In this document: positions 1 to 64,000 of the stretch, piece after piece
How positions within the stretch are numbered: the first letter of the stretch is position 1
How the letters are laid out: each line of letters begins with the position of its first letter
Origin: Candidatus Bathyarchaeota archaeon A05DMB-2
GTDB taxonomy: Archaea > Thermoproteota > Bathyarchaeia > Bathyarchaeales > Bathycorpusculaceae
Direction: 5' to 3'
NCBI GenBank assembly: GCA_018475625.1
Contig: JAAKEZ010000001.1
Location: forward strand, 248,001-312,000
Length of the DNA stretch: 64,000 bases
Notes under the pieces: model-generated
Told to the model about the DNA's origin: nothing
Database searches by the model: none
What the model saw: only the letters and a program-made list of their open reading frames with translations
Made by a program: the position numbers and the translations under genes

Positions 1-1132
1 CGGGTCTAACGCGAATGCTTTCCTTGAGGGTGTTCTCCATCGCCTTGCGCCGCACTGGGTAAGGCTCAAGCGTTAAGTCTTTGCCGTCGATGTAGAGCGC
101 GTCAAACATAAAAAGCGACACAGGGTACTCAACCATAGCTGCTTCGACACCGTACTTGCGTCTGCGGTGCATCAACTCTTGGAAGGGTAGCATCTCGTCG
201 GTTTCAAGGTCCATAGCCACGCATTCCGCCTCAACGATGGCTTCTTCCGCTTTCACGTTGTCTCTTACGAGTTCAATCGCGTCCGGGTACTGGTCAGAAA
301 TGTTCTCCAACCGCCTGGAGAACAGGACAACCTTGTCGCCTTTTTTGTGAGCTTGGATGCGCTCGCCATCGTACTTGTACTCGGCGATGCATTTCCCTCC
401 GAGTTTCTCCAGGATCTCCTCAGGAGACCCCAACCGCTCCGCCAACATCGGTCTAATCGGTTCAAAAACCACCACCTGGAACTTCTTTATCCCCTCCAAG
501 CCCCTTTCAACCACAACACTCGCGACTCTGCCAAGGTCAGAAGAGATGTTGTAAGCCCGCTCAATCAGTTCACGGTTTTCCTTGCCGCCGCCATACGCAA
601 TCGCCAAAGCATCCAGCACCGTCATGTCCGCGATGCCTAACCGCAAGTTGCCAGTCACCGTGCGCATAATGTACTTAGCCTCTTTCGGCGACGCGTCCGA
701 CAAAAGCCCAGCCAGAAGCGACATCTTGGAATCGACGGCGCCGGAACCCGTGGTCTTCGCCATCTTATCGAGAACTTCGTAAACGTGCTCTGCCGTGAGG
801 GTTTTCTGGAAGAAAGTAACCTGCTTCTTCTTGGCGAGCAGTTTCTGGGCGGTTTCGCCGATGTCCCCGCTCTTCTTCAGGTCCTCCTCGATTTCGCTTT
901 CCTTTCGCCCAGAAGCCCGAGCCAAAGCCTTGATGGCGAGCTTCTCAGCCACACCTGTCTCAAGCCCGACGAAGTCGGGGTAAATCTTGCCCTGAGTCAA
1001 ATAAACCACCTTGCCGATGATGTTCTTCGGCGTCTTTTTCAGCAGGTCAACGAGCAGGTCGGTCATTTCAAGCCGTTTCGTGGTGGCTTCGATTTTCTCG
1101 TACGCGTCAGCGATTACAGCATAATCCAACAA
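1..1132 (-). CDS. lig: ATP-dependent DNA ligase, 3' end outside window
   Basis: Seals nicks in duplex DNA during replication and repair through an enzyme-AMP intermediate. The frame is open from the window edge to a TTG start at 1132 (TTG at 1129 is the alternative), about 377 residues. A GAGGT ribosome-binding site lies 4 to 5 bases upstream of the start. The first ~220 residues are the helical DNA-binding domain of archaeal/eukaryotic ligase I. Adenylation motif I, KYDGER, is at residues 253-258 with the catalytic lysine at 253. Motif III (FSRRLEN) is near 271 and an EAECVA motif near 301. The rest of the nucleotidyltransferase domain and the OB-fold lie outside the window. An archaeal ligase usually has about 550-600 residues, so roughly two thirds is visible. 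The identification is firm. Confidence 0.95.
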   Translation of the reverse strand, partial: MLDYAVIADAYEKIEATTKRLEMTDLLVDLLKKTPKNIIGKVVYLTQGKIYPDFVGLETGVAEKLAIKALARASGRKESEIEEDLKKSGDIGETAQKLLAKKKQVTFFQKTLTAEHVYEVLDKMAKTTGSGAVDSKMSLLAGLLSDASPKEAKYIMRTVTGNLRLGIADMTVLDALAIAYGGGKENRELIERAYNISSDLGRVASVVVERGLEGIKKFQVVVFEPIRPMLAERLGSPEEILEKLGGKCIAEYKYDGERIQAHKKGDKVVLFSRRLENISDQYPDAIELVRDNVKAEEAIVEAECVAMDLETDEMLPFQELMHRRRKYGVEAAMVEYPVSLFMFDALYIDGKDLTLEPYPVRRKAMENTLKESIRVRP

Positions 1133-1247
1133 GCATACCTCAAGGATTATACTGCCGAGACCCGCTATTAAGATTTCATTTTCCTAAAAAATGATATACC
1201 ACCGCCTCACATACAAGTAAACTCGACGCAAAAATGAGGTGCAAAGC

Positions 1248-1493
1248 ATGAGTATGGAGCTCATAGTCATAGTCAGCAACACTCTGGTCGTGTTCGCCAC
1301 TTTTCTGGCGACGCTTTATAGGATAAAGATAGAGCGTGACCAGATACGCGCAATAAAGCAGGATGTGAAAGCCAAAGAATGTTTAGAGGCTTTGCGCAAG
1401 TACGTAAAAGCGGAACGTAGCTCGCTGAGCAACATGAATAGGGAAGAACTGAAAAGCTTCTTGGAGTATCTGGAGAAACTCGGCGAATGCTAA
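1248..1493 (+). CDS. Small single-pass membrane protein, unknown function
   Basis: About 81 residues. The N-terminal ~23 residues are strongly hydrophobic and form one membrane span. A charged, helix-rich cytoplasmic tail follows, rich in Lys, Arg and Glu and probably partly coiled. The ATG at 1248 is preferred because GAGGTG sits 6 bases upstream; a GTG at 1239 inside that ribosome-binding site is the alternative. It stands alone between the divergent ligase gene and the uS10 gene. I do not recognise the family. Confidence 0.55.
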   Translation: MSMELIVIVSNTLVVFATFLATLYRIKIERDQIRAIKQDVKAKECLEALRKYVKAERSSLSNMNREELKSFLEYLEKLGEC

Positions 1494-1620
1494 TCAACTT
1501 GTCGTTTCCTGCTGATGGGAGCAAAATAAACTCAAAACAGGCGTCGATAGGTTTTTATGTACGGCTTAAATGTCTAAGGTAGCACTTGAAAACGACAAGT
1601 AACGGATTGATGGGCTAAAA

Positions 1621-1929
1621 ATGGTAAGAAAAGCGCGAATCCGCTTGACAAGCACCGACTACCAGAAACTCGAAGAGGTATGCAACGAACTGAAAAGCAT
1701 CGCCCAGAAAACAGGAGTAAAATTCAACGGTCCCGTTCCACTGCCCACAAAACGGCTTAAAGTGCCAGTTTTGAAATCACCTTGCGGTGAAGGCACAGCC
1801 ACATGGGACAGGTGGGAGATGCGCATCCACAAGCGCCTCATCGAAATCGACTCCGAAGAACGCGTCATGCGGCGCATCATGCGCATCCGCGTGCCAGAAG
1901 AAGTCCACGTGACAATCGAGCTTATATAA
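1621..1929 (+). CDS. rps10: 30S ribosomal protein uS10
   Basis: A component of the small-subunit head. It has 102 residues, the normal archaeal length, with the N-terminal [10 protein letters not shown] segment and the [21 protein letters not shown] loop typical of archaeal/eukaryotic S10/S20e. It ends with the usual EVHVTIELI strand. In many archaea it follows the EF-1alpha gene; here it is alone, preceded by a small membrane-protein gene. A TATA-like TTTTTATGTA stretch lies about 65 bases upstream, consistent with its own promoter. Confidence 0.95.
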
Positions 1930-1966
1930 CTTTTAGAGGCAGAATCTCCAAGCGGTTTGGTAAACG

Positions 1967-2818
1967 CTACATTGTAGCAAAGAAATAGGCTATTGCGGTC
2001 AACACCACGCTTGGCACGAAAGCCAAAGCCCAAACCGTTTTGTTCCAACTAAAAATTTTGAAGCCGTCAAGAATCCCCATGGGGATCAGGTTAAAAACTG
2101 CAATAAACCCGTTCCAGAGGGCAACATAAAAGAAAATCAGCGCGTAAGGACCAGAAACAACGCCAACCCCTAAAAGGACACCTGAAAAAACAATGTTAGT
2201 CAAGGGACCCGCAAGGGATATTTTTGCGATTTCATCCATCCGAGCACTGCCAGAAACCATGACCGCGCCAGGAGCAATTATTTTGAACAGGGGCGAAATT
2301 ACAGAAACCAGGGTTATAGCCGCGCCCCACAAGGTTAACCGAAACTCCGCCCACAATCCTCTCCTCTGCGCAACTACCTTATGTGCCAACTCATGCACCA
2401 AAAAAGACGCCGTTAATATACCCGCGAAAAATGCCAACGCCGCCCAACCTATCTGTACAAAATAGTAGTCGAAGAGCACGATCGACAAGCCAATGCCGAT
2501 AACAAGCAACGCGGCGACTGCCAAATGCTTAAGCTCTTTGGGACTGAAGTAGACGCGCTTTGCCTGCCTAGGCTGCCCAAACGTGACCCTGTACTCGTAA
2601 GAGTTAGGTCCCTGAACAAACACGCCCTCTTCGCTTCTGCGTGCACGGGCAAGATCCATCCGTGGGCAATCATGGCTCTCCGGCAGGCGATGGGCACTAC
2701 AGAATTGGTCTCCGCAGTATGGACACTGAAAAGGAAGGAACGTTTCCTGCCCGCACTTCTGGCACTTCATGGTCTGCACGCGCTTTCCTTTTAAAAGAAG
2801 CCTGAATCGTTTAAACAT
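1967..2818 (-). CDS. AN1-type zinc finger fused to a site-2-protease-like M50 metallopeptidase
   Basis: A polytopic membrane metalloprotease with a cytosolic zinc finger. Counting from the ATG at 2818, an AN1-like finger (C-x2-C, C-x2-C, C-x2-H and a final H-x-C) spans about residues 19-51. The M50 catalytic HELAH is at 142-146 inside a membrane helix, and the third metal ligand is the aspartate of NLIPMGILDG near 251. Five or six hydrophobic segments surround these motifs. The family performs intramembrane proteolysis; AN1 fingers occur in ubiquitin- or stress-linked proteins, so a role in membrane-protein quality control is possible (inference). Starts at 2770, directly before the zinc finger, or at 2878 are also open. 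The gene diverges from mre11. The fusion call is firm; the start is not. Confidence 0.85.
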   Translation of the reverse strand: MFKRFRLLLKGKRVQTMKCQKCGQETFLPFQCPYCGDQFCSAHRLPESHDCPRMDLARARRSEEGVFVQGPNSYEYRVTFGQPRQAKRVYFSPKELKHLAVAALLVIGIGLSIVLFDYYFVQIGWAALAFFAGILTASFLVHELAHKVVAQRRGLWAEFRLTLWGAAITLVSVISPLFKIIAPGAVMVSGSARMDEIAKISLAGPLTNIVFSGVLLGVGVVSGPYALIFFYVALWNGFIAVFNLIPMGILDGFKIFSWNKTVWALAFVPSVVLTAIAYFFATM

Positions 2819-2933
2819 TATTCCCCAAACATACGAAAAACCATCGCGCCCAGCAGAGTAAACGCTTAAAGCTGGCAAGCCAGAAACATAAGCCAGAACA
2901 GCAATCAGCAGACAGGGGGAGAAACGGCGCCGT

Positions 2934-4139
2934 TTGAAAGCCTTCAGCTTCGTCCACGCCAGCGACCTGCACCTCGGCTATGCGCAGTATGGGTTAGAAG
3001 CCAGAAGGCAAGACTTCGACAACGCCTTCGCGGAGCTCGTGGAGAAAACCCTCGAGTTAAAACCCGCCTTCATGATAATCGCGGGCGACCTGTTCCACCA
3101 AGCCAGACCATCCAACACCACACTGGAGAACACCGTGCGCGCCTTCAAGCGCCTCCGAGATGCAGAAATCCCAGTTTTGACGGTTGACGGCTCCCATGAT
3201 TCAGCGCCAAACACGATAACGGGTACGATTCTGTATCCGCTTGACAGCGCCGGCTTAATCATCCACCTGCCGCGGCATGAGGGAGCGTGCTGGCGCAAAC
3301 CCGACTGCTGCTACGTGTACGGCGTCCCAAACTTTCGCAGCCGACGCAAGACTGAGGAGTCACTTCCCGAGTTCATGGCGCAGAACCCACCCGCACCCGA
3401 CGCGACGGTGGGCAACGTTTTTGTTTTTCATGGGGCTGTGGATTTGCCAAGCGTCAAGCCGCCCTACATCGAGGCGGAGTTTTCGCCCGGGCTCCTGCCA
3501 GATGGCTTCAACTATTACGCTGCGGGCCACGTGCACGAGCGCTTCTTGGGCAAGTTCAAGTCGGGTTTGCTGGCTTACAGCGGCTGCACCGAAACCGTCA
3601 GCTACGACGAAGCCAAGTACCAGAAAGGCTTCTACCACGTGAAAGTCAGCGAGAAAGGCGAGTTTTCACCCGAGTTCATCGAGCTCAGTTTGCCGCGCAG
3701 GTTTGTGGTTTTGGAACAGGATTTTTCAGGCATGACCTCGGCTAAAATCACCGAGCTAGCGGTTCAGCTTGTGAAAGGCGCAGATGAAGACGGCGCCATA
3801 ATAATCCCCGTCCTGAAAGGCGTGCTACCAGCCGAGGCAAGCCGCGCCGAAGTGGACGTGGCGCACATTCGAACCGCCGCCGAGAAAGCGTTACTCGTGC
3901 ATCCGATTGTTCTGCTTAAGGAAAGCGCGGTCTCCGACGAAATAGTGCGGTCGATTTTCGAGAGCGAGTTTAAGGATTTGAAGACGAAGGCTTATGAGTA
4001 TTTCCTGCAGATTTTCAACGACCGCTACAGCCGCGAGGAAGCCGAGCGGATAGCGCGTTCCGCCATCAGCCTGATTGAACCGTTAACGAAGAAGCAGGAA
4101 GACAAAGTCCGCCAAGTCGTGGAGGAGCTGATGCAGTGA
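2934..4139 (+). CDS. mre11: DNA double-strand-break repair nuclease Mre11
   Basis: The Mn-dependent endo/3'-5' exonuclease subunit of the Mre11-Rad50 complex. It has 401 residues starting at TTG 2934. The calcineurin-like phosphoesterase signatures appear in order: ASDLHLG near residue 9, GDLFHQ near 51, GSHD (usual GNHD, here Ser for Asn) near 86, FHGAV near 168 and GHVHER near 198. The C-terminal part holds the capping domain and helical Rad50-binding region. The stop codon overlaps the GTG start of rad50 by 4 bases, so the two are translationally coupled. The herA and nurA genes that commonly accompany this pair in archaea are not adjacent. Confidence 0.95.
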   Translation: MKAFSFVHASDLHLGYAQYGLEARRQDFDNAFAELVEKTLELKPAFMIIAGDLFHQARPSNTTLENTVRAFKRLRDAEIPVLTVDGSHDSAPNTITGTILYPLDSAGLIIHLPRHEGACWRKPDCCYVYGVPNFRSRRKTEESLPEFMAQNPPAPDATVGNVFVFHGAVDLPSVKPPYIEAEFSPGLLPDGFNYYAAGHVHERFLGKFKSGLLAYSGCTETVSYDEAKYQKGFYHVKVSEKGEFSPEFIELSLPRRFVVLEQDFSGMTSAKITELAVQLVKGADEDGAIIIPVLKGVLPAEASRAEVDVAHIRTAAEKALLVHPIVLLKESAVSDEIVRSIFESEFKDLKTKAYEYFLQIFNDRYSREEAERIARSAISLIEPLTKKQEDKVRQVVEELMQ

Positions 4140-6223
4140 AAATCGAGATAGTGCAGTTGGAGAACATCCGCTCGCACATCAAGTCCACAGTGCCCTTCAC
4201 ACGCGGCTTCAACTGCTTGGTCGGCGGTCTGGGATGCGGAAAATCCAGCGTACTGTACGCCATAGACTTTGCCCTGTTCGGCGAACCCATCGGCAGAAGC
4301 TTCGAGTACCTGCTCCGTGAAGGCGCGGGTTCTGGACGCGTTACAATTCAATTCACGCAGAACGGTAACACCTATAGGCTTACTCGCGGGCTGAGACGAC
4401 ACGGCAAAGGCATCGGTCAAGACTTTGAGGAGCTTAAACTTTGGCAAAACGAACAGCTCGTAGCCAGCATGAAAGCCGACGCCATAGCCGAGCAACTGAA
4501 GGCAGTAACGGGTTTGGACAGCGACCTTTACCGCGCTATAGTGTGGATGCGGCAGGAGCACCTGAAAGAGCTGTTGGACTCGGCGCCCCGAGAACGACAA
4601 AAACGCTTGGATGAGCTATTTGGTCTGTCGGATTACGAGACAGCGTGGAGCAACATCGCCGAGTACCAGCGCGGATACGAAACGGAGAAGCGCGTTTATG
4701 AGAAAGACCCCGACGTGGCCGGGCTGGAGAAGCTCAGCGCCGAATACAACCGCGTAACCGAAGAATTCGCCCTCTTAGAAGTGGAGCTACAGGGCGCCGT
4801 GGAAAAGCTGGCACGAGCCAGAAAAGCCCTAGAAGACGCAGATGCCAAACTAAAGAAACTGGAGGAAAAAAAGCAGTTCATCGAAGAACTCAAACGAAGG
4901 GAAGCCCAGGTTCAAACTAGCATAGCCAACGCAGTGGACGCTTCGGCGTCGTTGACTCAGCGGATTGAAGGAAAAAAGACAATCATAGACAACTTGAAGC
5001 AACGCCAAAGCTCCATAGACTCACAGGTGAAGTCTTATAACATCAGACTTGCGGAAGCGGGCATACCAGCCAACCAGTCGCCTGAAGTGCTACGCCAGCT
5101 CTTGGCACAGTTAGACGACAAAATCTCCAGCCTGAAAGCGGAGCAGGAAGCCACGCTGCGAAACATGCAGACGGACCAGAAACGAACCGTATCTCTGTCC
5201 ATGGAGAACCGTTGCCCGCTTTGCCTGCAGCCCTTGAATGACGAATACAAGAGTGGCTTGATGCATAGGATTCAGGAAGAGAACGCAGAGAGGCAGAAGA
5301 TGATTAAGCAGCTGCAGAACGAACTGGAGAAATTGCAGCGGACAAAAGCCGTTGTTGCCGAAGCAGCTTCGAATCTGCAGACGCTGACCTTGAGGGCGGA
5401 GGATTTGCGGGTTCGAATAACCGAAGAGGAAAAGAGCTTGAGCGACCTGTTAACCGAGCTAGACGCGAAACACATGTTTGAAGAAGAGCAGCGAAGGCAG
5501 CTTGAGGCGTTGCGGTTTGAAATCGGCAGGTTCGAGGTGTCGGACCTTGAAGCCGCACGGGAACAGAGCAGGCAAGCATTCCAGCAATACTCGCATATTG
5601 AATCCGACCTGCGGTTCAAGGAAATCCGCAAGAACGACCTTCTAAAACGGCTGGATGAGACCCGGGAGCGGATTGACCACGCGCAGGAGAAGCTGGAGCG
5701 CATGCAGAAAATCGCCAAGACAGTCGAAGTGCTCGGAGCCATCCGTGACGCCTACAGAAGCATCCAGCCTAAGCTGCGAAGCGAATTCGTCAAGGTGCTC
5801 CGCAACTTTGTGCAGCAAGTCCTCGACAGCCTCGTCGGCGGAGAAGCACCACTGCTGAACGTGATTGTGGACGAGACTTACACACCTTACGTGAAGAGTG
5901 AGAGCGGAGTGGACAGAGAAGTTTCGAACCTGTCAGGTGGAGAACGCACGTTGCTGGCTTTCGCCTATCGCTTGGGGCTTGGGCAGCTGATTATGCAGTC
6001 GCGGACGGGCCACGGCTTGAGCATGTTGCTGCTTGACGAGCCCACTGAAAGCCTCGGCAGGGAAGACGGCAGCATCGACCGCTTAGCCGAAGCCATCAGC
6101 CGATTCAAGGCGATAGAGCAGATAATCGCGGTGACGCACAGCGAAGCCTTCGCGGAAAAAGCCGAACACGTTATAACACTCGAGAAAGAAGCAGGAATCA
6201 GCAAAATCTCGATTGAAAGGTAA
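4136..6223 (+). CDS. rad50: DNA double-strand-break repair ATPase Rad50
   Basis: An SMC-like ATPase that tethers DNA ends and gates Mre11. It has 695 residues from a GTG start overlapping mre11. Walker A (GGLGCGKSS) is near residue 30 and the Q-loop region near 140 (WMRQEHL). Two long coiled-coil arms flank the zinc hook CPLC at 360-363. The signature LSGGERTLL is near 599 and Walker B LLLDEPTESL near 632. Most archaeal Rad50 proteins run to about 850-900 residues, so both arms are short here. All catalytic elements are intact and no frameshift is visible. Confidence 0.95.
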   Translation: MKIEIVQLENIRSHIKSTVPFTRGFNCLVGGLGCGKSSVLYAIDFALFGEPIGRSFEYLLREGAGSGRVTIQFTQNGNTYRLTRGLRRHGKGIGQDFEELKLWQNEQLVASMKADAIAEQLKAVTGLDSDLYRAIVWMRQEHLKELLDSAPRERQKRLDELFGLSDYETAWSNIAEYQRGYETEKRVYEKDPDVAGLEKLSAEYNRVTEEFALLEVELQGAVEKLARARKALEDADAKLKKLEEKKQFIEELKRREAQVQTSIANAVDASASLTQRIEGKKTIIDNLKQRQSSIDSQVKSYNIRLAEAGIPANQSPEVLRQLLAQLDDKISSLKAEQEATLRNMQTDQKRTVSLSMENRCPLCLQPLNDEYKSGLMHRIQEENAERQKMIKQLQNELEKLQRTKAVVAEAASNLQTLTLRAEDLRVRITEEEKSLSDLLTELDAKHMFEEEQRRQLEALRFEIGRFEVSDLEAAREQSRQAFQQYSHIESDLRFKEIRKNDLLKRLDETRERIDHAQEKLERMQKIAKTVEVLGAIRDAYRSIQPKLRSEFVKVLRNFVQQVLDSLVGGEAPLLNVIVDETYTPYVKSESGVDREVSNLSGGERTLLAFAYRLGLGQLIMQSRTGHGLSMLLLDEPTESLGREDGSIDRLAEAISRFKAIEQIIAVTHSEAFAEKAEHVITLEKEAGISKISIER

Positions 6224-6228
6224 CGGTT

Positions 6229-7116
6229 CTATCCTTGTTCGTCAACTGTGTTTTCTAAGATGCCGACGCCTTCGATTTCTACCCTGACGACATCACCGTT
6301 TTTCAACCAATTCTTGGGTTTCAACGCCATTCCCACACCTGCGGGTGTACCTGTGGCGATTAGGTCGCAGGGTTCCAGCGTCATCACGCGGCTTAGCTGG
6401 TGCACGATTTGGCTGACGTTGAAAACCATGTTTCTTGTAGTGCCGTTTTGGCGGAGTTCGCCGTTGACCCATGTGCGGATAGCCAAGTCCTCAGTGTTCC
6501 TGAGCTGATTTTCTGTGGTTATGCAAGGTCCAGTGGGCGCGAAGGTGTCGAAGCTTTTTCCCCGAGTCCACTGCCCATCCTTGAACTGGAAGTCCCGCGC
6601 TGAAACATCGTTGAACACCGTGTAGCCGAAAACGTGATTTTTCGCCTCTGCCGCTGAGACATTCTTGGCTGTTTTGCCCATCACTATGCACAGTTCGCCT
6701 TCATAGTCGAGTTCCTTCACGAACTGAGGTTTGATTATTTTCATGTTTGGACCTGTTATAGCGGTGTGAGGTTTCATGAAGATTACTGGCTCGTCAGGCA
6801 CGCGAGAGTTGGTTTCGGCGGCGTGGTCGAAATAGTTCAGGCCCAAGCAGATGATTTTTGGCGGGAAAGCGATAGGCGCAAGCAACGTCACCTCGCTTAG
6901 CGGCACCGAAACAGCCGCCACGTCTCTGCCACCTGCCTTTTCAATTAGTTTTTCCGCCGTTTTCATTGCCCCTTCCGCTTGCTTGATGAAGACTTCCAGC
7001 GTCTGCGGCACCTCTTCCCTGAATCGCTTCGCCAACGCGGGCAAGGATAAAACAGTTTGTTGGTTGAGGACACCGTAGCTTTCTTGGTTTCGGTAACAGT
7101 ACCGCACAATTCTCAA
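6229..7116 (-). CDS. Fumarylacetoacetate hydrolase (FAH) family protein
   Basis: A soluble metal-dependent enzyme of 295 residues. The family includes acylpyruvases, oxaloacetate decarboxylases and 2-hydroxyhepta-diene-dioate isomerases; the substrate cannot be told from sequence. The C-terminal two thirds is a clear FAH fold: the metal-binding DYEGEL and GYTVFNDVSARDFQ segments, a GKSFDTFAPTGP loop, and the closing TGTPAGVG motif. The N-terminal ~70 residues form the variable cap. It converges on rad50 with 5 bases between stop codons. A purine-rich stretch and an AAAATAAAAG TATA-like sequence lie upstream near 7155. Confidence 0.88.
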   Translation of the reverse strand: MRIVRYCYRNQESYGVLNQQTVLSLPALAKRFREEVPQTLEVFIKQAEGAMKTAEKLIEKAGGRDVAAVSVPLSEVTLLAPIAFPPKIICLGLNYFDHAAETNSRVPDEPVIFMKPHTAITGPNMKIIKPQFVKELDYEGELCIVMGKTAKNVSAAEAKNHVFGYTVFNDVSARDFQFKDGQWTRGKSFDTFAPTGPCITTENQLRNTEDLAIRTWVNGELRQNGTTRNMVFNVSQIVHQLSRVMTLEPCDLIATGTPAGVGMALKPKNWLKNGDVVRVEIEGVGILENTVDEQG

Positions 7117-7382
7117 TGCCTAATCCGCCTTTGTGATTAACTCAGGTGTCGGAAAAATAAAAGGATACGCTTAAGCAAAGCCACTCTACGCTTCATGCTG
7201 AAAACCAGCCTATTTGGCGCCTATTGCTGGTTTGTTGCAGAAACCTATAGAGGGGAGGCCCGTATTCGCGCTTTCCACAGCCAAACCATGCTGAAAAACA
7301 GCGGAAGGGTAGAGTCGCCCGCAGAGCAAGCGAGCTTTCAACACTATTTACAGTACTTATAGAGAAACTAGTCTTTTCCACG

Positions 7383-8807
7383 CTATTCGCCGAGTATCCG
7401 CCTGAACGCCGGGAACATCTCTGCTGCTCGCTCACGCATCAGCAGTTCATAATACTGGTAGATTATGCCCACCGCTAGCAAAATCCCCGTTCCCGAACCG
7501 AAAACGCCTAAGAAATCAGCAATGCCTGCAATCAATCCAATAATCACTCCGCCCATAACCGTCACCACTGGAATGTATCGTTTCAAAATCGCCACAATCG
7601 GACGCCCAGAACGCCTGTAACCAGGAATCTGCATCCCTGAATCCATCAACTGCTTCGCCACTCTATCCGGACCTAAACCACCAACCTCCAGCCAAATCAG
7701 CGAGAAAACAGCGCAGAACGCCACCAAAATCCCCAGATACACCAACGACCGTAAAGGCTCAGCAGCCACCCCCTGAATGCTATGTGGCGGCGTAACAAAA
7801 TAAGCCAATCCACCAACAGGCTGCAAACTCTGCTGACCACCATCCGACGACACGTACTTGTATGAACCTATAATGTCGATAAACAGGTTCTGCCCAGGCA
7901 AAGGCTGTCCCTGCCATGTCCAAATCAGCTGGCTAAAGAAGTACACATTCGCAAACAACGCAGACGCAAAAATAACAGGAAGATTCGAAACGTACAGCAA
8001 CTTAATCGGATACCGACTGCGGAAACCCTTGTACCCCGCATAAGTCATCGGCAACTCAATCCGGACACCCTCCAAATAAATAATCACCAAAAACGTCCCA
8101 ATGGTGGCAAAGAACCCAATAAGCGAATTCGAATACTCCAAACCAAAAATCCACGAATTCAAAGACTGCGCACCACTCAAAAGTACCGAAAGCGACCCCG
8201 CAAACAAACCTGATGCTGGCGAAAACATCGACCACAAAATATTCTGAGCAACCCCAGCCATAATAAACAAACTGATTCCACTGCCAAGTCCCCAACCCTT
8301 CTGAACCAACTCATCAAGCAACATCACGATTACTCCTGCCGCCAACAACTGCAGAAAAATCACAATCGCCGCAGTGCCCAGGCTACCGAACGCGCCGTAC
8401 ATACCGCTTACCAGGTAAGCTGCAGCTTGAACGCCTGTAAGTGCAATTGAAAAAACCTTGCTTGCAACCGTGAACAAACCTCTATCTTCAGGATTCGACA
8501 TATCACACTCAATAATAGACGAACCAGCCAGCAACTGCAGAATTAAGCCTGCTGTGACTATAGGTCCGATGCCGAGTTCCATGAGGGTGCCGCGGTTTGA
8601 CGCGAAAATCACTCTCAGTGCGCCGAACTGGTCTTGTATGTTTGAGGATATTCCGAAAAGGGGGATTTCGGACATTACTAGGTAGATGATTAGGACTATG
8701 GCGGTCCAGAAGATTTTTTCATTGAAGCTGACTTTGCGTTCAGGAACCTTGATTTCCGGCAGTACTCTTCCGACGGGTTTGAAGAGGCGTAGGAATCTCC
8801 CGGCCAT
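7383..8807 (-). CDS. secY: Protein translocase subunit SecY
   Basis: The channel subunit of the SecYEG translocon. It has 474 residues with ten predicted membrane segments. It begins with the archaeal N-terminal segment (KPVGRVLPEIKVPERKV) before TM1, and the plug-region IPLFGIS follows TM1. Later loops contain GPIVTAGLILQLLAGS and the cytosolic GLGPDRVAKQLMDSGMQI segment typical of archaeal SecY. It lies 10 bases downstream of uL15 in the standard archaeal uL15-SecY order. The adenylate kinase gene often found downstream is absent; the next gene is the FAH protein. Confidence 0.96.
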   Translation of the reverse strand: MAGRFLRLFKPVGRVLPEIKVPERKVSFNEKIFWTAIVLIIYLVMSEIPLFGISSNIQDQFGALRVIFASNRGTLMELGIGPIVTAGLILQLLAGSSIIECDMSNPEDRGLFTVASKVFSIALTGVQAAAYLVSGMYGAFGSLGTAAIVIFLQLLAAGVIVMLLDELVQKGWGLGSGISLFIMAGVAQNILWSMFSPASGLFAGSLSVLLSGAQSLNSWIFGLEYSNSLIGFFATIGTFLVIIYLEGVRIELPMTYAGYKGFRSRYPIKLLYVSNLPVIFASALFANVYFFSQLIWTWQGQPLPGQNLFIDIIGSYKYVSSDGGQQSLQPVGGLAYFVTPPHSIQGVAAEPLRSLVYLGILVAFCAVFSLIWLEVGGLGPDRVAKQLMDSGMQIPGYRRSGRPIVAILKRYIPVVTVMGGVIIGLIAGIADFLGVFGSGTGILLAVGIIYQYYELLMRERAAEMFPAFRRILGE

Positions 8808-8817
8808 TTAGTTATCG

Positions 8818-9243
8818 TTACTCTCCCTGCTTTTGGGGTGGTGCGGTTACGATTTTTCCGCCTGCTTTTTTGATTTTTTCTTCTGCGGTTTTTGAGCATG
8901 CAGCGATGGTGATGGTAAGGGATTTGGTGACCTTGCCTGTGCCGAGAAGTTTTGTGTAGCCTATGTTGGTAAGGTTTATTTCGTTGGTTTGGGTTGCGTT
9001 GGATATTTCTTCTAGTTTTTGGAGGTTAAGGGTTTTTTCTTTTTGTTTGAGGCTTTGAGGTGAGGTGAAGCCATGTTTGCCGAAGTAATCGGGTTCGTGA
9101 GTGGTTACGTAACTCCAAGTATGTTTGTGACGTCCTACTTTTCGGTAACCTTTGGAGCCTGTGTCGCGGTGTTGTCCTATTCTGCCATATCCTTGTGTGC
9201 GTGAGCCGCGTTTTTTTCTGATTTTTCTGAGTTTGTGTGGCAT
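8818..9243 (-). CDS. rpl15: 50S ribosomal protein uL15
   Basis: A large-subunit protein of 141 residues with the archaeal Arg/Gly-rich N-terminus (KIRKKRGSRTQGYGRIGQHR) and a GKHGFTSPQ segment. The C-terminal Rossmann-like half carries the TKLLGTGKVTK strand and the VTIAACSKTAEEKI-like end. It sits directly upstream of secY. The usual upstream partner uL30 is missing; a small heat-shock protein gene takes that place 4 bases away. Confidence 0.95.
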   Translation of the reverse strand: MPHKLRKIRKKRGSRTQGYGRIGQHRDTGSKGYRKVGRHKHTWSYVTTHEPDYFGKHGFTSPQSLKQKEKTLNLQKLEEISNATQTNEINLTNIGYTKLLGTGKVTKSLTITIAACSKTAEEKIKKAGGKIVTAPPQKQGE

Positions 9244-9247
9244 GTTT

Positions 9248-9703
9248 TTATCCGGCTTTTTTGTTTATGGTTTGTTCTTTTTGGGCTTTTTTTAATTTGA
9301 TTTCGAGCACGCCATTTTTATAGGTGGTGCTGACGGTGTTGGGTATGACTACCTTGGGGAGATTTAAACTTTTATAGTATCTGCGGTCTTTGGCTTTGGC
9401 GGATAGGGTTAATTTTTGGTCTTTTACATCTATTTTGAGGGTTTCTTTGTTGAAGCCTGCGATTTCAGCGACTATGGTTATCCAATTTTTTTCTTGGAAG
9501 ATGTCGATTAGGGGTTTGGGTGGTTTTAGTTTTCTTTTGTTGAGGTTTTTGGGGAGGTGGTAGTTTTGCGGATGGTTTATTCTTCCGTAGCGCAGAGGTT
9601 CGATATGTAAGGTTTTGGAATTGTTTTTAACGCTGTGCTCCTTCAAGTCTGGCAAGTCCAGCCAACGCAAGTGCTTTCTGCTTCTCCGCCATTTCGCGCT
9701 CAA
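9248..9703 (-). CDS. Small heat-shock protein (Hsp20/alpha-crystallin family)
   Basis: An ATP-independent holdase chaperone (family knowledge). The C-terminal ~90 residues form an alpha-crystallin domain: PLIDIFQEKNWITIVAEIAG, GFNKETLKIDV, a central SLNLPKVVIPNTVSTTY and the ending GVLEIKLKK. The N-terminal region is basic and specific to this protein. I chose the TTG at 9703 because GGAG lies 7 bases upstream and a TTTATA box sits about 45 bases upstream. A GTG at 9787 or ATG at 9730 gives a longer protein. It is the first gene of a tight Hsp20-uL15-SecY run and is probably co-transcribed with them. Confidence 0.8.
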   Translation of the reverse strand: MSAKWRRSRKHLRWLDLPDLKEHSVKNNSKTLHIEPLRYGRINHPQNYHLPKNLNKRKLKPPKPLIDIFQEKNWITIVAEIAGFNKETLKIDVKDQKLTLSAKAKDRRYYKSLNLPKVVIPNTVSTTYKNGVLEIKLKKAQKEQTINKKAG

Positions 9704-9813
9704 GTCTGTTTCTCCTAAATACAATGGCATCTTCACGGTAACTATAAAACGTATCGCAAAGACAGCACCGTTTTTCCTGTAGTTCACATTGGTTTAGGAC
9801 TTGTTTTTCTGGG

Positions 9814-9831
9814 CTCGGAGCAGTCTAAAGC
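9814..9831. repeat. Intergenic repeat, copy 1 (CTCGGAGCAGTCTAAAGC)
   Basis: One of three related short sequences in intergenic DNA (others at 14015 and 16639). It is followed on the + strand by an AT-rich box. This copy lies just upstream of the Hsp20 gene. Read on the minus strand, the AT box precedes the repeat as a TATA box would. Confidence 0.5.
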
Positions 9832-9879
9832 TTTCTTATTTGAACTCCTTTGATTAATGCAGCTTTCTGGTGATGATCC

Positions 9880-10350
9880 TCATTTCTGCAGTGCTACTTT
9901 AATTGTGTAAGCAAACACAGTCCTTTCAGGACCCAAGCGATAACCGATTCCTGCCCAAGCGAACTTGCCCCGTGCTTTCTCCCAGCCCCTGAATAGATCG
10001 CTACCGTGTTCAGAAGTCGAAGTAAAACTCAGTGATTCATCGGTAAATGACAAGGAGGCTTCACGCGCCACCACAAGCGTCCACAAGATTGGGCATTCGG
10101 GATTTTCTTCTCTAATTCTTTTGGCAAATTCCAGTGCGTAGTAAATCTGGAGTCCGCTCATGCAGCTTATTCCCAAAGACAGAATCACCGATTTTGAAAT
10201 TTCGATAATCGTCAAGTCGCATATCCAGTATCTTTACCGTGTAGCCTTCTCTGACAAGCGGAGCTACCACATGGAGTAGACCAAGAGGGACTTAAGGGTT
10301 AGGCGCCTTGTACTTGCCGGGAAAAACCAGCAGAACATCCTTGCCATCCC
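9880..10350 (-). pseudogene. Decayed N-terminal part of a B12-binding radical-SAM protein
   Basis: Three frames together spell the cobalamin-binding domain of the BchE/P-methylase type of radical-SAM enzyme. From 10350 down to about 10290 one frame gives DVLLVFPGKYKAPNP and then a stop. From about 10290 another frame gives VPLGLLHVVAPLVREGY and VKILDMRLDDYRN. After a further shift near 10205 comes LGISCMSGLQIYYALEFAKR, then REENPECPILW. Beyond this the similarity fades (ASLSFTDESL, AGIGYRLG). No radical-SAM CxxxCxxC motif follows. The gene is broken by at least two frameshifts and truncated. Confidence 0.7.
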
Positions 10351-10544
10351 CCCTCCCCAGCGAGTGAAGTGTCATCGGAAAAATTGGTTTTGAACAAGAA
10401 AATGACCATGTAAATTACTCTTCCGCTGACTTTTATTGTTTACTAAAAGACATGCTTCAATGCAAGCGGCACTGTTTGAGGGGTAAACGATACTTTTAAG
10501 TGGTTTGTCACCAGTTTAGAAAGCAATCCGCGGGAGAAAGAAGC

Positions 10545-11054
10545 ATGAAAATGAGAATGATAAAACTGAATCCCAAGCTCCTCATGGAAGCACTGCGGGG
10601 CAAAGTAGCGTCTTCTTTGAATTTGCCGGATGATGTGGAGCTTTTGGACATCAAGTGCGACCTGTTCTCTGGGCAGGTGGTTGCCATCGTGCGAAGTGAT
10701 AGGTTTGAAGATACTGCTGAGTCCTATCCGATTCCAGAACTCACTGTTGCATCGGAGGCGAGCCCCAAACCCGAAGCTCCAGCAGTTGTGGCAAGTGTCT
10801 TGCCCAACGTTAAGCCCGTGCAGAAAATTCCCGTTCGGGCAAAGCAAGGCACAGGTGCAAGCGGAATAGAAAAAGAATTCAGCCCTGAACAACGCGAACT
10901 CTTGAGTTTCACAGTTGACGGAGACTACGTCATTGTTAAGCCCACTCAGTTTCTTAAGGAGGAGTGGAACGAGATTAATGATGTTGTGAAAAGTTTAGGG
11001 GGCAGGTGGGTGAAGGGTGACATCACCAGCTACTGGGAAATCCCTCTGCCCTAA
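10545..11054 (+). CDS. Conserved-looking hypothetical protein with C-terminal GGRWVKG motif
   Basis: About 169 residues from ATG 10545, preceded by GGGAGAAAG; a GTG at 10500 would add 15 residues. The N-terminal ~60 residues form a compact alpha/beta segment (LLMEALRGKVASSLNLPDDV then IKCDLFSGQVVAIVRS). A Pro/Ala/Lys-rich linker (~75-115) follows. The C-terminal ~55 residues, with VVKSLGGRWVKGDITSYWEI, look like a small ligand- or nucleic-acid-binding module. There is no signal peptide, so it is probably cytosolic. I cannot name the family. It sits between two pseudogenes. Confidence 0.7.
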   Translation: MKMRMIKLNPKLLMEALRGKVASSLNLPDDVELLDIKCDLFSGQVVAIVRSDRFEDTAESYPIPELTVASEASPKPEAPAVVASVLPNVKPVQKIPVRAKQGTGASGIEKEFSPEQRELLSFTVDGDYVIVKPTQFLKEEWNEINDVVKSLGGRWVKGDITSYWEIPLP

Positions 11055-11174
11055 AGCCCCTACCTGAAACACAGTTCTTCTGCAAGAAAAATTAACGCAT
11101 GTAACGCCGGCTTGCTGAGGTTCTGCAGAACCAAACCATGGAGAATGGCAATCGCGATGACACTGCCTCGTAAT

Positions 11175-11640
11175 TTTATTCAAACTCCTCAGCCCTGTTT
11201 TCCAAGTTGACTTAATGTTTGGGGATGCTGAAATGGTAACAGCACATGGACTTTTGGCGACAGCGTATACTTGATGTTCGTAGTTGTTCCAGTAAATCAG
11301 GGTTCCATCTGTAATGGCCATAGTCTGAGGGTGAGCCCATCCTGTCAATTCCCATATTACATCGCCTGTGGTAGCGTTTAGGCAGTGAAGTTTAGCGCCT
11401 TTGAACAGTGGTATGTCGGGCTGGCTTGGATTCATACTATTGCCAGTGTTGCATAATACATAGCGTAGAACTTCACCATGCGGCCCTATTGCTTCTTTTC
11501 CTGAAGTGACGTTAACTATTGTAGGGTTGTTGAATAACCATAGCGCGGATGAATTTGCGTTCCAAAGTTGCTTGAAAATAGCCAGCCAGATGTCATGACG
11601 CCATGATCATTCTGAGTATCCCAATCGTAGTAGTACACGA
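11175..11640 (-). pseudogene. Remnant of a PQQ-propeller surface protein
   Basis: The minus strand encodes a fragment similar to the middle and end of the propeller protein at 24200. It includes KEAIGPHGEVLRYVLCNTGN (compare VVGPNGEILRYRVTNIGN there), AKLHCLNATTGDVIWELTGW, and VYAVAKSPCAVTISASP (compare YCVGKGPSATTVAASP). The two matching parts are much closer together than in the intact paralogue, so a large internal deletion occurred. There is no signal peptide or anchor, and the frame breaks near 11610 and after about 11175. An ORF running on to 11722 in another frame may be more of the same gene. Confidence 0.65.
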
Positions 11641-11771
11641 ATGACGGACTTGCACTCATAGTTCTGTTACGCCACCGACTGGTTGCTGTTGTGGTTGCAC
11701 AATCACATAATCTTAAAAACAATCCTCAGCCTATATTATGCCCAAGCTTGTTTCAACTTTTCAGGAGGTGT

Positions 11772-11984
11772 ATTGATATACCCGAAAAAGAAGAAATCAA
11801 CATAACCGAGAAACTGCAAAGCCTCGGCGAAACAATCTCCAAGTACAAAGACTCCGTGGTTGCACACTTCAAAGACATGGAAGTAGACGTGAAAGACTGG
11901 AACTTCGCGGTAGGCAAAACCGAAGCAGAATACACCGTGGAAGTGAAAGTGAAGCTGGGCATAAAGCCAAAAGCCAAGAAATAG
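11772..11984 (+). CDS. Small acidic/basic helical protein with uncertain start codon
   Basis: About 70 residues: an N-terminal helix (EKLQSLGETISKYKDSV), then beta-type segments (DVKDWNFAVG and EAEYTVEVKVKLGIK) and a Lys tail. It is soluble and of unknown function. A perfect AGGAGG at 11763-11768 is followed in frame only by ATT at 11772 and ATA at 11778; no ATG, GTG or TTG lies in frame close to it. The nearest canonical start is GTG at 11691, beyond a TATA-like CTTAAAAAC at about 11712 that would place the promoter inside the gene. Either a rare AUU/AUA start is used or the leader was rearranged. Confidence 0.6.
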   Translation: MDIPEKEEINITEKLQSLGETISKYKDSVVAHFKDMEVDVKDWNFAVGKTEAEYTVEVKVKLGIKPKAKK

Positions 11985-12054
11985 CCAAAAACCGCGCATT
12001 CGCCCAACACAAACCTTTTTTCTTCACACGCTTTCTAGACCAGCATAGCCCACG

Positions 12055-13266
12055 CTAAACAGGCTGATTCCAATAGTAAACCTCACGGTACCTGCCAGCA
12101 ACCGGAAACAAGGGGTCATCGTAAACAATATCCAAGCGCAAACCATAATTCGCAAGCAACGTGCGCGACAAATTCCAAATCCGCTCAGACTTCTCATCTG
12201 GTCCCCAATACCAAATTCGGTCATCTGGACTTCGCATGCCCCAGCCATAATTTCGAGGCAAAACCAACGCAGCTTGCGCTTCACTTAGGTCGGGAACCTT
12301 CAACCAATTCCGCTTAGCCACCACATCATTCCAGAAATGCTTCAACGCCTCAAAATGCTCATCCGTTATGACTCCATAAGCGTTGCCCTCAAGCTGCGGA
12401 TAATTAAACACCACCACGTACTCCGCACCAGCCTCATAAGCCATAAGCATCTGTGCATAAACCTCCTTCCCACTGTCCAAGTAAGGTGGCTCAGTGTACT
12501 TCCACGTTATAATTGCACCCCAAGGTTTGCCCTGCATCCGCGCTGCGCCACGCACTAACGCGATGTCTTGCGGAATCGTGTCATTCCACCCCAGCTGCGT
12601 CAGGATAACATCGTAACCGCTTTTGTAGTCCCACCAGTATAGCGCATAGTCAGAGGTGAAAGTTGTGATGGAATGGTTCTTTAATGTCTTGAGGCCACGG
12701 TCTGTTACAATATAGTACTGATAAATATTCGCCGCAATGTCGTGGTTTCGGTATATGGATGAACCGTTCAGGTATGCTTCAATAGCTGCTGAATGTGCTT
12801 GATAGTACGAGGTTGAATTCCATCGCTTAATTCCGTCAAAGTAATCAGTCCAGTTGTAGTCCAGCTGAATTCCACCAGGCTCGTCATAATAGTACACTCC
12901 TAAGAATTTGTCGCTGTAGCGCTGCTTCGCCGTATCCAGCCATGGCACTTGCCAAGGGCATTCTGGGTCAAGCCAGCCAAAATAGACAATCAGGTTCAGT
13001 CCAACTGCAACGGCGTAATCGCATATCTCGTTCGTGGCGGTTTCGTTCTTGCTTATGGGTCCAGACTGGAGAACGAAGAGGTTGGTGTAGTTTTTTACTC
13101 TTTCGATTAGGAGTTTAGCTTCGTCGGTGGTGTTGCCGCAGAAGGTGACGCCAACGTAGAAGGGTTTTGTTGTTTGGCTGTCAGTTGCTGGCGGTGAAGC
13201 GATGAGAAGGGATGTTGTGAACACTATGAGAAGAACAAATAGGGGCAGGGTTAGGACCTGCTTCAT
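12055..13266 (-). CDS. Secreted protein, possible glycoside-hydrolase-like TIM barrel
   Basis: 403 residues with an N-terminal signal peptide (first ~24 residues, hydrophobic core LPLFVLLIVFTTSLLIAS). The rest is extracytoplasmic with many N-glycosylation sequons (NxS/T). Alternating strands and helices (YVGVTFCG, LNLIVYFGWLD, FLGVYYYDEPGG, GKPWGAIITWKY, EYVVVFNYPQ) resemble a barrel-type glycosidase, and the acidic YYYDEPGG strand end is a plausible catalytic position. This is fold-level inference; no specific family is claimed. It starts at ATG 13266 after a purine-rich AAAAAGGAGAAAAAC-type leader. There is no C-terminal anchor, so it is probably released. Confidence 0.7.
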   Translation of the reverse strand: MKQVLTLPLFVLLIVFTTSLLIASPPATDSQTTKPFYVGVTFCGNTTDEAKLLIERVKNYTNLFVLQSGPISKNETATNEICDYAVAVGLNLIVYFGWLDPECPWQVPWLDTAKQRYSDKFLGVYYYDEPGGIQLDYNWTDYFDGIKRWNSTSYYQAHSAAIEAYLNGSSIYRNHDIAANIYQYYIVTDRGLKTLKNHSITTFTSDYALYWWDYKSGYDVILTQLGWNDTIPQDIALVRGAARMQGKPWGAIITWKYTEPPYLDSGKEVYAQMLMAYEAGAEYVVVFNYPQLEGNAYGVITDEHFEALKHFWNDVVAKRNWLKVPDLSEAQAALVLPRNYGWGMRSPDDRIWYWGPDEKSERIWNLSRTLLANYGLRLDIVYDDPLFPVAGRYREVYYWNQPV

Positions 13267-13437
13267 TCCATGTTTTTCTCCTTTTTGCGTCGTGGCTGAA
13301 CAATGGTGTGTTTAGCCAGTGTTGCCCCATGTGTCTCTACGCGTTGAGTTGATATAGCTCCAATTCTCGGCTATGGATTTACAGTACCGTTTACTAGTAT
13401 AGGTACATACATTTGCTTTAACTTTTTTGGTGAGTGC

Positions 13438-13644
13438 TTACTCCTTTTTCCGGAGTTTTCCCTTGAAGCTTCGGATATTCTCTTCGCACATGCTTTTCTT
13501 CCACTTACAAATACCGCTGATTATCTCGCTCAAATAGTACTCTAACTCTTCATCAGTCAAGTCGCTGGAGCAGTCAACGCGGTACACGATTTCGTCTTTC
13601 TCTCTGCTTGCGGTTATCGAAACCAACACGTCATCATGAGTCAT
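13438..13644 (-). CDS. Small acidic hypothetical protein
   Basis: 68 residues, soluble and rich in Asp/Glu/Lys, with two Cys (near 25 and 46). A SITASREKDEIVYRVDCS strand segment is followed by a long helix containing LTDEELEYYLSEII. It could be a small beta-alpha protein with a regulatory role; no family is recognised. It starts at ATG 13644 and is separated from neighbours by over 130 bases on each side. Confidence 0.5.
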   Translation of the reverse strand: MTHDDVLVSITASREKDEIVYRVDCSSDLTDEELEYYLSEIISGICKWKKSMCEENIRSFKGKLRKKE

Positions 13645-13783
13645 AACATCAACCCTGAAGCATAGTTCTCTCTATGCGGATTTAAGTTTTCACCGAAACC
13701 GCAGATGCAGCGGCAATGGGCACCAAAACAGATAAAAACACCTATCACGTCCAACAATCCATCAAGCACGGTGAACAAGGCAC

Positions 13784-13978
13784 ATGCCAACTGAAATCAA
13801 AGACGTAGAAAAATTCGTGGAGCTAAGCGCCAAAGCCGAATACTGCGCTGTCAAAAGGTTGAAGGAAAACGTGAAGCTGAAGCTTCGCACGCCAAAGCAA
13901 CTATATACTCTGAAAGTCGAACCGTTGAAGGCGGATGAGATTATCAAGAAACTCAAATGCGCCATCGAAGAAGTATAA
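13784..13978 (+). CDS. rpl38e: Ribosomal protein eL38
   Basis: 64 residues matching the eukaryotic/archaeal L38e pattern: MPTEIKDVEKFVELSAKAEY at the start, then KENVKLKLRTPKQLYTLKVE, and a final helix (ADEIIKKLKC). It binds the large subunit near expansion segments. It is known from Thermoproteota and related archaea and absent from most Euryarchaeota, so it helps place the organism. A GGTGA lies about 10 bases upstream of the ATG. It is monocistronic. Confidence 0.85.
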   Translation: MPTEIKDVEKFVELSAKAEYCAVKRLKENVKLKLRTPKQLYTLKVEPLKADEIIKKLKCAIEEV

Positions 13979-14014
13979 CCCTTTTAGCGCACTGAATACT
14001 CTTGTTATCTATCG

Positions 14015-14032
14015 CTCGGAGCAGTCTATAGC
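14015..14032. repeat. Intergenic repeat, copy 2 (CTCGGAGCAGTCTATAGC)
   Basis: Matches copy 1 with one mismatch and is followed by CACCTATTTAAAGGAA. It lies between the convergent eL38 and Toprim genes, where no gene start needs a promoter. Confidence 0.55.
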
Positions 14033-14096
14033 CACCTATTTAAAGGAAGCAACATGGTTTGGCGGTTTTCTGCACTAATAGCCACCGCTTCTGTAT

Positions 14097-14540
14097 CTAT
14101 TCCAGAGATGGCTTGTTTTGTTGAGACTCTATGCCTATTTTGACTTTGAGTGTCGCCATGTAAGCAGTCAGGCTTTCAACGCATTGAATTTCATGTCCAA
14201 GCAGAGCCTTAAGCTCCCTCCAAAACTTCAAGTTAGGCGCAATTTCCGCATGCTCTAGGTTCTGCTGGAGCTGCTTCGTTCCTTCCTTCCCGCGCCTGTC
14301 AAAATCCAGAAGCAGAATTGCCTCTCTCGCGTCTATCCTCTCCACTTCTGAGACGACCTCCAGAAGGGATTTGCCGCCGGTCTTCGCCGTCACCACGGCG
14401 CCTTTTATGCCTAAAGCGCGGAGGGCTTCAACGTCTTTCTTCCCCTCGACAACTATGGGGGTTCCCTTGGCTGATTCCGCTGCTAAGGCGTCAAGAATTT
14501 TGAGGATTTTTTCTTCTTTCTCTTTAAGCCGCTTGGACAA
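14097..14540 (-). CDS. Toprim-domain protein
   Basis: 147 residues. The central ~100 form a single Toprim fold: PIVVEGKKDVEALRALG supplies the catalytic-type glutamate near residue 33, and ILLLDFDRRGKEGTK is the DxD motif near residue 80. This matches small archaeal Toprim proteins related to the UPF0292/RNase M5-like group, which are expected to bind Mg2+ and act on nucleic acid. It starts 6 bases after the tyrS stop, so the two form an operon; a link to tRNA or rRNA processing is inference. Confidence 0.85.
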   Translation of the reverse strand: MSKRLKEKEEKILKILDALAAESAKGTPIVVEGKKDVEALRALGIKGAVVTAKTGGKSLLEVVSEVERIDAREAILLLDFDRRGKEGTKQLQQNLEHAEIAPNLKFWRELKALLGHEIQCVESLTAYMATLKVKIGIESQQNKPSLE

Positions 14541-14546
14541 CGGGGT

Positions 14547-15635
14547 TTACCTTGTCACTTTAAACTCTCGAACAGTCTTCAGGCACTCCCGTGCTTCACT
14601 GTTATTCGCGAAGTATCTCCGAACAGGCTCAAGGATGCCAGCGAGTTCTGTGGCAACGCCGTTTTTGAGGTCTTGCGGGTGCAGTTTACCCTGCGCGTAA
14701 GCCGTTTCAAGCTCATGGTAACTTTGGAACTCGATGGCGCCGCCGAATTTAACGGGTCGCTCTATCGTGAAAGCTGGTCTTTCTCGGAAGATTATGTGCT
14801 TGCAAATGTCCAGAACAGGGTTGAACGCCACAGTTCTCTCGGGGCAAAAGGCTCTCGCCATCTTCTTCTTAATCTCTGCGGGCGTATCGTAGATGAAGAT
14901 GCATGTTTCAGGCTTGCTTTTGGACATTTTCGCGGATGAAAGCGCCTCCTTCTCCTGCCCCTCAGGAATCGGCCACACTGCAGGCTTCTCCAATCCTTGC
15001 AGCAAGTGGTGGTGGACGCAGACGGGTTTCCAGTACCCGATTTTCTCGCCTATTTCGCGAGCGACCACGTTGGCTTTCCGCTGGTCCATGCCTAACTGGC
15101 AGATTTTGACTTGCATGTGGAAGATGTCGGCGACCTGCATGGGAGTGTAGAGGAAATCCGACACGTAACGTGCGTCAGTCTCCTTCCTTCCCGCAATCTC
15201 CAGCGTCCGCCTAGTCCGCGCAATCGTCAGGTTTTTGGCGACTGCAACCGTCTTCGCCCAGTAGTCTATATCGTCGTAGAGTTTGTCGGAGTAGATGAAC
15301 TCCACCTTGCTGGCAGGCACGCCGAGCGCTATCCACGAGTGCCTGAAGAGGTCTGCGGCTTGGCGGATAAGCGTCAAGTCTCCGCCGAACTTGTTGTTCA
15401 GCCATGCATGCCACGTCGCCAAAAACGCCTTAAACCGCAAACCAGCCTCGGCGAAATCCTTCATTTTGTAAGCGCAAATCACGCCCGTCCCCAAATGCAC
15501 CAAACCCGACGGTTCCCAACCGTTGTAAGCCACAGGATGCTCCTCGGTCTCCAACAGATGCCTCAAATCGGCGGGGGTCAGAACCTCCTCGGTTGGCGGT
15601 CTGCAAATCAACTCAATCTTTTCTTCAATGTCCAA
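14547..15635 (-). CDS. tyrS: Tyrosyl-tRNA synthetase
   Basis: Charges tRNA-Tyr. 362 residues, the compact archaeal/eukaryotic type without a bacterial S4 domain. The class I signature is PSGLVHLGTG (HIGH variant) near residues 43-50. The tyrosine pocket includes the HMQVKICQLGMDQRKAN region, and the KMSKS loop (SSAKMSKSKPET) is near 235. The C-terminal helical anticodon-binding part is complete. It starts at ATG 15635 and is followed directly by the Toprim gene. Confidence 0.95.
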   Translation of the reverse strand: MDIEEKIELICRPPTEEVLTPADLRHLLETEEHPVAYNGWEPSGLVHLGTGVICAYKMKDFAEAGLRFKAFLATWHAWLNNKFGGDLTLIRQAADLFRHSWIALGVPASKVEFIYSDKLYDDIDYWAKTVAVAKNLTIARTRRTLEIAGRKETDARYVSDFLYTPMQVADIFHMQVKICQLGMDQRKANVVAREIGEKIGYWKPVCVHHHLLQGLEKPAVWPIPEGQEKEALSSAKMSKSKPETCIFIYDTPAEIKKKMARAFCPERTVAFNPVLDICKHIIFRERPAFTIERPVKFGGAIEFQSYHELETAYAQGKLHPQDLKNGVATELAGILEPVRRYFANNSEARECLKTVREFKVTR

Positions 15636-15916
15636 ACGGGTATCAGCCTGCGTTTCTAACCTTTAATGCAGACGTTAAACTTAAGAATTTAGCTCCCCCG
15701 TTTGTCGCGGGCTGTTGTCTCCCATGTAACCTATCACTCAACCTCACAGTAAAGAGCGGTGCGCTCCTCTCGGCTAAGCTCTCTCGGCATGGGATTTTAC
15801 GCCCGCGCCCGCCGTGTCCCATGATTGGGTAAAACCCGCCATCACAAGTAAAGCACGCTTTGTAGGTCGTGCAGTCTTCCGTTGGGTCCGTCGTCATGGA
15901 TGTTGCCGGCGGGATA
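15636..15916. other. GC-rich intergenic stretch with possible structured RNA or small ORF
   Basis: This stretch upstream of tyrS is much richer in G+C than ordinary intergenic DNA here. It contains inverted repeats such as CATGGGA (near 15822 on the minus strand) with TCCCATG about 25 bases on. A minus-strand ORF of 84 residues (15643-15897) has a CFTCDGGFYP segment but otherwise low-complexity Arg/Gly composition. A TATA-like TTAAACTTAAG lies at 15674. I could not match it to RNase P, SRP or tRNA signatures. Confidence 0.25.
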
Positions 15917-16087
15917 TTAAACTAAAGAGAACAAAGAAGTTAAGCGTTGCTGTCCACTAATCACGGATTTGACTGGGCTCAAAATCCACTGCTGGCGGGA
16001 CACAGTTACTGTAGGAGGGGCCGAGGCTGTGATTTGAACCCCCTTCCGTCTTTCAAAGTTGTCTTTTTCAGATGGTTTTTCTTTCAT
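15917..16087 (-). CDS. Possible small ORF, 56 residues
   Basis: ATG at 16087 is preceded by AGGAGACGACCAAA, a good ribosome-binding site, and by a TTTAAAAG box about 50 bases upstream. The product is basic at the N-terminus (KEKPSEKDNFERRKG) and Ser/Val/Gln-rich after that. It has no recognised domain. Only the promoter and ribosome-binding-site arrangement supports it. Part of it resembles the 3' half of a tRNA (GGTTCAAATC), but the stems do not pair. Confidence 0.3.
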   Translation of the reverse strand: MKEKPSEKDNFERRKGVQITASAPPTVTVSRQQWILSPVKSVISGQQRLTSLFSLV

Positions 16088-16310
16088 TTTGGTCGTCTCC
16101 TGTGTTTTCTTCTATGTTATTTTTCCGTATGTGACTTTTAAATTCTGAAACCGCCAAATTACTGTTGGCCTGTGCTCAGCTCTTTCTGGGATTGGTCGTC
16201 TCCGAAAACTGGGCTCCAACAGACATGTTTGTTCTCTGCAGCCCATATTCGGAAGTTGTCATAAACCATAAAACTCGCAGGTAGCCTAGACCTTACTTGA
16301 GAGTTTGGGC

Positions 16311-16520
16311 ATGCGGAACCCTTTCAAGCGGCTTCTTTCTCGGCTGCGGCACCGCGAGGACTTCTACACATGCAAGCAGTGCGGCCACGTCTTCCCCAGG
16401 AAAGGCGCAGCTGTCAGCGGTTGGCAGAATCACCCGTATGGTTTCCACGTGCATTGTCCCCGCTGCGGCGCCACTGTCGACCAGTTCGTGGAGAAGCAGC
16501 CTGGGGGAGAGGTCGGTTAA
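16311..16520 (+). CDS. Small zinc-ribbon protein
   Basis: About 69 residues from ATG 16311 (TTG at 16305 is the alternative). A basic N-terminal helix (FKRLLSRLRHRED) is followed by one zinc ribbon made of C-x2-C (YTCKQCGHVF) and, 26 residues later, C-x2-C (VHCPRCGATVDQF). Conserved-type His residues lie between (NHPYGFHVH). It is probably a nucleic-acid- or protein-binding zinc protein in the cytosol. The function is unknown. Confidence 0.6.
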   Translation: MRNPFKRLLSRLRHREDFYTCKQCGHVFPRKGAAVSGWQNHPYGFHVHCPRCGATVDQFVEKQPGGEVG

Positions 16521-16638
16521 AGTGAAAGGCGCCGTCAGCTGCAGGTAGAACAGCGGCTGCGCCGCTTCAATTTTCATCATGCTTTTGGCGCTGGAAAACT
16601 CCAATAGCAGAGGTAGCCCTCTATCGTTTTTTCTGGTG

Positions 16639-16656
16639 TTCGGCGGAGTCTATAGC
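16639..16656. repeat. Intergenic repeat, copy 3 (TTCGGCGGAGTCTATAGC)
   Basis: Matches copy 2 over the TCTATAGCC core and the following CTTATATAAAGGAA box. It lies just after the stop of the last NosD-like gene. Confidence 0.5.
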
Positions 16657-16672
16657 CCCTTATATAAAGGAA

Positions 16673-18601
16673 CTATAAATAGTCAAGAAAGCTCTGTCGT
16701 TCGGAGTGGGTACCCCCTTCATTCTTTAAAGGGAGGTTAAGTTGGAGTTGTGTCGAGTGCCTGCGTTTCATGAAGTGTAGTATTAGCCCTAATCCGATTG
16801 TCACTGAGGATGCTGCAAAAATTATGAAGAGCGCGGTTGGGAAAGGCGCTTGTTCTGTTTGAGATCCCGCTGATTGTGTGGGAATGGGTTCCTGAGAAGG
16901 TTGCGGAGAGGGAGGGAATGATGAAGGTGGTTGCAAGGATGGTAAATCAACGGAGATTTCAAGAGGTGACATGAGTGGGTAGTGGTCTACGTTATTTTCG
17001 TTAATGAAGTAAAGAGTGTCACCTACACCGGTGTTGCCGACTTCCGAGGAGTTTGGATATCTGATTTTATAGTCGCTCCAGTAGTTCCCTTCCTTGCCGT
17101 CATTCCAAACATTAGCAGCGCCAGCCACAAGTCTCGGCGGCTCCACCTGTTCACCGGGACGATGAGGCTTATTGAGTCCGGGATAGACCCAAACTTCAGC
17201 GATGCGCACTTGGGTTCCTTGACCACCTGCGTTGTTGATAAAGTTGTTATGGTGAATCACGTTATTCTTGTGGGAACCTTCAAGTTCGATTCCCCAAGCA
17301 GTATTCTCGGTTACAGTGTTGAACGTGATTGTGTTTGCTTCCGCGTTGCTGATCCAGATGCCTACCCTGTTCTTTGAGATGTAATTTTGTTTAATCACGC
17401 CGTTTGGACCGTATCCAAAACCGATTCCGCATCCCTTATTCAGTGTGACGTTGTTTCCAGTGACTTTGGAATCTTGTATTGTTGAAAAGAAAATTCCGTT
17501 CCCACCATTCTCTACGATGAGGTTTGCGGTGACAGCGTTGCCGGTCGAGTGATAACCAAAGTTCACACCATGATTCGCGTTTGCAACTACTTCATTCTTC
17601 GAAACGACGTTGTTGTTCGAATAGTCACCTATGCTTATGCCCCAACCATTACTCTCCACACGATTTCCGGAAATAATATTATTACTTGAATATTCGACGG
17701 TGATGCCGCCTTCGTTGTTGCTGATGACTTGATTGCCAGAAACAATGTTGTTGGAAGAACATTTCAGAGTTATTCCTTCCCAATTATTCGTCACCACATT
17801 TCCGCTGATTGTTGAGTTGTCTGTGTAGCAGAGAAAAATGCCGTGGTAACTGCCTTCAAGATTTAGATTCCGCACCGTTATGCCACTGCAGTTTTTGAGT
17901 ACGACACAACCAGCATCCGAAGGCACAGTTTTGCCATGCTGGTCAACCCAATAATAAATCGGCTTGCCATTGACAGTGTTTGAGGTATCTATGTCATGGG
18001 GATAGTGGCTGTCATCTTTAATCGCGTACTGGTTGCTCTCAAAGGAGTTGTTCCTGAAGACATTGTTTGACGAGCCAGATATGCTCACACCAAAGCAATT
18101 GCCTATTATATGGTTTCCCGAAACTTCGTTTCCTACCGAAAAATCGGAAAACAGGACGCCGTATGTATTGTTACTAATCGTGTTCCCAGAGATTTTATTG
18201 CTTCTCAGGGTCTTCGCCGAATCATAACTCCCCCACGTGAACAGGACTCCGCATCTAAAATTGCTAATTTTAAGGTTTCTTATTACCACGTTATTTCTTT
18301 CCTGAATGAAAACTCCTGACCCGTCTCCACTTCCTCGAAGAGTGTAGCCTGCCCCGTCAAGAACGATTCCATCACAGAGAATAACGATTGTGTTTGAGAT
18401 GTCGCCTGTAAAAGTGTAGATGTTGCCATCTCTATGAAGCTTATCTGTTCCCTCGACGCTGCCATCGCTCTTTATTTGAATACCCTGAGGAATTTCTGGA
18501 GGCATCAGAACGGGATTCGCAGATGCATGCATAACAAACGGCATTCCAGCCAAGAAGCAGAAAACAAGCAACATGATGGTAACTGCGGCTAATAGTTTCA
18601 T
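16673..18601 (-). CDS. NosD-like parallel beta-helix surface protein (642 aa)
   Basis: An exported, membrane-anchored protein. A signal peptide occupies residues 1-~28 (LLAAVTIMLLVFCFLAGMP). A right-handed beta-helix of about 400 residues is built from repeats of the NxISGNxxxxN type (for example NNVVIRNLKISNF, NTISNNTYGVLF, NVVTNNWEGITL). The helix closes with the NYWSDY motif common in archaeal NosD/PbH proteins. A Pro/Ser-rich stalk and one membrane span (TALFIIFAASSVTIGLGLI) followed by KRRH complete it. The likely role is polysaccharide or surface binding (inference). Its start overlaps the upstream paralogue by 4 bases (ATGA). Confidence 0.88.
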   Translation of the reverse strand: MKLLAAVTIMLLVFCFLAGMPFVMHASANPVLMPPEIPQGIQIKSDGSVEGTDKLHRDGNIYTFTGDISNTIVILCDGIVLDGAGYTLRGSGDGSGVFIQERNNVVIRNLKISNFRCGVLFTWGSYDSAKTLRSNKISGNTISNNTYGVLFSDFSVGNEVSGNHIIGNCFGVSISGSSNNVFRNNSFESNQYAIKDDSHYPHDIDTSNTVNGKPIYYWVDQHGKTVPSDAGCVVLKNCSGITVRNLNLEGSYHGIFLCYTDNSTISGNVVTNNWEGITLKCSSNNIVSGNQVISNNEGGITVEYSSNNIISGNRVESNGWGISIGDYSNNNVVSKNEVVANANHGVNFGYHSTGNAVTANLIVENGGNGIFFSTIQDSKVTGNNVTLNKGCGIGFGYGPNGVIKQNYISKNRVGIWISNAEANTITFNTVTENTAWGIELEGSHKNNVIHHNNFINNAGGQGTQVRIAEVWVYPGLNKPHRPGEQVEPPRLVAGAANVWNDGKEGNYWSDYKIRYPNSSEVGNTGVGDTLYFINENNVDHYPLMSPLEISVDLPSLQPPSSFPPSPQPSQEPIPTQSAGSQTEQAPFPTALFIIFAASSVTIGLGLILHFMKRRHSTQLQLNLPLKNEGGTHSERQSFLDYL

Positions 18602-20361
18602 GTAGTCGCCTTCCTGCGTTTCAAAACCAAGTACCCTGATATGGTAACAGCTGAAAACGCGGCGACGGCTATGAGTACATGGCTAGGCTGAATCTGCCAA
18701 GCTGAACTTGAAGAATCGGAATTCGGCTCTTGCGGGGTCGAGTTATCCGTTTGTTGGTTCGGCATGGACGGCTCTATTGCTGTGCCTTGAATTAATACCT
18801 GACTTAACAGAGGATAACGGTCAATGTTGTTTTCGTTGATGAAAAAGGGAGTATCACCCACGTTGCCCTTGGATGAAGCATTGGGATACCGCGTTCTGTA
18901 GTCGCTCCAGTAGTTTCCTTCCTTGCCGTCATCCCAAATGTTGGCGGCGCCGGCTACAAATTTGGGTGGTTCTGGCTCGCTCGTCGGTGGCTTATTGAAA
19001 TCAGGAAAATCGAAGACCCCTGCAATGCGCACCTGAAGCCCCGTGACGTTGTTGTTGATGAAGTTGTTATGATGAATGAGATTGTTTCTCTGGGAGCCGT
19101 TTAGTTCGATGCCCCAGCCGTTGTTTTCTGTTATGGCGTTGAAGGTGATTGTGTTTTCAACTGCGTCGCTGAGCAGAACCCCCAGCCCATTTCCCGCAAT
19201 ATAATTCCCGTTAACGGTGTTGCTGCTTGAACCGTACAGGAAGCTTATCCCAGCGCCTCTGTTCAACGTGATGTTGTTTCCAATAATCTCCCACCCTTGG
19301 GCACCATTGACTGAAATCCCATTTCCCAGATTGCCCGATATCTGGTTCTGACCGACCATGTTACCCTTCGTGGAGCCAAGTGCGTAGACGCTGACGCCGT
19401 CTTTTCCGTTTGATTCTATCCTGTTGCCAGAAATGGTGTTGGCTTTTGAAGCGCCGTCAAGATAAATACCATACTCGGTGTTGCTGCCAACGTAATTATC
19501 GGAGATGACGTTGTTAAAGGAGCATGTCAGCTTTACCCCGTTTATATTTTTCGTTATGACGTTGCTGATTATGGTGGAACCGTTTGTGTAGTAAAGCGAA
19601 ACGCCGCCGTCTCCATTGCCTTGGAGGCTTAAACCGTGGACAGTTATGCCGCTGCAGTTCCTGAGCACCACCCATCCAGCGTCAGAAGGCACAGTCTTAT
19701 TGTGCTGTCCCACCCAGTAATAGATTGGTTTGCCGTTCACGGTGTTGGAAGTGTCAATGTCGTTGACGGCGTAGCTGTTTTCCGTGATGGCGCCGCCGTT
19801 GTTTCTGAACTGGTTGTTTCTAAAAACTGTGTTTGAACTTGCGGCAACGCCGTAAGTGTTGTCGCTGATGTAGTTTCCTGAAACCTCGTTGCCCGACGAA
19901 AAATCATAGAACACGACGCCGTAAGTGTTGTTGGTTATCGTGTTGCCGATGACCTTGTTGCTTCTGGGAGTTGCTGGCGTGCCGTAGTTTAGCCAGGTGA
20001 ATTTTATGCCGTACTGGAAATTCTTGATTCTCAGGTTTTTTATTGTGACGCCGTTTCTTTCTTGCAGAAAAACGCCAGTGCTGTCCCCGCTTCCTTCGAG
20101 GGTGTAACCTGCGCCGTCCAGCACGATGCCGTCGCGCAGGATCACGATGGTTCTGTGGATGTCTCCGGTTAAAGTGTAAACGTTGCCGCTCCGCTGAATC
20201 AGATCAGTCCCCTCAACTGCCCCGGTGCTGGTAATTTGAATCCCAGAAGGGAGTTGTTCTGGGAAAAAATTTGCGGATGAGAAATGCACCAGTTGTGTTC
20301 CAGCTATTGAGGCTATGGATAGCGCCAAGATGAGCACTAGCGTTAAGGCTGTCTTCGTCAT
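18598..20361 (-). CDS. NosD-like parallel beta-helix surface protein (587 aa)
   Basis: A close paralogue of the downstream protein. It has a signal peptide (LTLVLILALSIASIAG), the same SNTVNGKPIYYWV segment, beta-helix rungs (NNVISDNYVGSN, NTISGNRIESNG) and a NYWSDYRTRYPN closure. A Pro/Gln/Ser stalk leads to a C-terminal span (VLIAVAAFSAVTISGYLVL) with a KRRK tail. It overlaps both neighbours by 4 bases, so the three beta-helix genes are translationally coupled. Local duplication followed by divergence is the simplest origin. Confidence 0.88.
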   Translation of the reverse strand: MTKTALTLVLILALSIASIAGTQLVHFSSANFFPEQLPSGIQITSTGAVEGTDLIQRSGNVYTLTGDIHRTIVILRDGIVLDGAGYTLEGSGDSTGVFLQERNGVTIKNLRIKNFQYGIKFTWLNYGTPATPRSNKVIGNTITNNTYGVVFYDFSSGNEVSGNYISDNTYGVAASSNTVFRNNQFRNNGGAITENSYAVNDIDTSNTVNGKPIYYWVGQHNKTVPSDAGWVVLRNCSGITVHGLSLQGNGDGGVSLYYTNGSTIISNVITKNINGVKLTCSFNNVISDNYVGSNTEYGIYLDGASKANTISGNRIESNGKDGVSVYALGSTKGNMVGQNQISGNLGNGISVNGAQGWEIIGNNITLNRGAGISFLYGSSSNTVNGNYIAGNGLGVLLSDAVENTITFNAITENNGWGIELNGSQRNNLIHHNNFINNNVTGLQVRIAGVFDFPDFNKPPTSEPEPPKFVAGAANIWDDGKEGNYWSDYRTRYPNASSKGNVGDTPFFINENNIDRYPLLSQVLIQGTAIEPSMPNQQTDNSTPQEPNSDSSSSAWQIQPSHVLIAVAAFSAVTISGYLVLKRRKATT

Positions 20362-21641
20362 GTGTTCCCACCTCGACTGCGTTTCTTGAAGTAAACCAAC
20401 AGTCCCGAAGCAATCATAGCTGCAACCACCATAATTAAAGCAGCAACTAACGTGATTGGGAGCGGCTTTTGCTCAACAGGTCTTGGAGGCGTTGTCCCAG
20501 ATGGAAGGGTTGATGATGGCGATTGATTTGGCCATTCGACGCTGATACTGGCAACATCAAGCGGATTCATGAGCGGAAAATTGTCTCTACCTTCTTCGAC
20601 GGTAACGTTCTTGTTCTGTTCATAGTCGTGGTAAACGGTTTCTATTATGTATGGTGTGTCGCCTATGCCGTCGCCATTTCTATCAGCACCCGTATAGTCG
20701 CTCCAGTAGTTGCCTACTGTGCCGTTATCCCAAAAGTTAACGGGTGGGTTTCTGATGAATGCAACAACTGCGTTTTCGCTGTTATGGTTGAAGTTGTTGC
20801 CGTAGATGTAGTTGTTAAACCAGACATCTGGGTTTGTGTTTATGAGAATGCCTTCATAGTTGTCTTGGAAATTGTTGCTCACTACACGGTTGTTGGCTCC
20901 AATATTGTAGAGTGCGATTCCTTTGATCCTAGTTAAGGTGTTTTTGGTCATTTCTGAATCTCTGAATCCGCCCCAGATGCCGTATTGTTCAGGCTGCGGA
21001 GCTACATTGGGCACTTCCTGGCTGTTTCCTACTATGCGGTTTGCTTCAATCCTGATGTGATGCGGAACACTTTCTTGTGGGCTACCGGGGAGAAACACGA
21101 TTCCGCTTGCAAAGGAACGATTTATCAATACTATGTCGTTGCCAACTATGCTTACGTATGATGCAGAAGAAACAACTATGCCAGTTAGGGTTTCTCTTAT
21201 CGTATTGTGGCTGATGGTGATGCCTGACGAGTGCTCAGCTGTTATGCCTGTGACGCAGCCCTTAAACGCTATGTTGGTGATTGTCACATTGCTTATGTCA
21301 GCGACATAAATGCCAGGGAGCCAGCCGACTGGCATCATCAGCCCTTCAGTATTAACCGAAGGTTTCGTGAGCGTAAAGCCGTTGCCGTCAAGAACGATGC
21401 TTGAGCATTGAACTTCTATAGTATTATTAATGTTGCTGGTAAAGGTGTAGGTGTTTCCGACCCGCTGGAGAGGCGCTGTTGAAGGCTCAATGCTCCCGTC
21501 ATTTCTTATGTAAATAGGCGTGGGCAATTCAGGAAGAGGCGTAAAGTTTGCATTAACCAAACTGAAGAAGCAGACAGAAGTAGCTAAGATTGAAAACAAC
21601 AATGATATGGTTAAAATCGCTACTACCACTTTTTTCTTCAT
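20358..21641 (-). CDS. NosD-like parallel beta-helix surface protein (427 aa)
   Basis: The shortest of the three. A signal peptide (VAILTISLLFSILATSV) is followed by an N-terminal cap shared with the others (STAPLQRVGNTYTFTSNI). There are fewer rungs (ITISHNTIRETLTGI, NNRVVSNNFQDNY), then NYWSDYTGADRNGDGIGDTP. That last segment is a short Asp-rich, calcium-binding-like loop. A C-terminal TM span ends in KKRSRG. It starts 4 bases after the Kelch gene stop. Confidence 0.87.
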   Translation of the reverse strand: MKKKVVVAILTISLLFSILATSVCFFSLVNANFTPLPELPTPIYIRNDGSIEPSTAPLQRVGNTYTFTSNINNTIEVQCSSIVLDGNGFTLTKPSVNTEGLMMPVGWLPGIYVADISNVTITNIAFKGCVTGITAEHSSGITISHNTIRETLTGIVVSSASYVSIVGNDIVLINRSFASGIVFLPGSPQESVPHHIRIEANRIVGNSQEVPNVAPQPEQYGIWGGFRDSEMTKNTLTRIKGIALYNIGANNRVVSNNFQDNYEGILINTNPDVWFNNYIYGNNFNHNSENAVVAFIRNPPVNFWDNGTVGNYWSDYTGADRNGDGIGDTPYIIETVYHDYEQNKNVTVEEGRDNFPLMNPLDVASISVEWPNQSPSSTLPSGTTPPRPVEQKPLPITLVAALIMVVAAMIASGLLVYFKKRSRGGNT

Positions 21642-21645
21642 AAGA

Positions 21646-22926
21646 TTACCTTCTTTTTAACTTATACCCCCTGAAGTATAGGAATAAACATATGCCGACA
21701 GCGGCAACTGACGCTCCAGAGGCAACCATCACGCTACTTGCCGAAACCGGTTCAGGCCCGGTATTGAGCGGCGTAGCTTCAGGCGACGGGGACGATGAGG
21801 CTGGAGGCGCGCTTGGGGTAGGTTTCGGATCTGATGAGGGCGTCGGCGAAGGAGACGGAGTAGGTGTGTCGGGTGTTCCGTAGCCGATTGGCGTGTACTG
21901 CTCATTTAGCGTGCTAGGGTACATGAATGTCATGTAGCCCCATTGTCCAGTGCGGCCGCCAATCAGGTAAATCACGTCGTCGAGGACGGCGGCTTTTGCG
22001 ATAAGCCTGTTAGTGGTCGGTGCTGCGGCTCCGGTCGTCCAGGTGCCGGTTGCAGGATTGTAGATGTCTGTTCGGTTTTCATCAAAGAAGTAAATCCGCT
22101 TGGGAGCTTTCACGCCGACGGTTGCGGCAGCTGTTGCTGCGTGACCAACTGGTGTGGCGTCACCGATGCTCCAGCTGTCGGTTGCTGGGTCATATATGAG
22201 GATGACGTTTCGCCAGTCCGCATTCGGATCTTCTCCTAAAACGTATATCTTGCCGTCGATGACTGCCGAGGCTGGAGATGGAACGTTGTAGGGCGCGGGT
22301 GCTTTGGTTGTCCACGTATCAGTCGCGGGGTCATAAACCTCATTCAAATTAAAAGTCCTCCCTAAATCTGTCATTGTGTGCCCGCCTATGACGTAGATTT
22401 TTCCGTCAACAATGTTGGTGGCGACGGAAAACCTAGGCGTCGGCAACGAAGCCATGGTCTGCCAAGTGTCCGTGACTGGATCGTAGACCTCGTTCGCGCC
22501 CACATCGTAGTATTCAGTCTTCCAATTCCACGATTCTGGACCATAGAACACCGCTGCACCGTTGTACCCTCCAATACAGTAAACCCTGCCTTGAAATACC
22601 GCTGTGCCGAAAAGCGCTCGGGCAGTAGGCATCGGAACCTTCGAAACCCACGTATCCAAAACCGGGTCATATTCCTCGGTAGCGTTTACGACAAGATAAG
22701 TCATGCTTGTCCCTGTCATACAGTTGCCAATTTCCGACCCCTCGTCGCCTCCGATGGCATAAATCTTCCCGTTGACGACCGCAACTCCGAGATACGCTCT
22801 TGCAACATTCATCGACGCCTTTGACACCCAAGTGTTCGGAGAAGATGTAGAAACAGAGCCGTATGCAGCTGCGCATAAAGCCGCCAAGAAGGCGAGAACA
22901 ATTAGCAGCGTAACACTTTTGCCCAT
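21646..22926 (-). CDS. Kelch-repeat surface protein
   Basis: 426 residues, first gene of the four-gene surface operon. The signal peptide (LLIVLAFLAALCAAAYGS) is followed by a Kelch beta-propeller of about six blades, each with a GKIYVIGG-type strand and a YDPxTDTW loop. A 50-residue Pro/Ser/Thr stalk and a C-terminal span with KRR tail anchor it outside the cell. Kelch propellers mediate protein or glycan binding. The strong stalk-plus-anchor similarity to the NosD-like proteins downstream suggests all four act at the same surface layer. Confidence 0.88.
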   Translation of the reverse strand: MGKSVTLLIVLAFLAALCAAAYGSVSTSSPNTWVSKASMNVARAYLGVAVVNGKIYAIGGDEGSEIGNCMTGTSMTYLVVNATEEYDPVLDTWVSKVPMPTARALFGTAVFQGRVYCIGGYNGAAVFYGPESWNWKTEYYDVGANEVYDPVTDTWQTMASLPTPRFSVATNIVDGKIYVIGGHTMTDLGRTFNLNEVYDPATDTWTTKAPAPYNVPSPASAVIDGKIYVLGEDPNADWRNVILIYDPATDSWSIGDATPVGHAATAAATVGVKAPKRIYFFDENRTDIYNPATGTWTTGAAAPTTNRLIAKAAVLDDVIYLIGGRTGQWGYMTFMYPSTLNEQYTPIGYGTPDTPTPSPSPTPSSDPKPTPSAPPASSSPSPEATPLNTGPEPVSASSVMVASGASVAAVGICLFLYFRGYKLKRR

Positions 22927-22973
22927 GCCTATTCCCGCTAATACCGGCTTATTCCCATAGTAAAAGTGTTTTT

Positions 22974-23015
22974 GTCAAGATTTCTTGACTAACCCTTAGT
23001 CAAGTTTTCTTGACT
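22974..23015. promoter_or_regulatory. Two tandem inverted repeats upstream of the Kelch-NosD operon
   Basis: Dyad 1 is GTCAAG-ATTT-CTTGAC (22974-22989). Dyad 2 is AGTCAAG-TTTT-CTTGACT (22998-23015). The centres are 25 bases apart and both lie 50-90 bases upstream of the first ATG. A TATA-like AATATATG is near 23050 on the minus strand, so the dyads would lie in or just after the start region. This is a typical paired operator layout; the regulator is unknown. Confidence 0.65.
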
Positions 23016-23107
23016 TAACATCCCTCAGACATCACCCTTATTATGTAGGGACAGACATATATTCCAATTCTTTCTCTAAATTGCAAATAGTGGTGGATAT
23101 TGATTTT

Positions 23108-23132
23108 CGCTCATGTTAAGATTTTGGCGCTT
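23108..23132 (+). repeat. Left terminal inverted repeat of the IS1595-type element
   Basis: Begins CGCTCATGTTAAG and ends TTTGGCGCTT. It is a perfect inverted match to 24047-24071 over 25 bases. Confidence 0.85.
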
Positions 23133-24066
23133 CCTGAAATTAGCATCGCTATACTCTTCTGCGTTCGATTTTTATCGCGGTCGTTTCTGAGAAAGTTGTA
23201 GTATGCCGTGTAAAAAGGTAGAGGTATTCTTTGCTGACACCTCGGAAAGTGTCCATCCAGGGTCTGTAAACCGAAAACTTTCCACAGTGTTCGTGTGCAC
23301 ACTGCCTCTCGCGTATTCTTCTATGCTGTGGTTAACTGTTTCGTGAACACCCAGGCTTTTCAGGAAGTTGTAGGGGGATACTCATCGGTGTAGAACGCAT
23401 CAAGATCGTCGAGGTCAAAGTTTTTGAGGCGCCTAACAAGTGTTGATCTGGTAGCTACGTCTCTCATGGGTATGAGCCTCACCGGCCCCTTCCACTTTAC
23501 CACTCCTAGGATCAGAGGCTTATTCACCGCGTAGCTGCCTCTTCCGCGACGCTTCAAACCCCTACGCCTAGGCTGTCTTTTTAGATCCAATTTGCCTTTC
23601 AGTCCAGCTGAAACGTAAACTTCGTCTAGCTCCACCGTACCGCGAGGCTAACCGGCGAAGTTGACCTGTACAGGTTGTCCCTTAGCTTTTTGACCATTCT
23701 GAAAACCGTGGTGTAGGGTCGATACAGAGTTTTGGACAGTTCTTTGACGCTGACGTTAGACTGTAGCTGGTAGGCTGAGTAGAACCAGAATTTTATGGGC
23801 AGATGCGAGTAAGCCATTGGTGCGCCTGTTTTATCGTTGAACCATCCACCGCAGTCTTTGCAGTGGTATAGCTGGCAGAGTCATCTCCAACCGCGTTTGA
23901 CAACGTTTTCGCTCCCACAGTAGACGCATGACACGTCTGCAGGCCATCTTGCTTCTCTTAATGTCTGGGCGCATTCAACATCCGAAGGCATAAAACTCTC
24001 GTTAGATAAAACCATCCAGATATTTAATATTTGAGAAGAAACTAATAAGCGCCAAAATCTTAACAT
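23132..24066 (-). pseudogene. IS1595-family transposase remnant
   Basis: The pieces line up in the right order for this family. The N-terminal zinc ribbon (VSCVYCGSENVVKRGWR) is cut by an in-frame TGA at about 23880 and resumes with YHCKDCGGWFNDKTGAPM. The helix-turn-helix part follows (SVKELSKTLYRPYTTVFRM). A frameshift near 23640 precedes the catalytic start ELDEVYVSAGLKGK with its first Asp. After further shifts near 23370 and 23260 come VHETVNHSIEEYARG and TAYYNFLRNDRDKNR. At least one stop and three frameshifts make it inactive. Confidence 0.8.
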
Positions 24067-24071
24067 GAGCG
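24047..24071 (-). repeat. Right terminal inverted repeat of the IS1595-type element
   Basis: AAGCGCCAAAATC then TTAACATGAGCG, the exact reverse complement of the left end. Conservation of both ends while the transposase decayed suggests recent loss or mobilisation in trans. Confidence 0.85.
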
Positions 24072-24127
24072 GAATATTTTATTGAAAAAATGCGGGTTAC
24101 AACTAATTCACTCTGCAATTGCAAGAT

Positions 24128-24178
24128 TTTATATACAACATCTTCTTTATACTGGCGTTTCGTACACAACGCGTGTAC
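24128..24178 (+). promoter_or_regulatory. TATA box and GTACAC-N5-GTGTAC dyad of the PQQ-propeller gene
   Basis: TTTATATAC at about 24127-24135 is a good archaeal TATA box. The dyad GTACAC (24162-24167) AACGC GTGTAC (24173-24178) lies 25-45 bases downstream, across the expected transcription start, where a repressor would block initiation. The same GTACAC half-site occurs in the perfect palindrome at 38630. Confidence 0.6.
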
Positions 24179-24199
24179 TATACTAAAGGAGAAAAGAAA

Positions 24200-26785
24200 A
24201 TGCCGAACAACAAAACAACTGCAGCGATAGCTTTTTTGCTGATACTGACTTTCGCTATATCCATCGTTGCCATACCAACTGCTAACGCGCATGACCCTCC
24301 ATGGACCATCATTTCCTACGCGTATATAACGGCTGGACCTAACCCTGTTGGTGTCGGTCAACGCACGCTCATTTTGATGTGGATTGACGGACCCATGCCA
24401 GGCGCAACCGTGGGAAATGACATCAGACGCATTAACTACACACTAACCATCACAGACCCTAACGGAAAAACAGAGACGATGCATTGGGACACCATCGCTG
24501 ACCCGACGAGTTGCCAGTTTGTTTCCTACGCGCCCGACACAGTCGGCACATACACTCTCAAGTTCGACTATGGCGGACAAAAATACACTTGGAGCGGCGC
24601 ATACCAGAACGATGTTTTTACAGCCGCCAGTAAAACAATGACGTTGACCGTGCAGGAAGAACCACTGCCTGAACCAAAAAATAGCTATCCACTTCCGACT
24701 GAGTACTGGACACGACCCATCGAAGGACAAAACACTGCTTGGTACACGATCTCATCAAACTGGCTTGGCGAACCATACATCACATCCGGAGCTGCCATAG
24801 GCGGAGGCACTTCTGGCAATTATTTTGCTAGAATCCAGCCTGACGGCGCAGGACCTAACAGCGCGCACATTATGTGGTCTAAGCCCATTCAGGATGGAGG
24901 AGTTGTCGGAGGAAATAGCACGGGGGTTCCTGGCGAAATGTATTACACGGGAGGATCATACAATACCCGGTTCAGCAACGCTTTGATTATGAACGGGAGG
25001 CTCTACTATGACGAGCCATACGGCAATTCTGGTAGCGGCGGCGATTATGTTTGCGTTGATCTGCGCACAGGCGAAGAGATATGGCGAACAAACACTACAG
25101 GCATAGGCGCGCCATCATTCGGTTACTTATACGCTTTCGATAACCCTAACCAGCACGGAATCCTGCCGAACGGACTTTTGTTCACGACCAACTTTGCCAG
25201 ATCATATGACCCCAGAACAGGAAGAGTCACAACAATGAATGTAACCAACGTTCCTTCAGTCGACACTCCCCTTGCGCAAGTTGTCGGTCCAAACGGGGAG
25301 ATACTAAGATACCGAGTTACTAACATCGGCAACGCGACAAATCCCAACTGGCGTCTAACTCAATGGAACTCCTCTAAAGTGGTCGGCTATGAATCTGGCA
25401 CGGGTGTCGGCGGCTGGTATTCGGGAACAATAGACGGAGGCTTAGCATCACGATACGACTGGAACATATCAATAACATTGCCAAATTCAGCGTCGTGGAG
25501 AGTCGACAGAGTTAGCTACGATAACATAATGCTTCTGGTTCAGGGCTCTTTCGGAGGACATCCAACCGCTTCTTTTGGAACTGTATCCTTTTACGGAGCA
25601 AACGTTACAGCCATTAGTCTTAAGCCAGCTTCAAGAGGAACGGTGTTGTGGACAAAGAACTTTCCACCGGCAGAAAACAATATCACCCGTTCGCTTGCAA
25701 ATTGGGATCCAGAACGCGGCATCTTCATCATAGCTGACAAAGAGACAAGTGCGATGTATGGCTACAGCCTTAGCAACGGCGAAAAATTATGGGGTCCAAC
25801 TGAACCCACAAACGACTATAGCTATTTCAGAACGTTTCCCGCAGTTGCTTACGGCAAAATCTACTTTGCAGGCTACGGAGGAGTACTCTACTGCTATGAC
25901 ATAACAGACGGAAAACTGCTATGGACTTACGGTAACGGTGGACCTGGCAACAGCACTTTCGGCGGTCTCGAAATATCCTACGGGCACTATCCTATCTTTA
26001 TAGATGTCATTGCCGACGGAAAAGTCTACCTGGGAACCACTGAACACTCGCCCAACTCACCGCTCTACAAGGATGCGCGATACCGCTGCATTAACGCCAC
26101 TGACGGAACGGAGATCTGGACTTTGATGGGCTGGGGCACAGGCATGGATGCGACTTACGACCGTGTTGCAGATGGATTCTTTGTGTTCCTCAACTGCTAC
26201 GACATGCAAATATACTGCGTCGGCAAGGGACCAAGCGCGACCACTGTTGCGGCATCGCCAAAGGTTTCTGTGCAAGGAAGCAGCGTGCTGATAGAGGGCA
26301 CAGTGATGGATATCGCCGCTGGCACAAAGCAGAAGGAACAAGTTGCTCGGTTCCCGAACGGTGTTCCCGCTGTCTCCGACGAAAGCATGAATGGATGGAT
26401 GGAGTACGTGTACATGCAGAAGCCACGCCCCGCGGACATCAAAGGCGTAGAAGTCACACTGAGCGTGATTGACTCGAACAACAACTACAGGGAGATTGGC
26501 ACGACGACGAGCGATGCTGACGGCTTCTTCAGCTACCAGTGGACGCCGGACATTCCAGGCAAGTACAAGGTTATTGCGTCGTTCGCTGGTTCCGAGTCTT
26601 ATTGGCCTTCGCATGCTGAAACCGCGTTCGCGGTTGATCCTGCGCCAGAAGCTACTCCTGAACCGACTCCCACGCCTGCGTCGATGGCTGATCTCTACTT
26701 CATGCCCATGTCCATAGGTTTAATCGTTGCAATCGTTGCAGTCGGCGCTGTGCTGGCCATACTGATGCTCAGGAAACGACCATAA
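24200..26785 (+). CDS. Large secreted PQQ-like beta-propeller protein with Ig-like domain and C-terminal anchor
   Basis: 861 residues from ATG 24200, chosen because AAAGGAGAAAAG lies just upstream. A signal peptide (IAFLLILTFAISIVAIPTANA) is followed by an N-terminal Ig-like domain. A central propeller has PQQ-like blades (GKIYFAGYGGVLYCYDITDG, DGKVYLGTTEHS, RCINATDGTEIWTL). A second Ig-like domain (VEVTLSVIDSNNNY to YKVIASFAGSESYW) and a Pro/Thr stalk lead to a membrane span with a LRKRP tail. It is probably an abundant cell-surface protein. A decayed paralogue lies at 11175-11640. Confidence 0.88.
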   Translation: MPNNKTTAAIAFLLILTFAISIVAIPTANAHDPPWTIISYAYITAGPNPVGVGQRTLILMWIDGPMPGATVGNDIRRINYTLTITDPNGKTETMHWDTIADPTSCQFVSYAPDTVGTYTLKFDYGGQKYTWSGAYQNDVFTAASKTMTLTVQEEPLPEPKNSYPLPTEYWTRPIEGQNTAWYTISSNWLGEPYITSGAAIGGGTSGNYFARIQPDGAGPNSAHIMWSKPIQDGGVVGGNSTGVPGEMYYTGGSYNTRFSNALIMNGRLYYDEPYGNSGSGGDYVCVDLRTGEEIWRTNTTGIGAPSFGYLYAFDNPNQHGILPNGLLFTTNFARSYDPRTGRVTTMNVTNVPSVDTPLAQVVGPNGEILRYRVTNIGNATNPNWRLTQWNSSKVVGYESGTGVGGWYSGTIDGGLASRYDWNISITLPNSASWRVDRVSYDNIMLLVQGSFGGHPTASFGTVSFYGANVTAISLKPASRGTVLWTKNFPPAENNITRSLANWDPERGIFIIADKETSAMYGYSLSNGEKLWGPTEPTNDYSYFRTFPAVAYGKIYFAGYGGVLYCYDITDGKLLWTYGNGGPGNSTFGGLEISYGHYPIFIDVIADGKVYLGTTEHSPNSPLYKDARYRCINATDGTEIWTLMGWGTGMDATYDRVADGFFVFLNCYDMQIYCVGKGPSATTVAASPKVSVQGSSVLIEGTVMDIAAGTKQKEQVARFPNGVPAVSDESMNGWMEYVYMQKPRPADIKGVEVTLSVIDSNNNYREIGTTTSDADGFFSYQWTPDIPGKYKVIASFAGSESYWPSHAETAFAVDPAPEATPEPTPTPASMADLYFMPMSIGLIVAIVAVGAVLAILMLRKRP

Positions 26786-26810
26786 CACTGGGTAACATCC
26801 CAGCAAAACA

Positions 26811-26822
26811 ACCCCCTTTTTT
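26811..26822 (+). terminator. Poly-T terminator after the PQQ-propeller gene
   Basis: CCCCC followed by TTTTTTTAG, about 25 bases after the stop codon. T-runs of this type end transcription in archaea without a required hairpin. Confidence 0.55.
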
Positions 26823-27116
26823 TAGTGTGCTATCATCGCAAAAGAGAAGGCCTGAGAGGGCTCTGGACTGAAATGTCGCGATGGCTGCAGCTGTCATCGT
26901 GTCATTCTCGCTATTCTCCTTTCATCTAGGATTGTGCGTTACTAATTGTAATATAGCTTCAAATGCTAAACAAAACGTGGCTTTGAGAAAACATTATGTC
27001 TTGAATCGCGATTAAATCACACCTGAGCGCTTCTACTAGTGGATAAACGTTTGGGAAGGAAGGATAATTCTTAATTATGTCGGTTTAATAGAAGCTATCT
27101 GATTTGAGGAATAATC
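26823..27116. other. Intergenic region before ilvC
   Basis: No supported gene. It is AT-rich, with no clear repeat or hairpin. The last 70 bases hold an AT-rich box (AATTCTTAATTATG) and a TTGAGGAATAATC leader that probably form the ilvC promoter and ribosome-binding site. Confidence 0.4.
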
Positions 27117-28184
27117 ATGGTCGAATTAGACTTTGGCGGCGTGAAAGAAAACGTCGTTACGCGAAAAGAATTCACAGTGGAACAAGCCCGAGAAATCCTG
27201 AAAGGCGAAGTTGTCGCCACGCTTGGATACGGCATCCAAGGACGAGCTCAATCTCTGAACATGCGAGACAACGGCATAAAGGTAATCATCGGACAAGAAA
27301 ACAGCGGTGTCCACAAACGCTACTACGACCTGGCAGTTGAAGACGGCTGGATTCCTGAAGAAAACCTGTTTTCAATGGAGGAAGCAGCACGGCGCGGAAC
27401 CATAAAGCAGTTTTTGCTCACCGATGCGGGACAGATGGAGACATGGCCAACTGTGAAAGCCAATCTAAAAGAGGGAGATGCACTCTACTTTTCGCACGGG
27501 TTCTCAATAGTCTACGGAAAAATGACAGGAGTTATTCCTCCAAAAAACATCGACGTGATTTTGGTTGCGCCGAAGGGTTCAGGCACATCTGTCCGAAGGA
27601 ATTTTGTGGCGGGAAGCGGGATAAATAGCAGCTTCGCCGTTTACCAAGATTATACTGGCAACGCTATGAACCGCGTGAAAGCCATGGGAATAGCCATCGG
27701 TTCAGGTTACCTGTTTCCGACAACCTTCGAGAAAGAAGTTTACAGCGACTTGACGGGCGAACGTGGAGTTTTGATGGGCGCGCTTGCAGGAATAATGGAG
27801 GCGCAGTACAACACTTTGCGGGAACGTGGTCACAGCCCAAGCGAAGCCTTCAACGAAACCGTGGAGGAACTCACGCAGAGCCTCATCAGGCTAGTTGACG
27901 AGAACGGCATGGACTGGATGTACTGCAACTGCAGCGAAACCGCACGCATCGGTGCACTTAGGTGGCGCGAAAGATTCCGCGACTGCACCAAACCGCTTTT
28001 CGATTCACTGTACGAGTTGGTGGTTTCCGGGGAAGAAACCCGGATTGTGCTCGAGAAAAGCAAAGACCCAGATTACAGGCAGAAACTTGCAGATGAGTTG
28101 GAAGCTATGGGCAAGTCTGAGATGTGGCGTGCAGGCGCTACAGTGCGGTCACTGAGGCCGGAAAGGCAGAAACCTCAAGAATAA
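27117..28184 (+). CDS. ilvC: Ketol-acid reductoisomerase
   Basis: Second step of valine/isoleucine synthesis: Mg2+-dependent alkyl migration and NADPH reduction of acetolactate or acetohydroxybutyrate. 355 residues, class I. The Rossmann glycine motif is LGYGIQGRAQS at 36-46. YFSHGFSIVYG is followed by VILVAPKGSGTSVRRNF. The metal-binding C-terminal knot contains YSDLTGERGVLMG, GIMEAQYNTLRERGHSP, and CSETARIGALRW. It is monocistronic here, with no ilvB/ilvN or ilvD next to it. Confidence 0.93.
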   Translation: MVELDFGGVKENVVTRKEFTVEQAREILKGEVVATLGYGIQGRAQSLNMRDNGIKVIIGQENSGVHKRYYDLAVEDGWIPEENLFSMEEAARRGTIKQFLLTDAGQMETWPTVKANLKEGDALYFSHGFSIVYGKMTGVIPPKNIDVILVAPKGSGTSVRRNFVAGSGINSSFAVYQDYTGNAMNRVKAMGIAIGSGYLFPTTFEKEVYSDLTGERGVLMGALAGIMEAQYNTLRERGHSPSEAFNETVEELTQSLIRLVDENGMDWMYCNCSETARIGALRWRERFRDCTKPLFDSLYELVVSGEETRIVLEKSKDPDYRQKLADELEAMGKSEMWRAGATVRSLRPERQKPQE

Positions 28185-28311
28185 GCGTCTTTAATTTCTT
28201 GGCTTTTTTCAATTGTCTCCTCGTTTTACGTTCAGTTGGGCTATTTTCGGATACGTTAGCTTATATACCTGAAACATCGCTTCGCTGATAAAACAGGTGG
28301 CGCGGTTTGCA

Positions 28312-29673
28312 ATGAACTACACCCCCATAGCAGCGTTAATTGTTTTCGGCGTTACGCTTTTTCTCATGATTAAGCGTCCTCGAAATTTGAAACTTGGTTA
28401 CACCGCCGCAATCGGCGCGGTGGCTTCGCTTCTGCTTGGCACCGTAACTTTGGGTGAAGCGGTTCAGTCGTTTTTTGACATCTGGGATGCTGCGCTTGCA
28501 TTCATCGGCATAATCGCTTTGTCTGTGACATTGGATGCGTTGGGCTTTTTCAAGTGGGCTGCGCTTAAAGTTGTGAGGCTTGCGGGTGGAAGCGGTGTAA
28601 GGCTTTACTTCTACGTTTCGCTGCTGACAGTTGTTGTAAGCATTCTTTTCGCCAACGACAGTGCGGTGTTGATTCTGACGCCTATTGTTCTGGAGATTAT
28701 CAGTCAGTTGAAGATTGATGCCAAGGGAAGACTTGCGTACCTATTTTCGGCTGGGCTTATCGCGGATACCGCTGCTATGCCGCTTATCACAAGCAACCCG
28801 ATTAACATCTTGAACGCTGACTTTTTCAAGTACAGCTTCATCGAGCATGTGATTTTCATGGGTCCTGTCGCTGTAGCAACAATCTTGAGCAGCCTATTGT
28901 TAGTGTACCTGTTTTTCAGGAAGAGAATTCCGAAGATTTATGATGCTGCGCGTGTTGACCTGCTAAGTTCTGGGTCTCAGCTTATGCCACCAGCCATGCT
29001 GAATGTAAGCGTTGCCACGTTGGTGGCGATTGATGTTGGCTACGTGTTTGCGTCGCTGATTAGGGTTCCTGTTTCGCTGGTTATCTGTTCTGGCGCCGTT
29101 TTTCTCATAGCTGTGTACTGGGCACACTTGAACAGGTGGGTCTATTTTGGCGAGGAGAGGAAGGGGTTGAAGAGTTTGGCGAGGGAGATTAACTGGGACA
29201 TCGTGCTTTTCATGGTCAGCATCTTCATCGTGGTTCAAGGGTTGAGGGAGGCAGGGGTCGTCGAGTTTTTGGCGTCGGTTCTTGCTCAGTCAAGTTTGCT
29301 TCCTTCGGTTTTGAGCGTTTTTGTGCCGAGTTTGGTGGTGACGGTTGGCGCTAGTTTCATGAACAACTGGCCTATGACTATTCTGGGGCTGCTGTCAATC
29401 AACCAAGCGGCTTCATTGGCTAGCTTAAGCGGACAAGCGTTGACTGGTCTTGTTTTCTCCAACGTTATCGGGAACAATTTGGGTCCGCATTTTTTTCCGT
29501 TGGGGTCTTTGGCGATTCTCATGTGGCTTGAGATGATGCGGCGGAAAGGCGTGAAAATAAGCTTGAAGGAATACCTGAAGATAGGCGCCCTCTTGTCGAT
29601 TGTTGAAGTTTTGATCGCCTCGTTAATTATATGGGTTGAGTTGAACTTCTTCGGTTTTCGTTTGGGTCTTTAA
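28312..29673 (+). CDS. ArsB/NhaD-type ion transporter
   Basis: A polytopic membrane protein of about 453 residues with 11-12 hydrophobic segments, belonging to the arsenite/Na+:H+/dicarboxylate (IT) superfamily. Supporting segments are the re-entrant FANDSAVLILTPIVL and ITSNPINILNADFF of the first half, and NNWPMTILGLLSINQAA and FSNVIGNNLGPHFFPLGS of the second half. That last motif is characteristic of ArsB-like pumps. The substrate could be arsenite, a cation or an organic anion; no arsR, arsA or arsC gene is adjacent. A TTATATAC box lies 50 bases upstream. AGGTGG 11 bases upstream supports ATG 28312; GTG 28297 is possible. Confidence 0.8.
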   Translation: MNYTPIAALIVFGVTLFLMIKRPRNLKLGYTAAIGAVASLLLGTVTLGEAVQSFFDIWDAALAFIGIIALSVTLDALGFFKWAALKVVRLAGGSGVRLYFYVSLLTVVVSILFANDSAVLILTPIVLEIISQLKIDAKGRLAYLFSAGLIADTAAMPLITSNPINILNADFFKYSFIEHVIFMGPVAVATILSSLLLVYLFFRKRIPKIYDAARVDLLSSGSQLMPPAMLNVSVATLVAIDVGYVFASLIRVPVSLVICSGAVFLIAVYWAHLNRWVYFGEERKGLKSLAREINWDIVLFMVSIFIVVQGLREAGVVEFLASVLAQSSLLPSVLSVFVPSLVVTVGASFMNNWPMTILGLLSINQAASLASLSGQALTGLVFSNVIGNNLGPHFFPLGSLAILMWLEMMRRKGVKISLKEYLKIGALLSIVEVLIASLIIWVELNFFGFRLGL

Positions 29674-29731
29674 CTAAAGAAGGACAAGATTCTTCCACGC
29701 TTTAAAGAACTGACAAATAAAAAAGAGGCTT

Positions 29732-31399
29732 TTAGTAGGGCATCCCGCCCATACCGCCCCCCATTCCACCCATGCCACCAGGCATTCCAGAAGGCGTTGG
29801 CGGTGTTTTTTCGCCACCTTTGACGCTGATGAGGTCATCGATTTTCAGTATCATGTTCGCCGCTTCAGTGGCTGACTTCATCACCTGCATCTTCACTCGC
29901 AACGGTTCAAGAACCAGCAGGTCAAGCATGTTCTTGATTTTTCCCGTGGTGACCTCGATGCCGAAATATTTGTTGTCTGGGTCTTCATGTTTGGCTCTCA
30001 GTTCCACCATGACGTCGATTGGGTCTAAACCTGCGTTTTCAGCCAGCGTTAACGGAATCGCCTCAACAGCCTCCGCGAAAGCCTCAATAGCCAATTGCTC
30101 GCGCCCGCCAACTTTAACCGCAAAGTTCCTCAGGTTCTTGGCGACTTCTTCCTCTGGTGCACCGCCGCCCGCCACGATTTTGCCGTCTTCCACAGCGTTT
30201 CTAACCACGCATAAACCGTCGTGCAGTGAACGTTCGGCTTCGTCGATTACGTGGTTCGAGGCGCCTCTGATTACAATTGTCACGGCTTTCGGGTTCTTGC
30301 AGTCCCGAATGTAAATTAGTTTGTCGTCGCCTATTTTGACTTCTTCAACCCTCTTAGCTTTTCCAAGCGCGTCAGTAGCCAAGTCCTTGACGCTTGCTAA
30401 GATTTTGCCTCCTGTGGCTCTGGACAGCTTCTCCATGTCGCTACTGCTCACGCTTTTAACTGCTAATACGCCTGCTTTCGCGAGGAAGTGCAATGCCATG
30501 TCGTCGATGCCTTTCTCGCAGAAAACCACGTTGGCACCTGCCTTGGTGACCGCGTCAACCATTTCCTTGAGCATGCGCTCTTCCTCGTCTAAGAAGAGTT
30601 TTATCTGGTCTGGGCTTTCAATGTTAATTTTCGCGTCAAACTCCGTCTTTTCAATCTCCAACTTCTCATTGAGCAACGCGATTTTGGCGCCATCAATGAA
30701 CTTTGGCATCTGTGAACTCGCAATTTCTTTGTCGATAACCATGCCCTTCACCAGCTCTGTCTCATCCAGGCTTTTACCGTGCTTCTTGACGATTTTTATC
30801 AGGTCAATGTCAGCCTTCATCTTGCCGTTAACTTCTTCAGTCACCTGCCTAACCGCGTCTACAATGATTTTGGCGAAGTGTTCCTCAGCCACATTAACGC
30901 CCTTGCTGTTTAAAGACGTGATTGCAACGTCCCGCAGAGTCTTGTCGTCAGTAAGACAAACGGGTATGGCGATCTTATTCAAAACCTCCTGAGCTTTCTC
31001 ACTGGCTTTCTTGTAGCCTTCGATAATGACGGTTGGATGCACATTGCGGTCAAGCAGTCCTTCCGCCTTAGATAGCAGTTCCCCAGTTAAAACAGCCGCA
31101 GTTGTAGTTCCATCACCGACTTCATTATCCTGCGCCTTGGCCACTTCCACAAGCATCTTCGCTGCTGGATGCTGCACATCAAGTTCCTTCAGTATGGTTG
31201 CGCCATCGTTCGTTATTGAGACATCGCCGAAGCTGGTAACAAGCATCTTGTCCATGCCGCATGGACCAAGCGTTGTCTTGACGGCTTCAGCCACAATCTT
31301 GGCAGCCATTATGTTGTTCTTTTGTGCCTCACGTCCCGTTGTTCTTCCCGTGCCTTCTTTTAACACTATAACTGGTACGGTTCCTCCACCTGTAGACAT
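29732..31399 (-). CDS. thsA: Thermosome (group II chaperonin) subunit
   Basis: An ATP-driven protein-folding chamber subunit. 555 residues, normal length. ATP-binding motifs are [13 protein letters not shown] near residue 41 and [13 protein letters not shown] near 90. The apical domain carries the helical-protrusion region, and the C-terminal equatorial part has [15 protein letters not shown]. The tail is a Gly-Met repeat ([15 protein letters not shown]), typical of chaperonins. Only one subunit gene is present in this window. Confidence 0.96.
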
Positions 31400-31474
31400 T
31401 TTTTCACCAATCTTTAATTAACATTTTGAAGTCTAAACGCAACACTTATCCCGGTAATATAAATTTTTCCCAGC

Positions 31475-32536
31475 CTAAGATGCCTTGACGATACGGTAGC
31501 CAGCAGCCTTGCGAAGCCTGTTCATAACCGCCAAGCCCAAACCCTCGGTTGGCACACCCTCCGCAATTATCGCGTCCACGCCTTCAGCATCGAGTTCGCG
31601 CAACAAACGAAACAGGTTTTGGGCGACAACCGCCAAGTTGAAGCGGCTGCCAAGCGACTTAACAACATCAGCATGGTAAGATATCAAAGTCTCGTCGGTT
31701 GCCAAAATGCCCACTTTGGCGCCTTTGCGTTTGTGGGTTTCGGCTATCTCGTTTACTTTGGCAACGACAGCGGGAATGTCACCTTCCACCACTGTGACGT
31801 CAGCGTTCGGCGCGTAATGCTTATGCTTCATACCAGGTGAACGCGCTTTACCCACAGGCAACTCTTTCTCCGCCGCAACGAACGGGTGAAGCACTACGTC
31901 GCTAAGCGCTTCCCTCAATGCCTCAAACGGTGTTCCGCCAGGGCGCAGAACCATCGGAGGATCAACGCTCATGTCCAGCACGGTGGATTCCACGCCGACG
32001 CTTGTTGGGCCTGCGTCCAGAATTGCGTCGATTCTTCCGTTGAGGTCAGCCAAGACATGTTTGGCGGATGTTGGGCTGGGTTTGCCAGCTAGGTTTGCAC
32101 TCGGAGCTGCAATTGAGCAGTTGCTGAGCCTTATCAGCGCTAACGCGACGTTGTGTTTGGGCATTCTGACCGCGATGGTGTCTAAACCAGCAACAGTCAC
32201 GTCTGGTACCGTTGGTGAACGCTTGAAAATTAGGGTTAATGGTCCAGGCCAAAAAAGCTTCATCAACTGCGTTGCCTTCGGCGGAACCTGTTCGGCTAAC
32301 GTGTAGACGGTGTTTACGTTTTCCACGTGCACTATGGGCGGATTGTCCAGTGGTCGTTTTTTGGCTTTGAACAGTGCCGAAACAGCCGCTGGGTTCAGCG
32401 CGTTTGCGCCTAAACCGTAAACTGTTTCTGTTGGAAACGCGACTAATCCGCCTTGCTTGATGATGTTCGCGGCGATTTGCATTTTTTCGGTTTCTGGTTT
32501 ATCCGGGTTTACCTTTAACACGAGAGTTTGTTTCAT
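31475..32536 (-). CDS. sua5: Threonylcarbamoyl-AMP synthase (Sua5/YrdC)
   Basis: Makes threonylcarbamoyl-AMP from Thr, bicarbonate and ATP for tRNA t6A37 modification. About 353 residues from ATG 32536 (ATG 32563 is upstream). The YrdC domain spans ~15-200, with GGLVAFPTETVYGLGANAL, FKAKKRPLDNPPIVHV and SAPSANLAGKPSPTSA. A C-terminal Sua5 domain follows (YAPNADVTVVEGD, then GLGLAVMNRLRKAA). This two-domain architecture is the common archaeal form. Confidence 0.94.
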   Translation of the reverse strand: MKQTLVLKVNPDKPETEKMQIAANIIKQGGLVAFPTETVYGLGANALNPAAVSALFKAKKRPLDNPPIVHVENVNTVYTLAEQVPPKATQLMKLFWPGPLTLIFKRSPTVPDVTVAGLDTIAVRMPKHNVALALIRLSNCSIAAPSANLAGKPSPTSAKHVLADLNGRIDAILDAGPTSVGVESTVLDMSVDPPMVLRPGGTPFEALREALSDVVLHPFVAAEKELPVGKARSPGMKHKHYAPNADVTVVEGDIPAVVAKVNEIAETHKRKGAKVGILATDETLISYHADVVKSLGSRFNLAVVAQNLFRLLRELDAEGVDAIIAEGVPTEGLGLAVMNRLRKAAGYRIVKAS

Positions 32537-32607
32537 CGTGGATGCCTTGTTCTTAATGCGCAAGCGTGTTCTTAAATGTAGAAGTGAGGTAGGCTCTTCA
32601 CTGGTTC

Positions 32608-33099
32608 TTAAACTATGTACATGTCTAAGACTTTTTTCATGCTTTTCGGCGCGTTTTGCACGTTTGCGAAGCTCTTTAGAATTTTCATTATGGCGGGTTG
32701 GCAGCGTGCTATGTCTGTGAGGCTGACTAAGCCGATTATCTGTTTCTTTTCGATGACAGGCAGCTTCTTTATTTTCTTCTCGAACATTACTCGCACAGCT
32801 TCTTCCAAGCTTGTGTCTGGTGTGATAACTTCTAGGGGTGTTGACATGACTTCGGCGACTTTGGTTTTTTTGGCGTTTTTTGCTTCCACGATTACGCGTT
32901 TCAGGAGGTCTCTTTCGGTGATTATTCCTATGGCTCTTCCGTTTCTGGAAGCGATTAAACAGCTTATGTCGTTCTGGTTCATGATTTCTGCAGCTTCTTT
33001 AACTGTGGCGTTCTCGTCTATGGTTATGATTTCTCGGGTCATCACATCTTCGACTTTCAGCGTGATTTTGATGTTGCTTGTTTCTTCGTCTTCTGCCAT
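32608..33099 (-). CDS. Two-CBS-domain protein
   Basis: 163 residues consisting of a CBS pair (Bateman module): VEDVMTREIITIDENATVKE with IGIITERDLLKRVI, then VAEVMSTPLEVITPDTSLEE with IIGLVSLTDIARCQP. Such proteins bind adenine nucleotides or SAM and act as energy-sensing regulators. No catalytic domain is attached and the partner is unknown. Confidence 0.88.
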   Translation of the reverse strand: MAEDEETSNIKITLKVEDVMTREIITIDENATVKEAAEIMNQNDISCLIASRNGRAIGIITERDLLKRVIVEAKNAKKTKVAEVMSTPLEVITPDTSLEEAVRVMFEKKIKKLPVIEKKQIIGLVSLTDIARCQPAIMKILKSFANVQNAPKSMKKVLDMYIV

Positions 33100-33160
33100 T
33101 GCTGCACCACTGTTAAGCTTGTAAATCAGGTATATAAAATGTGACCACAGACGGGAGAGA

Positions 33161-33652
33161 TTAGTTTTCTGTTTTGAGTTTTAACACGACCGAAGTTTCA
33201 ATTTGCCGTTCCGGTATGCGCCAGTATTTTCTGAGAAGCATGTCTTTTTCCCTATTTGACACCAGCTGGAAACCATGTTTCTCGTAGAAGCGAATAGCCC
33301 AGTAAGCTGCTTGCCAGGTTCCCACGAGAACCGTAGTTGTTGGCGCTATGCTTAGCAGGTGCATGAGGAGTTTTGCGCCGATTCCTTTTCGTTGGCGGTG
33401 TGGTGCCACATATGCGTGTCTGATAAGGGTGACGTCGTTGACCTGTTGGATTCCCATAACCGCTACGACGGTGTCATTTTCTGTCCATGTGTAGAATTGG
33501 ATGCCGTTTTGGATTTCTTCTTTCAGCTCTTCTCTGTGCATGTAGGGTTCTTTCCATCTGTCTTCGGGAATTACGCCTTTGTAAGCTTGCGCTGCTTCGT
33601 TGATTACGTTTAGAACGGCGTCGAATTGGGATGGTAACACGGCGCGGATCAT
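33161..33652 (-). CDS. GNAT-family N-acetyltransferase
   Basis: 163 residues with the acetyl-CoA-binding motif A: LIRHAYVAPHRQRKGIGAKL, containing the R-x2-G-x-G/A loop. YWAIRFYEKHGFQLV follows as motif B. The acceptor is unknown. It precedes the possible PAC4-like gene in position, with separate reading frames and 22 bases between. Confidence 0.88.
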   Translation of the reverse strand: MIRAVLPSQFDAVLNVINEAAQAYKGVIPEDRWKEPYMHREELKEEIQNGIQFYTWTENDTVVAVMGIQQVNDVTLIRHAYVAPHRQRKGIGAKLLMHLLSIAPTTTVLVGTWQAAYWAIRFYEKHGFQLVSNREKDMLLRKYWRIPERQIETSVVLKLKTEN

Positions 33653-33674
33653 GAAAATTCCTTGGCGTGGCAGG

Positions 33675-34046
33675 TTAGATTTTTTCGGCTTCTTTTTCGC
33701 CTTCGGCTTTGAGGACTTTTTCGATTAGGTGCATGAAGAAGACTTGTGCCTGCATCTCGCTGAGTCTATCGAGATGGACTGAGACCATGGCGATTTTTCC
33801 TTTTTTAGAGGCGACGTATTCGGCGAACATGCGGGCTGAAACCGCGTTTTTGTCGCCTAAGAGCACGGATGAGGTGACTGGCCCAAGAAGGTTTTGGGGT
33901 TTGGGGACTGCTATGGCTAAGGTTCCGAGTTTGTCTTGTTTTTCGCTAAGCATGATGAGGCAACTGTTTGTGGCTTCGACGTAGACTGCCAGGAAGCATG
34001 TGTCCTGTTCGCATAGTTCTTCTTTTACGACTTTGGCACGTTCCAT
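33675..34046 (-). CDS. Possible PAC4-like proteasome-assembly chaperone homologue
   Basis: 123 residues, soluble, with an alternating strand/helix pattern: an N-terminal acidic strand, LAIAVPKPQNLLGPVTSSVL, then LLGDKNAVSARMFAEYVASK, and KIAMVSVHLDRL before a C-terminal helix. The order (LG.., a helix with A-x-x-A, then VSVHL) resembles eukaryotic PAC4/Poc4, in which a similar helix is followed by a VSYNL-type strand. This is by-eye similarity only. If wrong, it is a conserved archaeal alpha/beta protein of unknown role. Confidence 0.5.
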   Translation of the reverse strand: MERAKVVKEELCEQDTCFLAVYVEATNSCLIMLSEKQDKLGTLAIAVPKPQNLLGPVTSSVLLGDKNAVSARMFAEYVASKKGKIAMVSVHLDRLSEMQAQVFFMHLIEKVLKAEGEKEAEKI

Positions 34047-34530
34047 GTTTTCTGCATCTCTGATTTTCTCTCGGTCTGCGAGCGCTGGTGACTGATTGGT
34101 TTTATTGCATCTTCTCGCTTAAAAAGACTTCACAATCTGCATTGTCTTTGAAATTGTTCGGCTGATTATAAATGGAGCTGGTGTGCGATTTTTCATCTAT
34201 ACCCTTGTATATACTATGAGTCGCGTTGGGCGCGTCTGCTCTGCGGGGTAGATCTCTCCCCTCACCCTGTTTTCGATATGCTTTTGGCGCATGAAAGCGG
34301 CAATACAGACTTGCCTCCTTTAGGTTTCTGCAATGAATCTCCATCAGGCTTCCAAATAAATGATGGCGGGTACCCGCGACAAACGCATTCACGATACTTC
34401 GGCGTAAATCTGTAGGTACTGTGGAAAGCTGTGAAAGAGGATATACCACCTCAAAAGCGCTCGATTAAACAGCTGCTCAAAAAATGGATAGGGAACTCCA
34501 GTCATCGTAGAGATTTTAGCCAAGAAGTGG
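34047..34530. other. Gene-poor stretch with a possible structured RNA on the minus strand
   Basis: No convincing gene. An ORF of 115 residues (34102-34449, minus) has composition unlike a protein. Read on the minus strand, GGAGGCAAGTCTG (about 34318-34306) resembles the RNase P CRI box GGAGGAAAGTCCG. ACAGGGTG is followed by a GGGG-N9-CCCC hairpin (34272-34243). A CRV-like partner (ACAGCTT near 34430) lies 5' rather than 3' of the CRI-like box, which would need a permuted molecule, so the match may be chance. Confidence 0.25.
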
Positions 34531-34531
34531 A

Positions 34532-34604
34532 GCCTCGGGCGGGATTTGGACCCGCGACCATTACCTTACCAAGGTAACGCCCCACCGGGCTAGGCTACCG
34601 AGGC
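34532..34604 (-). tRNA. tRNA-Thr(GGT)
   Basis: A complete cloverleaf on the minus strand. The acceptor GCCTCGG pairs with CCGAGGC. The D-arm region is GCCTAGCCCGGTGGGGC. The anticodon stem TTACC/GGTAA holds loop TTGGTAA with anticodon GGT. The T-arm is GCGGG-TCCAAAT-CCCGC. There is no intron and no encoded CCA. Confidence 0.93.
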
Positions 34605-34717
34605 GCAAACGGGTTCTGAAAAAGAACCAACTACAGGAAATTTAGAGCTTTCGGTTGCTGGACAGAAAAGTTTAAACCAGCTGCCCTGCAATCGGTTCAG
34701 TCTGAAAGGTGAGGTTT

Positions 34718-35131
34718 TTGAAGAAAACAATCGCATTGGTAGCGCACGACAACAAGAAAGCGGATTTGGTTGAGTGGTGCGACTTCAACAAGGGAACCTT
34801 AGCCCGCCACACCCTCTACGCAACCGGAGGAACAGGGAAAAAAATTATTGACAAAACAGGCTTAAACGTCAACCTACTCAAGGACGGCTCTCACGGCGGC
34901 GACATGGAAATCGGAGCCCTAATCGTCAACGAGAAACTCGACTACCTGATTTTCTTCTGGGACCCGCTGGAGGCTCTCCCTCATGATGTTGACGTCAAAG
35001 CCCTGCTTCGAATAGCCGTCCTCTACAACGTGCCAACCGCATGCAACCGAGCAACAGCCGACCTGATAATCTCCAGTCCACTGTTCCAAAACGGACAGTA
35101 CAGCCGAAATAAGTGCGCACACGAAAAATAA
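34718..35131 (+). CDS. mgsA: Methylglyoxal synthase
   Basis: Converts dihydroxyacetone phosphate to methylglyoxal and phosphate. About 137 residues. Motifs are KKTIALVAHDNKKADLVEW, LYATGGTGKKI, then LKDGSHGGDMEIGALI (catalytic-type Asp and phosphate loop), FFWDPLEALPHDVDVKALLR and VPTACNRATADLIISS. I prefer the TTG at 34718 because GGTGAGG lies just upstream; GTG 34709 is possible. It is common in bacteria and occasional in archaea, so acquisition by transfer is possible. It sits between two tRNA genes. Confidence 0.92.
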   Translation: MKKTIALVAHDNKKADLVEWCDFNKGTLARHTLYATGGTGKKIIDKTGLNVNLLKDGSHGGDMEIGALIVNEKLDYLIFFWDPLEALPHDVDVKALLRIAVLYNVPTACNRATADLIISSPLFQNGQYSRNKCAHEK

Positions 35132-35232
35132 CCAGCGTCCAGCGCAGACGCTTATGCCACGTACCACCTTCCGCGCTTGAGGGTTAAATAAATATTGCAG
35201 GGTACCCTACTTTCAACACTTAACGGCAGATG

Positions 35233-35317
35233 GCGGGGGTCTCCAAGTCTGGTCAAAGGAGCAGGGCTTAGGACCCTGTCGCGCAGGCGTTCGTGGGTTC
35301 AAATCCCACCCCCCGCA
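35233..35317 (+). tRNA. tRNA-Leu(TAG)
   Basis: 85 bases with a long variable arm (class II). The acceptor GCGGGGG pairs with CCCCCGC, with discriminator A. The anticodon stem CAGGG/CCCTG has loop CTTAGGA (anticodon TAG). The T-arm is GTGGG-TTCAAAT-CCCAC. Its 3' part is the left attachment site of the downstream island, and the gene stays intact after integration. Confidence 0.93.
35293..35312 (+). repeat. attL: left 20-bp direct repeat inside tRNA-Leu
   Basis: GTGGGTTCAAATCCCACCCC, the T-arm and part of the acceptor. It is identical to 61083-61102. Confidence 0.7.
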
Positions 35318-35377
35318 CCTTTATAAGCAAATTGACGGGGGGTCCCGCATGGCGATGTTACCTTGGTTTTCTGCATG

Positions 35378-36661
35378 TTAAAGCTTCCTTTTCCTGAAGA
35401 TTTTGGCGCCTTCAAACTCTGTGACATATTCGAATCCTGCCTCGATTAGGCTGCATATTTCTTTTTCTGTTTTGGCTACTTTAGAGAGGTAGTCTTGCTC
35501 GCCTTGGAATAGCGCTTCTTCAAGCTGGACGTAGAGCAGCGTGTTTTTGATGTTCTTATGCCCGAGGGCTTGCATTACGTAGTACATGTCTTTGGTTTTG
35601 TGGTAGAGCATTGTGCCTTTCCAGTATCGGAGGGTGTGGAAGTGGATTTTCATTATGCGGGGGTTGCGTAGTTTGTGGGCTATGCGTTTGCGTTGGTGCT
35701 GGAAGGTTCCTGCGTGATGATCTACTGGCATGTCTGGGCGAGAGAATACTCGTGGTCCATAGTTTCTGGGTAGTTTCTGGAGCATTTCTATGAGCTTGTT
35801 GCTGAGGTGCACGACTCTTGGGTTGCTGTTTTTTTCAGGGGTAATGTTGACTACTTTGCTTTCGAAGTCTATGTCTGCCCATTTGAGCATCCAGACTTCT
35901 CCGCATCTTGCGCCTGTTTCCTTGAGCATTTGAAGGAATGTTGCCATGCGTTGACTGCAGCCTGCTATGAGCTGGTCTATTTCTGTTTCTTTCGGGATGA
36001 ACGGCAGCTTTCGGACGGTTTGGTAGAGTGGTGCTTCCCATTTGCCGCCTACCATTTTTAGGAATGAGGTGTAGGCGTCGACTGCGTTGTTTTTTCTTCC
36101 GTTGCTCCATGGCTGCTTAGCTATGACTGCTTTCATGCTTTCTGGGTCGTAAAGGTTGGCTCCGCGTTTGGTGAGAATTCGCAGCAGTTTTGTTCTTCCT
36201 TGGATGGTGGTGTCGCTTTTGCCGTCTTTTTTGGGCCACCAAGCGTATTCGAGGATTTTTGCTTTGGCATCGCTAGTTTCGTTTCTTCGCAGAACTTCAG
36301 TTTTTTGTTCTGCGGCCAAGTTTTTCGTCTCCGTGACGCATATTTGGCTGCTATGTACTATGGTGTCTCCGCTTTTTAATGACTGCCTTTCAATCCTTTC
36401 AACGCGTTCCAACGTGCTCCAAGCCTTCTGAACATCATTAGGGTCAGAAAAACGCAGACCGCATTCGCGGCAAAGCCACCTTTGGATTTCGTCGCCGAAA
36501 ATCGAGTACCTATGTCCATCGCGCCAGAGCTTGTTGCTATCGCAGTGCGGGCATAGGGGGTTGGCGCCGGCGGACTCAGCAGAATCCGACTTACTGTTGT
36601 TAGAACCGGCTTTGGTGCCAAATATGCTGTCTCTAGAAATGGTGTGTGTAAGTCCAGCCAT
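35378..36661 (-). CDS. Tyrosine recombinase/integrase with N-terminal zinc ribbon
   Basis: 427 residues. A zinc ribbon (C37-x2-C40, C64-x2-C67) recalls transposase DNA-binding domains. A SAM-like core-binding domain lies at ~130-215. The catalytic domain has the full set: Arg252 (TGARCGEVW), Lys near 277 (EKNSN), His342-x2-Arg345 (FHTLRYWKG), His368 (ALGHKNIKN) and Tyr377 (TLLYVQL). The gene is intact, unlike SSV-type integrases split by integration. Its 3' end faces tRNA-Leu, consistent with integration at that gene. Confidence 0.92.
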   Translation of the reverse strand: MAGLTHTISRDSIFGTKAGSNNSKSDSAESAGANPLCPHCDSNKLWRDGHRYSIFGDEIQRWLCRECGLRFSDPNDVQKAWSTLERVERIERQSLKSGDTIVHSSQICVTETKNLAAEQKTEVLRRNETSDAKAKILEYAWWPKKDGKSDTTIQGRTKLLRILTKRGANLYDPESMKAVIAKQPWSNGRKNNAVDAYTSFLKMVGGKWEAPLYQTVRKLPFIPKETEIDQLIAGCSQRMATFLQMLKETGARCGEVWMLKWADIDFESKVVNITPEKNSNPRVVHLSNKLIEMLQKLPRNYGPRVFSRPDMPVDHHAGTFQHQRKRIAHKLRNPRIMKIHFHTLRYWKGTMLYHKTKDMYYVMQALGHKNIKNTLLYVQLEEALFQGEQDYLSKVAKTEKEICSLIEAGFEYVTEFEGAKIFRKRKL

Positions 36662-36673
36662 TCCCTCCCACCA

Positions 36674-36874
36674 CTAAAAGAACGCGTCTATTCCTTTTTC
36701 TTCTCGCTTGCTCTGCTGTCCCTTGCCGTGGAACTTGCCGCCACATCTGCACTTGCATTTTTTCTTGTCTGTTTTCGCCCTGTAGCATCCAGCGCTGCAT
36801 ACTCCTCGCCAAGCTTCAGCTTCAGGAGTCCGCGTCTTCGTTCGAACGGTAGACAGGAACGTGAGATGCAGCGT
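36674..36874 (-). pseudogene. Cys-rich small protein without a usable start codon
   Basis: The frame ends at TAG 36674 and encodes VCSAGCYRAKTDKKKCKCRC followed by GGKFHGKG and a Lys/Glu/Gln tail. The pattern C-x3-C-x9-C-x-C-x-C-G-G-x3-H-G resembles small zinc-binding proteins I associate with phages. The frame is open only back to 36874 and contains no ATG, GTG or TTG. A GAGGAG lies just before GTATGC but leads to ATG in another frame. It may use a rare start, be translated by frameshifting, or be broken. Confidence 0.35.
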
Positions 36875-36899
36875 TCATCGATTTCTTTTGCCTCGCCGA

Positions 36900-37205
36900 C
36901 TACTTGAAGAATTCTTCGTCTCGCAATTTCTGGCTGCCTCTGAAGTACCTGTGTTTTCTGCAAAATTCCAGGATTTTAGTCAAGAGCGGATCGTTGCCAC
37001 TCTCAAACTCCCGTTTGAAACCAATTTTTCCAGTTTGTACGCGGATTTCAAACATGCCGTCGTTGGCAAGAAGCTGGTAGAAGCCCTGTTTCTCGCCCGA
37101 GTACTCCTCGAGCACTTCCCAATTATCAACAAGATTAACCAATACGATTTCACCTTGAAGGTCTTGCAAGCTGAGAATAAAAAGTATCCATCGTTGCAAA
37201 GACAT
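36900..37205 (-). CDS. Hypothetical island protein, 101 aa
   Basis: A soluble mixed alpha/beta protein. Segments such as YSGEKQGFYQLLANDGMFEI, VQTGKIGFKREFESG and LLTKILEFCRKHRYF look like genuine coding sequence. It starts at ATG 37205. It is located between the winged-helix gene and the integrase on the same strand, so the three may be co-transcribed. No family is recognised. Confidence 0.5.
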   Translation of the reverse strand: MSLQRWILFILSLQDLQGEIVLVNLVDNWEVLEEYSGEKQGFYQLLANDGMFEIRVQTGKIGFKREFESGNDPLLTKILEFCRKHRYFRGSQKLRDEEFFK

Positions 37206-37257
37206 GATGTCTTTGTGGCGCTCGCAAAGACATGTATCTAAAAACGCACCTATTGGG

Positions 37258-37635
37258 CTATGAGAGTGCAGCGATTAGCAGGAGCAGTTGCTCTTCTTTG
37301 GCGGTTTGAAGGAAAGTGTCTATGTTTTGTTCGTCTAGCGCCAGTGCTGCTTTTCCTCTAAGCGTCAGCTCGTAAAGGTCAGAGTCCCAGCCTGGCTGTG
37401 TTGGTCTTGTTCCTTTTTGAACTATCCAACGTTGCTGTTCTAGTGCTTGCATGCGTCTGCAAACAGTTTTGTACACGGTGTGCCTGAAGCCCTTGATTGC
37501 TCGAAGTTGAAGCCACACGGCATAGGGGATAAGAGCGCCTTTCTGGTTGAGGATTTTGAGTATGACGCGGTTTAGGCGGGCTTCTCTGCCACTGAAAACC
37601 TTAAGCCTTGTGCCCTTGCTCTTCTTCCGCGTCAA
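37258..37635 (-). CDS. Winged-helix transcriptional regulator
   Basis: 125 residues. The basic N-terminus is followed by a winged helix: RVILKILNQKGALIPYAVW (helices 1-2), YKTVCRRMQALEQQRWIVQK (recognition helix and wing start) and LYELTLRGKAAL (wing/helix end). The LTLRGKAAL ending is typical of PadR/MarR-like wings. A C-terminal helix probably dimerises. It is likely an island-encoded regulator; the target is unknown. Confidence 0.7.
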   Translation of the reverse strand: MTRKKSKGTRLKVFSGREARLNRVILKILNQKGALIPYAVWLQLRAIKGFRHTVYKTVCRRMQALEQQRWIVQKGTRPTQPGWDSDLYELTLRGKAALALDEQNIDTFLQTAKEEQLLLLIAALS

Positions 37636-37757
37636 AGTTCTCAGCTTCCTCCAACGCTGAAAGCAAAAACTAGGGATTTCCAGAACTATCTTATCACATT
37701 AATGCCGCTGTTTTCTGGTGTTTTGTCTGAGGCAAAAATTTTCTACAGGAGAAAAGA

Positions 37758-37895
37758 TTATGGGGAAAAATTTTGGAAGCTCTCTATGTTTACAAAATTG
37801 ACACGTTCATGTAAAAAAGCGCGGGTGAGTTGCAGTTTCTTGGCGTGTTTTGATGTGGTGATTTCTTCAGGTAGAAACATTTTTCCCATAGGCAT
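37758..37895 (-). CDS. Possible small ORF, 45 aa, in a 307-base gap
   Basis: ATG 37895 to TAA 37758 encodes a basic peptide with MPMGKMFLPEEITTSKHAKK at its start. Composition and codon use look coding, but there is no clear ribosome-binding site. The gap also holds two copies of TTTCTACAGG-x-GAAAA (about 37741 and 37896) flanking this ORF. Nothing else is seen in 37636-37942. Confidence 0.3.
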   Translation of the reverse strand: MPMGKMFLPEEITTSKHAKKLQLTRAFLHERVNFVNIESFQNFSP

Positions 37896-37942
37896 TTCTA
37901 CAGGCGAAAACGTGCAATAGCTGGTTTTGCGGGGGCGTCTAT

Positions 37943-38188
37943 TCAGGCAGCTGACTTGGCGTGCTTGCTTCTGGTCAGGGTTATGTTTATGATTTCTTGT
38001 TCTGGCGTTTCTCGGGCTGCGAAGTCTATGCTAAAATTCTCATGCGTGTGCGGCTCAATTTTCGCGTTAAGCCTCGTTGGGAAGTCTATGGAGTAACGTT
38101 TGTAACGGTACTCCTGATTTCTCTTGTAACGCTTCTTCATCCAACGGACTTGAAACTTAACCAACTCTACTAATCTCCAAAGTAGCAT
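37943..38188 (-). CDS. Small hypothetical protein, 81 aa or shorter
   Basis: The reading begins at ATG 38188, or more likely at ATG 38140 (MKKRYKRNQEYRYKRYSIDF). The product is rich in Lys, Arg, Tyr and His, with a YSIDFPTRLNAKIEPHTHEN segment and a related FSIDFAARETPEQEI segment. This suggests a small internally repeated beta domain. Soluble, family unknown. Confidence 0.45.
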   Translation of the reverse strand: MLLWRLVELVKFQVRWMKKRYKRNQEYRYKRYSIDFPTRLNAKIEPHTHENFSIDFAARETPEQEIINITLTRSKHAKSAA

Positions 38189-38299
38189 TTTCGCAGGATG
38201 CCCTTTCCTAGGCCTGAAGTCAATGCGTTTATTCTTGGACTTTGAGTAGGAGTTGACCAGTGTTAAAGGTCAAGATGTTAGCGGTAAATTACCGTTTTC

Positions 38300-38584
38300 T
38301 CATGTAATGTGTTTGAGTGTTTTCTTGCTTCTTATTCGATTTATGAGGAGCATAGCTCCAACAACAGTGATTGCGATAAACGCGGCTAAACCTATCCATT
38401 GAATTACCCAAAGTATTTGATCTAACAAAGGTTCTGGTTTAGGGATCGGCATAGGGGTTGGTTCTTGCGATGTTTGTTCAGGGAAGAGAATGTAGCTCAT
38501 TCCTACCAGCAGAAAGGCTAGCGCTACAGCAAGGACTGCTGCTGCCGCCATTGTCATTTTTTGCCCAATCAAAGCTTCACACAC
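38300..38584 (-). CDS. Small two-TM membrane protein
   Basis: 94 residues. The first span (AAAAVLAVALAFLLVGMSYI) and second span (IGLAAFIAITVVGAMLLI) flank an outward Pro/Glu-rich loop (QTSQEPTPMPIPKPEP); a basic tail follows. It is divergent from the membrane-bound regulator at 38721, with the perfect palindrome at 38630 between them, so the two may be controlled together. The function is unknown. Confidence 0.6.
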   Translation of the reverse strand: MCEALIGQKMTMAAAAVLAVALAFLLVGMSYILFPEQTSQEPTPMPIPKPEPLLDQILWVIQWIGLAAFIAITVVGAMLLINRIRSKKTLKHIT

Positions 38585-38629
38585 TTATCTGCTATTCTTA
38601 CGTTCGAAGTCTGTTATTTAATACTATAT

Positions 38630-38650
38630 TTTTGTACACAGTGTACAAAA
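38630..38650. promoter_or_regulatory. Perfect palindrome TTTTGTACAC-A-GTGTACAAAA
   Basis: A 21-base perfect dyad in the divergent intergenic region, with an extra AGTACAC half-site 6 bases on (38656-38662). The distance to the divergent starts (46 and 71 bases) fits an operator serving both genes, perhaps autoregulation by the 38721 regulator. Confidence 0.75.
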
Positions 38651-38720
38651 GATTAGTACACTTGTTAAACGCATTTTGTGATAAGTTTTAATTGCCGCCT
38701 CCATTTAATTAGATTAGGCG

Positions 38721-39149
38721 TTGGATTTGAGTGACAGAGAATCCAAAGAGATCCTTAAGGGAACAACGCTTGAAATCTATCGTCTATTATTAAAAACCAA
38801 TAAACCGCTCGGAATTAGAGAGATTCAAAGAGCTCTGAACTTGAGCAGTCCGTCCCAAGCTCAGTATCATCTTAATAAACTTGAGGAAGCTGGTCTGCTA
38901 AAAAGGGAAATGGGCAATTACGTAATAAACAAGGTTCTCTTGGAAAACTGCGTAAGAATCAGCCGTTTCCTTATTCCAAGATACCTCTTTTACTCTATAT
39001 TCGCCATCGCAATCTTGCTAATTGAGGTTGTCCTTCTCAGGCCAGTTGTTCTCAACCGAGAATTTTTCTTGTTTGTTGCTGCAACGTTAATATTTGTTTT
39101 AATTTTCTGCTATGAAACCGCGAGAGTATGGCTTAAACGCAGTTTATAA
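38721..39149 (+). CDS. Membrane-tethered winged-helix regulator
   Basis: 142 residues from TTG 38721. The N-terminal ~75 residues are an ArsR/MarR-like winged helix: EIYRLLLKTNKPLGIREIQR, ALNLSSPSQAQYHLNKLEEA, and GLLKREMGNYVI as the wing. Two membrane spans follow (LFYSIFAIAILLIEVVLL and FFLFVAATLIFVLIFCY). A one-component sensor with its DNA-binding domain inside the membrane face is the natural reading. A paralogue with the same layout lies at 60600-61019. It is the best local candidate for controlling the island promoters (inference). Confidence 0.8.
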   Translation: MDLSDRESKEILKGTTLEIYRLLLKTNKPLGIREIQRALNLSSPSQAQYHLNKLEEAGLLKREMGNYVINKVLLENCVRISRFLIPRYLFYSIFAIAILLIEVVLLRPVVLNREFFLFVAATLIFVLIFCYETARVWLKRSL

Positions 39150-39240
39150 CTCCGTTAATGCGAACACCTATTAACTTCGTTGCTTGCCCAACAGCTGCAA
39201 CGCTAATTATTATTTGCTTTTTACACTTTGGTTAGAGAAG

Positions 39241-39310
39241 TGTCCTATAATTCTGTACATGTTGTCCTAAAATTTAGAACAAGTGTCCTAAAGCGTAGAA
39301 ATAAATTATA
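39241..39310 (+). promoter_or_regulatory. Island promoter box, copy A (three TGTCCTA repeats)
   Basis: TGTCCTA occurs at 39241, 39263 and 39284, steps of 22 and 21 bases. The third is followed by AAGCG-TAGAAATAAATTATA, in which AAATAAATTATA supplies the TATA box. The gene start is 75 bases on. It includes CTGTACATG between the first two boxes. Confidence 0.75.
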
Positions 39311-39384
39311 AAAAAGAGAGTTTAAGGTAGGAGCGCTGAGTGTGGGGCGCAATGATAAGAAATTTCCCAACTGATAGGAGAATA

Positions 39385-39897
39385 ATGGAAGTAAATATTA
39401 TGAAAAAATACTTCATTATCCCTACAGCACTGTTTCTAATGATAGGCATCCTTTTGGTGCCACTGGCAAGCGCAGCGACTTACTACATATCAAGCGTCCA
39501 TTCTTATGGAACATATGGAGCAGGCACTGTTTCTAACCCGAGCAATATAACAGGTAGTTCACCTAATAATGCCTATGCGCGCATAAGAGGCGTTTCATCC
39601 TCTGGCGACGGCGGTTACATAATTGGATTAACGAATGCAGCAGTACCTGCGGGTTCAACCGTCAAAATTTACGCCTTCTCAGCTTACGGCTACTACAGCC
39701 GTGTCCATGTGTACGTTTCATACTACAGCGATGGCCCTTGGTACGAGGTAGGGTCGGGTCTAACAGTAAGCAGTGGACCTGATTGGTACAACTTCGGTTA
39801 TACAACACAAAATTACAGATACGTTGCAGTCGCTAGTATTTATGAGGGCGGACAGCCCACAGACGTATACATAGATTGTGTCCAAATAACCACTTAA
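39385..39897 (+). CDS. Small secreted Tyr/Gly/Ser-rich protein
   Basis: 170 residues from ATG 39385 (TAGGAG just upstream; ATG 39400 possible). A signal peptide (YFIIPTALFLMIGILLVPLA, cut after SASA-type Ala) precedes a ~140-residue mature domain of short beta strands rich in Tyr and Ser, such as IYAFSAYGYYSRVHVYVSYY and YVAVASIYEGG. There is one Cys near the end and no membrane anchor, so it is released. It looks like a beta-sandwich of jelly-roll type; the function is unknown. It is the first gene under a copy of the island promoter box. Confidence 0.65.
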   Translation: MEVNIMKKYFIIPTALFLMIGILLVPLASAATYYISSVHSYGTYGAGTVSNPSNITGSSPNNAYARIRGVSSSGDGGYIIGLTNAAVPAGSTVKIYAFSAYGYYSRVHVYVSYYSDGPWYEVGSGLTVSSGPDWYNFGYTTQNYRYVAVASIYEGGQPTDVYIDCVQITT

Positions 39898-40237
39898 AAT
39901 AAATATGCCTTAATTACCCCCTACAACCCCTTTTTATTTACTCTTAAGAGCCACACATCAGCTATAACTCATTATTGATTGTTTTATTATGTTGTTGCTG
40001 GTTTAGCGACTTTGTTGCGCTCCCGCATTTTGCGGTTACAAACTTGCCAGACACAAGTTATTTCAGTCCAACAACTCTACCAAATGATAACTCGTTAATC
40101 GCATACGTTGATTGTTTCCCAAAGAAGCAAAGTCGCTTGGAGTTTAAGTAGCCTAATAACAAGAGAAAAAGGCTTAAGAAAGCAATGCTATGCTTTTGAT
40201 TTACTGCTCAAGAAGAACTTCTCTTAGAGCCCTGTTT
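39898..40237. other. Intergenic region with a 10-base inverted repeat
   Basis: No gene seen between convergent units. It holds AGCGACTTTG (40005-40014) and its exact inverse CAAAGTCGCT (40128-40137), enclosing 113 bases. This could be a small non-autonomous element (MITE-like) or chance. CCCCTTTTTATTTA near 39930 may terminate transcription of the secreted-protein gene. Confidence 0.3.
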
Positions 40238-40915
40238 TTATTTGATTATTTTTCCATCATTTAAGAAGAGCATCCGTTCCGCGTGTGCTGCAATTTGCTC
40301 ATCATGTGTCACCATTATTATCGTGGCGCCCTGCTTCTGGTTAAGATTTGCTAGTAGCTTCACGATTTCCTGTTTGCTGTTCTTGTCCAAGTTTCCTGTT
40401 GGTTCATCCGCTAAGATTATGGCTGGGTCATTAGCCAATGCCCGTGCGATAGCGACTCTTTGCTGTTCGCCTTGACTTAACCGTTGAGGCCTATGCTGTT
40501 CGCGTCCTGACAAGCCAACCATAGCAAGTAATTTTAATGCTCTCTGTTTTCTTTGTTCTTTGAATTTGCCCGCGAGCTCCATAGCTAACTCGATGTTTTC
40601 TCTGGCGTTAAGGTATGGCAAAAGATTGAAGTTTTGGAATATAAAGCCTATTTTGTCTCTGCGTATCTTGTAGAGTTGCGATTCTGGAAGGCGTGCGACG
40701 TCAACTTTGTCAAGAAGCACTGTGCCGCTTGTGGGTTTGTCGAGGCAGCCAATGATGTTTAGGAGTGTGGTTTTGCCGCTGCCTGAGGGGCCCATGATGG
40801 CTGTGAATTCTCCTCTTTTGACCTCAAGGTTCAAGTCGGTCAAGGGCTGTACATCTCGTTTGCCAAGCTTGTATGTCTTGGTCAAGTTCTCGATTTTAAG
40901 TACCACCTCATTCAT
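40238..40915 (-). CDS. MacB/LolD-type ABC transporter ATPase
   Basis: About 225 residues from ATG 40915, overlapping the permease gene end by 8 bases; a longer frame starts at 40981. It contains Walker A GPSGSGKTTLL, Q-loop FIFQNFNLLPYLNA, signature LSQGEQQRVAIARAL, Walker B ILADEPTGNLD and switch VTHDE. The FQNFNLLP and LSQGEQQR variants are those of the MacB/LolD/FtsE group, which work with FtsX-like permeases to move lipids, peptides or signals by a mechanical stroke rather than by import. Confidence 0.92.
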   Translation of the reverse strand: MNEVVLKIENLTKTYKLGKRDVQPLTDLNLEVKRGEFTAIMGPSGSGKTTLLNIIGCLDKPTSGTVLLDKVDVARLPESQLYKIRRDKIGFIFQNFNLLPYLNARENIELAMELAGKFKEQRKQRALKLLAMVGLSGREQHRPQRLSQGEQQRVAIARALANDPAIILADEPTGNLDKNSKQEIVKLLANLNQKQGATIIMVTHDEQIAAHAERMLFLNDGKIIK

Positions 40916-42215
40916 AGCGCATTGCCTCCGCTGGTCGTATTCTTGCGGCTCTCCAAGCAGGATACAAACTTCCAAGCGCACCTAACAGTAAGGCAGCGCC
41001 TACGCCGAGTAGTATAAGTTGCGGGGTTATGGTTACAGCGGGAGGAACTGATGTTAGAATTCCCTCCTCTGTCAGTATAAGGTCAAATCCAATTTGGTTT
41101 AGGTGCGGAAGCAGTAAGTACGCTAGTGGTGATGCGACGACTATGCCTATTGCTATGCCGATTATGCCAGCGATTAGGCTTAGCAGTACGCCTTCAAGCA
41201 TAAACTGCCCAAGAATTGTCGTGTTGCTGGCGCCAATTGCTTTGAGTATGCCTATTTCTCTGGTTCGTTCACGCACCGTATATAGCATTATAAGTAATAT
41301 TATTGCACCTTGAGCAGCGACCACCAAACTTATTTCCACTATAGCAGTGCTTTGTATTTGATTCATTGTATTTTGTACTTCTTGCATACGGTTGTTGGCT
41401 CTCGATTGCAAGTCCAGAGCCTCATTTATTACAGAAGTAGCTAGTTCAACCCGAAGGCTAGGGTACGCAGCTTTGATGTTGTTTGCGATTGCACCTACGT
41501 TATCAATGCTGTTAGCAAAGACGTGGAATGTTGTTGCTTGTCCAGTCGTGTTAGTGATGGTTTGAGCTTCCTCAAGACTCATGTAGGCAGCAGTTACATT
41601 ATATTGGTTCAATCCCTGATACGAACCTCGTCCCTGAATGCCTACTACCTTAAAGTTTTGTCCTAAAATGTTAACTGTCCCACCTACGTCAACACCGAAC
41701 TGGTTTGCAACTATTTCTTGCAGAACGACAACGCCTCTGTCTCCAGCCTGCAGATTTCGACCGGCAGTAATATTCGAAGGCAAAATCGACGGAAAGCCAT
41801 CAACAAAAGAAGCATCCAAAGGTATACCATAGACATCATATAGGTATTCGTCTTGAGCCCATTGGTCTTGCCTAAGTATTGGTATGACCGCAGTGACATC
41901 TGGAATTAAGCTAAGTCCTGCGTAATCAGTCACGTTCATAAGGGGATACAAAATAGGTCGCGTGTTACTATCGAAGGACAGGACTATTGGAAGGTAGCAG
42001 TCTATTTGGGTTGCCACCATATTTAACTTCAAAGCTTGTTTTTCGACATCAGCTGTTAGGTCATCAATAACTTTTTGGGCGGCTTCTTGGTTTGCAGTGA
42101 TGCTAGGCGGAAGGATGATTAGCATTGCTAAGGCAAGGCTTAATGCGGCAATTACTAGTAGAGCTCTTGTTTTTCTTCTGGTAATGTTTCTGGTTGCTCT
42201 TGTTAGAATACCCAT
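40908..42215 (-). CDS. FtsX/MacB-like ABC permease
   Basis: 435 residues. TM1 near the N-terminus is followed by a ~230-residue extracytoplasmic MacB periplasmic-core-like domain (INILGQNFKVVGIQG-type strands). Three C-terminal spans follow, with RERTREIGILKAIGASNTTI between TM2 and TM3, the classical FtsX motif, and a final LGALGSLYPAWRAARIRPAE. It pairs with the downstream ATPase. The promoter region at 42251-42290 carries the island box. Confidence 0.92.
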   Translation of the reverse strand: MGILTRATRNITRRKTRALLVIAALSLALAMLIILPPSITANQEAAQKVIDDLTADVEKQALKLNMVATQIDCYLPIVLSFDSNTRPILYPLMNVTDYAGLSLIPDVTAVIPILRQDQWAQDEYLYDVYGIPLDASFVDGFPSILPSNITAGRNLQAGDRGVVVLQEIVANQFGVDVGGTVNILGQNFKVVGIQGRGSYQGLNQYNVTAAYMSLEEAQTITNTTGQATTFHVFANSIDNVGAIANNIKAAYPSLRVELATSVINEALDLQSRANNRMQEVQNTMNQIQSTAIVEISLVVAAQGAIILLIMLYTVRERTREIGILKAIGASNTTILGQFMLEGVLLSLIAGIIGIAIGIVVASPLAYLLLPHLNQIGFDLILTEEGILTSVPPAVTITPQLILLGVGAALLLGALGSLYPAWRAARIRPAEAMRYE

Positions 42216-42250
42216 TTTCTATCTTTACTTCATACTTACCAACAACTATT

Positions 42251-42290
42251 TATTTCTACATTTTAGTACACCTGTCTAACCATAGGATTT
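42251..42290 (-). promoter_or_regulatory. Island promoter box, copy F (divergent)
   Basis: On the minus strand, TCCTATGGTTAGACAGG precedes TGTACTA-AAATG-TAGAAATAAATAG, aligned with the + strand copies (TGTCCTA-AAGTG-TAGAAATAA). It lies 36 bases upstream of the ABC permease start. The first box is weaker and the step is about 19 bases. Confidence 0.55.
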
Positions 42291-42349
42291 AGAATGCTTG
42301 CCACCTATCCGCAAATACCTCAAGAGTAAGAAACATTAATGCAGTCACT

Positions 42350-42622
42350 TCCACGGCTGCTAAAAAGCCTAAGCATATAATTGCCACCGTACTGCTCCTA
42401 CCGATTCTTATTTCCACCGCTGTGGTAACAGGATACTCAACCGTGCAAGTTCAGACCTTTTCCCAAGAAAAATGTCCTCTTCGCAAGGCTAATAATATCT
42501 TAATTTCTAACAAAACAGTTGCCTACAGTACGACCCCTCCAAAAGGTATCATTGTCGCCATTTTTACTGAGTTTGCCTACTTTCACGTAATACGGAAACT
42601 CGGACGGATGACAAGGTATTAA
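42350..42622 (+). pseudogene. Possible remnant of a secreted-protein gene
   Basis: One frame reads KKPKHIIATVLLLPILIST then AVVTGYSTVQVQTFSQE, like a signal peptide plus mature N-terminus, but without an upstream start codon. It continues 70 codons to a stop with no recognisable domain. It lies between the divergent ABC permease promoter and promoter box B, so it may be a broken member of the secreted set. Confidence 0.3.
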
Positions 42623-42705
42623 TTCCACAGTATTAGAACATCGAGAGTAGCACATCTTGGGTAAGTCAAAACATTATTCTTACAACAAAGCGATTGAAAA
42701 GGAAG

Positions 42706-42750
42706 TGTCCTAGAGTTTAGGACACCTGTCCTAAAGTGTAGAAATAAGTA
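42706..42750 (+). promoter_or_regulatory. Island promoter box, copy B
   Basis: TGTCCTA-GAGTT-TAGGACA is a perfect 7-5-7 dyad. Exactly 21 bases on is TGTCCTA-AAGTG-TAGAAATAAG, followed by a TAATTC TATA-like end. The 16 bases before it (AGCGATTGAAAAGGAA) are almost the same before copy D. Confidence 0.8.
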
Positions 42751-42776
42751 ATTCTTGTTTAGTATGGTTAGTAGAA

Positions 42777-43745
42777 ATGGGAGGTGAAATAACGGTTAGT
42801 GGGAAAAGTGCTTACTGCTTGGCTTCTGTACTCCTTAGCTTAACGGTGCTTTGCTCAATGATGCTTACGGTAGCAGCCCAGACGAATAACCTAACGTCTG
42901 CCATTGGATCATGGCAGCCTCCGAAGAATTTTGTTGATCCGGTTACCTTGAAAATTCAGGAATTCAGGTCGCAAGGGTTGGATGATGAAGAAATAACGGC
43001 AAAGCTTGCGAAGCTAGGGATGGGCTGGTACCCTGAGACGGGTGCAACGTGGATGGGAAGAGTGTTGACTCCTGAAGAACTTGCTGAGATGCCAATTAGA
43101 GCGCCAGTTAAAGCTCCCTTAGACGAAAATGCAGTTCTATCGACCGGCAGAGCCTCGTGTATGCGGACTAATTATGCTTCTTGGACTGGTGTTGCCTCTG
43201 AAGTAGTTTCTGGTTCTATGAGTGTCAGTTCAGGACAAACACGGTACCACTACTTGTGCGTGCAGTTAGGAAACTTGGACAGCGGAACGAACTGGGTAGA
43301 AATAATGCTTACGCACAACTATGGTGAAACCTATAAGTGGTATACTTACGATTCGGATGAAGGCGGTGGTCTTGTATATTACATGGATAAAAATACGCCG
43401 ATAACAGCAGCTGATACTTACGTTATTATGTTGGATGGCACGCAAGACGGTGGCGGTTGGCACTATGATGTTTGGATAAATTATCAGTGGGTCAGGCGTG
43501 GACACTTGTCAAATCTTTGGGTTCAAGCAGGTTTCCAGAAAGAAGTTTATAGTTATAGTGACAGCGGGCAATTTACTAATGATGCTTCGCATGCGGTATT
43601 CTACCGAAACTGGTTGCACAATGATCAAGGATGGCCCTACTGGACAAGCTCCGCGAGTACATGGTGGTACACAGCGGCGCCAGTGCGAGAAACTCACTCA
43701 ATGGGTGCTGTTAGCTACCGCTGGGAGACATGGGTGCAGAACTAG
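42777..43745 (+). CDS. Secreted protein of unknown family (322 aa)
   Basis: The N-terminal hydrophobic segment (CLASVLLSLTVLCSMMLTVA, to ~residue 34) is a signal peptide. A charged propeptide-like region follows (IQEFRSQGLDDEEITAKLAK, then GMGWYPETGATWMGR). A beta-rich C-terminal domain is full of Trp, Tyr and Gly (YHYLCVQLGNLDSGTNWVEI, WHYDVWINYQWVRRG). The layout resembles neprosin-like or jelly-roll hydrolases but no active site is certain. ATG 42777 overlaps GGGAGGTGA, leaving no ribosome-binding site in front, so the true start may be a non-ATG codon just downstream. Confidence 0.65.
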   Translation: MGGEITVSGKSAYCLASVLLSLTVLCSMMLTVAAQTNNLTSAIGSWQPPKNFVDPVTLKIQEFRSQGLDDEEITAKLAKLGMGWYPETGATWMGRVLTPEELAEMPIRAPVKAPLDENAVLSTGRASCMRTNYASWTGVASEVVSGSMSVSSGQTRYHYLCVQLGNLDSGTNWVEIMLTHNYGETYKWYTYDSDEGGGLVYYMDKNTPITAADTYVIMLDGTQDGGGWHYDVWINYQWVRRGHLSNLWVQAGFQKEVYSYSDSGQFTNDASHAVFYRNWLHNDQGWPYWTSSASTWWYTAAPVRETHSMGAVSYRWETWVQN

Positions 43746-43815
43746 CAACGCGAAAGTTGCTTATCTTCATTCCAGACGGTCTCTTGGCTTCAAGTGGCAA
43801 ATTTAAACGTTCAAC

Positions 43816-43862
43816 TGTCCTAGTGTTTAGTACACTTGTCCTAAAGTGTAGAAATTAATATT
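43816..43862 (+). promoter_or_regulatory. Island promoter box, copy C
   Basis: TGTCCTA-GTGTT-TAGTACA, then after a 21-base step TGTCCTA-AAGTG-TAGAAATTAATATTCG. The gene start at 43917 is 55 bases on. Confidence 0.8.
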
Positions 43863-43916
43863 CGTATCTATTAAGATAGAGACGCAAGACAAATAGTCTT
43901 GACGGAGGCGAGAAGC

Positions 43917-44822
43917 ATGAAACGAAAAACCATAACGGTTGGTGCTCTACTGCTTCTAAGCCTACTATTTGTATCGGCGCCACAGCTATTCGGAGTGAAA
44001 ACAGCTAAAGCAGCCAATGCTGGCGTCATCTACGGTCCCAACTATCATATAGAATACCTTGATCTTCCCGGGGAAGAACAGCTCACCAGAGATGTCTGTA
44101 CGTACATGATGAACATGTTTGTATCTTATGGATACAATTACGGCTGGCTATACAAATGTGTTGACAGTGCGGCAACAAGATCGGCGTACGGTAGTAACGC
44201 CTACTATGCTGAAACGCACTACAGCGCTGCAACAGTATTCACTAAAGGACACGCCTCAGAGTATAAATGCAATCCGAATGGACCAAAACATCACTATTTA
44301 ATGGACACTAACGGCTTGCACGTGGAAGATGATTATATATGGCCTAACACGCCGTATGGTCGACATCGATTTGTTTGCACATGGCATTGCGGCACAACAA
44401 TGGATTACCCTGGCACAATTTGTCCATACTGCGGTGGTCGGACATCGCTTCCTTACGCTTGGACGCACAGCAACACTATGAACCTCGAAGCCTATACGTC
44501 ATCGACTGGTAACTATGTCTACATAGGACATGAAGGGTACTCGCCACAATTTCTAAATCCAACGGGCTGGGGAAGCTACAATCACGCTCATTACGTCTAC
44601 TACCTCTACTTGTACCTTCTACAGTATCATATGAACGTGCGCGACGCTGCGAGCTGGGCAGCATATTACACTTTCGGAAACTATTATTTGCCAGCAACTC
44701 AGTTGTATACGCTGCATTGGGTTGACCCACCAGACCCACCTCCACCAAACCCGCCATTTCCAGGTTTTTGGAGCAGGATGCACATCTTCGGCAACGGAAA
44801 CTTGGGATTGCCAGGGTATTAA
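43917..44822 (+). CDS. Secreted Cys/His/Tyr-rich protein, possible clan-CD peptidase-like fold
   Basis: About 301 residues from ATG 43917 (GGAGGCGAGAAG just upstream). A signal peptide (VGALLLLSLLFVSAPQLFG) is followed by a mature protein rich in Tyr, His and Asn. A strand ending in FTKGHASEYKC (His112) and, 46 residues later, a strand ending HRFVCTWHCGTTMD (Cys158) resemble the His and Cys strands of caspase/gingipain-type peptidases. C-x2-C (ICPYCGGR) after it may bind zinc. The C-terminus is Pro-rich (DPPPPNPPFPG) then Gly-rich. There is no anchor. The fold assignment is by-eye inference. Confidence 0.6.
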   Translation: MKRKTITVGALLLLSLLFVSAPQLFGVKTAKAANAGVIYGPNYHIEYLDLPGEEQLTRDVCTYMMNMFVSYGYNYGWLYKCVDSAATRSAYGSNAYYAETHYSAATVFTKGHASEYKCNPNGPKHHYLMDTNGLHVEDDYIWPNTPYGRHRFVCTWHCGTTMDYPGTICPYCGGRTSLPYAWTHSNTMNLEAYTSSTGNYVYIGHEGYSPQFLNPTGWGSYNHAHYVYYLYLYLLQYHMNVRDAASWAAYYTFGNYYLPATQLYTLHWVDPPDPPPPNPPFPGFWSRMHIFGNGNLGLPGY

Positions 44823-44837
44823 AGGAGCGAATAACAA

Positions 44838-45965
44838 ATGAGAAAATTTGTAACAAAAGTTCGGGGGCTTTTGATTCTTGCCGCAATTCTAGCGCTATTA
44901 CTTTCACAGACGTCTACGGTGCAATCAGCTTCTTCTACTGCCCAAGACAGAGCGCTAACTTTCATAACAGACGTATTTGAACTTGACATGACAAAGTACA
45001 ATGCTAAGATGGCAACCTATTCTGTGGACTATCCTTCGGAGCTAGGCGGCATCCAACAAGAGCACGTAAAGTACGACCTTCAAGCCAGTGAAAGCACCGC
45101 GACAGCATTCTTCTCATTCAACAATGGCACGTTGACTGCATGCAGTATAAGCGTAATGACAGGTTCACTTCTTTATGCTCAACCATCTGCTAATACACTT
45201 GACAGGGCAAGGGGTATCCTCGATAAATATCAAACTTACACGGGAAAGTCCGACTTAAAAGAAATGATAGATCTACTGAAAATGGTTGAAGGAAACAAGA
45301 ACGAAACTAAAACGCTCGGCAATATAAAACTAGAGGTTATAAATGACGCTTACCACACGTCGTTTGATTGGAAATATACATTCAACGGCGTCGACTACAA
45401 CGCAGTATGCATTATTTTTCAGGACAGCGGGATTTTCTTCTCTGATTACCTTAGCCTCTACAAGATTGGTAAGACTGACGTAAACATTTCAAAAGACCAG
45501 GCCATAGACATCGCCATGAAATACGTTGAAACTTTCTCGTATACAGGCGTTGTCAGTTCAGGAGGCAAAGAAGCCATTGTTGAGATTAGCGGGTTCAACA
45601 TAACTAAAGAGCTTACCAAAGCCAACCTAGCCACAAACTTCAGAGAACCTTTGACCTTCTATCCTTGCTGGAACATCGAGCTGTACCTCGACCAGAAACA
45701 GCCTTATGCCAACTATACATATCCAAGTGGAGTTTACGCCCTTTACGTTAGAATCTGGGCAGACTCTGGAGAAGTTTTCAGTTGCACTCCATTGGCTGTC
45801 GGCGGGCTCATTCCAGATGGCGAATCGGTATCATCTCCCTCACCTCAAGACGAGAATAATACTGCACAACCGTTGGATGCAAGCATGTTAGCCGCCATAG
45901 CTGTAGCCGTGATCATCGGAGCAGTAATCATGACGGCAGTAGCGTATAAGAAAAGACGCAAATAG
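44838..45965 (+). CDS. Secreted, C-terminally anchored surface protein (375 aa)
   Basis: Signal peptide (LLILAAILALLLSQTSTVQS), then a ~300-residue extracytoplasmic region with two PepSY-like alpha/beta units. Examples are TAQDRALTFITDVFELDMTK and ISKDQAIDIAMKYVETFSY, each followed by strands. A Ser/Pro stalk and a C-terminal span (MLAAIAVAVIIGAVIMTAVA) with KKRRK complete it. It lies 15 bases downstream of the Cys/His protein gene, so it is in the same operon. PepSY-like units often inhibit or regulate extracellular peptidases, which fits the nearby peptidase genes (inference). Confidence 0.65.
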   Translation: MRKFVTKVRGLLILAAILALLLSQTSTVQSASSTAQDRALTFITDVFELDMTKYNAKMATYSVDYPSELGGIQQEHVKYDLQASESTATAFFSFNNGTLTACSISVMTGSLLYAQPSANTLDRARGILDKYQTYTGKSDLKEMIDLLKMVEGNKNETKTLGNIKLEVINDAYHTSFDWKYTFNGVDYNAVCIIFQDSGIFFSDYLSLYKIGKTDVNISKDQAIDIAMKYVETFSYTGVVSSGGKEAIVEISGFNITKELTKANLATNFREPLTFYPCWNIELYLDQKQPYANYTYPSGVYALYVRIWADSGEVFSCTPLAVGGLIPDGESVSSPSPQDENNTAQPLDASMLAAIAVAVIIGAVIMTAVAYKKRRK

Positions 45966-45975
45966 ACCTCTCGTT

Positions 45976-45993
45976 TTCCTCCTTTTTTTATTT
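45976..45993 (+). terminator. Poly-T terminator
   Basis: TTTTCCTCCTTTTTTTATTTT lies shortly after the stop of the anchored protein, before promoter box D. Confidence 0.5.
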
Positions 45994-46068
45994 TACAGGT
46001 TCTATTCAAAGTAGCAGTCAAATTTTGCTCTTCATGCCCTGTAAACACTAAAGCGATTGAAAGGGAAG

Positions 46069-46118
46069 TGTCCTAGTGTTTAGTACAGGTGTCCTAAAGC
46101 GTAGAAATAAGTATTCGT
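46069..46118 (+). promoter_or_regulatory. Island promoter box, copy D
   Basis: TGTCCTA-GTGTT-TAGTACA, 21-base step, then TGTCCTA-AAGCG-TAGAAATAAGTATTCG. The AGCGATTGAAAGGGAA before it matches the flank of copy B. It drives the subtilase gene. Confidence 0.8.
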
Positions 46119-46158
46119 TCTTGCTATACCACAGCCCCCAAAAAAGGAGGAAAGAAAA

Positions 46159-47631
46159 ATGAAAAAAACCGCGGTTATAGGAACAATGTTGCTTCTCATT
46201 ATGCTTGGGGTTTCAATAATGCAACAGGCAGGAATAGCCGCTATAGCACAAGAACAACCCTCAACAATCGATGTTCGACAAATGCCTTTTCTTGACCAGA
46301 TGAGAACACGCCTTGACGAATACAATGAAGAAGCTGATTGGACTCTGAAAGTTTTCCCAACAGATGAACCTTACTTAGACGTTGCCGATGAGACAGTGTA
46401 TGTGGAAGTCTATGTTTCAGATGTAGATGATACAACTCAGCTCTCCGAAGACCTCAAAACTGGAAAGACCGAAAACGTTTTCCAAGTATACAAAGCGAAT
46501 GAACGAGCAGTTAAACAGTTAGCTGAAATTCCTCATTCATACTTTTACGCAAGTAAATTCAGCCCCTCAATCGGAATAACGATAGAAAAACAGATGTTAC
46601 AGCAAATAGCAAACATTCCCTCGGTGTACTGCATCAGAATCATACAACCGCTCGAACCATTCTTGACATGGGACCAAGTACGTGACCTAGATGACATAGC
46701 ATACACAATGGCTAACCATGATTCCACTTTGGATGCAGCAACCGCCATTGCAGTCATCGATTCAGGGTATGACGCTAGCGACTCGCTGTTCTACGGTTGG
46801 GCAAGTGATAACATTATGCCTTATACATCGTGGGACTTTACTGACGGCAACACTGATGTAAGTAATGGAGCGAATATGCATGGTTCTAGCGTTGCAGACC
46901 TTTTGGCACGAGGTTTTGGTGACAGCGGAGATAACGATGCAATGTACGAGAATCCAAATTTCTGGATTCCCCTAAAAATCTGTGACGACAGTTACAGCAC
47001 AGCTGAACAGTATGCTCCGCAGGCGATAGAATGGTGTATAGCGCATGACGTTGAGATAGTTTGCATGAGTTGGGGAGCAGATCCATGGTATCCATGGGGA
47101 ATCAATACATGCAATGGATGGTGGTGTGATAGATTCAGAACAGGCACTCTTGGTGGAACAACGTGGGTTGCAGCAGCAGGCAATGGCGCTCATACTAATG
47201 GCGTCGCATATCCAGCCGAAAGTCATTTTGTTGTCGGTATAGGAGCTTATGATCATAATCCTGCTCAGCGTGAAAGCTACAGCAACTATGGGAATACATA
47301 TTTTGCTACTCTGGACCCCTATGCGATATACTGCTTAACATGTTACAATGCACAAGGCTTCTTGGAATTTAAGCCGAATGCTTACGAATGCGGCTACTTT
47401 AATTACTGGGGTTATGGAAGCGGAACCAGCTGGGCAGCGCCACTTGCATGCGCAGATATCGCTATAGGAATGTACAGCCCAACCAACGGCGAATACACTC
47501 AGGGCTATGAATATCTTCTTGACGTAATCGCATTGAGCAACGAGTTTCCGGTAAGTCCCAGCGAATCAAGTCAACAAGGCGACGTCATCGATACACACAC
47601 ATTATGGCATAGAAGTCGAGTCTCTCCCTAA
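46159..47631 (+). CDS. Secreted subtilisin-like serine protease (S8)
   Basis: 490 residues with a strong ribosome-binding site (AAAAGGAGG). Signal peptide ~1-30, then a propeptide to ~168 with an I9-like ending (MLQQIANIPSVYCIRIIQPL). The catalytic domain has Asp201 (AVIDSGYDAS), His241 (NMHGSSVADLLA), oxyanion Asn342 (WVAAAGNGAH) and Ser424 (GSGTSWAAPLAC). All are intact. There is no C-terminal anchor, so it is released or wall-associated. It may mature the other secreted proteins of the island, as subtilases do in several peptide-export systems (inference). It is followed closely by a polytopic membrane protein. Confidence 0.9.
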   Translation: MKKTAVIGTMLLLIMLGVSIMQQAGIAAIAQEQPSTIDVRQMPFLDQMRTRLDEYNEEADWTLKVFPTDEPYLDVADETVYVEVYVSDVDDTTQLSEDLKTGKTENVFQVYKANERAVKQLAEIPHSYFYASKFSPSIGITIEKQMLQQIANIPSVYCIRIIQPLEPFLTWDQVRDLDDIAYTMANHDSTLDAATAIAVIDSGYDASDSLFYGWASDNIMPYTSWDFTDGNTDVSNGANMHGSSVADLLARGFGDSGDNDAMYENPNFWIPLKICDDSYSTAEQYAPQAIEWCIAHDVEIVCMSWGADPWYPWGINTCNGWWCDRFRTGTLGGTTWVAAAGNGAHTNGVAYPAESHFVVGIGAYDHNPAQRESYSNYGNTYFATLDPYAIYCLTCYNAQGFLEFKPNAYECGYFNYWGYGSGTSWAAPLACADIAIGMYSPTNGEYTQGYEYLLDVIALSNEFPVSPSESSQQGDVIDTHTLWHRSRVSP

Positions 47632-47649
47632 TGCGAGGTGGAAACAAGG

Positions 47650-48315
47650 ATGATTAAAGGCGAAAACATCTTCCTTCTTTTTTTTGGCTCAATAATGACG
47701 CTAATCTCGGGTTTGTTAACTGCCTTCATTCCAAGATTGGCATATGTGACAATTTATACCTTTTCAGAATTTCCATTAGAACTGCCAACTCCTCTAGTCA
47801 GATATTCTTCGTTGGAATTCAGCTTTCACCCAGCCACGTTAGGATTGTTGCTAGCAAGCGCTGGCGCTTTGACAACGCTACTTTCCCAAATTACGACTGC
47901 CAAGAAGGCAATGTACTTGAGTTCTGCAGGAATTTCATTAGGCAGCATCGGTCTCCTGCTATCTGCATGGCCACGTACGGAACAACATACGTTGTCCATA
48001 TCGTATCATTATGTCCAAATGCCTTGGGTGGGAACTATCGTCGCAATGATAGGCGTTTCAATGATGTTTATAGGTTTCGCGGCGAAAACCCGAATCTCGC
48101 GTATATTTCTTCTAAGTGTGCCAATACTGATGCTGCTTTATTCAGCAACCCCCATTATGATATTGAGCAACAATCTACTGTTGCTAGCTCCAGCGAGCGA
48201 CAAGGCTATGTTTGTTGGGATTCTCTTACTGGCGGGTCACGTGTTGATGCTAGCGGGAGCTTTGAAGGGTATTGAAGGAATCAAAGCAAAAATGAAAACT
48301 CAGAACTGTTCATAA
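47650..48315 (+). CDS. Polytopic membrane protein (about 6 TM)
   Basis: About 221 residues from ATG 47650 (AACAAGG just before; GTG 47638 possible). Hydrophobic segments include LLFFGSIMTLISGLLTAFI, LGLLLASAGALTTLLS, AGISLGSIGLLLSAW, TIVAMIGVSMMFIGFAA, RIFLLSVPILMLLYSA and VGILLLAGHVLMLAGAL. No family is recognised. It is 18 bases after the subtilase, so it is co-transcribed. An immunity or accessory role towards the protease or its products is possible but unproven. Confidence 0.65.
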   Translation: MIKGENIFLLFFGSIMTLISGLLTAFIPRLAYVTIYTFSEFPLELPTPLVRYSSLEFSFHPATLGLLLASAGALTTLLSQITTAKKAMYLSSAGISLGSIGLLLSAWPRTEQHTLSISYHYVQMPWVGTIVAMIGVSMMFIGFAAKTRISRIFLLSVPILMLLYSATPIMILSNNLLLLAPASDKAMFVGILLLAGHVLMLAGALKGIEGIKAKMKTQNCS

Positions 48316-48392
48316 CACGAAATCAAACAAGAAAAAGCCAAACTAAAAGTTCTGCTAACCTCAAAAATGGCTTTTTTTGATAACGTCCCATC

Positions 48393-48440
48393 TGTCCCAG
48401 TGTTTAGTACAGGTGTCCTAAAGTGTAGAGCTAAATATTC
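48393..48440 (+). promoter_or_regulatory. Island promoter box, copy E
   Basis: TGTCCCA-GTGTT-TAGTACA, 21-base step, then TGTCCTA-AAGTG-TAGAGCTAAATATTC. It lies 190 bases before the winged-helix/ABC operon, within a 312-base gene-free gap that otherwise shows nothing but the leader. Confidence 0.75.
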
Positions 48441-48627
48441 TCTCTTGGTACACTATAACTGAGTGGTTTTCGGTGGCAAAGGGAGAAATAAATGCAATAA
48501 CAAGGGTTCTCCTAGCTAAGGCTACAGATAAATTTCTTAGAGTTAAAAATGCGAAAGCGCGAGGTTCAGCTTTTAATCCCTCAGTAAAATGGCACTTTCT
48601 GTGTTCAATTGTAGTTTATGGGAGAAG

Positions 48628-48945
48628 ATGAGTATGAGTAGAATAGACAGAATTAGTGAAGAGAGTGATTTCTATTTGTTGCTTAGTCTTTCAAGAGGCG
48701 CCAACTCTAGAAAGAAGATTTTGAAAACGCTGCTATCTGGTTCTAAAAGTTGTAATCAAATTGCGATAAACTTGGGATTAAACTGGCGTACCGCATATAG
48801 ACATCTTCAGATTCTGGAAAAAGAGAATTTAGTTAAGAGCTTCGGTTTTGGGCAACGAAAATTCTACAAACTAACGCAAAAGGGTGAAGAAGTGCTAAAG
48901 GGCTCAATCAAAAGCGAAAAAGTTTCGCCAAAAGCAAAAAAATAA
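48628..48945 (+). CDS. ArsR-like winged-helix regulator
   Basis: About 105 residues from ATG 48628 (GGGAGAAG upstream; ATG 48634 also possible). It contains RKKILKTLLSGSKSCNQIAI, then NLGLNWRTAYRHLQILEKEN as helix-turn-helix, and VKSFGFGQRKFYKLTQKGEE as the wing. A Lys-rich tail follows and there is no membrane segment. It heads the ABC operon and is a second candidate for the protein that reads the promoter boxes. Confidence 0.8.
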   Translation: MSMSRIDRISEESDFYLLLSLSRGANSRKKILKTLLSGSKSCNQIAINLGLNWRTAYRHLQILEKENLVKSFGFGQRKFYKLTQKGEEVLKGSIKSEKVSPKAKK

Positions 48946-49017
48946 AGACATCCTGAATATTGCTTAAATGACAAGAAAGACAATCCAAGATTTGACTAAA
49001 TGGGAGGCAGCTATAAC

Positions 49018-49944
49018 TTGAATACTATAATAGTAAATACAACGAATCTTGTGAAGTCGTTTGGAAAAGTGGTCGCATTAAATGGGCTGAATATGCAGGC
49101 TCCAAAGGGGATTTCGGGTTTTGTAGGAAAAAACGGTTCTGGCAAAACGACAACGATAGGCATTCTTTTGGGATTAATAAAGCCTAATGGAGGCAATGCA
49201 ACAGTATTTGGTTTGGATTGTTGGCAGGATTCTTTTGAGATAAGACGCAGGCTAGGGGTTATGCATGAAATCAACGCGTACCCAGGAAGTTTTAGCGGGA
49301 GGCGCTTTTTGGAGCATGTTGCAAAACTTTACGGCGTATCTCAGGTTAACCAAACGGTTGATGCGTTGCTCAAGGATGTAGGTTTGGCTGAGGCTAAAGA
49401 CAAGCCGATAAAGGCGTACTCTGCAGGCATGCTCAAACGCCTAGGCCTGGCTCAAGCCCTTATTGGGAACCCTGAACTGGCCATACTTGACGAACCCACT
49501 GCAAACATTGATCCACTAGGTCGCTTAACACTGCTAGATAAGATCAAAGAGATGCATAATAACCATGACACAAGTTTTCTCATAGCAACCCATATCCTTA
49601 GCGATTTAGAAAAAATCTGCAACTGGCTCATAATTATTGATTCAGGAAAAATTGCCGACCAAGGTAACATACATAACCTAACGGAGAAGTACTCAGCCAG
49701 CATTTACAAAGTTGAAGTGTCTAATCCTCAGCTTTTCGTTGCGGCGGTTCAAAAATTAGGCGCTGTCGATAGAGTTTGGGAAGAGAACGATAAGGTATTT
49801 TGCAAGGTGAATAATCCCGAGGTATTCTGCGAACAGATACCTAAGATAGTGATTGAATTAAAGCTGCAACTAAAAAGCTTCCAGCAGACGCTAGGCACCC
49901 TTGAAGAGATTTATACACAGACCGTTGGGGAAAAGCGGAGATGA
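49018..49944 (+). CDS. ABC-2-type transporter ATPase
   Basis: About 308 residues from TTG 49018, preceded by GGGAGGC; ATG 49000 overlaps that site. It contains Walker A VGKNGSGKTTTIGIL, signature YSAGMLKRLGLAQAL, Walker B LAILDEPTANIDPLGR, switch ATHILS, and a C-terminal CcmA/NosF-like extension. It pairs with the two permeases that follow (4-base overlap with the first). The substrate is unknown; export is the usual role. Confidence 0.9.
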   Translation: MNTIIVNTTNLVKSFGKVVALNGLNMQAPKGISGFVGKNGSGKTTTIGILLGLIKPNGGNATVFGLDCWQDSFEIRRRLGVMHEINAYPGSFSGRRFLEHVAKLYGVSQVNQTVDALLKDVGLAEAKDKPIKAYSAGMLKRLGLAQALIGNPELAILDEPTANIDPLGRLTLLDKIKEMHNNHDTSFLIATHILSDLEKICNWLIIIDSGKIADQGNIHNLTEKYSASIYKVEVSNPQLFVAAVQKLGAVDRVWEENDKVFCKVNNPEVFCEQIPKIVIELKLQLKSFQQTLGTLEEIYTQTVGEKRR

Positions 49945-50696
49945 GCAGATCACGTCCCAGAACCTTTTCCAGATTAGTCCTTTGGGAAATTGAAGGATGC
50001 CTAAGCCTGCCCATACTTTCGTTAATTGTTGCGTCGGCGATTATTGCTGTTCTTGTTCAATCATCCTCGCCTAGGGATTTCGCCAACAGTTACATTAATC
50101 TATATGATGGAACAAGCATAATATTTCTTATCCTCGCTCTTGTTGCGAGCACTTTGTTCTCACACAGCTTTGCTGGTAACATCGGAAACGGCGGACTCAA
50201 AAGAATGCTATCTTATCCTGTTAGGCGGTGGCAGGTTTTTCTTTCGAAAGTTATCGCTACTACCCTGATAGTCTTCGGTGCATACGCATCAGCTTTTACG
50301 TTAAATCTATATCTTAGTTCACTTAGCCCATTAGAACCACTGTTTTACGTGTCGTTATTTACAATGTTTCTGCATTTACTTTTAGTATGTACTGTTTCAA
50401 TAGGTATTTCGCTGTTGACGGGAAGCGAAATAATATCAACCATGGTTTCCTTTCTCTTGGTTCTGGGGCTCGATAACGCTTTTGACTTCCGCAGCTACTT
50501 TTCATCTCAGGGACGGTTCACGTACATTTTTGGGTATTTTGAACAATTAACTCACCTTGATTCTTTCTTCATGCTCACAAATTCGCCTGTTACGGTAGAA
50601 GAAGTTGCAATTTCAATTGCGATTCCAATTTTGGTGACAACAGTTGGGCTAACAACAGCTTTTATCTACTTCACCCGCAAAATGGAGATTGACTAA
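49941..50696 (+). CDS. ABC-2-type permease (251 aa)
   Basis: Six membrane spans, NosY-like. Motifs shared with the next gene are LFSHSFAGNIGNGGLKRMLS, YPVRRWQVFLSKVIATTL, and the C-terminal YFTRKMEID. It is adjacent to the ATPase with overlapping start and stop, and its stop codon touches the ATG of the next gene. Confidence 0.87.
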   Translation: MSRSRPRTFSRLVLWEIEGCLSLPILSLIVASAIIAVLVQSSSPRDFANSYINLYDGTSIIFLILALVASTLFSHSFAGNIGNGGLKRMLSYPVRRWQVFLSKVIATTLIVFGAYASAFTLNLYLSSLSPLEPLFYVSLFTMFLHLLLVCTVSIGISLLTGSEIISTMVSFLLVLGLDNAFDFRSYFSSQGRFTYIFGYFEQLTHLDSFFMLTNSPVTVEEVAISIAIPILVTTVGLTTAFIYFTRKMEID

Positions 50697-52067
50697 ATGA
50701 GAAATAAAGCTAGACTGTTTACCAACTTTGGCATAATTCTTTTGGTGATAGGCAGCTCTTTTCTGGCAGGCACCATTTACCGCAGCACCAATACTCCTAG
50801 TTTCTCCATAAAAGAGGTATTTGAATTCCCCCAGCCCCAACAAGCTATTTTAGAAGCACATCGATCTGTGCTGACTTATGCGCTGCCACCACGCGACCTT
50901 AGTATAGAACTAAAAACAAATGCAACAGTAGACCTTTACCTTCTTGATGATGAAGGCAGAAAACTCTGGCTTTCAGAAGGCACGCTTAAACCCGTTTGGT
51001 CTGTAAAAAACACTTCATCACAGACATTTACGCTGCAGCTCCCAAGTAGAGGAAACTATGGCATTAAAGCGTTCAATCCCAACAATTCAACTGTAACGCT
51101 CGATTTGAGGGGACAATTGTACGGTTATGAGCGCGATTTGCTGTGGTTTTCGTTGGCAACTACAGCTATGGGGTTAGTAATTACTGCAGCATCTAGAATA
51201 GCGCTTTTGGACAGATATAAAAAACTTGATATACCAGCAAGGAAAACCAAACGGGGTTTGTTGCATAAGGACTTGCCAGCCAATTTTAAAGATTTCAAAG
51301 TTAAACCAAATGAAGTCAAGCATACAAAGCAATTTCATGAGCTTATTGCTTGGGAACTTGAAGAGTACATGGCGTTTCCCATATTAGAAATTATAATAGT
51401 CATTGCCGTCTGCACTGTATTGAGCCCCACTATCATTGAAACGTCACCAGCGCTTAGTTATAGTAATCTTCTTTCAGGAATCCAAACCATTTTTCTATTC
51501 CTCATCTTTGTGGCAGGAGCACTGTTTTGCCACAGCTATGCAGGAAGCATTTCTAAGGGCGAAACCAAAATGCTCCTGTCCTATCCCGTGCAGAGAGGCC
51601 ACTTGTTTTTGTCAAAGTTTATCGTCCTATTCACAGTACTCTTCGCAGTATACGCAGGTGTATTTGCGTTACAAATATATCTTTTAGCCCTTAATCCCTT
51701 TGAACCACTATTCTATGCCTCGCTACTGTTTGTAGCCCTTCAGCTTTTGTTAGTCTGCGCAATATCCACCGCCTTATCCGTAATCACCAAAAACGAAATA
51801 CTCTCGATCCTAGTATCAGCATTGCTACTTTTTGGGCTTGAAAACGTAGCTGCACGCATAAGCCTTGTTTCCTTCACTGGCAGATTTACGACTGGTTTTG
51901 CTTTCGTCAGTCAGCAAGTCCACGGCGTTCTGCCTCCAGGAGCAGAGTTTTCAGCGGCACCGACAGCTGGCGATGCGCTCTTAAGTCTTTTTGTGTCAAT
52001 CGGAATTTCGGTTTTCTTGTTTGTTTTCTCATATGTATACTATACTCGCAAAATGGAAATTGATTAA
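50697..52067 (+). CDS. Fused extracytoplasmic sensor domain and ABC-2 permease (456 aa)
   Basis: TM1, then a ~110-residue outer beta domain (LKTNATVDLYLLDDEGRKLW, LPSRGNYGIKAFNPNNST), TM2, and a ~50-residue basic linker. After that comes a full copy of the neighbouring permease (LFCHSYAGSISKGETKMLLS, YPVQRGHLFLSKF, ending YYTRKMEID). It is thus permease duplication plus domain fusion. The outer domain recurs alone in the next gene. It probably forms a heterodimeric channel with the 251-aa permease. Confidence 0.85.
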   Translation: MRNKARLFTNFGIILLVIGSSFLAGTIYRSTNTPSFSIKEVFEFPQPQQAILEAHRSVLTYALPPRDLSIELKTNATVDLYLLDDEGRKLWLSEGTLKPVWSVKNTSSQTFTLQLPSRGNYGIKAFNPNNSTVTLDLRGQLYGYERDLLWFSLATTAMGLVITAASRIALLDRYKKLDIPARKTKRGLLHKDLPANFKDFKVKPNEVKHTKQFHELIAWELEEYMAFPILEIIIVIAVCTVLSPTIIETSPALSYSNLLSGIQTIFLFLIFVAGALFCHSYAGSISKGETKMLLSYPVQRGHLFLSKFIVLFTVLFAVYAGVFALQIYLLALNPFEPLFYASLLFVALQLLLVCAISTALSVITKNEILSILVSALLLFGLENVAARISLVSFTGRFTTGFAFVSQQVHGVLPPGAEFSAAPTAGDALLSLFVSIGISVFLFVFSYVYYTRKMEID

Positions 52068-52081
52068 GGAGGTATGAAGTA

Positions 52082-52597
52082 GTGAAAAGAAGCTCAAGAT
52101 TTTTCGTCGCTATTTTCCTGTTAGGGTTTTCGCTTCTCATCGTAACAGGGATGAGAACGAATTCGGCTCCACACATCATGAGTTTTGGGAACGAAGAGGG
52201 GGGAGCTACCGCGGGGTGGGTTATGTATCCAGATTTTCTCATGTTTCCTAGAGATTTCAGAGTAGACATTAGAGCAAACAACACTGTAGATGTGTATATT
52301 CTTGACGAGGTAGCTGCACGGCAATGGAATGCCAGCGGAACTCTTGATGCTGCATGGACCTACAAAGATATCAAGCAGGGCGTATTTAACGAGCACGCCT
52401 ACAGTAGGGGTGCATACGCCATCTTGGCCTACCTGCCAGCAAATGCTACCACAGCAATCAAGATAACTTTAACTTTTTTCAGTGTTGAGAAGGACCTGTT
52501 GGTGGCTTCTTTGGCGATAATTGCAACCGACAGTATAGCTATGGGCATATCGCTATTAATTGGTCAAAAGAATAAAAACATCCAAAAACCCAAATAG
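52082..52597 (+). CDS. Stand-alone extracytoplasmic domain protein of the ABC operon
   Basis: 171 residues from GTG 52082 with AGGAGGT upstream. One N-terminal span (FFVAIFLLGFSLLIVTGM), then a beta domain (IRANNTVDVYILDEVAARQW, YSRGAYAILAYLPANAT) matching the outer domain of the preceding permease, and a second span (VASLAIIATDSIAMGISLLI). It is probably an accessory subunit that docks beside the permease. Confidence 0.75.
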   Translation: MKRSSRFFVAIFLLGFSLLIVTGMRTNSAPHIMSFGNEEGGATAGWVMYPDFLMFPRDFRVDIRANNTVDVYILDEVAARQWNASGTLDAAWTYKDIKQGVFNEHAYSRGAYAILAYLPANATTAIKITLTFFSVEKDLLVASLAIIATDSIAMGISLLIGQKNKNIQKPK

Positions 52598-52620
52598 ACT
52601 TCCAAATAGAAAAATGAAAG

Positions 52621-53514
52621 CTAGTTTCTTTTTTTCTTACGCTTGATCACAAAAGCCACAACAAGTAAAACAACTGCTGTTGGTAGTATTGCGTACTGTA
52701 AGATTATTGTCCAGTTGAGTGAGGTATCTTTAGCACCCAAGTCTATGTTTGTGTCCGAAAACATCTTGAGGCCACTATCGTATATTCCTATGGCCGCCAT
52801 TATGGGATCCCATTGAAAATAACCACCTACGCCAAGTCCAGTGTCTAAATCGTAAAACATCATAATATTTTGACCTTTTCCGTTATCACTTACTGTGATC
52901 GTTCCACTTATCTGAAAGCCGTCCTGTTTGCCTTGTATAGTTTCGAACCAGACGTTATTGACCGCTGCTGGCAGAGTTATGGTCTTAGGCGGCACATCCC
53001 AAACAACCATATTTTGGCCTTCACGTGGGTTAGCAGGCAACCATAAGTGGGTTGTACCCAACAACGTTCCATCTGCGGTGTAGACAGCCCTAGTATATAA
53101 GTCAACATAGACTTTGCCATTGAGTTGCAATGACGCATTATTTAATGGTATACGACTCAGCTCTGTTCCGACAAAATGAAACAGCTCTTCTCCAACATAA
53201 TCAAAAGTGACCTGCAGTTGTGCTGTTGTATCATTAGTGCTAATGCAACGCCACGTTAAACTAGCATTCCAATATTTAATTTGATCGTAGGCTGGGGCAG
53301 TCAACCAGTCAAGCCCTCTATATTGCGGATCGGTTATATTAAATATCAATGCAGAATTTTCTTCGTCAGTGACATAGGTTGCGTAGACCCCCTCCTTTAA
53401 CCATGCGGGTGCAAAGGAGTCTCGTGCAGAAATGGCGGGAATATGGGAGCCTAACATATACAAACATATTATCGATAATGCTGACATTAGTATTTTTCGG
53501 CGCGTTTTCTTCAT
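52621..53514 (-). CDS. Secreted, anchored protein, paralogue 1 (297 aa)
   Basis: Signal peptide (ILMSALSIICLYMLGS), then an extracytoplasmic beta-rich region (LKEGVYATYVTDEENSALIF, VVWDVPPKTITLPAAV) and a C-terminal span (YAILPTAVVLLVVAFVI) with KRKKKRN. It is the same length as and aligned throughout with the next gene, so it arose by tandem duplication. Its structure resembles a lipoprotein/lipid-carrier-type beta sheet protein, but no family is claimed. A TTGTATACAA palindrome lies about 75 bases upstream. Confidence 0.7.
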   Translation of the reverse strand: MKKTRRKILMSALSIICLYMLGSHIPAISARDSFAPAWLKEGVYATYVTDEENSALIFNITDPQYRGLDWLTAPAYDQIKYWNASLTWRCISTNDTTAQLQVTFDYVGEELFHFVGTELSRIPLNNASLQLNGKVYVDLYTRAVYTADGTLLGTTHLWLPANPREGQNMVVWDVPPKTITLPAAVNNVWFETIQGKQDGFQISGTITVSDNGKGQNIMMFYDLDTGLGVGGYFQWDPIMAAIGIYDSGLKMFSDTNIDLGAKDTSLNWTIILQYAILPTAVVLLVVAFVIKRKKKRN

Positions 53515-53587
53515 TCTTAAGTCATCCTTAAGTACGTCAAATGACGGTTAAATTATCGCTTGAGTTAATTTAAACTTTAAGTACAAA

Positions 53588-53597
53588 TTGTATACAA
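53588..53597. promoter_or_regulatory. TTGTATACAA palindrome upstream of paralogue 1
   Basis: A perfect 10-base palindrome, with a GTACAAA half-site adjoining at 53581. A similar TGTATACA occurs upstream of the small secreted protein gene (55174-55181). It is AT-rich, so chance is possible. Confidence 0.45.
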
Positions 53598-53725
53598 AAA
53601 AAGCAAAAGCGCATATTAGACATAGAGCACACCTCAATCACAAGTATGTAAACCAATCATAAACCAATAAAAACTACAACAAAACATAAAAACAAAGCAT
53701 CTGACTTGATATATAAAAAAAGAGC

Positions 53726-54619
53726 TTAACTGCAAAAAGCAAAATTTACCCTTATAAAAGCAATATGCCCGACAATTTTACGGTTTTTATGTTTTTTATG
53801 CATGTACTTGTAGAAAATAACGAACAGTCCAATAAAAGCAATCGTCGGCAAAGTTGCAAGCATAATAATTAGGGGCCAATTGGTTGGATCAGATGTAGGT
53901 CCAAGTGCAATATTGGTATCTGAAAGCATAACAATACCGTTAAGTAGAAGAGCATTAATCCCTGCGCTAGTAATTAGCGGGTCCCATCCAAAATTTCCAT
54001 CTATCATCAGCCCAGTATCTTGGTCGCAAAGAATTAGAAAATTTGTCGATACACCATTAATTTTGCCAGTTCCCTCTAATGAGAACCCATCTTGTCTGCC
54101 TTGGATAGTTGTGAACCAAATACCATTACATTTTGCTGGTAAACCCACCTTGTCAGGGGGCACATCCCAAACAACCACTTCTTGACCTTCAGAGGGGTTA
54201 GCAGACACCCACATATGAGTTGTACCCAATAAAGATCCATTTAAATCATACACAGCCCTACTAGATAGATCAACATACACCTCACCAGTAAGCTGCAATG
54301 TAGCATTATCCAAAGAAACCTTATTCAGCTCCTTACCAGTATAATTCAAAGTAAACGATAATTTCGCTATTGTATCGTTGATGCTAATGCAACGCCAACC
54401 AAAAGTTGCGTTCCAAAAACTAAGAGTGTCAGAGCCTAACGGATTTGAGTTGTTGGCCACATAGGCATAACCTACTTGGTTGGTGGTATATTTTACGTAT
54501 GTGCCTTCTCTTAGCCATGTAGGTGCAAAATTACTAGCATTAGATAGACTGATAAAACATAGACTAATAAAACCGGATGCTAGGATGATACAAACTGGTA
54601 ACAATCCAAATCTTGTCAA
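53726..54619 (-). CDS. Secreted, anchored protein, paralogue 2 (297 aa)
   Basis: From TTG 54619 with GAGGGGG upstream. Signal peptide (LLPVCIILASGFISLCFISL), beta-rich outer region (LREGTYVKYTTNQVGYAYVA, VVWDVPPDKVGLPAKC) and a span (LIIMLATLPTIAFIGLFVIF) followed by a longer basic tail than paralogue 1. WFTTIQGRQDGFSLEG matches WFETIQGKQDGFQISG there, showing the duplication clearly. Confidence 0.7.
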   Translation of the reverse strand: MTRFGLLPVCIILASGFISLCFISLSNASNFAPTWLREGTYVKYTTNQVGYAYVANNSNPLGSDTLSFWNATFGWRCISINDTIAKLSFTLNYTGKELNKVSLDNATLQLTGEVYVDLSSRAVYDLNGSLLGTTHMWVSANPSEGQEVVVWDVPPDKVGLPAKCNGIWFTTIQGRQDGFSLEGTGKINGVSTNFLILCDQDTGLMIDGNFGWDPLITSAGINALLLNGIVMLSDTNIALGPTSDPTNWPLIIMLATLPTIAFIGLFVIFYKYMHKKHKNRKIVGHIAFIRVNFAFCS

Positions 54620-54687
54620 ATTAACCCCCTCTCAACATTTATTGATATAAAAAAAAGATGTGTTGTTTAGTACCTATAACTCCACTT

Positions 54688-55119
54688 TTATGGAAGTTGT
54701 GCTATTGAAGTTGTCCAAGTAAAGACTCCTCTACGGCTATCATAGAAACTGCTGGATGCAGATGCGCCTATACTGCTGTAAGGACCACCGCCTGTCCTAT
54801 CATGAGTATTATCTATAGTACCACCGTATTCTATTAGTCCTCCATTAGCGTAGAACCACCAGTAGAGACCACCATAGTAGCTTTGGCATGACCCCAGCCA
54901 TCGCCCTGAGTGCCATGCAGGAGAATAATATAGGCCGCCGCTAGGATTGCCTGCAACGCCTGCGCCTACTCCTTCACCATAGTATGAGCCAGCTGTCTTC
55001 GTCGAAGTGTCTGCGCTGACTGCAGGGATAACAATTGCAATTGCCATTGCAACTAACATCGCTGAAAGCAATCCTGATTTTATAATTGCTGATTTATTCA
55101 GTTTTCTTTCTGCATCCAA
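54688..55119 (-). CDS. Small secreted Gly/Tyr/Ser-rich protein (143 aa)
   Basis: Signal peptide (LLSAMLVAMAIAIVIPAVSA), then ~106 residues rich in Gly, Ser, Tyr and Trp (SYYGEGVGAGVAGNPSGGLY, YYGGLYWWFYANGGLIEYGG). One Cys, no anchor. Composition resembles secreted antimicrobial or self-assembling peptides such as the lactococcin-972 group, but only in general character. It is located beside the duplicated anchored proteins and an ABC operon. Confidence 0.6.
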   Translation of the reverse strand: MDAERKLNKSAIIKSGLLSAMLVAMAIAIVIPAVSADTSTKTAGSYYGEGVGAGVAGNPSGGLYYSPAWHSGRWLGSCQSYYGGLYWWFYANGGLIEYGGTIDNTHDRTGGGPYSSIGASASSSFYDSRRGVFTWTTSIAQLP

Positions 55120-55446
55120 TTATCGTCAATTATTGGGTTAATTTAAAACAATTTGCACGATTTACATACCATTTGTATACATTTTGCACACAAACACGCC
55201 TTGATTTCTCTGGATACCAGTCATCGTTCTGGCTTTTATCAGAGCATTCGTCGGCGACAAAATTGCACGAGCATTTAGAACGAGTAATGTTATCCTCAAG
55301 GCTTGCCAAGTTCTCCGTAAAATGATTGGATAGTACTTATGGCGTGACTATCATATACTCGATATAATCTGGGTATTCCGAGCACTGTGAGCTGAGTGCG
55401 AAAGAACTTGAGGATGCTATGAAGCAAAGATGTCTTCAAAGCGAAC
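55120..55446. other. Intergenic region between secretome and virus-like block
   Basis: The left 90 bases hold the promoter of the small secreted gene: TTAAATTAA on the minus strand near 55140 and TGTATACA at 55174-55181. The right half contains an open but startless + frame (SEHCELSAKELEDAMKQRC) that could be a gene fragment. No RNA gene seen. Confidence 0.3.
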
Positions 55447-56958
55447 TCAGCTTGCAGACCAGAACAAGTAAACTTTGGTCTGCAAGAGAAAACCGCACAA
55501 TCTGATTAGATGCGCGAGCTTTTCAACGCCAGCCGTCTTTAGCGCCTCAACATAATCTTTCTTGCGCCCAAACACCTGATGCGGAAACAAGTACTTCATG
55601 AAGCGAGTATGGCAATGCTTACTGAAAGCCTCTCTCACCTTTTCTAAATCCTCACCGCTTAAGGCTTGTAGCTTGTTCAAAACGTATTTCTCGCTTCCCA
55701 GCAGTTGAATGTTGAATCCGAAATACTCCAGAACCTCCGCAATTCTTAGTGCTTCTTTTGGCGGAGGCTGCTCAGCCACTTTCTTCATTCCAGCTTTCTC
55801 AGCGAATGGGTTGTATTTCGCCATAACCGCGGGCATCTCCACATTTTCGGTTCCAGCCAGAGGCAATGTTTCCTTGACAAGTTTTGAGCCTAAGCCTATT
55901 GTGCGGTACTTCGGATGCACAACCACGCGACTTATTATGCTCAGCTTCTGGTTCAGTTCTTTCATGCCCATTTTTGGCAAAACAAGCCTGCGTCCGAAGC
56001 ATGTAGGCGGCGGATAACAATAAACAATCACACCGCACAGTTCTTCTCCGCGTTTGAGGCAGAAGATTTTGCGGAGACCCGCTATCTTGTGGCTGCGGTA
56101 GTGAAAGCTGGCAAGTTTTTTCCAGTCTTCAGTTGTGCCTTCTGTCACTCGCATTTCCTTTATGAGACTGCACTCCTTGGCAGGCACGTTTGGATAATAG
56201 TTTACGGTTATTTCCTTTCCGAAGCGCTTGTGTATGTGCACTGAAGGGTTCAGGTCTTCCGCTAAATCGGTGTGAGTTGTAGCTGCCAAAACCGCCTTGC
56301 CCTGCTGCCTCGCGATTTTCTGCAAGTTAAACGCGATAATCTTGGCTGTATCCCTGTCTAAGCACGCGGCAAACTCGTCCATCAACCACCACTGCCTACC
56401 GCTCTCGATAAGTTTAGCAATTCGGTAACGGTACTTCTGCCCATCACTCAGCTGATTGTACGTACGCAGGAAAAGAAAGGCATCATTCAACCCTACCTTG
56501 CTCAGCAGCTCCAAGCCTTCTTCCACCGTAGCGCCCACCGTTTCAATCAGAGGCTTGTCCGCGTCCACTGCAACCTCTGAGAGGTCGATGGCTTCTTCAC
56601 CCAAATCTTGCTTTATCGCTCGGAGCAGGACGCTTTTGCCGCTGCCGCTGTCCCCCGTGATATACACTATGTCTCGTGGTCCAATGTTCAGCTCCGCGTC
56701 TAATACCTTGAATCGCTGCGCCTCATCAATGCCTAACCCGAAGGCTTCAGCCACCACAAGACTCCTCGGTGTCGGATTAGTATGCGTCTCATAGCTGATG
56801 TTAAACGTGAACTTGCCTGATTCCCGATCGTAGACTCGGCGGAACTGTCGTATGCGGAAAAACTCGTCTCGCCTTCTCGCAATTCGGCATACGCCGCTAA
56901 CCTTGCGTTCTGCCAGTTTCTTCCGAACACGCGCCAAATCAGATTTGCCGTTACCCAT
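55447..56958 (-). CDS. COG2401-type ABC ATPase fused to GNAT acetyltransferase
   Basis: 503 residues. The N-terminal ABC ATPase (~60-260) has Walker A GDSGSGKSVLL, signature QLSDGQKYRYRIAKL and Walker B WWLMDEFAACLDRD. The C-terminal GNAT domain (~270-450) has VVVHPKYRTIGLGSKLVKE as acetyl-CoA motif A. There is no membrane partner, so it is not a transporter. The family (ABC-type ATPase fused to a predicted acetyltransferase) recurs next to terminase genes in archaeal and phage DNA. Its start is 7 bases after the terminase stop. Confidence 0.88.
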   Translation of the reverse strand: MGNGKSDLARVRKKLAERKVSGVCRIARRRDEFFRIRQFRRVYDRESGKFTFNISYETHTNPTPRSLVVAEAFGLGIDEAQRFKVLDAELNIGPRDIVYITGDSGSGKSVLLRAIKQDLGEEAIDLSEVAVDADKPLIETVGATVEEGLELLSKVGLNDAFLFLRTYNQLSDGQKYRYRIAKLIESGRQWWLMDEFAACLDRDTAKIIAFNLQKIARQQGKAVLAATTHTDLAEDLNPSVHIHKRFGKEITVNYYPNVPAKECSLIKEMRVTEGTTEDWKKLASFHYRSHKIAGLRKIFCLKRGEELCGVIVYCYPPPTCFGRRLVLPKMGMKELNQKLSIISRVVVHPKYRTIGLGSKLVKETLPLAGTENVEMPAVMAKYNPFAEKAGMKKVAEQPPPKEALRIAEVLEYFGFNIQLLGSEKYVLNKLQALSGEDLEKVREAFSKHCHTRFMKYLFPHQVFGRKKDYVEALKTAGVEKLAHLIRLCGFLLQTKVYLFWSAS

Positions 56959-56965
56959 TTTTGTT

Positions 56966-58252
56966 TCACCTTGGAATAACCGCTAAGAACGGTTCAGGCT
57001 CAACCTCCATCGACGCAGCCACAGCCAAACAAATACTCCAAAAACGGTCATCATGCGTACCCGGAGCATGAAAAAACCTGATGTTGCCCTCGCCCTCATC
57101 AGATTTGCCAGGCAACTCCTCAAACTGCTCAACCGCCAAATCCGCAATAACCTCTGGATCATAGTAAAAGCGGAAAAGCCTCTTACCCATCAACTGCTTC
57201 AGAAAGCTAGCGTACTTCTGCTTAGACTGAAGACTAAACGCTACGCCCTCAACCTCAGCATCCTCAATCTGCGAACGCAAAGCTTCAGCCAAAGCCCGCT
57301 CATTAGTCGAATCCACAAAAACACGCACCGTACTCTGCCACCGCTCACTCAGAACCTTAACGTGGCTAGCGATAACGTCGTACCTGGTGCCTAATGGGAA
57401 GATGTAGCTGTATCTTAAGAACCGTGTTTCACCAGCCTTCTCCACAACGCTAAGCGCCGCATTGTCAACTTCCTGACCAACGTCTAAGCCCATGTAGAAC
57501 TCTAAACCCTCAAAGCTGTCCTCGAAACGCCAAGGCTCCACCATACCCGAGTCAACGCATGCGGTTATCAGCTCTTGGCTTAGCCATCGCCCTGTGTCTT
57601 CGGTGAACTTGCATTCGTATTCGCGGCTGAAACGGTCAGGATCCAACTGCTGCCTCTGCAAATCAATGAACTCCTGCGTAATCAACCCCACTTCCACAGC
57701 TTTCCGCCAATCAGCCACAAAAGGCGTCCAAAACTTCGACACGCTCGGCTCATTCAGCGTCTTATAGTAGAAGCCGCGCCCCCAAGGCGTACTGTTAAGG
57801 ATAATGGAGGCGCCGCCAGCCCATCGAGTAGCCATCTGAGGCGTCAAAGTCCCCTGCACAAGCTCCTCGCACTCCTTGATGAAAGCCGCCTCTTCCACAT
57901 CCACGTCGTCACTGGTTTCGCCTCGCAGCTTCTCAAGGCTAAACGGGAAAGCCTTCAGCCTAGAACGATTGCACAGCCGAATAGTGGTTCTGAGAACTTT
58001 CTCAACCCACGCCCTGTAAGCCACAGGATCCATCTTGCTCAAGACATCGGACAGCTTCTCTAGAACAAGCTTTGCCTGACGTAAGCCTGGACCTGTGATT
58101 GTTGCTTGACTGCTTGGGCGCCGAACTCTACGCTTGAACAGCTTGATGCCTATGGATGTGGTTTTGCCTCCTTGTCGTGTCCACAAAACCGTCTGCTGCC
58201 TAGCATAATTCGTCAGAAAACTAAGCGGGTAATCCTTCGGCTTAAAATTCAA
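56966..58252 (-). CDS. Terminase large subunit (virus DNA-packaging ATPase/nuclease)
   Basis: 428 residues. The ATPase part has a Walker A variant WTRQGGKTTS (26-31) and Walker B region DVDVEEAAFI (~116-125). A motif III-like region (ILNSTPWGRG) couples ATP hydrolysis. The C-terminal RNase-H-like nuclease has Asp257 (MGLDVGQEVDN), Asp314 (VFVDSTNE) and a late THDDRFWS acidic pair. All expected acidic residues appear present. This is hallmark evidence for a tailed-virus origin. It overlaps the upstream decoration-like gene by 4 bases. Confidence 0.88.
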   Translation of the reverse strand: MNFKPKDYPLSFLTNYARQQTVLWTRQGGKTTSIGIKLFKRRVRRPSSQATITGPGLRQAKLVLEKLSDVLSKMDPVAYRAWVEKVLRTTIRLCNRSRLKAFPFSLEKLRGETSDDVDVEEAAFIKECEELVQGTLTPQMATRWAGGASIILNSTPWGRGFYYKTLNEPSVSKFWTPFVADWRKAVEVGLITQEFIDLQRQQLDPDRFSREYECKFTEDTGRWLSQELITACVDSGMVEPWRFEDSFEGLEFYMGLDVGQEVDNAALSVVEKAGETRFLRYSYIFPLGTRYDVIASHVKVLSERWQSTVRVFVDSTNERALAEALRSQIEDAEVEGVAFSLQSKQKYASFLKQLMGKRLFRFYYDPEVIADLAVEQFEELPGKSDEGEGNIRFFHAPGTHDDRFWSICLAVAASMEVEPEPFLAVIPR

Positions 58253-58533
58253 GAAAACCTCAGAAAACAGCGGGTCTTCGCCAAGCTCCTCAATGCTGTG
58301 ATCTTGACTCTTCCGCGCTTAAGCACTGGGCACATTTCGCCTAGAGCAACTGTTTTGACGGCTACGCCTATGGCGTCGTCTCCGCCTGGACTGGGCGAAA
58401 CCTTGTCGTCAGCGCTTAAGTAGACGGGTGAGCCTTTGGTGACTGCAGCCTCAGCCTCAAAAGATTCTATGACAGCGTTGGGGTCGTCTGTTTCGCCAAC
58501 AGCCATCCAGCTTTTGCCAGATCTATCAGTCAT
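58249..58533 (-). CDS. Small decoration-like protein (DUF2190-like)
   Basis: 94 residues. The EAEAAVTKGSPVYLSADDKV segment followed by DAIGVAVKTVALGEMCPVLK and RGRVKITAL matches the pattern of short phage proteins of the DUF2190/head-decoration type (AITKGxVVxL.., IGVA..). The last ~10 residues diverge where the gene overlaps the terminase start, so it may be truncated. Confidence 0.6.
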   Translation of the reverse strand: MTDRSGKSWMAVGETDDPNAVIESFEAEAAVTKGSPVYLSADDKVSPSPGGDDAIGVAVKTVALGEMCPVLKRGRVKITALRSLAKTRCFLRFS

Positions 58534-58618
58534 CCAAAATCAAATCTGTTTTCAGTTTTGAATTTCCCAAAGTTCGTCCTTTGGTACTCTTCCCCACAAA
58601 AGTGAGCATGAACAAGGC

Positions 58619-58972
58619 TTAGCTGCCTCCTGCCTTATGCTGTAGCTGTTGAACTACTCGGCGCAATTCTTGGCACATGCGCTGCGGTCCAAGACTCCAG
58701 CTTCTCTGAACCATAGGCGAAGGCAAAACAGACTCAACCATCTTGGCAGCTTCAGAAGCCGGAATCATTTTAGGCGGATTCTTGAGCAAACCGCCACCGG
58801 GCAACTGCCTCCGCAAGTCTTCAATGGTTTTCTCCGCTTCCGACAGTTTACTCGAAGTATCCGCAAGCTTGCCTTCGACTTCTGACAGCTTAAGCTGCAG
58901 ACTGCCAACTTTTTCATCCGTAAGCTTCTCTAAAACCTGCACGTTAGTCTCCGGGATACCTGGAACCGCCAC
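58619..58972 (-). CDS. Coiled-coil protein, possible scaffold or head protein fragment
   Basis: 117 residues. A long heptad-like helix (VGSLQLKLSEVEGKLADTSS, KLSEAEKTIEDLRRQL) is followed by a Pro/Gly linker and a C-terminal helix. Phage minor head or scaffold proteins often look like this, but no family is assigned. It is in line with the terminase genes. Confidence 0.5.
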   Translation of the reverse strand: MAVPGIPETNVQVLEKLTDEKVGSLQLKLSEVEGKLADTSSKLSEAEKTIEDLRRQLPGGGLLKNPPKMIPASEAAKMVESVLPSPMVQRSWSLGPQRMCQELRRVVQQLQHKAGGS

Positions 58973-59116
58973 TAAACTACTCGCCTCCTGCCAAATTTTT
59001 CTTAACTTGACAGCCGAAATCCCTCATAGATGAAAAAAGAGGGAGAGAAGATGCGAAGAAACGACGTGGCGCAACATCGCCACTGCAACGAGCCGCTGCT
59101 GTCGCGTCGAGTTGGG

Positions 59117-59141
59117 GAGTCCGAATCCCACCCCCGCACCA
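59117..59141 (+). repeat. tRNA 3'-end remnant (possible inner attachment site)
   Basis: AGTCCGAATCCCACCCCCGCACC resembles the 3' end of tRNA-Leu (TTCAAATCCCACCCCCCGCACC), including the discriminator A and CC. The 5' half of the tRNA is missing. It is placed right after the virus-like block, where an integration border is expected. Confidence 0.55.
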
Positions 59142-59300
59142 CTATAATTGAGTATTATGTTTTGGCGAGAGAACAAGCGGTTGTCGCGATTTTTGGATGT
59201 TGCCGACCCTATTTTGGAATGGTTCTATTACTCATGCCGGTGTATCATTTGGAGCGGAAAACTGAAACCGTGATGGTTAAAAGAAAAGAGAAGAGGATTG

Positions 59301-60476
59301 TCAAGGTAAAGTCGCCTTGACTGTGAAGGTTTGGAAGCCTTCACCCATCAGTCTTAGCGTGTAGTTGCCGTCAACTATTGGCGTTATGGTGAACAGTGGA
59401 TTTTGGTTTTGTCTCCAGCCAGTATAAAGTGCAATGACATCGCTGAAATTCAACGTTGCACTTTCACCAGGATTTATGGTCAACGATGAAAATGGTTTAC
59501 CAAATTCAGACGGTTTCCAGAAAGTTCCGTACAGCGGAACCAGCGTCGTTCCGTTCAGTTTGAAAGGAATTGTCTCAGGATGGATTCTCACTCTGTGCTC
59601 TTTATGCCAACCTTGTCCGAATGGCGTGACATCCCACGTCTGTGTTGTGTTAAATTCGCCATGCAACGTGAGTCCAAAGATTCTAAATGCTACTTCGCCC
59701 TCATTCTTTATAGTCACCGAAAGCCCCGTATTGTTGCCGTTTACCGTAAGCGTAGCCGAAACAATCGTCAAGTTCTTTGAAAAGTCCTCTTTAACACGTA
59801 TAAGCCGTACTCTGTTATTTTCGCCAATCGCGATAATAGTCCCTACTCTAACATGCGCTGAAGTTAGGTTCTCAACAATAATAGCGTTCGCACTAGGAAC
59901 AAGCACATAATAGTATACCGTTGCGTCGTTTTCGTCTGATGCTTGTATCTGAACCAGTGTCGGGTTAAAGTCTATCAACACTCCAGAAAGCGTCTTGTTA
60001 ACCGCGCCATTCACAACGTTAACAACAAACGTATCAGACAGCGAGGTCACATTGTACGTTTTCTCATTGACAACCGCGGTCACATTGGCTATCGTAAATT
60101 GAACTTTATCCACCGTTGAATTAATCGGTATGGTAATAGAGGCAATCGTCTGAGTCATATTAATCAGCGAGAACAAGTTCACAGTACCTTCTGCGCCAAC
60201 TGGAAGCCATTCATCAGTACCATTTGGATAAATCACATGAAGCATGATGTCATGGTACGTCATATTGAGCTGTGTGGTTCCTGCAGGTACCGTTGGCGGA
60301 TCAGTCAACAAAATAGCAAAAGTAGCTTTTTCAACTGTTGGGACTGCGGGTTCTGTTGGAACTGTTGGTACAACAGACGTGGTGCTGGTTAAGTTTGCAA
60401 ATACAGACATTCCGATGATAGCAACTGCAACGATGACTGCAGCCAAACCGTATTTAAAAGGCCATCTTCTATACAT
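59301..60476 (-). CDS. Secreted DUF4382-like protein
   Basis: About 391 residues from ATG 60476 (GAGGAAGG upstream). An N-terminal span/signal (YGLAAVIVAVAIIGMSVFA) is followed by a ~120-residue DUF4382-type beta domain (FAILLTDPPTVPAGTTQLNM, DIMLHVIYPNG, IASITIPINSTVDKVQFTIA). A second beta region (VSATLTVNGNNTGLSVTIKN) and a C-terminal SATLNFSDVIALYTGWR-type domain complete it. It is exported and probably surface-attached through the N-terminal helix. The upstream DNA (TTTAAAATGTGTAGATTTTAA) faintly resembles the island box. Confidence 0.7.
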   Translation of the reverse strand: MYRRWPFKYGLAAVIVAVAIIGMSVFANLTSTTSVVPTVPTEPAVPTVEKATFAILLTDPPTVPAGTTQLNMTYHDIMLHVIYPNGTDEWLPVGAEGTVNLFSLINMTQTIASITIPINSTVDKVQFTIANVTAVVNEKTYNVTSLSDTFVVNVVNGAVNKTLSGVLIDFNPTLVQIQASDENDATVYYYVLVPSANAIIVENLTSAHVRVGTIIAIGENNRVRLIRVKEDFSKNLTIVSATLTVNGNNTGLSVTIKNEGEVAFRIFGLTLHGEFNTTQTWDVTPFGQGWHKEHRVRIHPETIPFKLNGTTLVPLYGTFWKPSEFGKPFSSLTINPGESATLNFSDVIALYTGWRQNQNPLFTITPIVDGNYTLRLMGEGFQTFTVKATLP

Positions 60477-60599
60477 TTTTCCTTCCTCTGCATATGGAGG
60501 AAACATCAGGAAATTAAAATCTACACATTTTAAAGTTCGTTAAAAGCGTTTGAAGGCTCATTTAAAAAACTTTTAACCATGAAGGCAGGCGAAAAACAC

Positions 60600-61019
60600 T
60601 CACACGGCTAGTTTACGCCAAAGCCTAATCGTCTCAAACCAGAACACAGCAAGCATTGCAAAGCTTACTCCAATCAAATATGGAACAAAACCCGCACCGC
60701 AACAAATCGCCGCTGAGAAGAAAACTACAAGGATGGTAAAAAGCAAAGAAAAGAAGAACAACTGCGGCACCACAGTAGGCCCCATTTTTGAGTAACCCTC
60801 AAGAATCCTATCAGACGCCTCTTTCACCGCAGAATACTTTCCATACTCATCCTGCTTGGCAAAGCCCGTTTCTAAAAGTTTTCCTAAATGATAAGAAGCG
60901 AGTGAAGCTGAAGAGAGGTTGAGTGCACGCTGAATATCTCTGAGTTCAGACGGCCCATGCTTAAGCAAGTATAAGTAGACTTTCAGCGTGTTGCCCCTGA
61001 TTTCCTGATTGCTCGACAT
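60600..61019 (-). CDS. Membrane-tethered winged-helix regulator, paralogue of 38721
   Basis: 139 residues with the same layout as the regulator at 38721: winged helix (LKVYLYLLKHGPSELRDIQR, ALNLSSASLASYHLGKLLET) then two spans (LFFFSLLFTILVVFFSAAI and LIGVSFAMLAVFWFETI) and a basic end. It sits at the right border of the island and probably regulates the DUF4382-like gene downstream on the same strand (inference). Confidence 0.78.
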   Translation of the reverse strand: MSSNQEIRGNTLKVYLYLLKHGPSELRDIQRALNLSSASLASYHLGKLLETGFAKQDEYGKYSAVKEASDRILEGYSKMGPTVVPQLFFFSLLFTILVVFFSAAICCGAGFVPYLIGVSFAMLAVFWFETIRLWRKLAV

Positions 61020-61082
61020 AAAAGAACAAAATGGAAAATCGCATTACTTAACTTTACGATAGAACTATGAAACTTGCGTAGT

Positions 61083-61102
61083 GTGGGTTCAAATCCCACC
61101 CC
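61083..61102 (+). repeat. attR: right 20-bp direct repeat
   Basis: GTGGGTTCAAATCCCACCCC, identical to 35293-35312 in tRNA-Leu. The flanking bases differ, so it is not a second tRNA gene. Confidence 0.7.
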
Positions 61103-61108
61103 GCCCGT

Positions 61109-61270
61109 TTACAACACACCCCGAACCCTAACAAGTTTCTTGTAAGGCATATTTCCTTTTTTCCTAACGATGTTATTACTTCTGTAGTCGCAAACGTACC
61201 GAAACATGCTTCTATTAGTCGGCAGACTTTTCTTCTCCAGCGTCTCCCGCTTCATCTCATCCAAATCCAT
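61109..61270 (-). CDS. Small basic hypothetical protein next to attR
   Basis: 53 residues from ATG 61270 (GGAGG upstream) or 64 from GTG 61303. It is Lys/Arg-rich (MKRETLEKKSLPTNRSMFRY). It ends 7 bases outside the attR repeat. Family unknown. Confidence 0.4.
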   Translation of the reverse strand: MDLDEMKRETLEKKSLPTNRSMFRYVCDYRSNNIVRKKGNMPYKKLVRVRGVL

Positions 61271-61303
61271 CCCAAACCAAACCTCCACAAGATTACAGAA
61301 CAC

Positions 61304-61753
61304 GAAATAATAACCCTATAGGGAGTAGACTCCAAGCCTATAGCTATAGACTATGCAAACAGAAGCCGATGGTAAGATAACGATGCAAATATATCGGTAG
61401 GCTATTTAAGCCTCGGCTGGAACAAGCCAAGCAGGATTGTATCCTCAAGGCGTGCTTTCTTTTAATTCAGTGTGCCAGACCTTCGACATCGTGAGGATAG
61501 AGGTGCCTTATCGTGTGGGCGGCGCCACAAATTTCTTCATAGACAACATTATAATTATTACGGCGATAGCAGAATAACCTGTTGACCTTCACATTTGCGA
61601 CCCCCTGAATATAATAGTTGGACTTACTAATCTGCCGAGTAGCATAGTCGTGATAAAGCGCGCGATGTTTGCGAACTCGATAAACATAATTTGACTTTTT
61701 TGCTGATAAAAATTGAGGGGCGCTTCCGCACCACTCGAATTTCGAACATTTAG
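61304..61753. other. Intergenic region between attR and the glycosyltransferase gene
   Basis: No supported gene. Palindrome-rich AT DNA near 61310-61360 (CCTATAGGG, CTATAGCTATAG) may be promoter sequence for the small gene to its left. The minus ORF 61467-61892 is mostly a shadow of the glycosyltransferase and is not supported. Confidence 0.35.
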
Positions 61754-64000
61754 TTATGGGAAAGATATGAATAGTATGCGGTTTATTTTTAGGATGATGG
61801 AGTGTATTGTGAGTTGTATTCTCTTTGCCACCTGGTATAGGAAGCTGCTTATGGCGATGGCGAAGGCTGGAAAGGCTGGCAGTATGTACCATTCAAGTTT
61901 TGTTTGGGCAAAAGTGAACACCGCAAGTACAATCGCTATCCATGCAATAATTAAAGTGTCTCCTTTTAAACGCTTAAAAACCGCGTTGAACGCGCAAAGC
62001 CCCGCCCCGAAAGGCAGCAGAATTACCCAAAACAGGTTCTCGTTGTTAACTAAGTAGCTGAAATAGTAAAGGTAACCGCCGGCGTGGCTTTCAATGGGGT
62101 TGCTAGCTCGCATGATGCCGGAATAAACAAAAAAAGACTGCCAAAAGTCCGGTCCAAAACGCAGAATCATGTAAATCACCCAAGGCGCAATGACCAGAAG
62201 TCCCACTCGCCAAAAAAGAGCGAAGCGCTTGGTAAAGAAAAACCTCAAGCCTCTCCCTGTCGCCGTAAAATAAGAAAAGATTATTAGCGGAATCAGTAGG
62301 GCTATGAGCTGCTTTGTCATAAACGCCAAACCGAAGAATACGCCGCCTAACGCTGCGTATCGGTTAGTGCCTTCTGTTTTTTCGCTCAATACCAAAAAGT
62401 ATACGCTCGCCAAAATGAAGAAGACGAAGGGAACATCGGTCATGGCGTGTCTTGCAAACACATAAAAGGTTGTGAAAGTGCCTAAAACTAGCGCTGAAAG
62501 AAACCCAACGGGCACGTTATACATTTTTCTTCCCAAATAGAAGACGAAAACTAAGGATAACGTGCCGAATACGGCGCTCCAAATCCTCGAGGCGAAGTTG
62601 TTAACGCCGAAGACTTGGTAGGCAAGAGAAATCAACCACATGAAGAGCGGCGGCTTCGCAATGCCTATGTCTAACTCACCATAAGTCCATGGAGTCAGGT
62701 AGTCTCCGGTCTTAAACATGTGGAATGCCCATTGAGAATATGTTTGCTCGTCTGTAACCCACAGCGGTCCGCTTCCTATATTTACGAAGAATATTGTTGA
62801 GAAAGCAAGAATCGCCAAAATACAAAGAGCACTGGCGTGTTCTAGGAACCAAGGGCGTTTTTGGTCAAACGATGCTTCGGCGTTTTGTTTAGTCGCGTGG
62901 AGAAAGCGCACGATTGTAAAGGTAATGGCTGTCGCCACAGCGAACGCAACTGCATCAAAGGCAATTGTGGTCCACGGTAAAGAGTTGTTGGCTTGCGTGG
63001 GTACGGATTGAATGGTTGAATCGTCAAGGGCGAAGGCGTAGATGCGATAGTCACTGGAACCAACGTAAAGCTTGCCGTTTACTATTGCTGGGGAAGAATC
63101 CACAGAGCTTTCAGTTGCGTAACTCCACCTCTTTGCTCCAGTAAACGCGTCAAAGCAATAGATGCTGTAGTCTTCAGAGCCCACATACACGTTGCCGTCC
63201 GCAACTGCAGGAGAAGACCTGACCCAGTACCCAGTTGGGCTCCGCCATATTTTCTTGCCGTTTGAAGCGTTTAGGCAGTAAACGTTGTTGTCGTCGGAGC
63301 CTGCGTAGACGCATCCGTAGGCGACAGCGGGGGAAGAGTAAACTGAGCCTTCGGTTTGGTATTCCCAAATCTTGGTACCAGTAGAAGCGTTAAGAGCACA
63401 TATGTAGCCGTCTATGGAGCCCACGTAAACGCAGCCATTGTGCACGTTGGGAGAGGAGATAAAGCTTCCAGTATGCGTGCGCCATAATTCTTCACCTGTA
63501 GAAGCATTAAAAGCGTAAACATGATAGTCATCAGTGGCAACGTAGACCACGCCGTCTGAGACAGCAGGAGACGATTGCACGCGGTGTGAAGTAGAGTAAC
63601 GCCGAATTTCAGCTCCATCTGAAGCGTTAAGGCAGAGCACATCATGGTCTCCGGAGCCTATGTAGACGCGCCCCTCCACTATTGTGGGGGAAGACCGTAC
63701 TAAGCCTCCCACTTTCGTTTTCCAAACAGGCTTTCCTGTGGCAATGTCGATGCGGTAAGCGTAGCCGTCGTCTGAGCCCACGTAGACGGAATTGTTGTAG
63801 ATGGCTGGCGACGAGTTCACTTCGCTGCCTGTTGAGTAGTTCCAGAATGGTTTGCCGTTGGAGGAGTTGAGACAGTAGACGCGCCAATCCCTCGAGCCCA
63901 CGAGAACGTAGCCGTTAGCCACCGCGGGCGAAGACCACCGCACAGCTTTCCACGTTTTGCAAGTCCACGAGAGTTTGACGGAGTTTGTTGGAATTTTACA
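61754..64000 (-). CDS. PQQ-propeller/PMT-type glycosyltransferase fusion, 5' end outside window
   Basis: 748 residues visible; the frame stays open past the window edge. The N-terminal ~310 residues hold seven or more PQQ-like blades, each with the SSPAVxxGxVYVGSxD and LNASxGxxxW pattern. After a short linker comes an ArnT/PMT-type (GT-C) membrane glycosyltransferase with about 10 spans. The acidic first-loop motif is WVTDEQTYSQWAFHMFKTGD, followed by GIAKPPLFMWLISLAYQVFG. GT-C enzymes use dolichyl-phosphate sugars outside the membrane; the propeller may bind acceptor glycoprotein (inference). Two known families in one polypeptide is unusual. Confidence 0.85.
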   Translation of the reverse strand, partial: CKIPTNSVKLSWTCKTWKAVRWSSPAVANGYVLVGSRDWRVYCLNSSNGKPFWNYSTGSEVNSSPAIYNNSVYVGSDDGYAYRIDIATGKPVWKTKVGGLVRSSPTIVEGRVYIGSGDHDVLCLNASDGAEIRRYSTSHRVQSSPAVSDGVVYVATDDYHVYAFNASTGEELWRTHTGSFISSPNVHNGCVYVGSIDGYICALNASTGTKIWEYQTEGSVYSSPAVAYGCVYAGSDDNNVYCLNASNGKKIWRSPTGYWVRSSPAVADGNVYVGSEDYSIYCFDAFTGAKRWSYATESSVDSSPAIVNGKLYVGSSDYRIYAFALDDSTIQSVPTQANNSLPWTTIAFDAVAFAVATAITFTIVRFLHATKQNAEASFDQKRPWFLEHASALCILAILAFSTIFFVNIGSGPLWVTDEQTYSQWAFHMFKTGDYLTPWTYGELDIGIAKPPLFMWLISLAYQVFGVNNFASRIWSAVFGTLSLVFVFYLGRKMYNVPVGFLSALVLGTFTTFYVFARHAMTDVPFVFFILASVYFLVLSEKTEGTNRYAALGGVFFGLAFMTKQLIALLIPLIIFSYFTATGRGLRFFFTKRFALFWRVGLLVIAPWVIYMILRFGPDFWQSFFVYSGIMRASNPIESHAGGYLYYFSYLVNNENLFWVILLPFGAGLCAFNAVFKRLKGDTLIIAWIAIVLAVFTFAQTKLEWYILPAFPAFAIAISSFLYQVAKRIQLTIHSIILKINRILFISFP

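Follow-up and report, generated by a model that had tools for sequence, protein, structure and literature searches.

A shared promoter element before exported-protein genes in a Bathyarchaeial provirus remnant, and a candidate membrane-anchored regulator

Bathyarchaeia are abundant, uncultured archaea with almost no genetics, and regulons in which the operator is defined, the regulator named and the targets listed are, to our knowledge, rare in this class. A 64,000-nt stretch of Candidatus Bathyarchaeota archaeon A05DMB-2 (contig JAAKEZ010000001.1, positions 248,001-312,000), called the window here and the basis of all coordinates below, raises the question of whether such a regulon can be read from the DNA. 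An earlier note had pointed to pairs of TGTCCTA boxes, 21 bases apart, upstream of several genes. Are these pairs a real regulatory element, which protein would read them, and why do the genes stand together?

The shared element in front of these genes is real. All ten box coordinates in that note hold: TGTCCTA is exact at 39263/39284, 42706/42727, 43816/43837, 46069/46090 and 48414, while the box at 48393 (copy E) has one mismatch, TGTCCCA. The third box of copy A, claimed 22 bp further up, is likewise present. Over the window TGTCCTA occurs 16 times, against 5.25 +/- 2.34 in shuffled sequences. The 21-bp repeat consists of alternating half-sites in the order R-L-R(-L), TGTCCTA-N5-TAGKACA-N2-TGTCCTA-N5-TAGAAATAA, with TAGAACA, TAGGACA or TAGTACA at a constant distance between two TGTCCTA boxes and, 5 bp after the second of these, a TAG that leads into a TATA-like stretch; copy E has TAGAGCTAA in place of TAGAAATAA. 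The window holds five copies before genes (A-E), a weaker sixth (F) and a seventh, variant one:

39241-39310, forward strand: element A; boxes at 39241, 39263 and 39284, TAGAACA at 39275, TAG at 39296, AT-rich TATA region; before an exported 185-aa protein
42706-42752, forward strand: element B, TGTCCTA-GAGTT-TAGGACA-CC-TGTCCTA-AAGTG-TAGAAATAAG; E 7.9e-15; before an exported 322-aa protein
43816-43862, forward strand: element C; E 1.7e-15; before an exported 301/307-aa protein and probably also serving 44838-45965
46069-46115, forward strand: element D; E 2.1e-15; before an exported S8 (subtilase) peptidase
48393-48439, forward strand: element E; E 1.2e-13; upstream of the HTH_45 regulator 48628, then ABC genes
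42250-42291, reverse strand: element F, degenerate, TTAGACA-GG-TGTACTA-AAATG-TAGAAATAA; E 4.3e-5; upstream of the FtsX/MacB-type permease 40908-42215
38614-38660, reverse strand: seventh element, on the promoter side of 38300-38584; its half-sites are variant, TGTACTA-N5-TTGTACA-N3-TGTACAA-N5-TAGTATTAAATAA

The sixth site, which the earlier note had placed with some caution on the opposite strand before the gene at 42215, is there in degenerate form. The seventh was missed by the model search and read from the sequence; a TGTACTA..TTGTACA-like dyad is retained in the same intergenic region in relatives. Copies B and D have a flank of about 20 bp in common (AAAGCGATTGAAARGGAAG) and are therefore probably duplicates of each other.

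Convincing matches in the genome are restricted to the window elements and one further site. The proposed two-box search, run over the whole genome with up to three mismatches, returned only A-E, a site on another contig (C3:53251, here site X) and a reverse-strand echo of copy B; the same pattern read backwards gave 0 matches. With the half-element pattern we obtained A-F, site X and one unrelated match, against 1 in the backward control. Site X lies 54 bp upstream of another exported-protein gene. With backward controls near zero, the outcome that the earlier note named as refuting, matches at random genomic positions, did not arise. The spacing holds in relatives as well: 26 sites from this genome and its relatives align without gaps over 47 columns, and some ten related genomes have the gapless element, as do two virus contigs of IMG/VR. 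A model built from family f1 only matched in two other families of the order, six of the nine matches lying within 0.6 kb of a relative of the regulator gene 38721. An exact-pattern scan of GTDB genomes returned Bathyarchaeota and scattered bacterial matches, and a literature search found no published TGTCCTA motif in archaea. The same-genus genome G003 yielded no element of the TGTCCTA type, despite eight 38721 relatives.

The genes behind the elements are mostly of one kind. A hydrophobic N-terminus, a crude criterion for export or membrane insertion that 42% of genes at the same loci satisfy, is found in 42 of the 50 ORFs that follow elements (84%; Fisher 1.5e-8). Four of the remaining eight encode wHTH regulators. 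The proposed targets, for the most part exported proteins but with an ABC permease and a regulator among them, are borne out:

39385-39897, forward strand: exported protein, target of A
42777-43745, forward strand: target of B, exported, unmatched in Pfam; in four genomes (G028, G023, G024, G022) its relatives also stand behind an element
43917-44822, forward strand: target of C, exported; on virus contig L299 a homologue also follows an element
44838-45965, forward strand: second gene behind C; the protein is exported and has a C-terminal TM
46159-47631, forward strand: exported subtilase (PF00082, 2.6e-19), target of D
48628-48945, forward strand: ArsR-like/HTH_45 regulator, probable target
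38300-38584, reverse strand: divergent two-TM membrane protein, candidate sensor partner

Most of the exported proteins received no name from Pfam or NCBIfam, and a search of the GTDB collection with the subtilase found no relatives. Relatives of 38300-38584 have the same first TM, followed by a NosD-type beta-helix or another extracytoplasmic domain.

Three regulators had been put forward as possible readers: 48628 and two others.

38721-39149, forward strand: candidate reader of the element, 142 aa from a TTG start; a winged helix (HTH_20) is followed by two C-terminal membrane helices
37258-37635, reverse strand: PadR-like wHTH, rival regulator in the integrase-side block

Linkage across relatives singles out 38721 as the best candidate: among 38 element loci, 27 have this gene or a paralogue no more than 12 kb from the element, against 8, 5 and 2 for other regulator families. 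Its relatives are often 17-130 bp upstream of the element on the same strand. The case for 37258 and 48628 (8 and 5 loci) is correspondingly poorer, and 48628 looks like a target rather than a reader because its relatives too are found about 320-390 bp from an element. In 11 of the 38 loci no 38721 relative is in reach; many of these are on short contigs, which does not hold for L088, L235, L236 and L238, for example. The protein matches HTH_20 (4e-8), and its AlphaFold model has a wHTH at residues 15-69, a recognition helix at 44-56 and long C-terminal helices at 71-106 and 113-141, with hydrophobic stretches, by eye, at about 84-106 and 111-133. The first long helix follows straight on from the wing, leaving no HAMP-like or sensor region in the model. 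Having its DNA-binding domain and TM helices in one chain, 38721 has the make-up of a transmembrane transcription regulator.

Half-sites also vary with the presumed reader. Residue 48, in the recognition helix, is Q or E in paralogues beside TGTCCTA, where 17 of 20 elements have a C in box 3, while other residues at 48 go with other half-sites (C in 2 of 27); this match is clustered on the tree and, with only one or two independent contrasts, is not significant in itself. T or A at position 45 accompanies TGTNCAA, and genome G017 has separate paralogues with clusters of different half-sites. Site X has TGTCCTA, yet its nearest paralogue has T at position 48, not Q or E.

Why the genes stand together is suggested by their surroundings. 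Judged by gene content, the cluster lies inside a defective tailed-provirus remnant, which the earlier note overlooked; the co-regulated secretome it described does have a shared element but is not plainly chromosomal, and the module also occurs on virus contigs. The provirus marks in the window are an integrase, a terminase, a cement gene and a tRNA-Arg fragment:

35378-36661, reverse strand: tyrosine recombinase (integrase; PF00589, 5.9e-20), adjoining tRNA-Leu 35233-35319
36900-37205, reverse strand: small conserved protein c10, integrase-side block
55447-56958, reverse strand: ABC-ATPase + GNAT protein, beside the terminase also in relatives and virus contigs
56966-58252, reverse strand: large terminase subunit (phrog_2, 1.7e-27); four IMG/VR contigs have versions that are 68-94% identical
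58249-58533, reverse strand: head cement/scaffold-like gene; virus contig L311 has a version that is 76% identical
61083-61135, forward strand: truncated 3' end of tRNA-Arg(CCT) and the flank natural to it, where the integrated element probably ends on the right

The search of the window turned up neither capsid nor tail genes; G028, G026 and the virus contigs do have tail genes. In G028 and G026 the block runs integrase-c6-c10-c9-c2-elements, then c4-TerL-tail genes (c10 was not seen in G028). On virus contig IMGVR_UViG_3300050336_000135, three TGTCCTA elements occur together with a 38721 relative of 64% identity (helix SSPSVVQYH) and with genes for terminase, cement and tail. An attL/attR pair formed by tRNA-Leu and 61083 was rejected, as the right copy is the 3' end of tRNA-Arg(CCT); the 20-22 bp in common stem from a T-arm identical in both tRNAs. 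The flanks of the would-be empty site in G003 are rearranged, so that an empty site could not be demonstrated there. An unsystematic look at parts of site X and of the modules of families f4 and f6 found no viral genes, and virus carriage is thus not universal.

The reading that we favor, at a probability of roughly 0.7, is that of a tandem operator read by 38721, most likely activating, whose exported-protein regulon is the cargo of a tailed provirus. The operator would lie directly upstream of an archaeal BRE/TATA promoter, with one dimer of membrane-anchored 38721 on the upstream dyad TGTCCTA-N5-TAGKACA and a second, 21 bp (two turns) on, covering box 3 together with TAGAAAT, a degenerate half-site beside the promoter. 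The phasing agrees with the cooperative activators or dimer-of-dimers suggested earlier insofar as it fits two dimers on one DNA face. Known archaeal activators sit upstream of BRE/TATA, and it is this operator position, as for ArnR of Sulfolobus, that suggests activation. Both dimers together would most likely activate the exported proteins, the efflux-type ABC permease, the second regulator and, via the variant element, 38300-38584, which may serve as sensor partner. The module between integrase and terminase would be virus-delivered cargo, a lysogenic-conversion regulon of possible benefit to host or virus, on a provirus that is defective here.

Other readings of the same promoters have to be weighed. 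If 38721 were a repressor, its BRE-side box would block TFB and the exported proteins would stay silent until a membrane signal released it; TAGAAAT does overlap the BRE region, and variant elements occur in 38721's own upstream region, as with autorepressors. We consider this unlikely, though worth keeping in mind, because most of the operator is upstream of BRE/TATA, where the known archaeal activators sit. The similarly built ArnR, moreover, is an activator whose two inverted repeats lie at -43 to -84 (PMC6396743). It is quite improbable that a real element is read by 37258 or 48628 while 38721 is linked to it by travel on the same viruses. Relatives of 37258 do lie in the same block at eight loci (the window, L076, L081, L083, L125, L128, L130 and L299), and an element in front of the 48628 gene is what an autoregulator would have. 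Neither, however, has a relative at the f4 and f6 element loci or site X, both fall short of 38721 in linkage, and the half-site variants track 38721 paralogues.

There are two further readings. Box 3, TAG and TATA could be an extended core promoter that one particular TFB uses, the upstream dyad being incidental, and three weaker matches (L248, L249, L252) indeed retain only box 3 and TAG, at constant distance. This is very unlikely, as box 3 is past the expected reach of TFB on the BRE, strong sites retain the upstream dyad base for base, and half-site letters change with the wHTH paralogue. That the copies are merely recent duplications of one promoter, as the B/D flank might suggest, is hardly credible: A, C, E, site X and the other-genus copies have little in common outside a 47-bp element that is itself retained across families, and divergent flanks around conserved elements are what is observed.

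Under the favored reading of a 38721-read operator, these archaea seem to receive from viruses a set of secreted proteins with its control already wired in, since the whole set sits on integrated tailed-virus remains. More tentatively, and at somewhat less than even odds, Bathyarchaeial tailed viruses may carry self-contained lysogenic-conversion regulons, each with a membrane-bound wHTH regulator, a partner with interchangeable outer domains and an exported set on one operator-promoter. Regulator and operator would have co-diverged, so that several systems in one host stay insulated; phage-repressor immunity groups offer a parallel. If the favored reading is right, operator and regulator form a pair that can be tested directly, the regulator stands for a small ArnR-like class that lacks a sensor domain, and its natural specificity variants could help to read a recognition code. 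It would also be a case of an archaeal virus that brings a co-regulated secretome into its host.

Among known systems, BlaI/MecI/CopY operators are 7-2-7 palindromes (TACTACA-TA-TGTAGTA), and the inner 16-bp palindrome of the element, TAGKACA-NN-TGTCCTA, has the same layout. A BlaI/MecI-type system was rejected, as 38721 has no Penicillinase_R match in Pfam and matches HTH_20/ArsR-type models instead. Tailed proviruses described in Bathyarchaeia have a tRNA-adjacent integrase along with terminase, head and tail genes (PMC11705971, PMC10848311). The window, from the same host class, has its integrase by tRNA-Leu, terminase and cement gene, with no capsid or tail gene found; in a keyword search, the main texts of these two papers gave no sign of a shared promoter element, of a membrane-bound regulator or of a regulon of exported proteins. 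Transmembrane transcription regulators such as ToxR/ToxS and TcpP/TcpH combine a membrane-fixed DNA-binding domain, a partner encoded alongside and exported targets (PMC10269533, PMC11323476). The predicted 38721 system resembles them in all three respects, with 38300-38584 as candidate membrane partner, but 38721 is an archaeal ArsR-type winged helix with two C-terminal TMs and almost no extracytoplasmic loop. By architecture, and not by sequence, the comparison extends to ArnR/ArnR1 of Sulfolobus acidocaldarius, membrane-bound one-component regulators with an N-terminal HTH and two C-terminal TM helices, which act on cell-surface products (motility/pili) through two inverted repeats with a 5-bp spacer (TCGAC-N5-GTCGA) upstream of BRE/TATA, both required for binding (PMC6396743). 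The 142-aa 38721 lacks the HAMP and sensor regions of ArnR, the half-site is another one, and what it would control is not motility or pili genes but a provirus-borne set of exported proteins. It has, nevertheless, an N-terminal wHTH with two C-terminal TM helices, and its presumed operator likewise pairs two repeats upstream of BRE/TATA, TGTCCTA-N5-TAGKACA and, 21 bp apart, TGTCCTA-N5-TAGAAAT, of which the second has a degenerate right half.

Re-examination of the window sequence bore out the box coordinates of the earlier note, and the half-sites follow the layout TGTCCTA-N5-TAGKACA-N2-TGTCCTA-N5-TAGAAAT (right, left, right and degenerate left). The element thus consists of a pair of dyads whose centres are separated by 21 bp; the second one touches the BRE/TATA. 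The copies are as follows.

39241-39310, forward strand: element A, with a third box 22 bp upstream
42706, forward strand: element B
43816, forward strand: element C, ahead of the exported-protein genes 43917 and 44838
46069, forward strand: element D
48393, forward strand: element E
42250-42291, reverse strand: element F, a weaker copy

The window contains 16 copies of TGTCCTA, versus 5.25 +/- 2.34 in shuffles. When the two-box pattern was run against the whole 2.48-Mb genome with up to three mismatches, as the earlier note had proposed, the matches were A-E, a reverse-strand echo of B and one site on a different contig, X (C3:53251), while the backward pattern, used as a control in the same search, gave 0. 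Site X lies 54 bp upstream of the start codon (ATG) of a gene for an exported protein of 405 aa and, like copy A, has a third box 22 bp upstream. B and D also share ~20 bp of upstream flank, AAAGCGATTGAAARGGAAG (42683-42705, 46046-46068), which may be an additional element or the product of a promoter duplicated locally.

The spacing was expected to hold in relatives, and 26 sites from this genome and its relatives do align without gaps over 47 bp. With the profile built from them, the element was found at E <= 0.01 in 33 of the 91 genomes of the family, the weak end of the list being partial matches, and outside it in another two families of the same order; the named records that correspond to some of these genomes are Bathyarchaeota (e.g. 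JAAYYI010000067 for G024:C46). The general form is TGTNCTA-N5-TAGNACA-N2-TGTNCTA-N5-TAGNATTAAATA. Longer symmetric TGTNCTA/TAGNACA arrays occur in unrelated bacteria (L061-L073, e.g. Omnitrophota, Elusimicrobia and Iningainema), where they probably serve other regulators.

Fifty distinct elements have an ORF starting 54-196 bp downstream (median 83). A hydrophobic N-terminus is present in 42 of these 50 downstream proteins, against a background of 42% for all genes of at least 150 aa in those loci (Fisher 1.5e-8). The remaining eight include four wHTH regulators and the protein behind X, whose signal peptide narrowly misses the cut-off. The earlier description of the targets, as mostly exported proteins with an ABC permease and a regulator, is sustained. 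The window targets include:

a subtilase
proteins without a Pfam match
an FtsX/MacB permease
the HTH_45 regulator 48628, with ABC genes

Relatives of 48628 again lie ~320 bp from an element in four loci (L083, L125, L129, L130). Between element E and 48628 is a 52-codon ORF (48472-48630), which could encode a leader peptide or be the start of the same unit.

Among the candidate regulators, 38721 (142 aa) combines a winged helix with two membrane helices on its C-terminal side, as seen by family match and structure model. In 27 of the 38 element loci a relative of it is found no more than 12 kb from the element; the wHTH regulator 37258 is represented in 8, 48628 in 5 and another wHTH in 2. The 38721 relatives frequently sit immediately ahead of a same-strand element. 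The family reaches as many as 12 copies per genome, and in one relative (G017) distinct paralogues have clusters of distinct half-sites. Where residue 48 of the neighbouring paralogue is Q or E, the half-site is TGTCCTA; other residues go with TGTTCTA or TGTACTA, and TGTNCAA goes with T or A at residue 45. In the structure model (mean pLDDT 75 from four sequences), both residues fall where the recognition helix, 44-56, begins. Site X is an exception, its nearest paralogue having T at 48. The match between helix residues and half-sites supports recognition of the boxes by the 38721 family but does not prove it, because it follows clades and amounts to one or two independent contrasts. A second, divergent member (60600-61019, 37% identical) is found at the tRNA-Arg end of the island, and a second clade, with recognition helix ..HHLEQL, is found in most genomes of the family (L185-L231, many); several of its members are preceded by TGTTCTA-N5-TTGGACTTATA.

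Another dyad, conserved in relatives and on a virus contig, is present upstream of 38721; at 38614-38660 (reverse strand), it reads as an element for the divergent two-TM protein. Among the relatives of this protein the first TM and an SYxxFP-like motif are retained, and the outer part varies between a Pro-rich loop, a NosD-type beta-helix and other domains:

window 38300-38584, reverse strand: the divergent protein
L094 6837-8183: relative
L081 229-1545: relative
L086 3996-4619: relative
L299 (IMG/VR virus contig) 4712-6040: relative

These proteins form a modular, sensor-like family, and 38300-38584 is a natural candidate for a sensor partner.

The cluster starts with a tyrosine recombinase adjoining tRNA-Leu. 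At its other end come an ABC/GNAT gene, the large subunit of terminase, a gene for head cement and a tRNA-Arg(CCT) 3' end that is truncated (61083-61135; compare L262 ~4850-4950) and keeps its natural flank; the tRNA with this flank is intact in the same-genus genome G003. The tRNA-Arg T-arm equals tRNA-Leu (35293-35312) over 20-22 bp, which could mislead att-site searches. In two relatives, G028 and G026, the genes follow the same order: integrase (abutting tRNA-Asn in G026), block gene c6, the small-protein gene c10 (not seen in G028), block gene c9, a 38721 relative, elements with exported genes, then ABC/GNAT, terminase and tail genes. The ABC-type ATPase fused to a GNAT domain (55447-56958; L290 4141-5598) adjoins terminase in most such elements. 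Virus contig IMGVR_UViG_3300050336_000135 carries cement, tail, terminase and ABC/GNAT (73%) genes, three canonical elements ahead of exported proteins, relatives of 38300 and 38721 (the latter 64% identical, with Q before YH), homologues of targets 43917 and 44838, and c9, c10 and c6. Another, IMGVR_UViG_3300045735_000089, has a single element, located ahead of an exported protein, alongside genes for terminase (88%), tape measure and tail. In the window (55447-61135), terminase and cement are adjacent, and the capsid and tail genes present in virus contig L311 and G026/G028 are absent. With the genes between cement and terminase gone, the region reads as a defective tailed provirus in which the cargo regulon has been retained. 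No viral genes were seen at the places inspected around X and the modules of families f4 and f6, so the unit of regulator, operator and exported gene probably also exists off viruses.

Membrane-bound regulators of archaea (PMC6396743, PMC10269533) and tailed proviruses of Bathyarchaeia (PMC11705971, PMC10848311) are already known; a keyword search of open-access main texts found no regulon of exported proteins that is carried by a virus together with a membrane-bound regulator and an operator of its own. Counted from the first base of the element, a TATA-like stretch lies at ~38-45 bp, and the start of transcription would be expected ~25 bp beyond it; the centre of the first dyad would then fall near -58, and the third box at about -43. 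As to the sign of regulation, the main alternative is repression through the BRE-side half-site. We favour cooperative activation by two membrane-anchored dimers, because the deduced operator position is that bound by ArnR of Sulfolobus, which binds two inverted repeats with a 5-bp spacer from -43 to -84, both of them required (PMC6396743).
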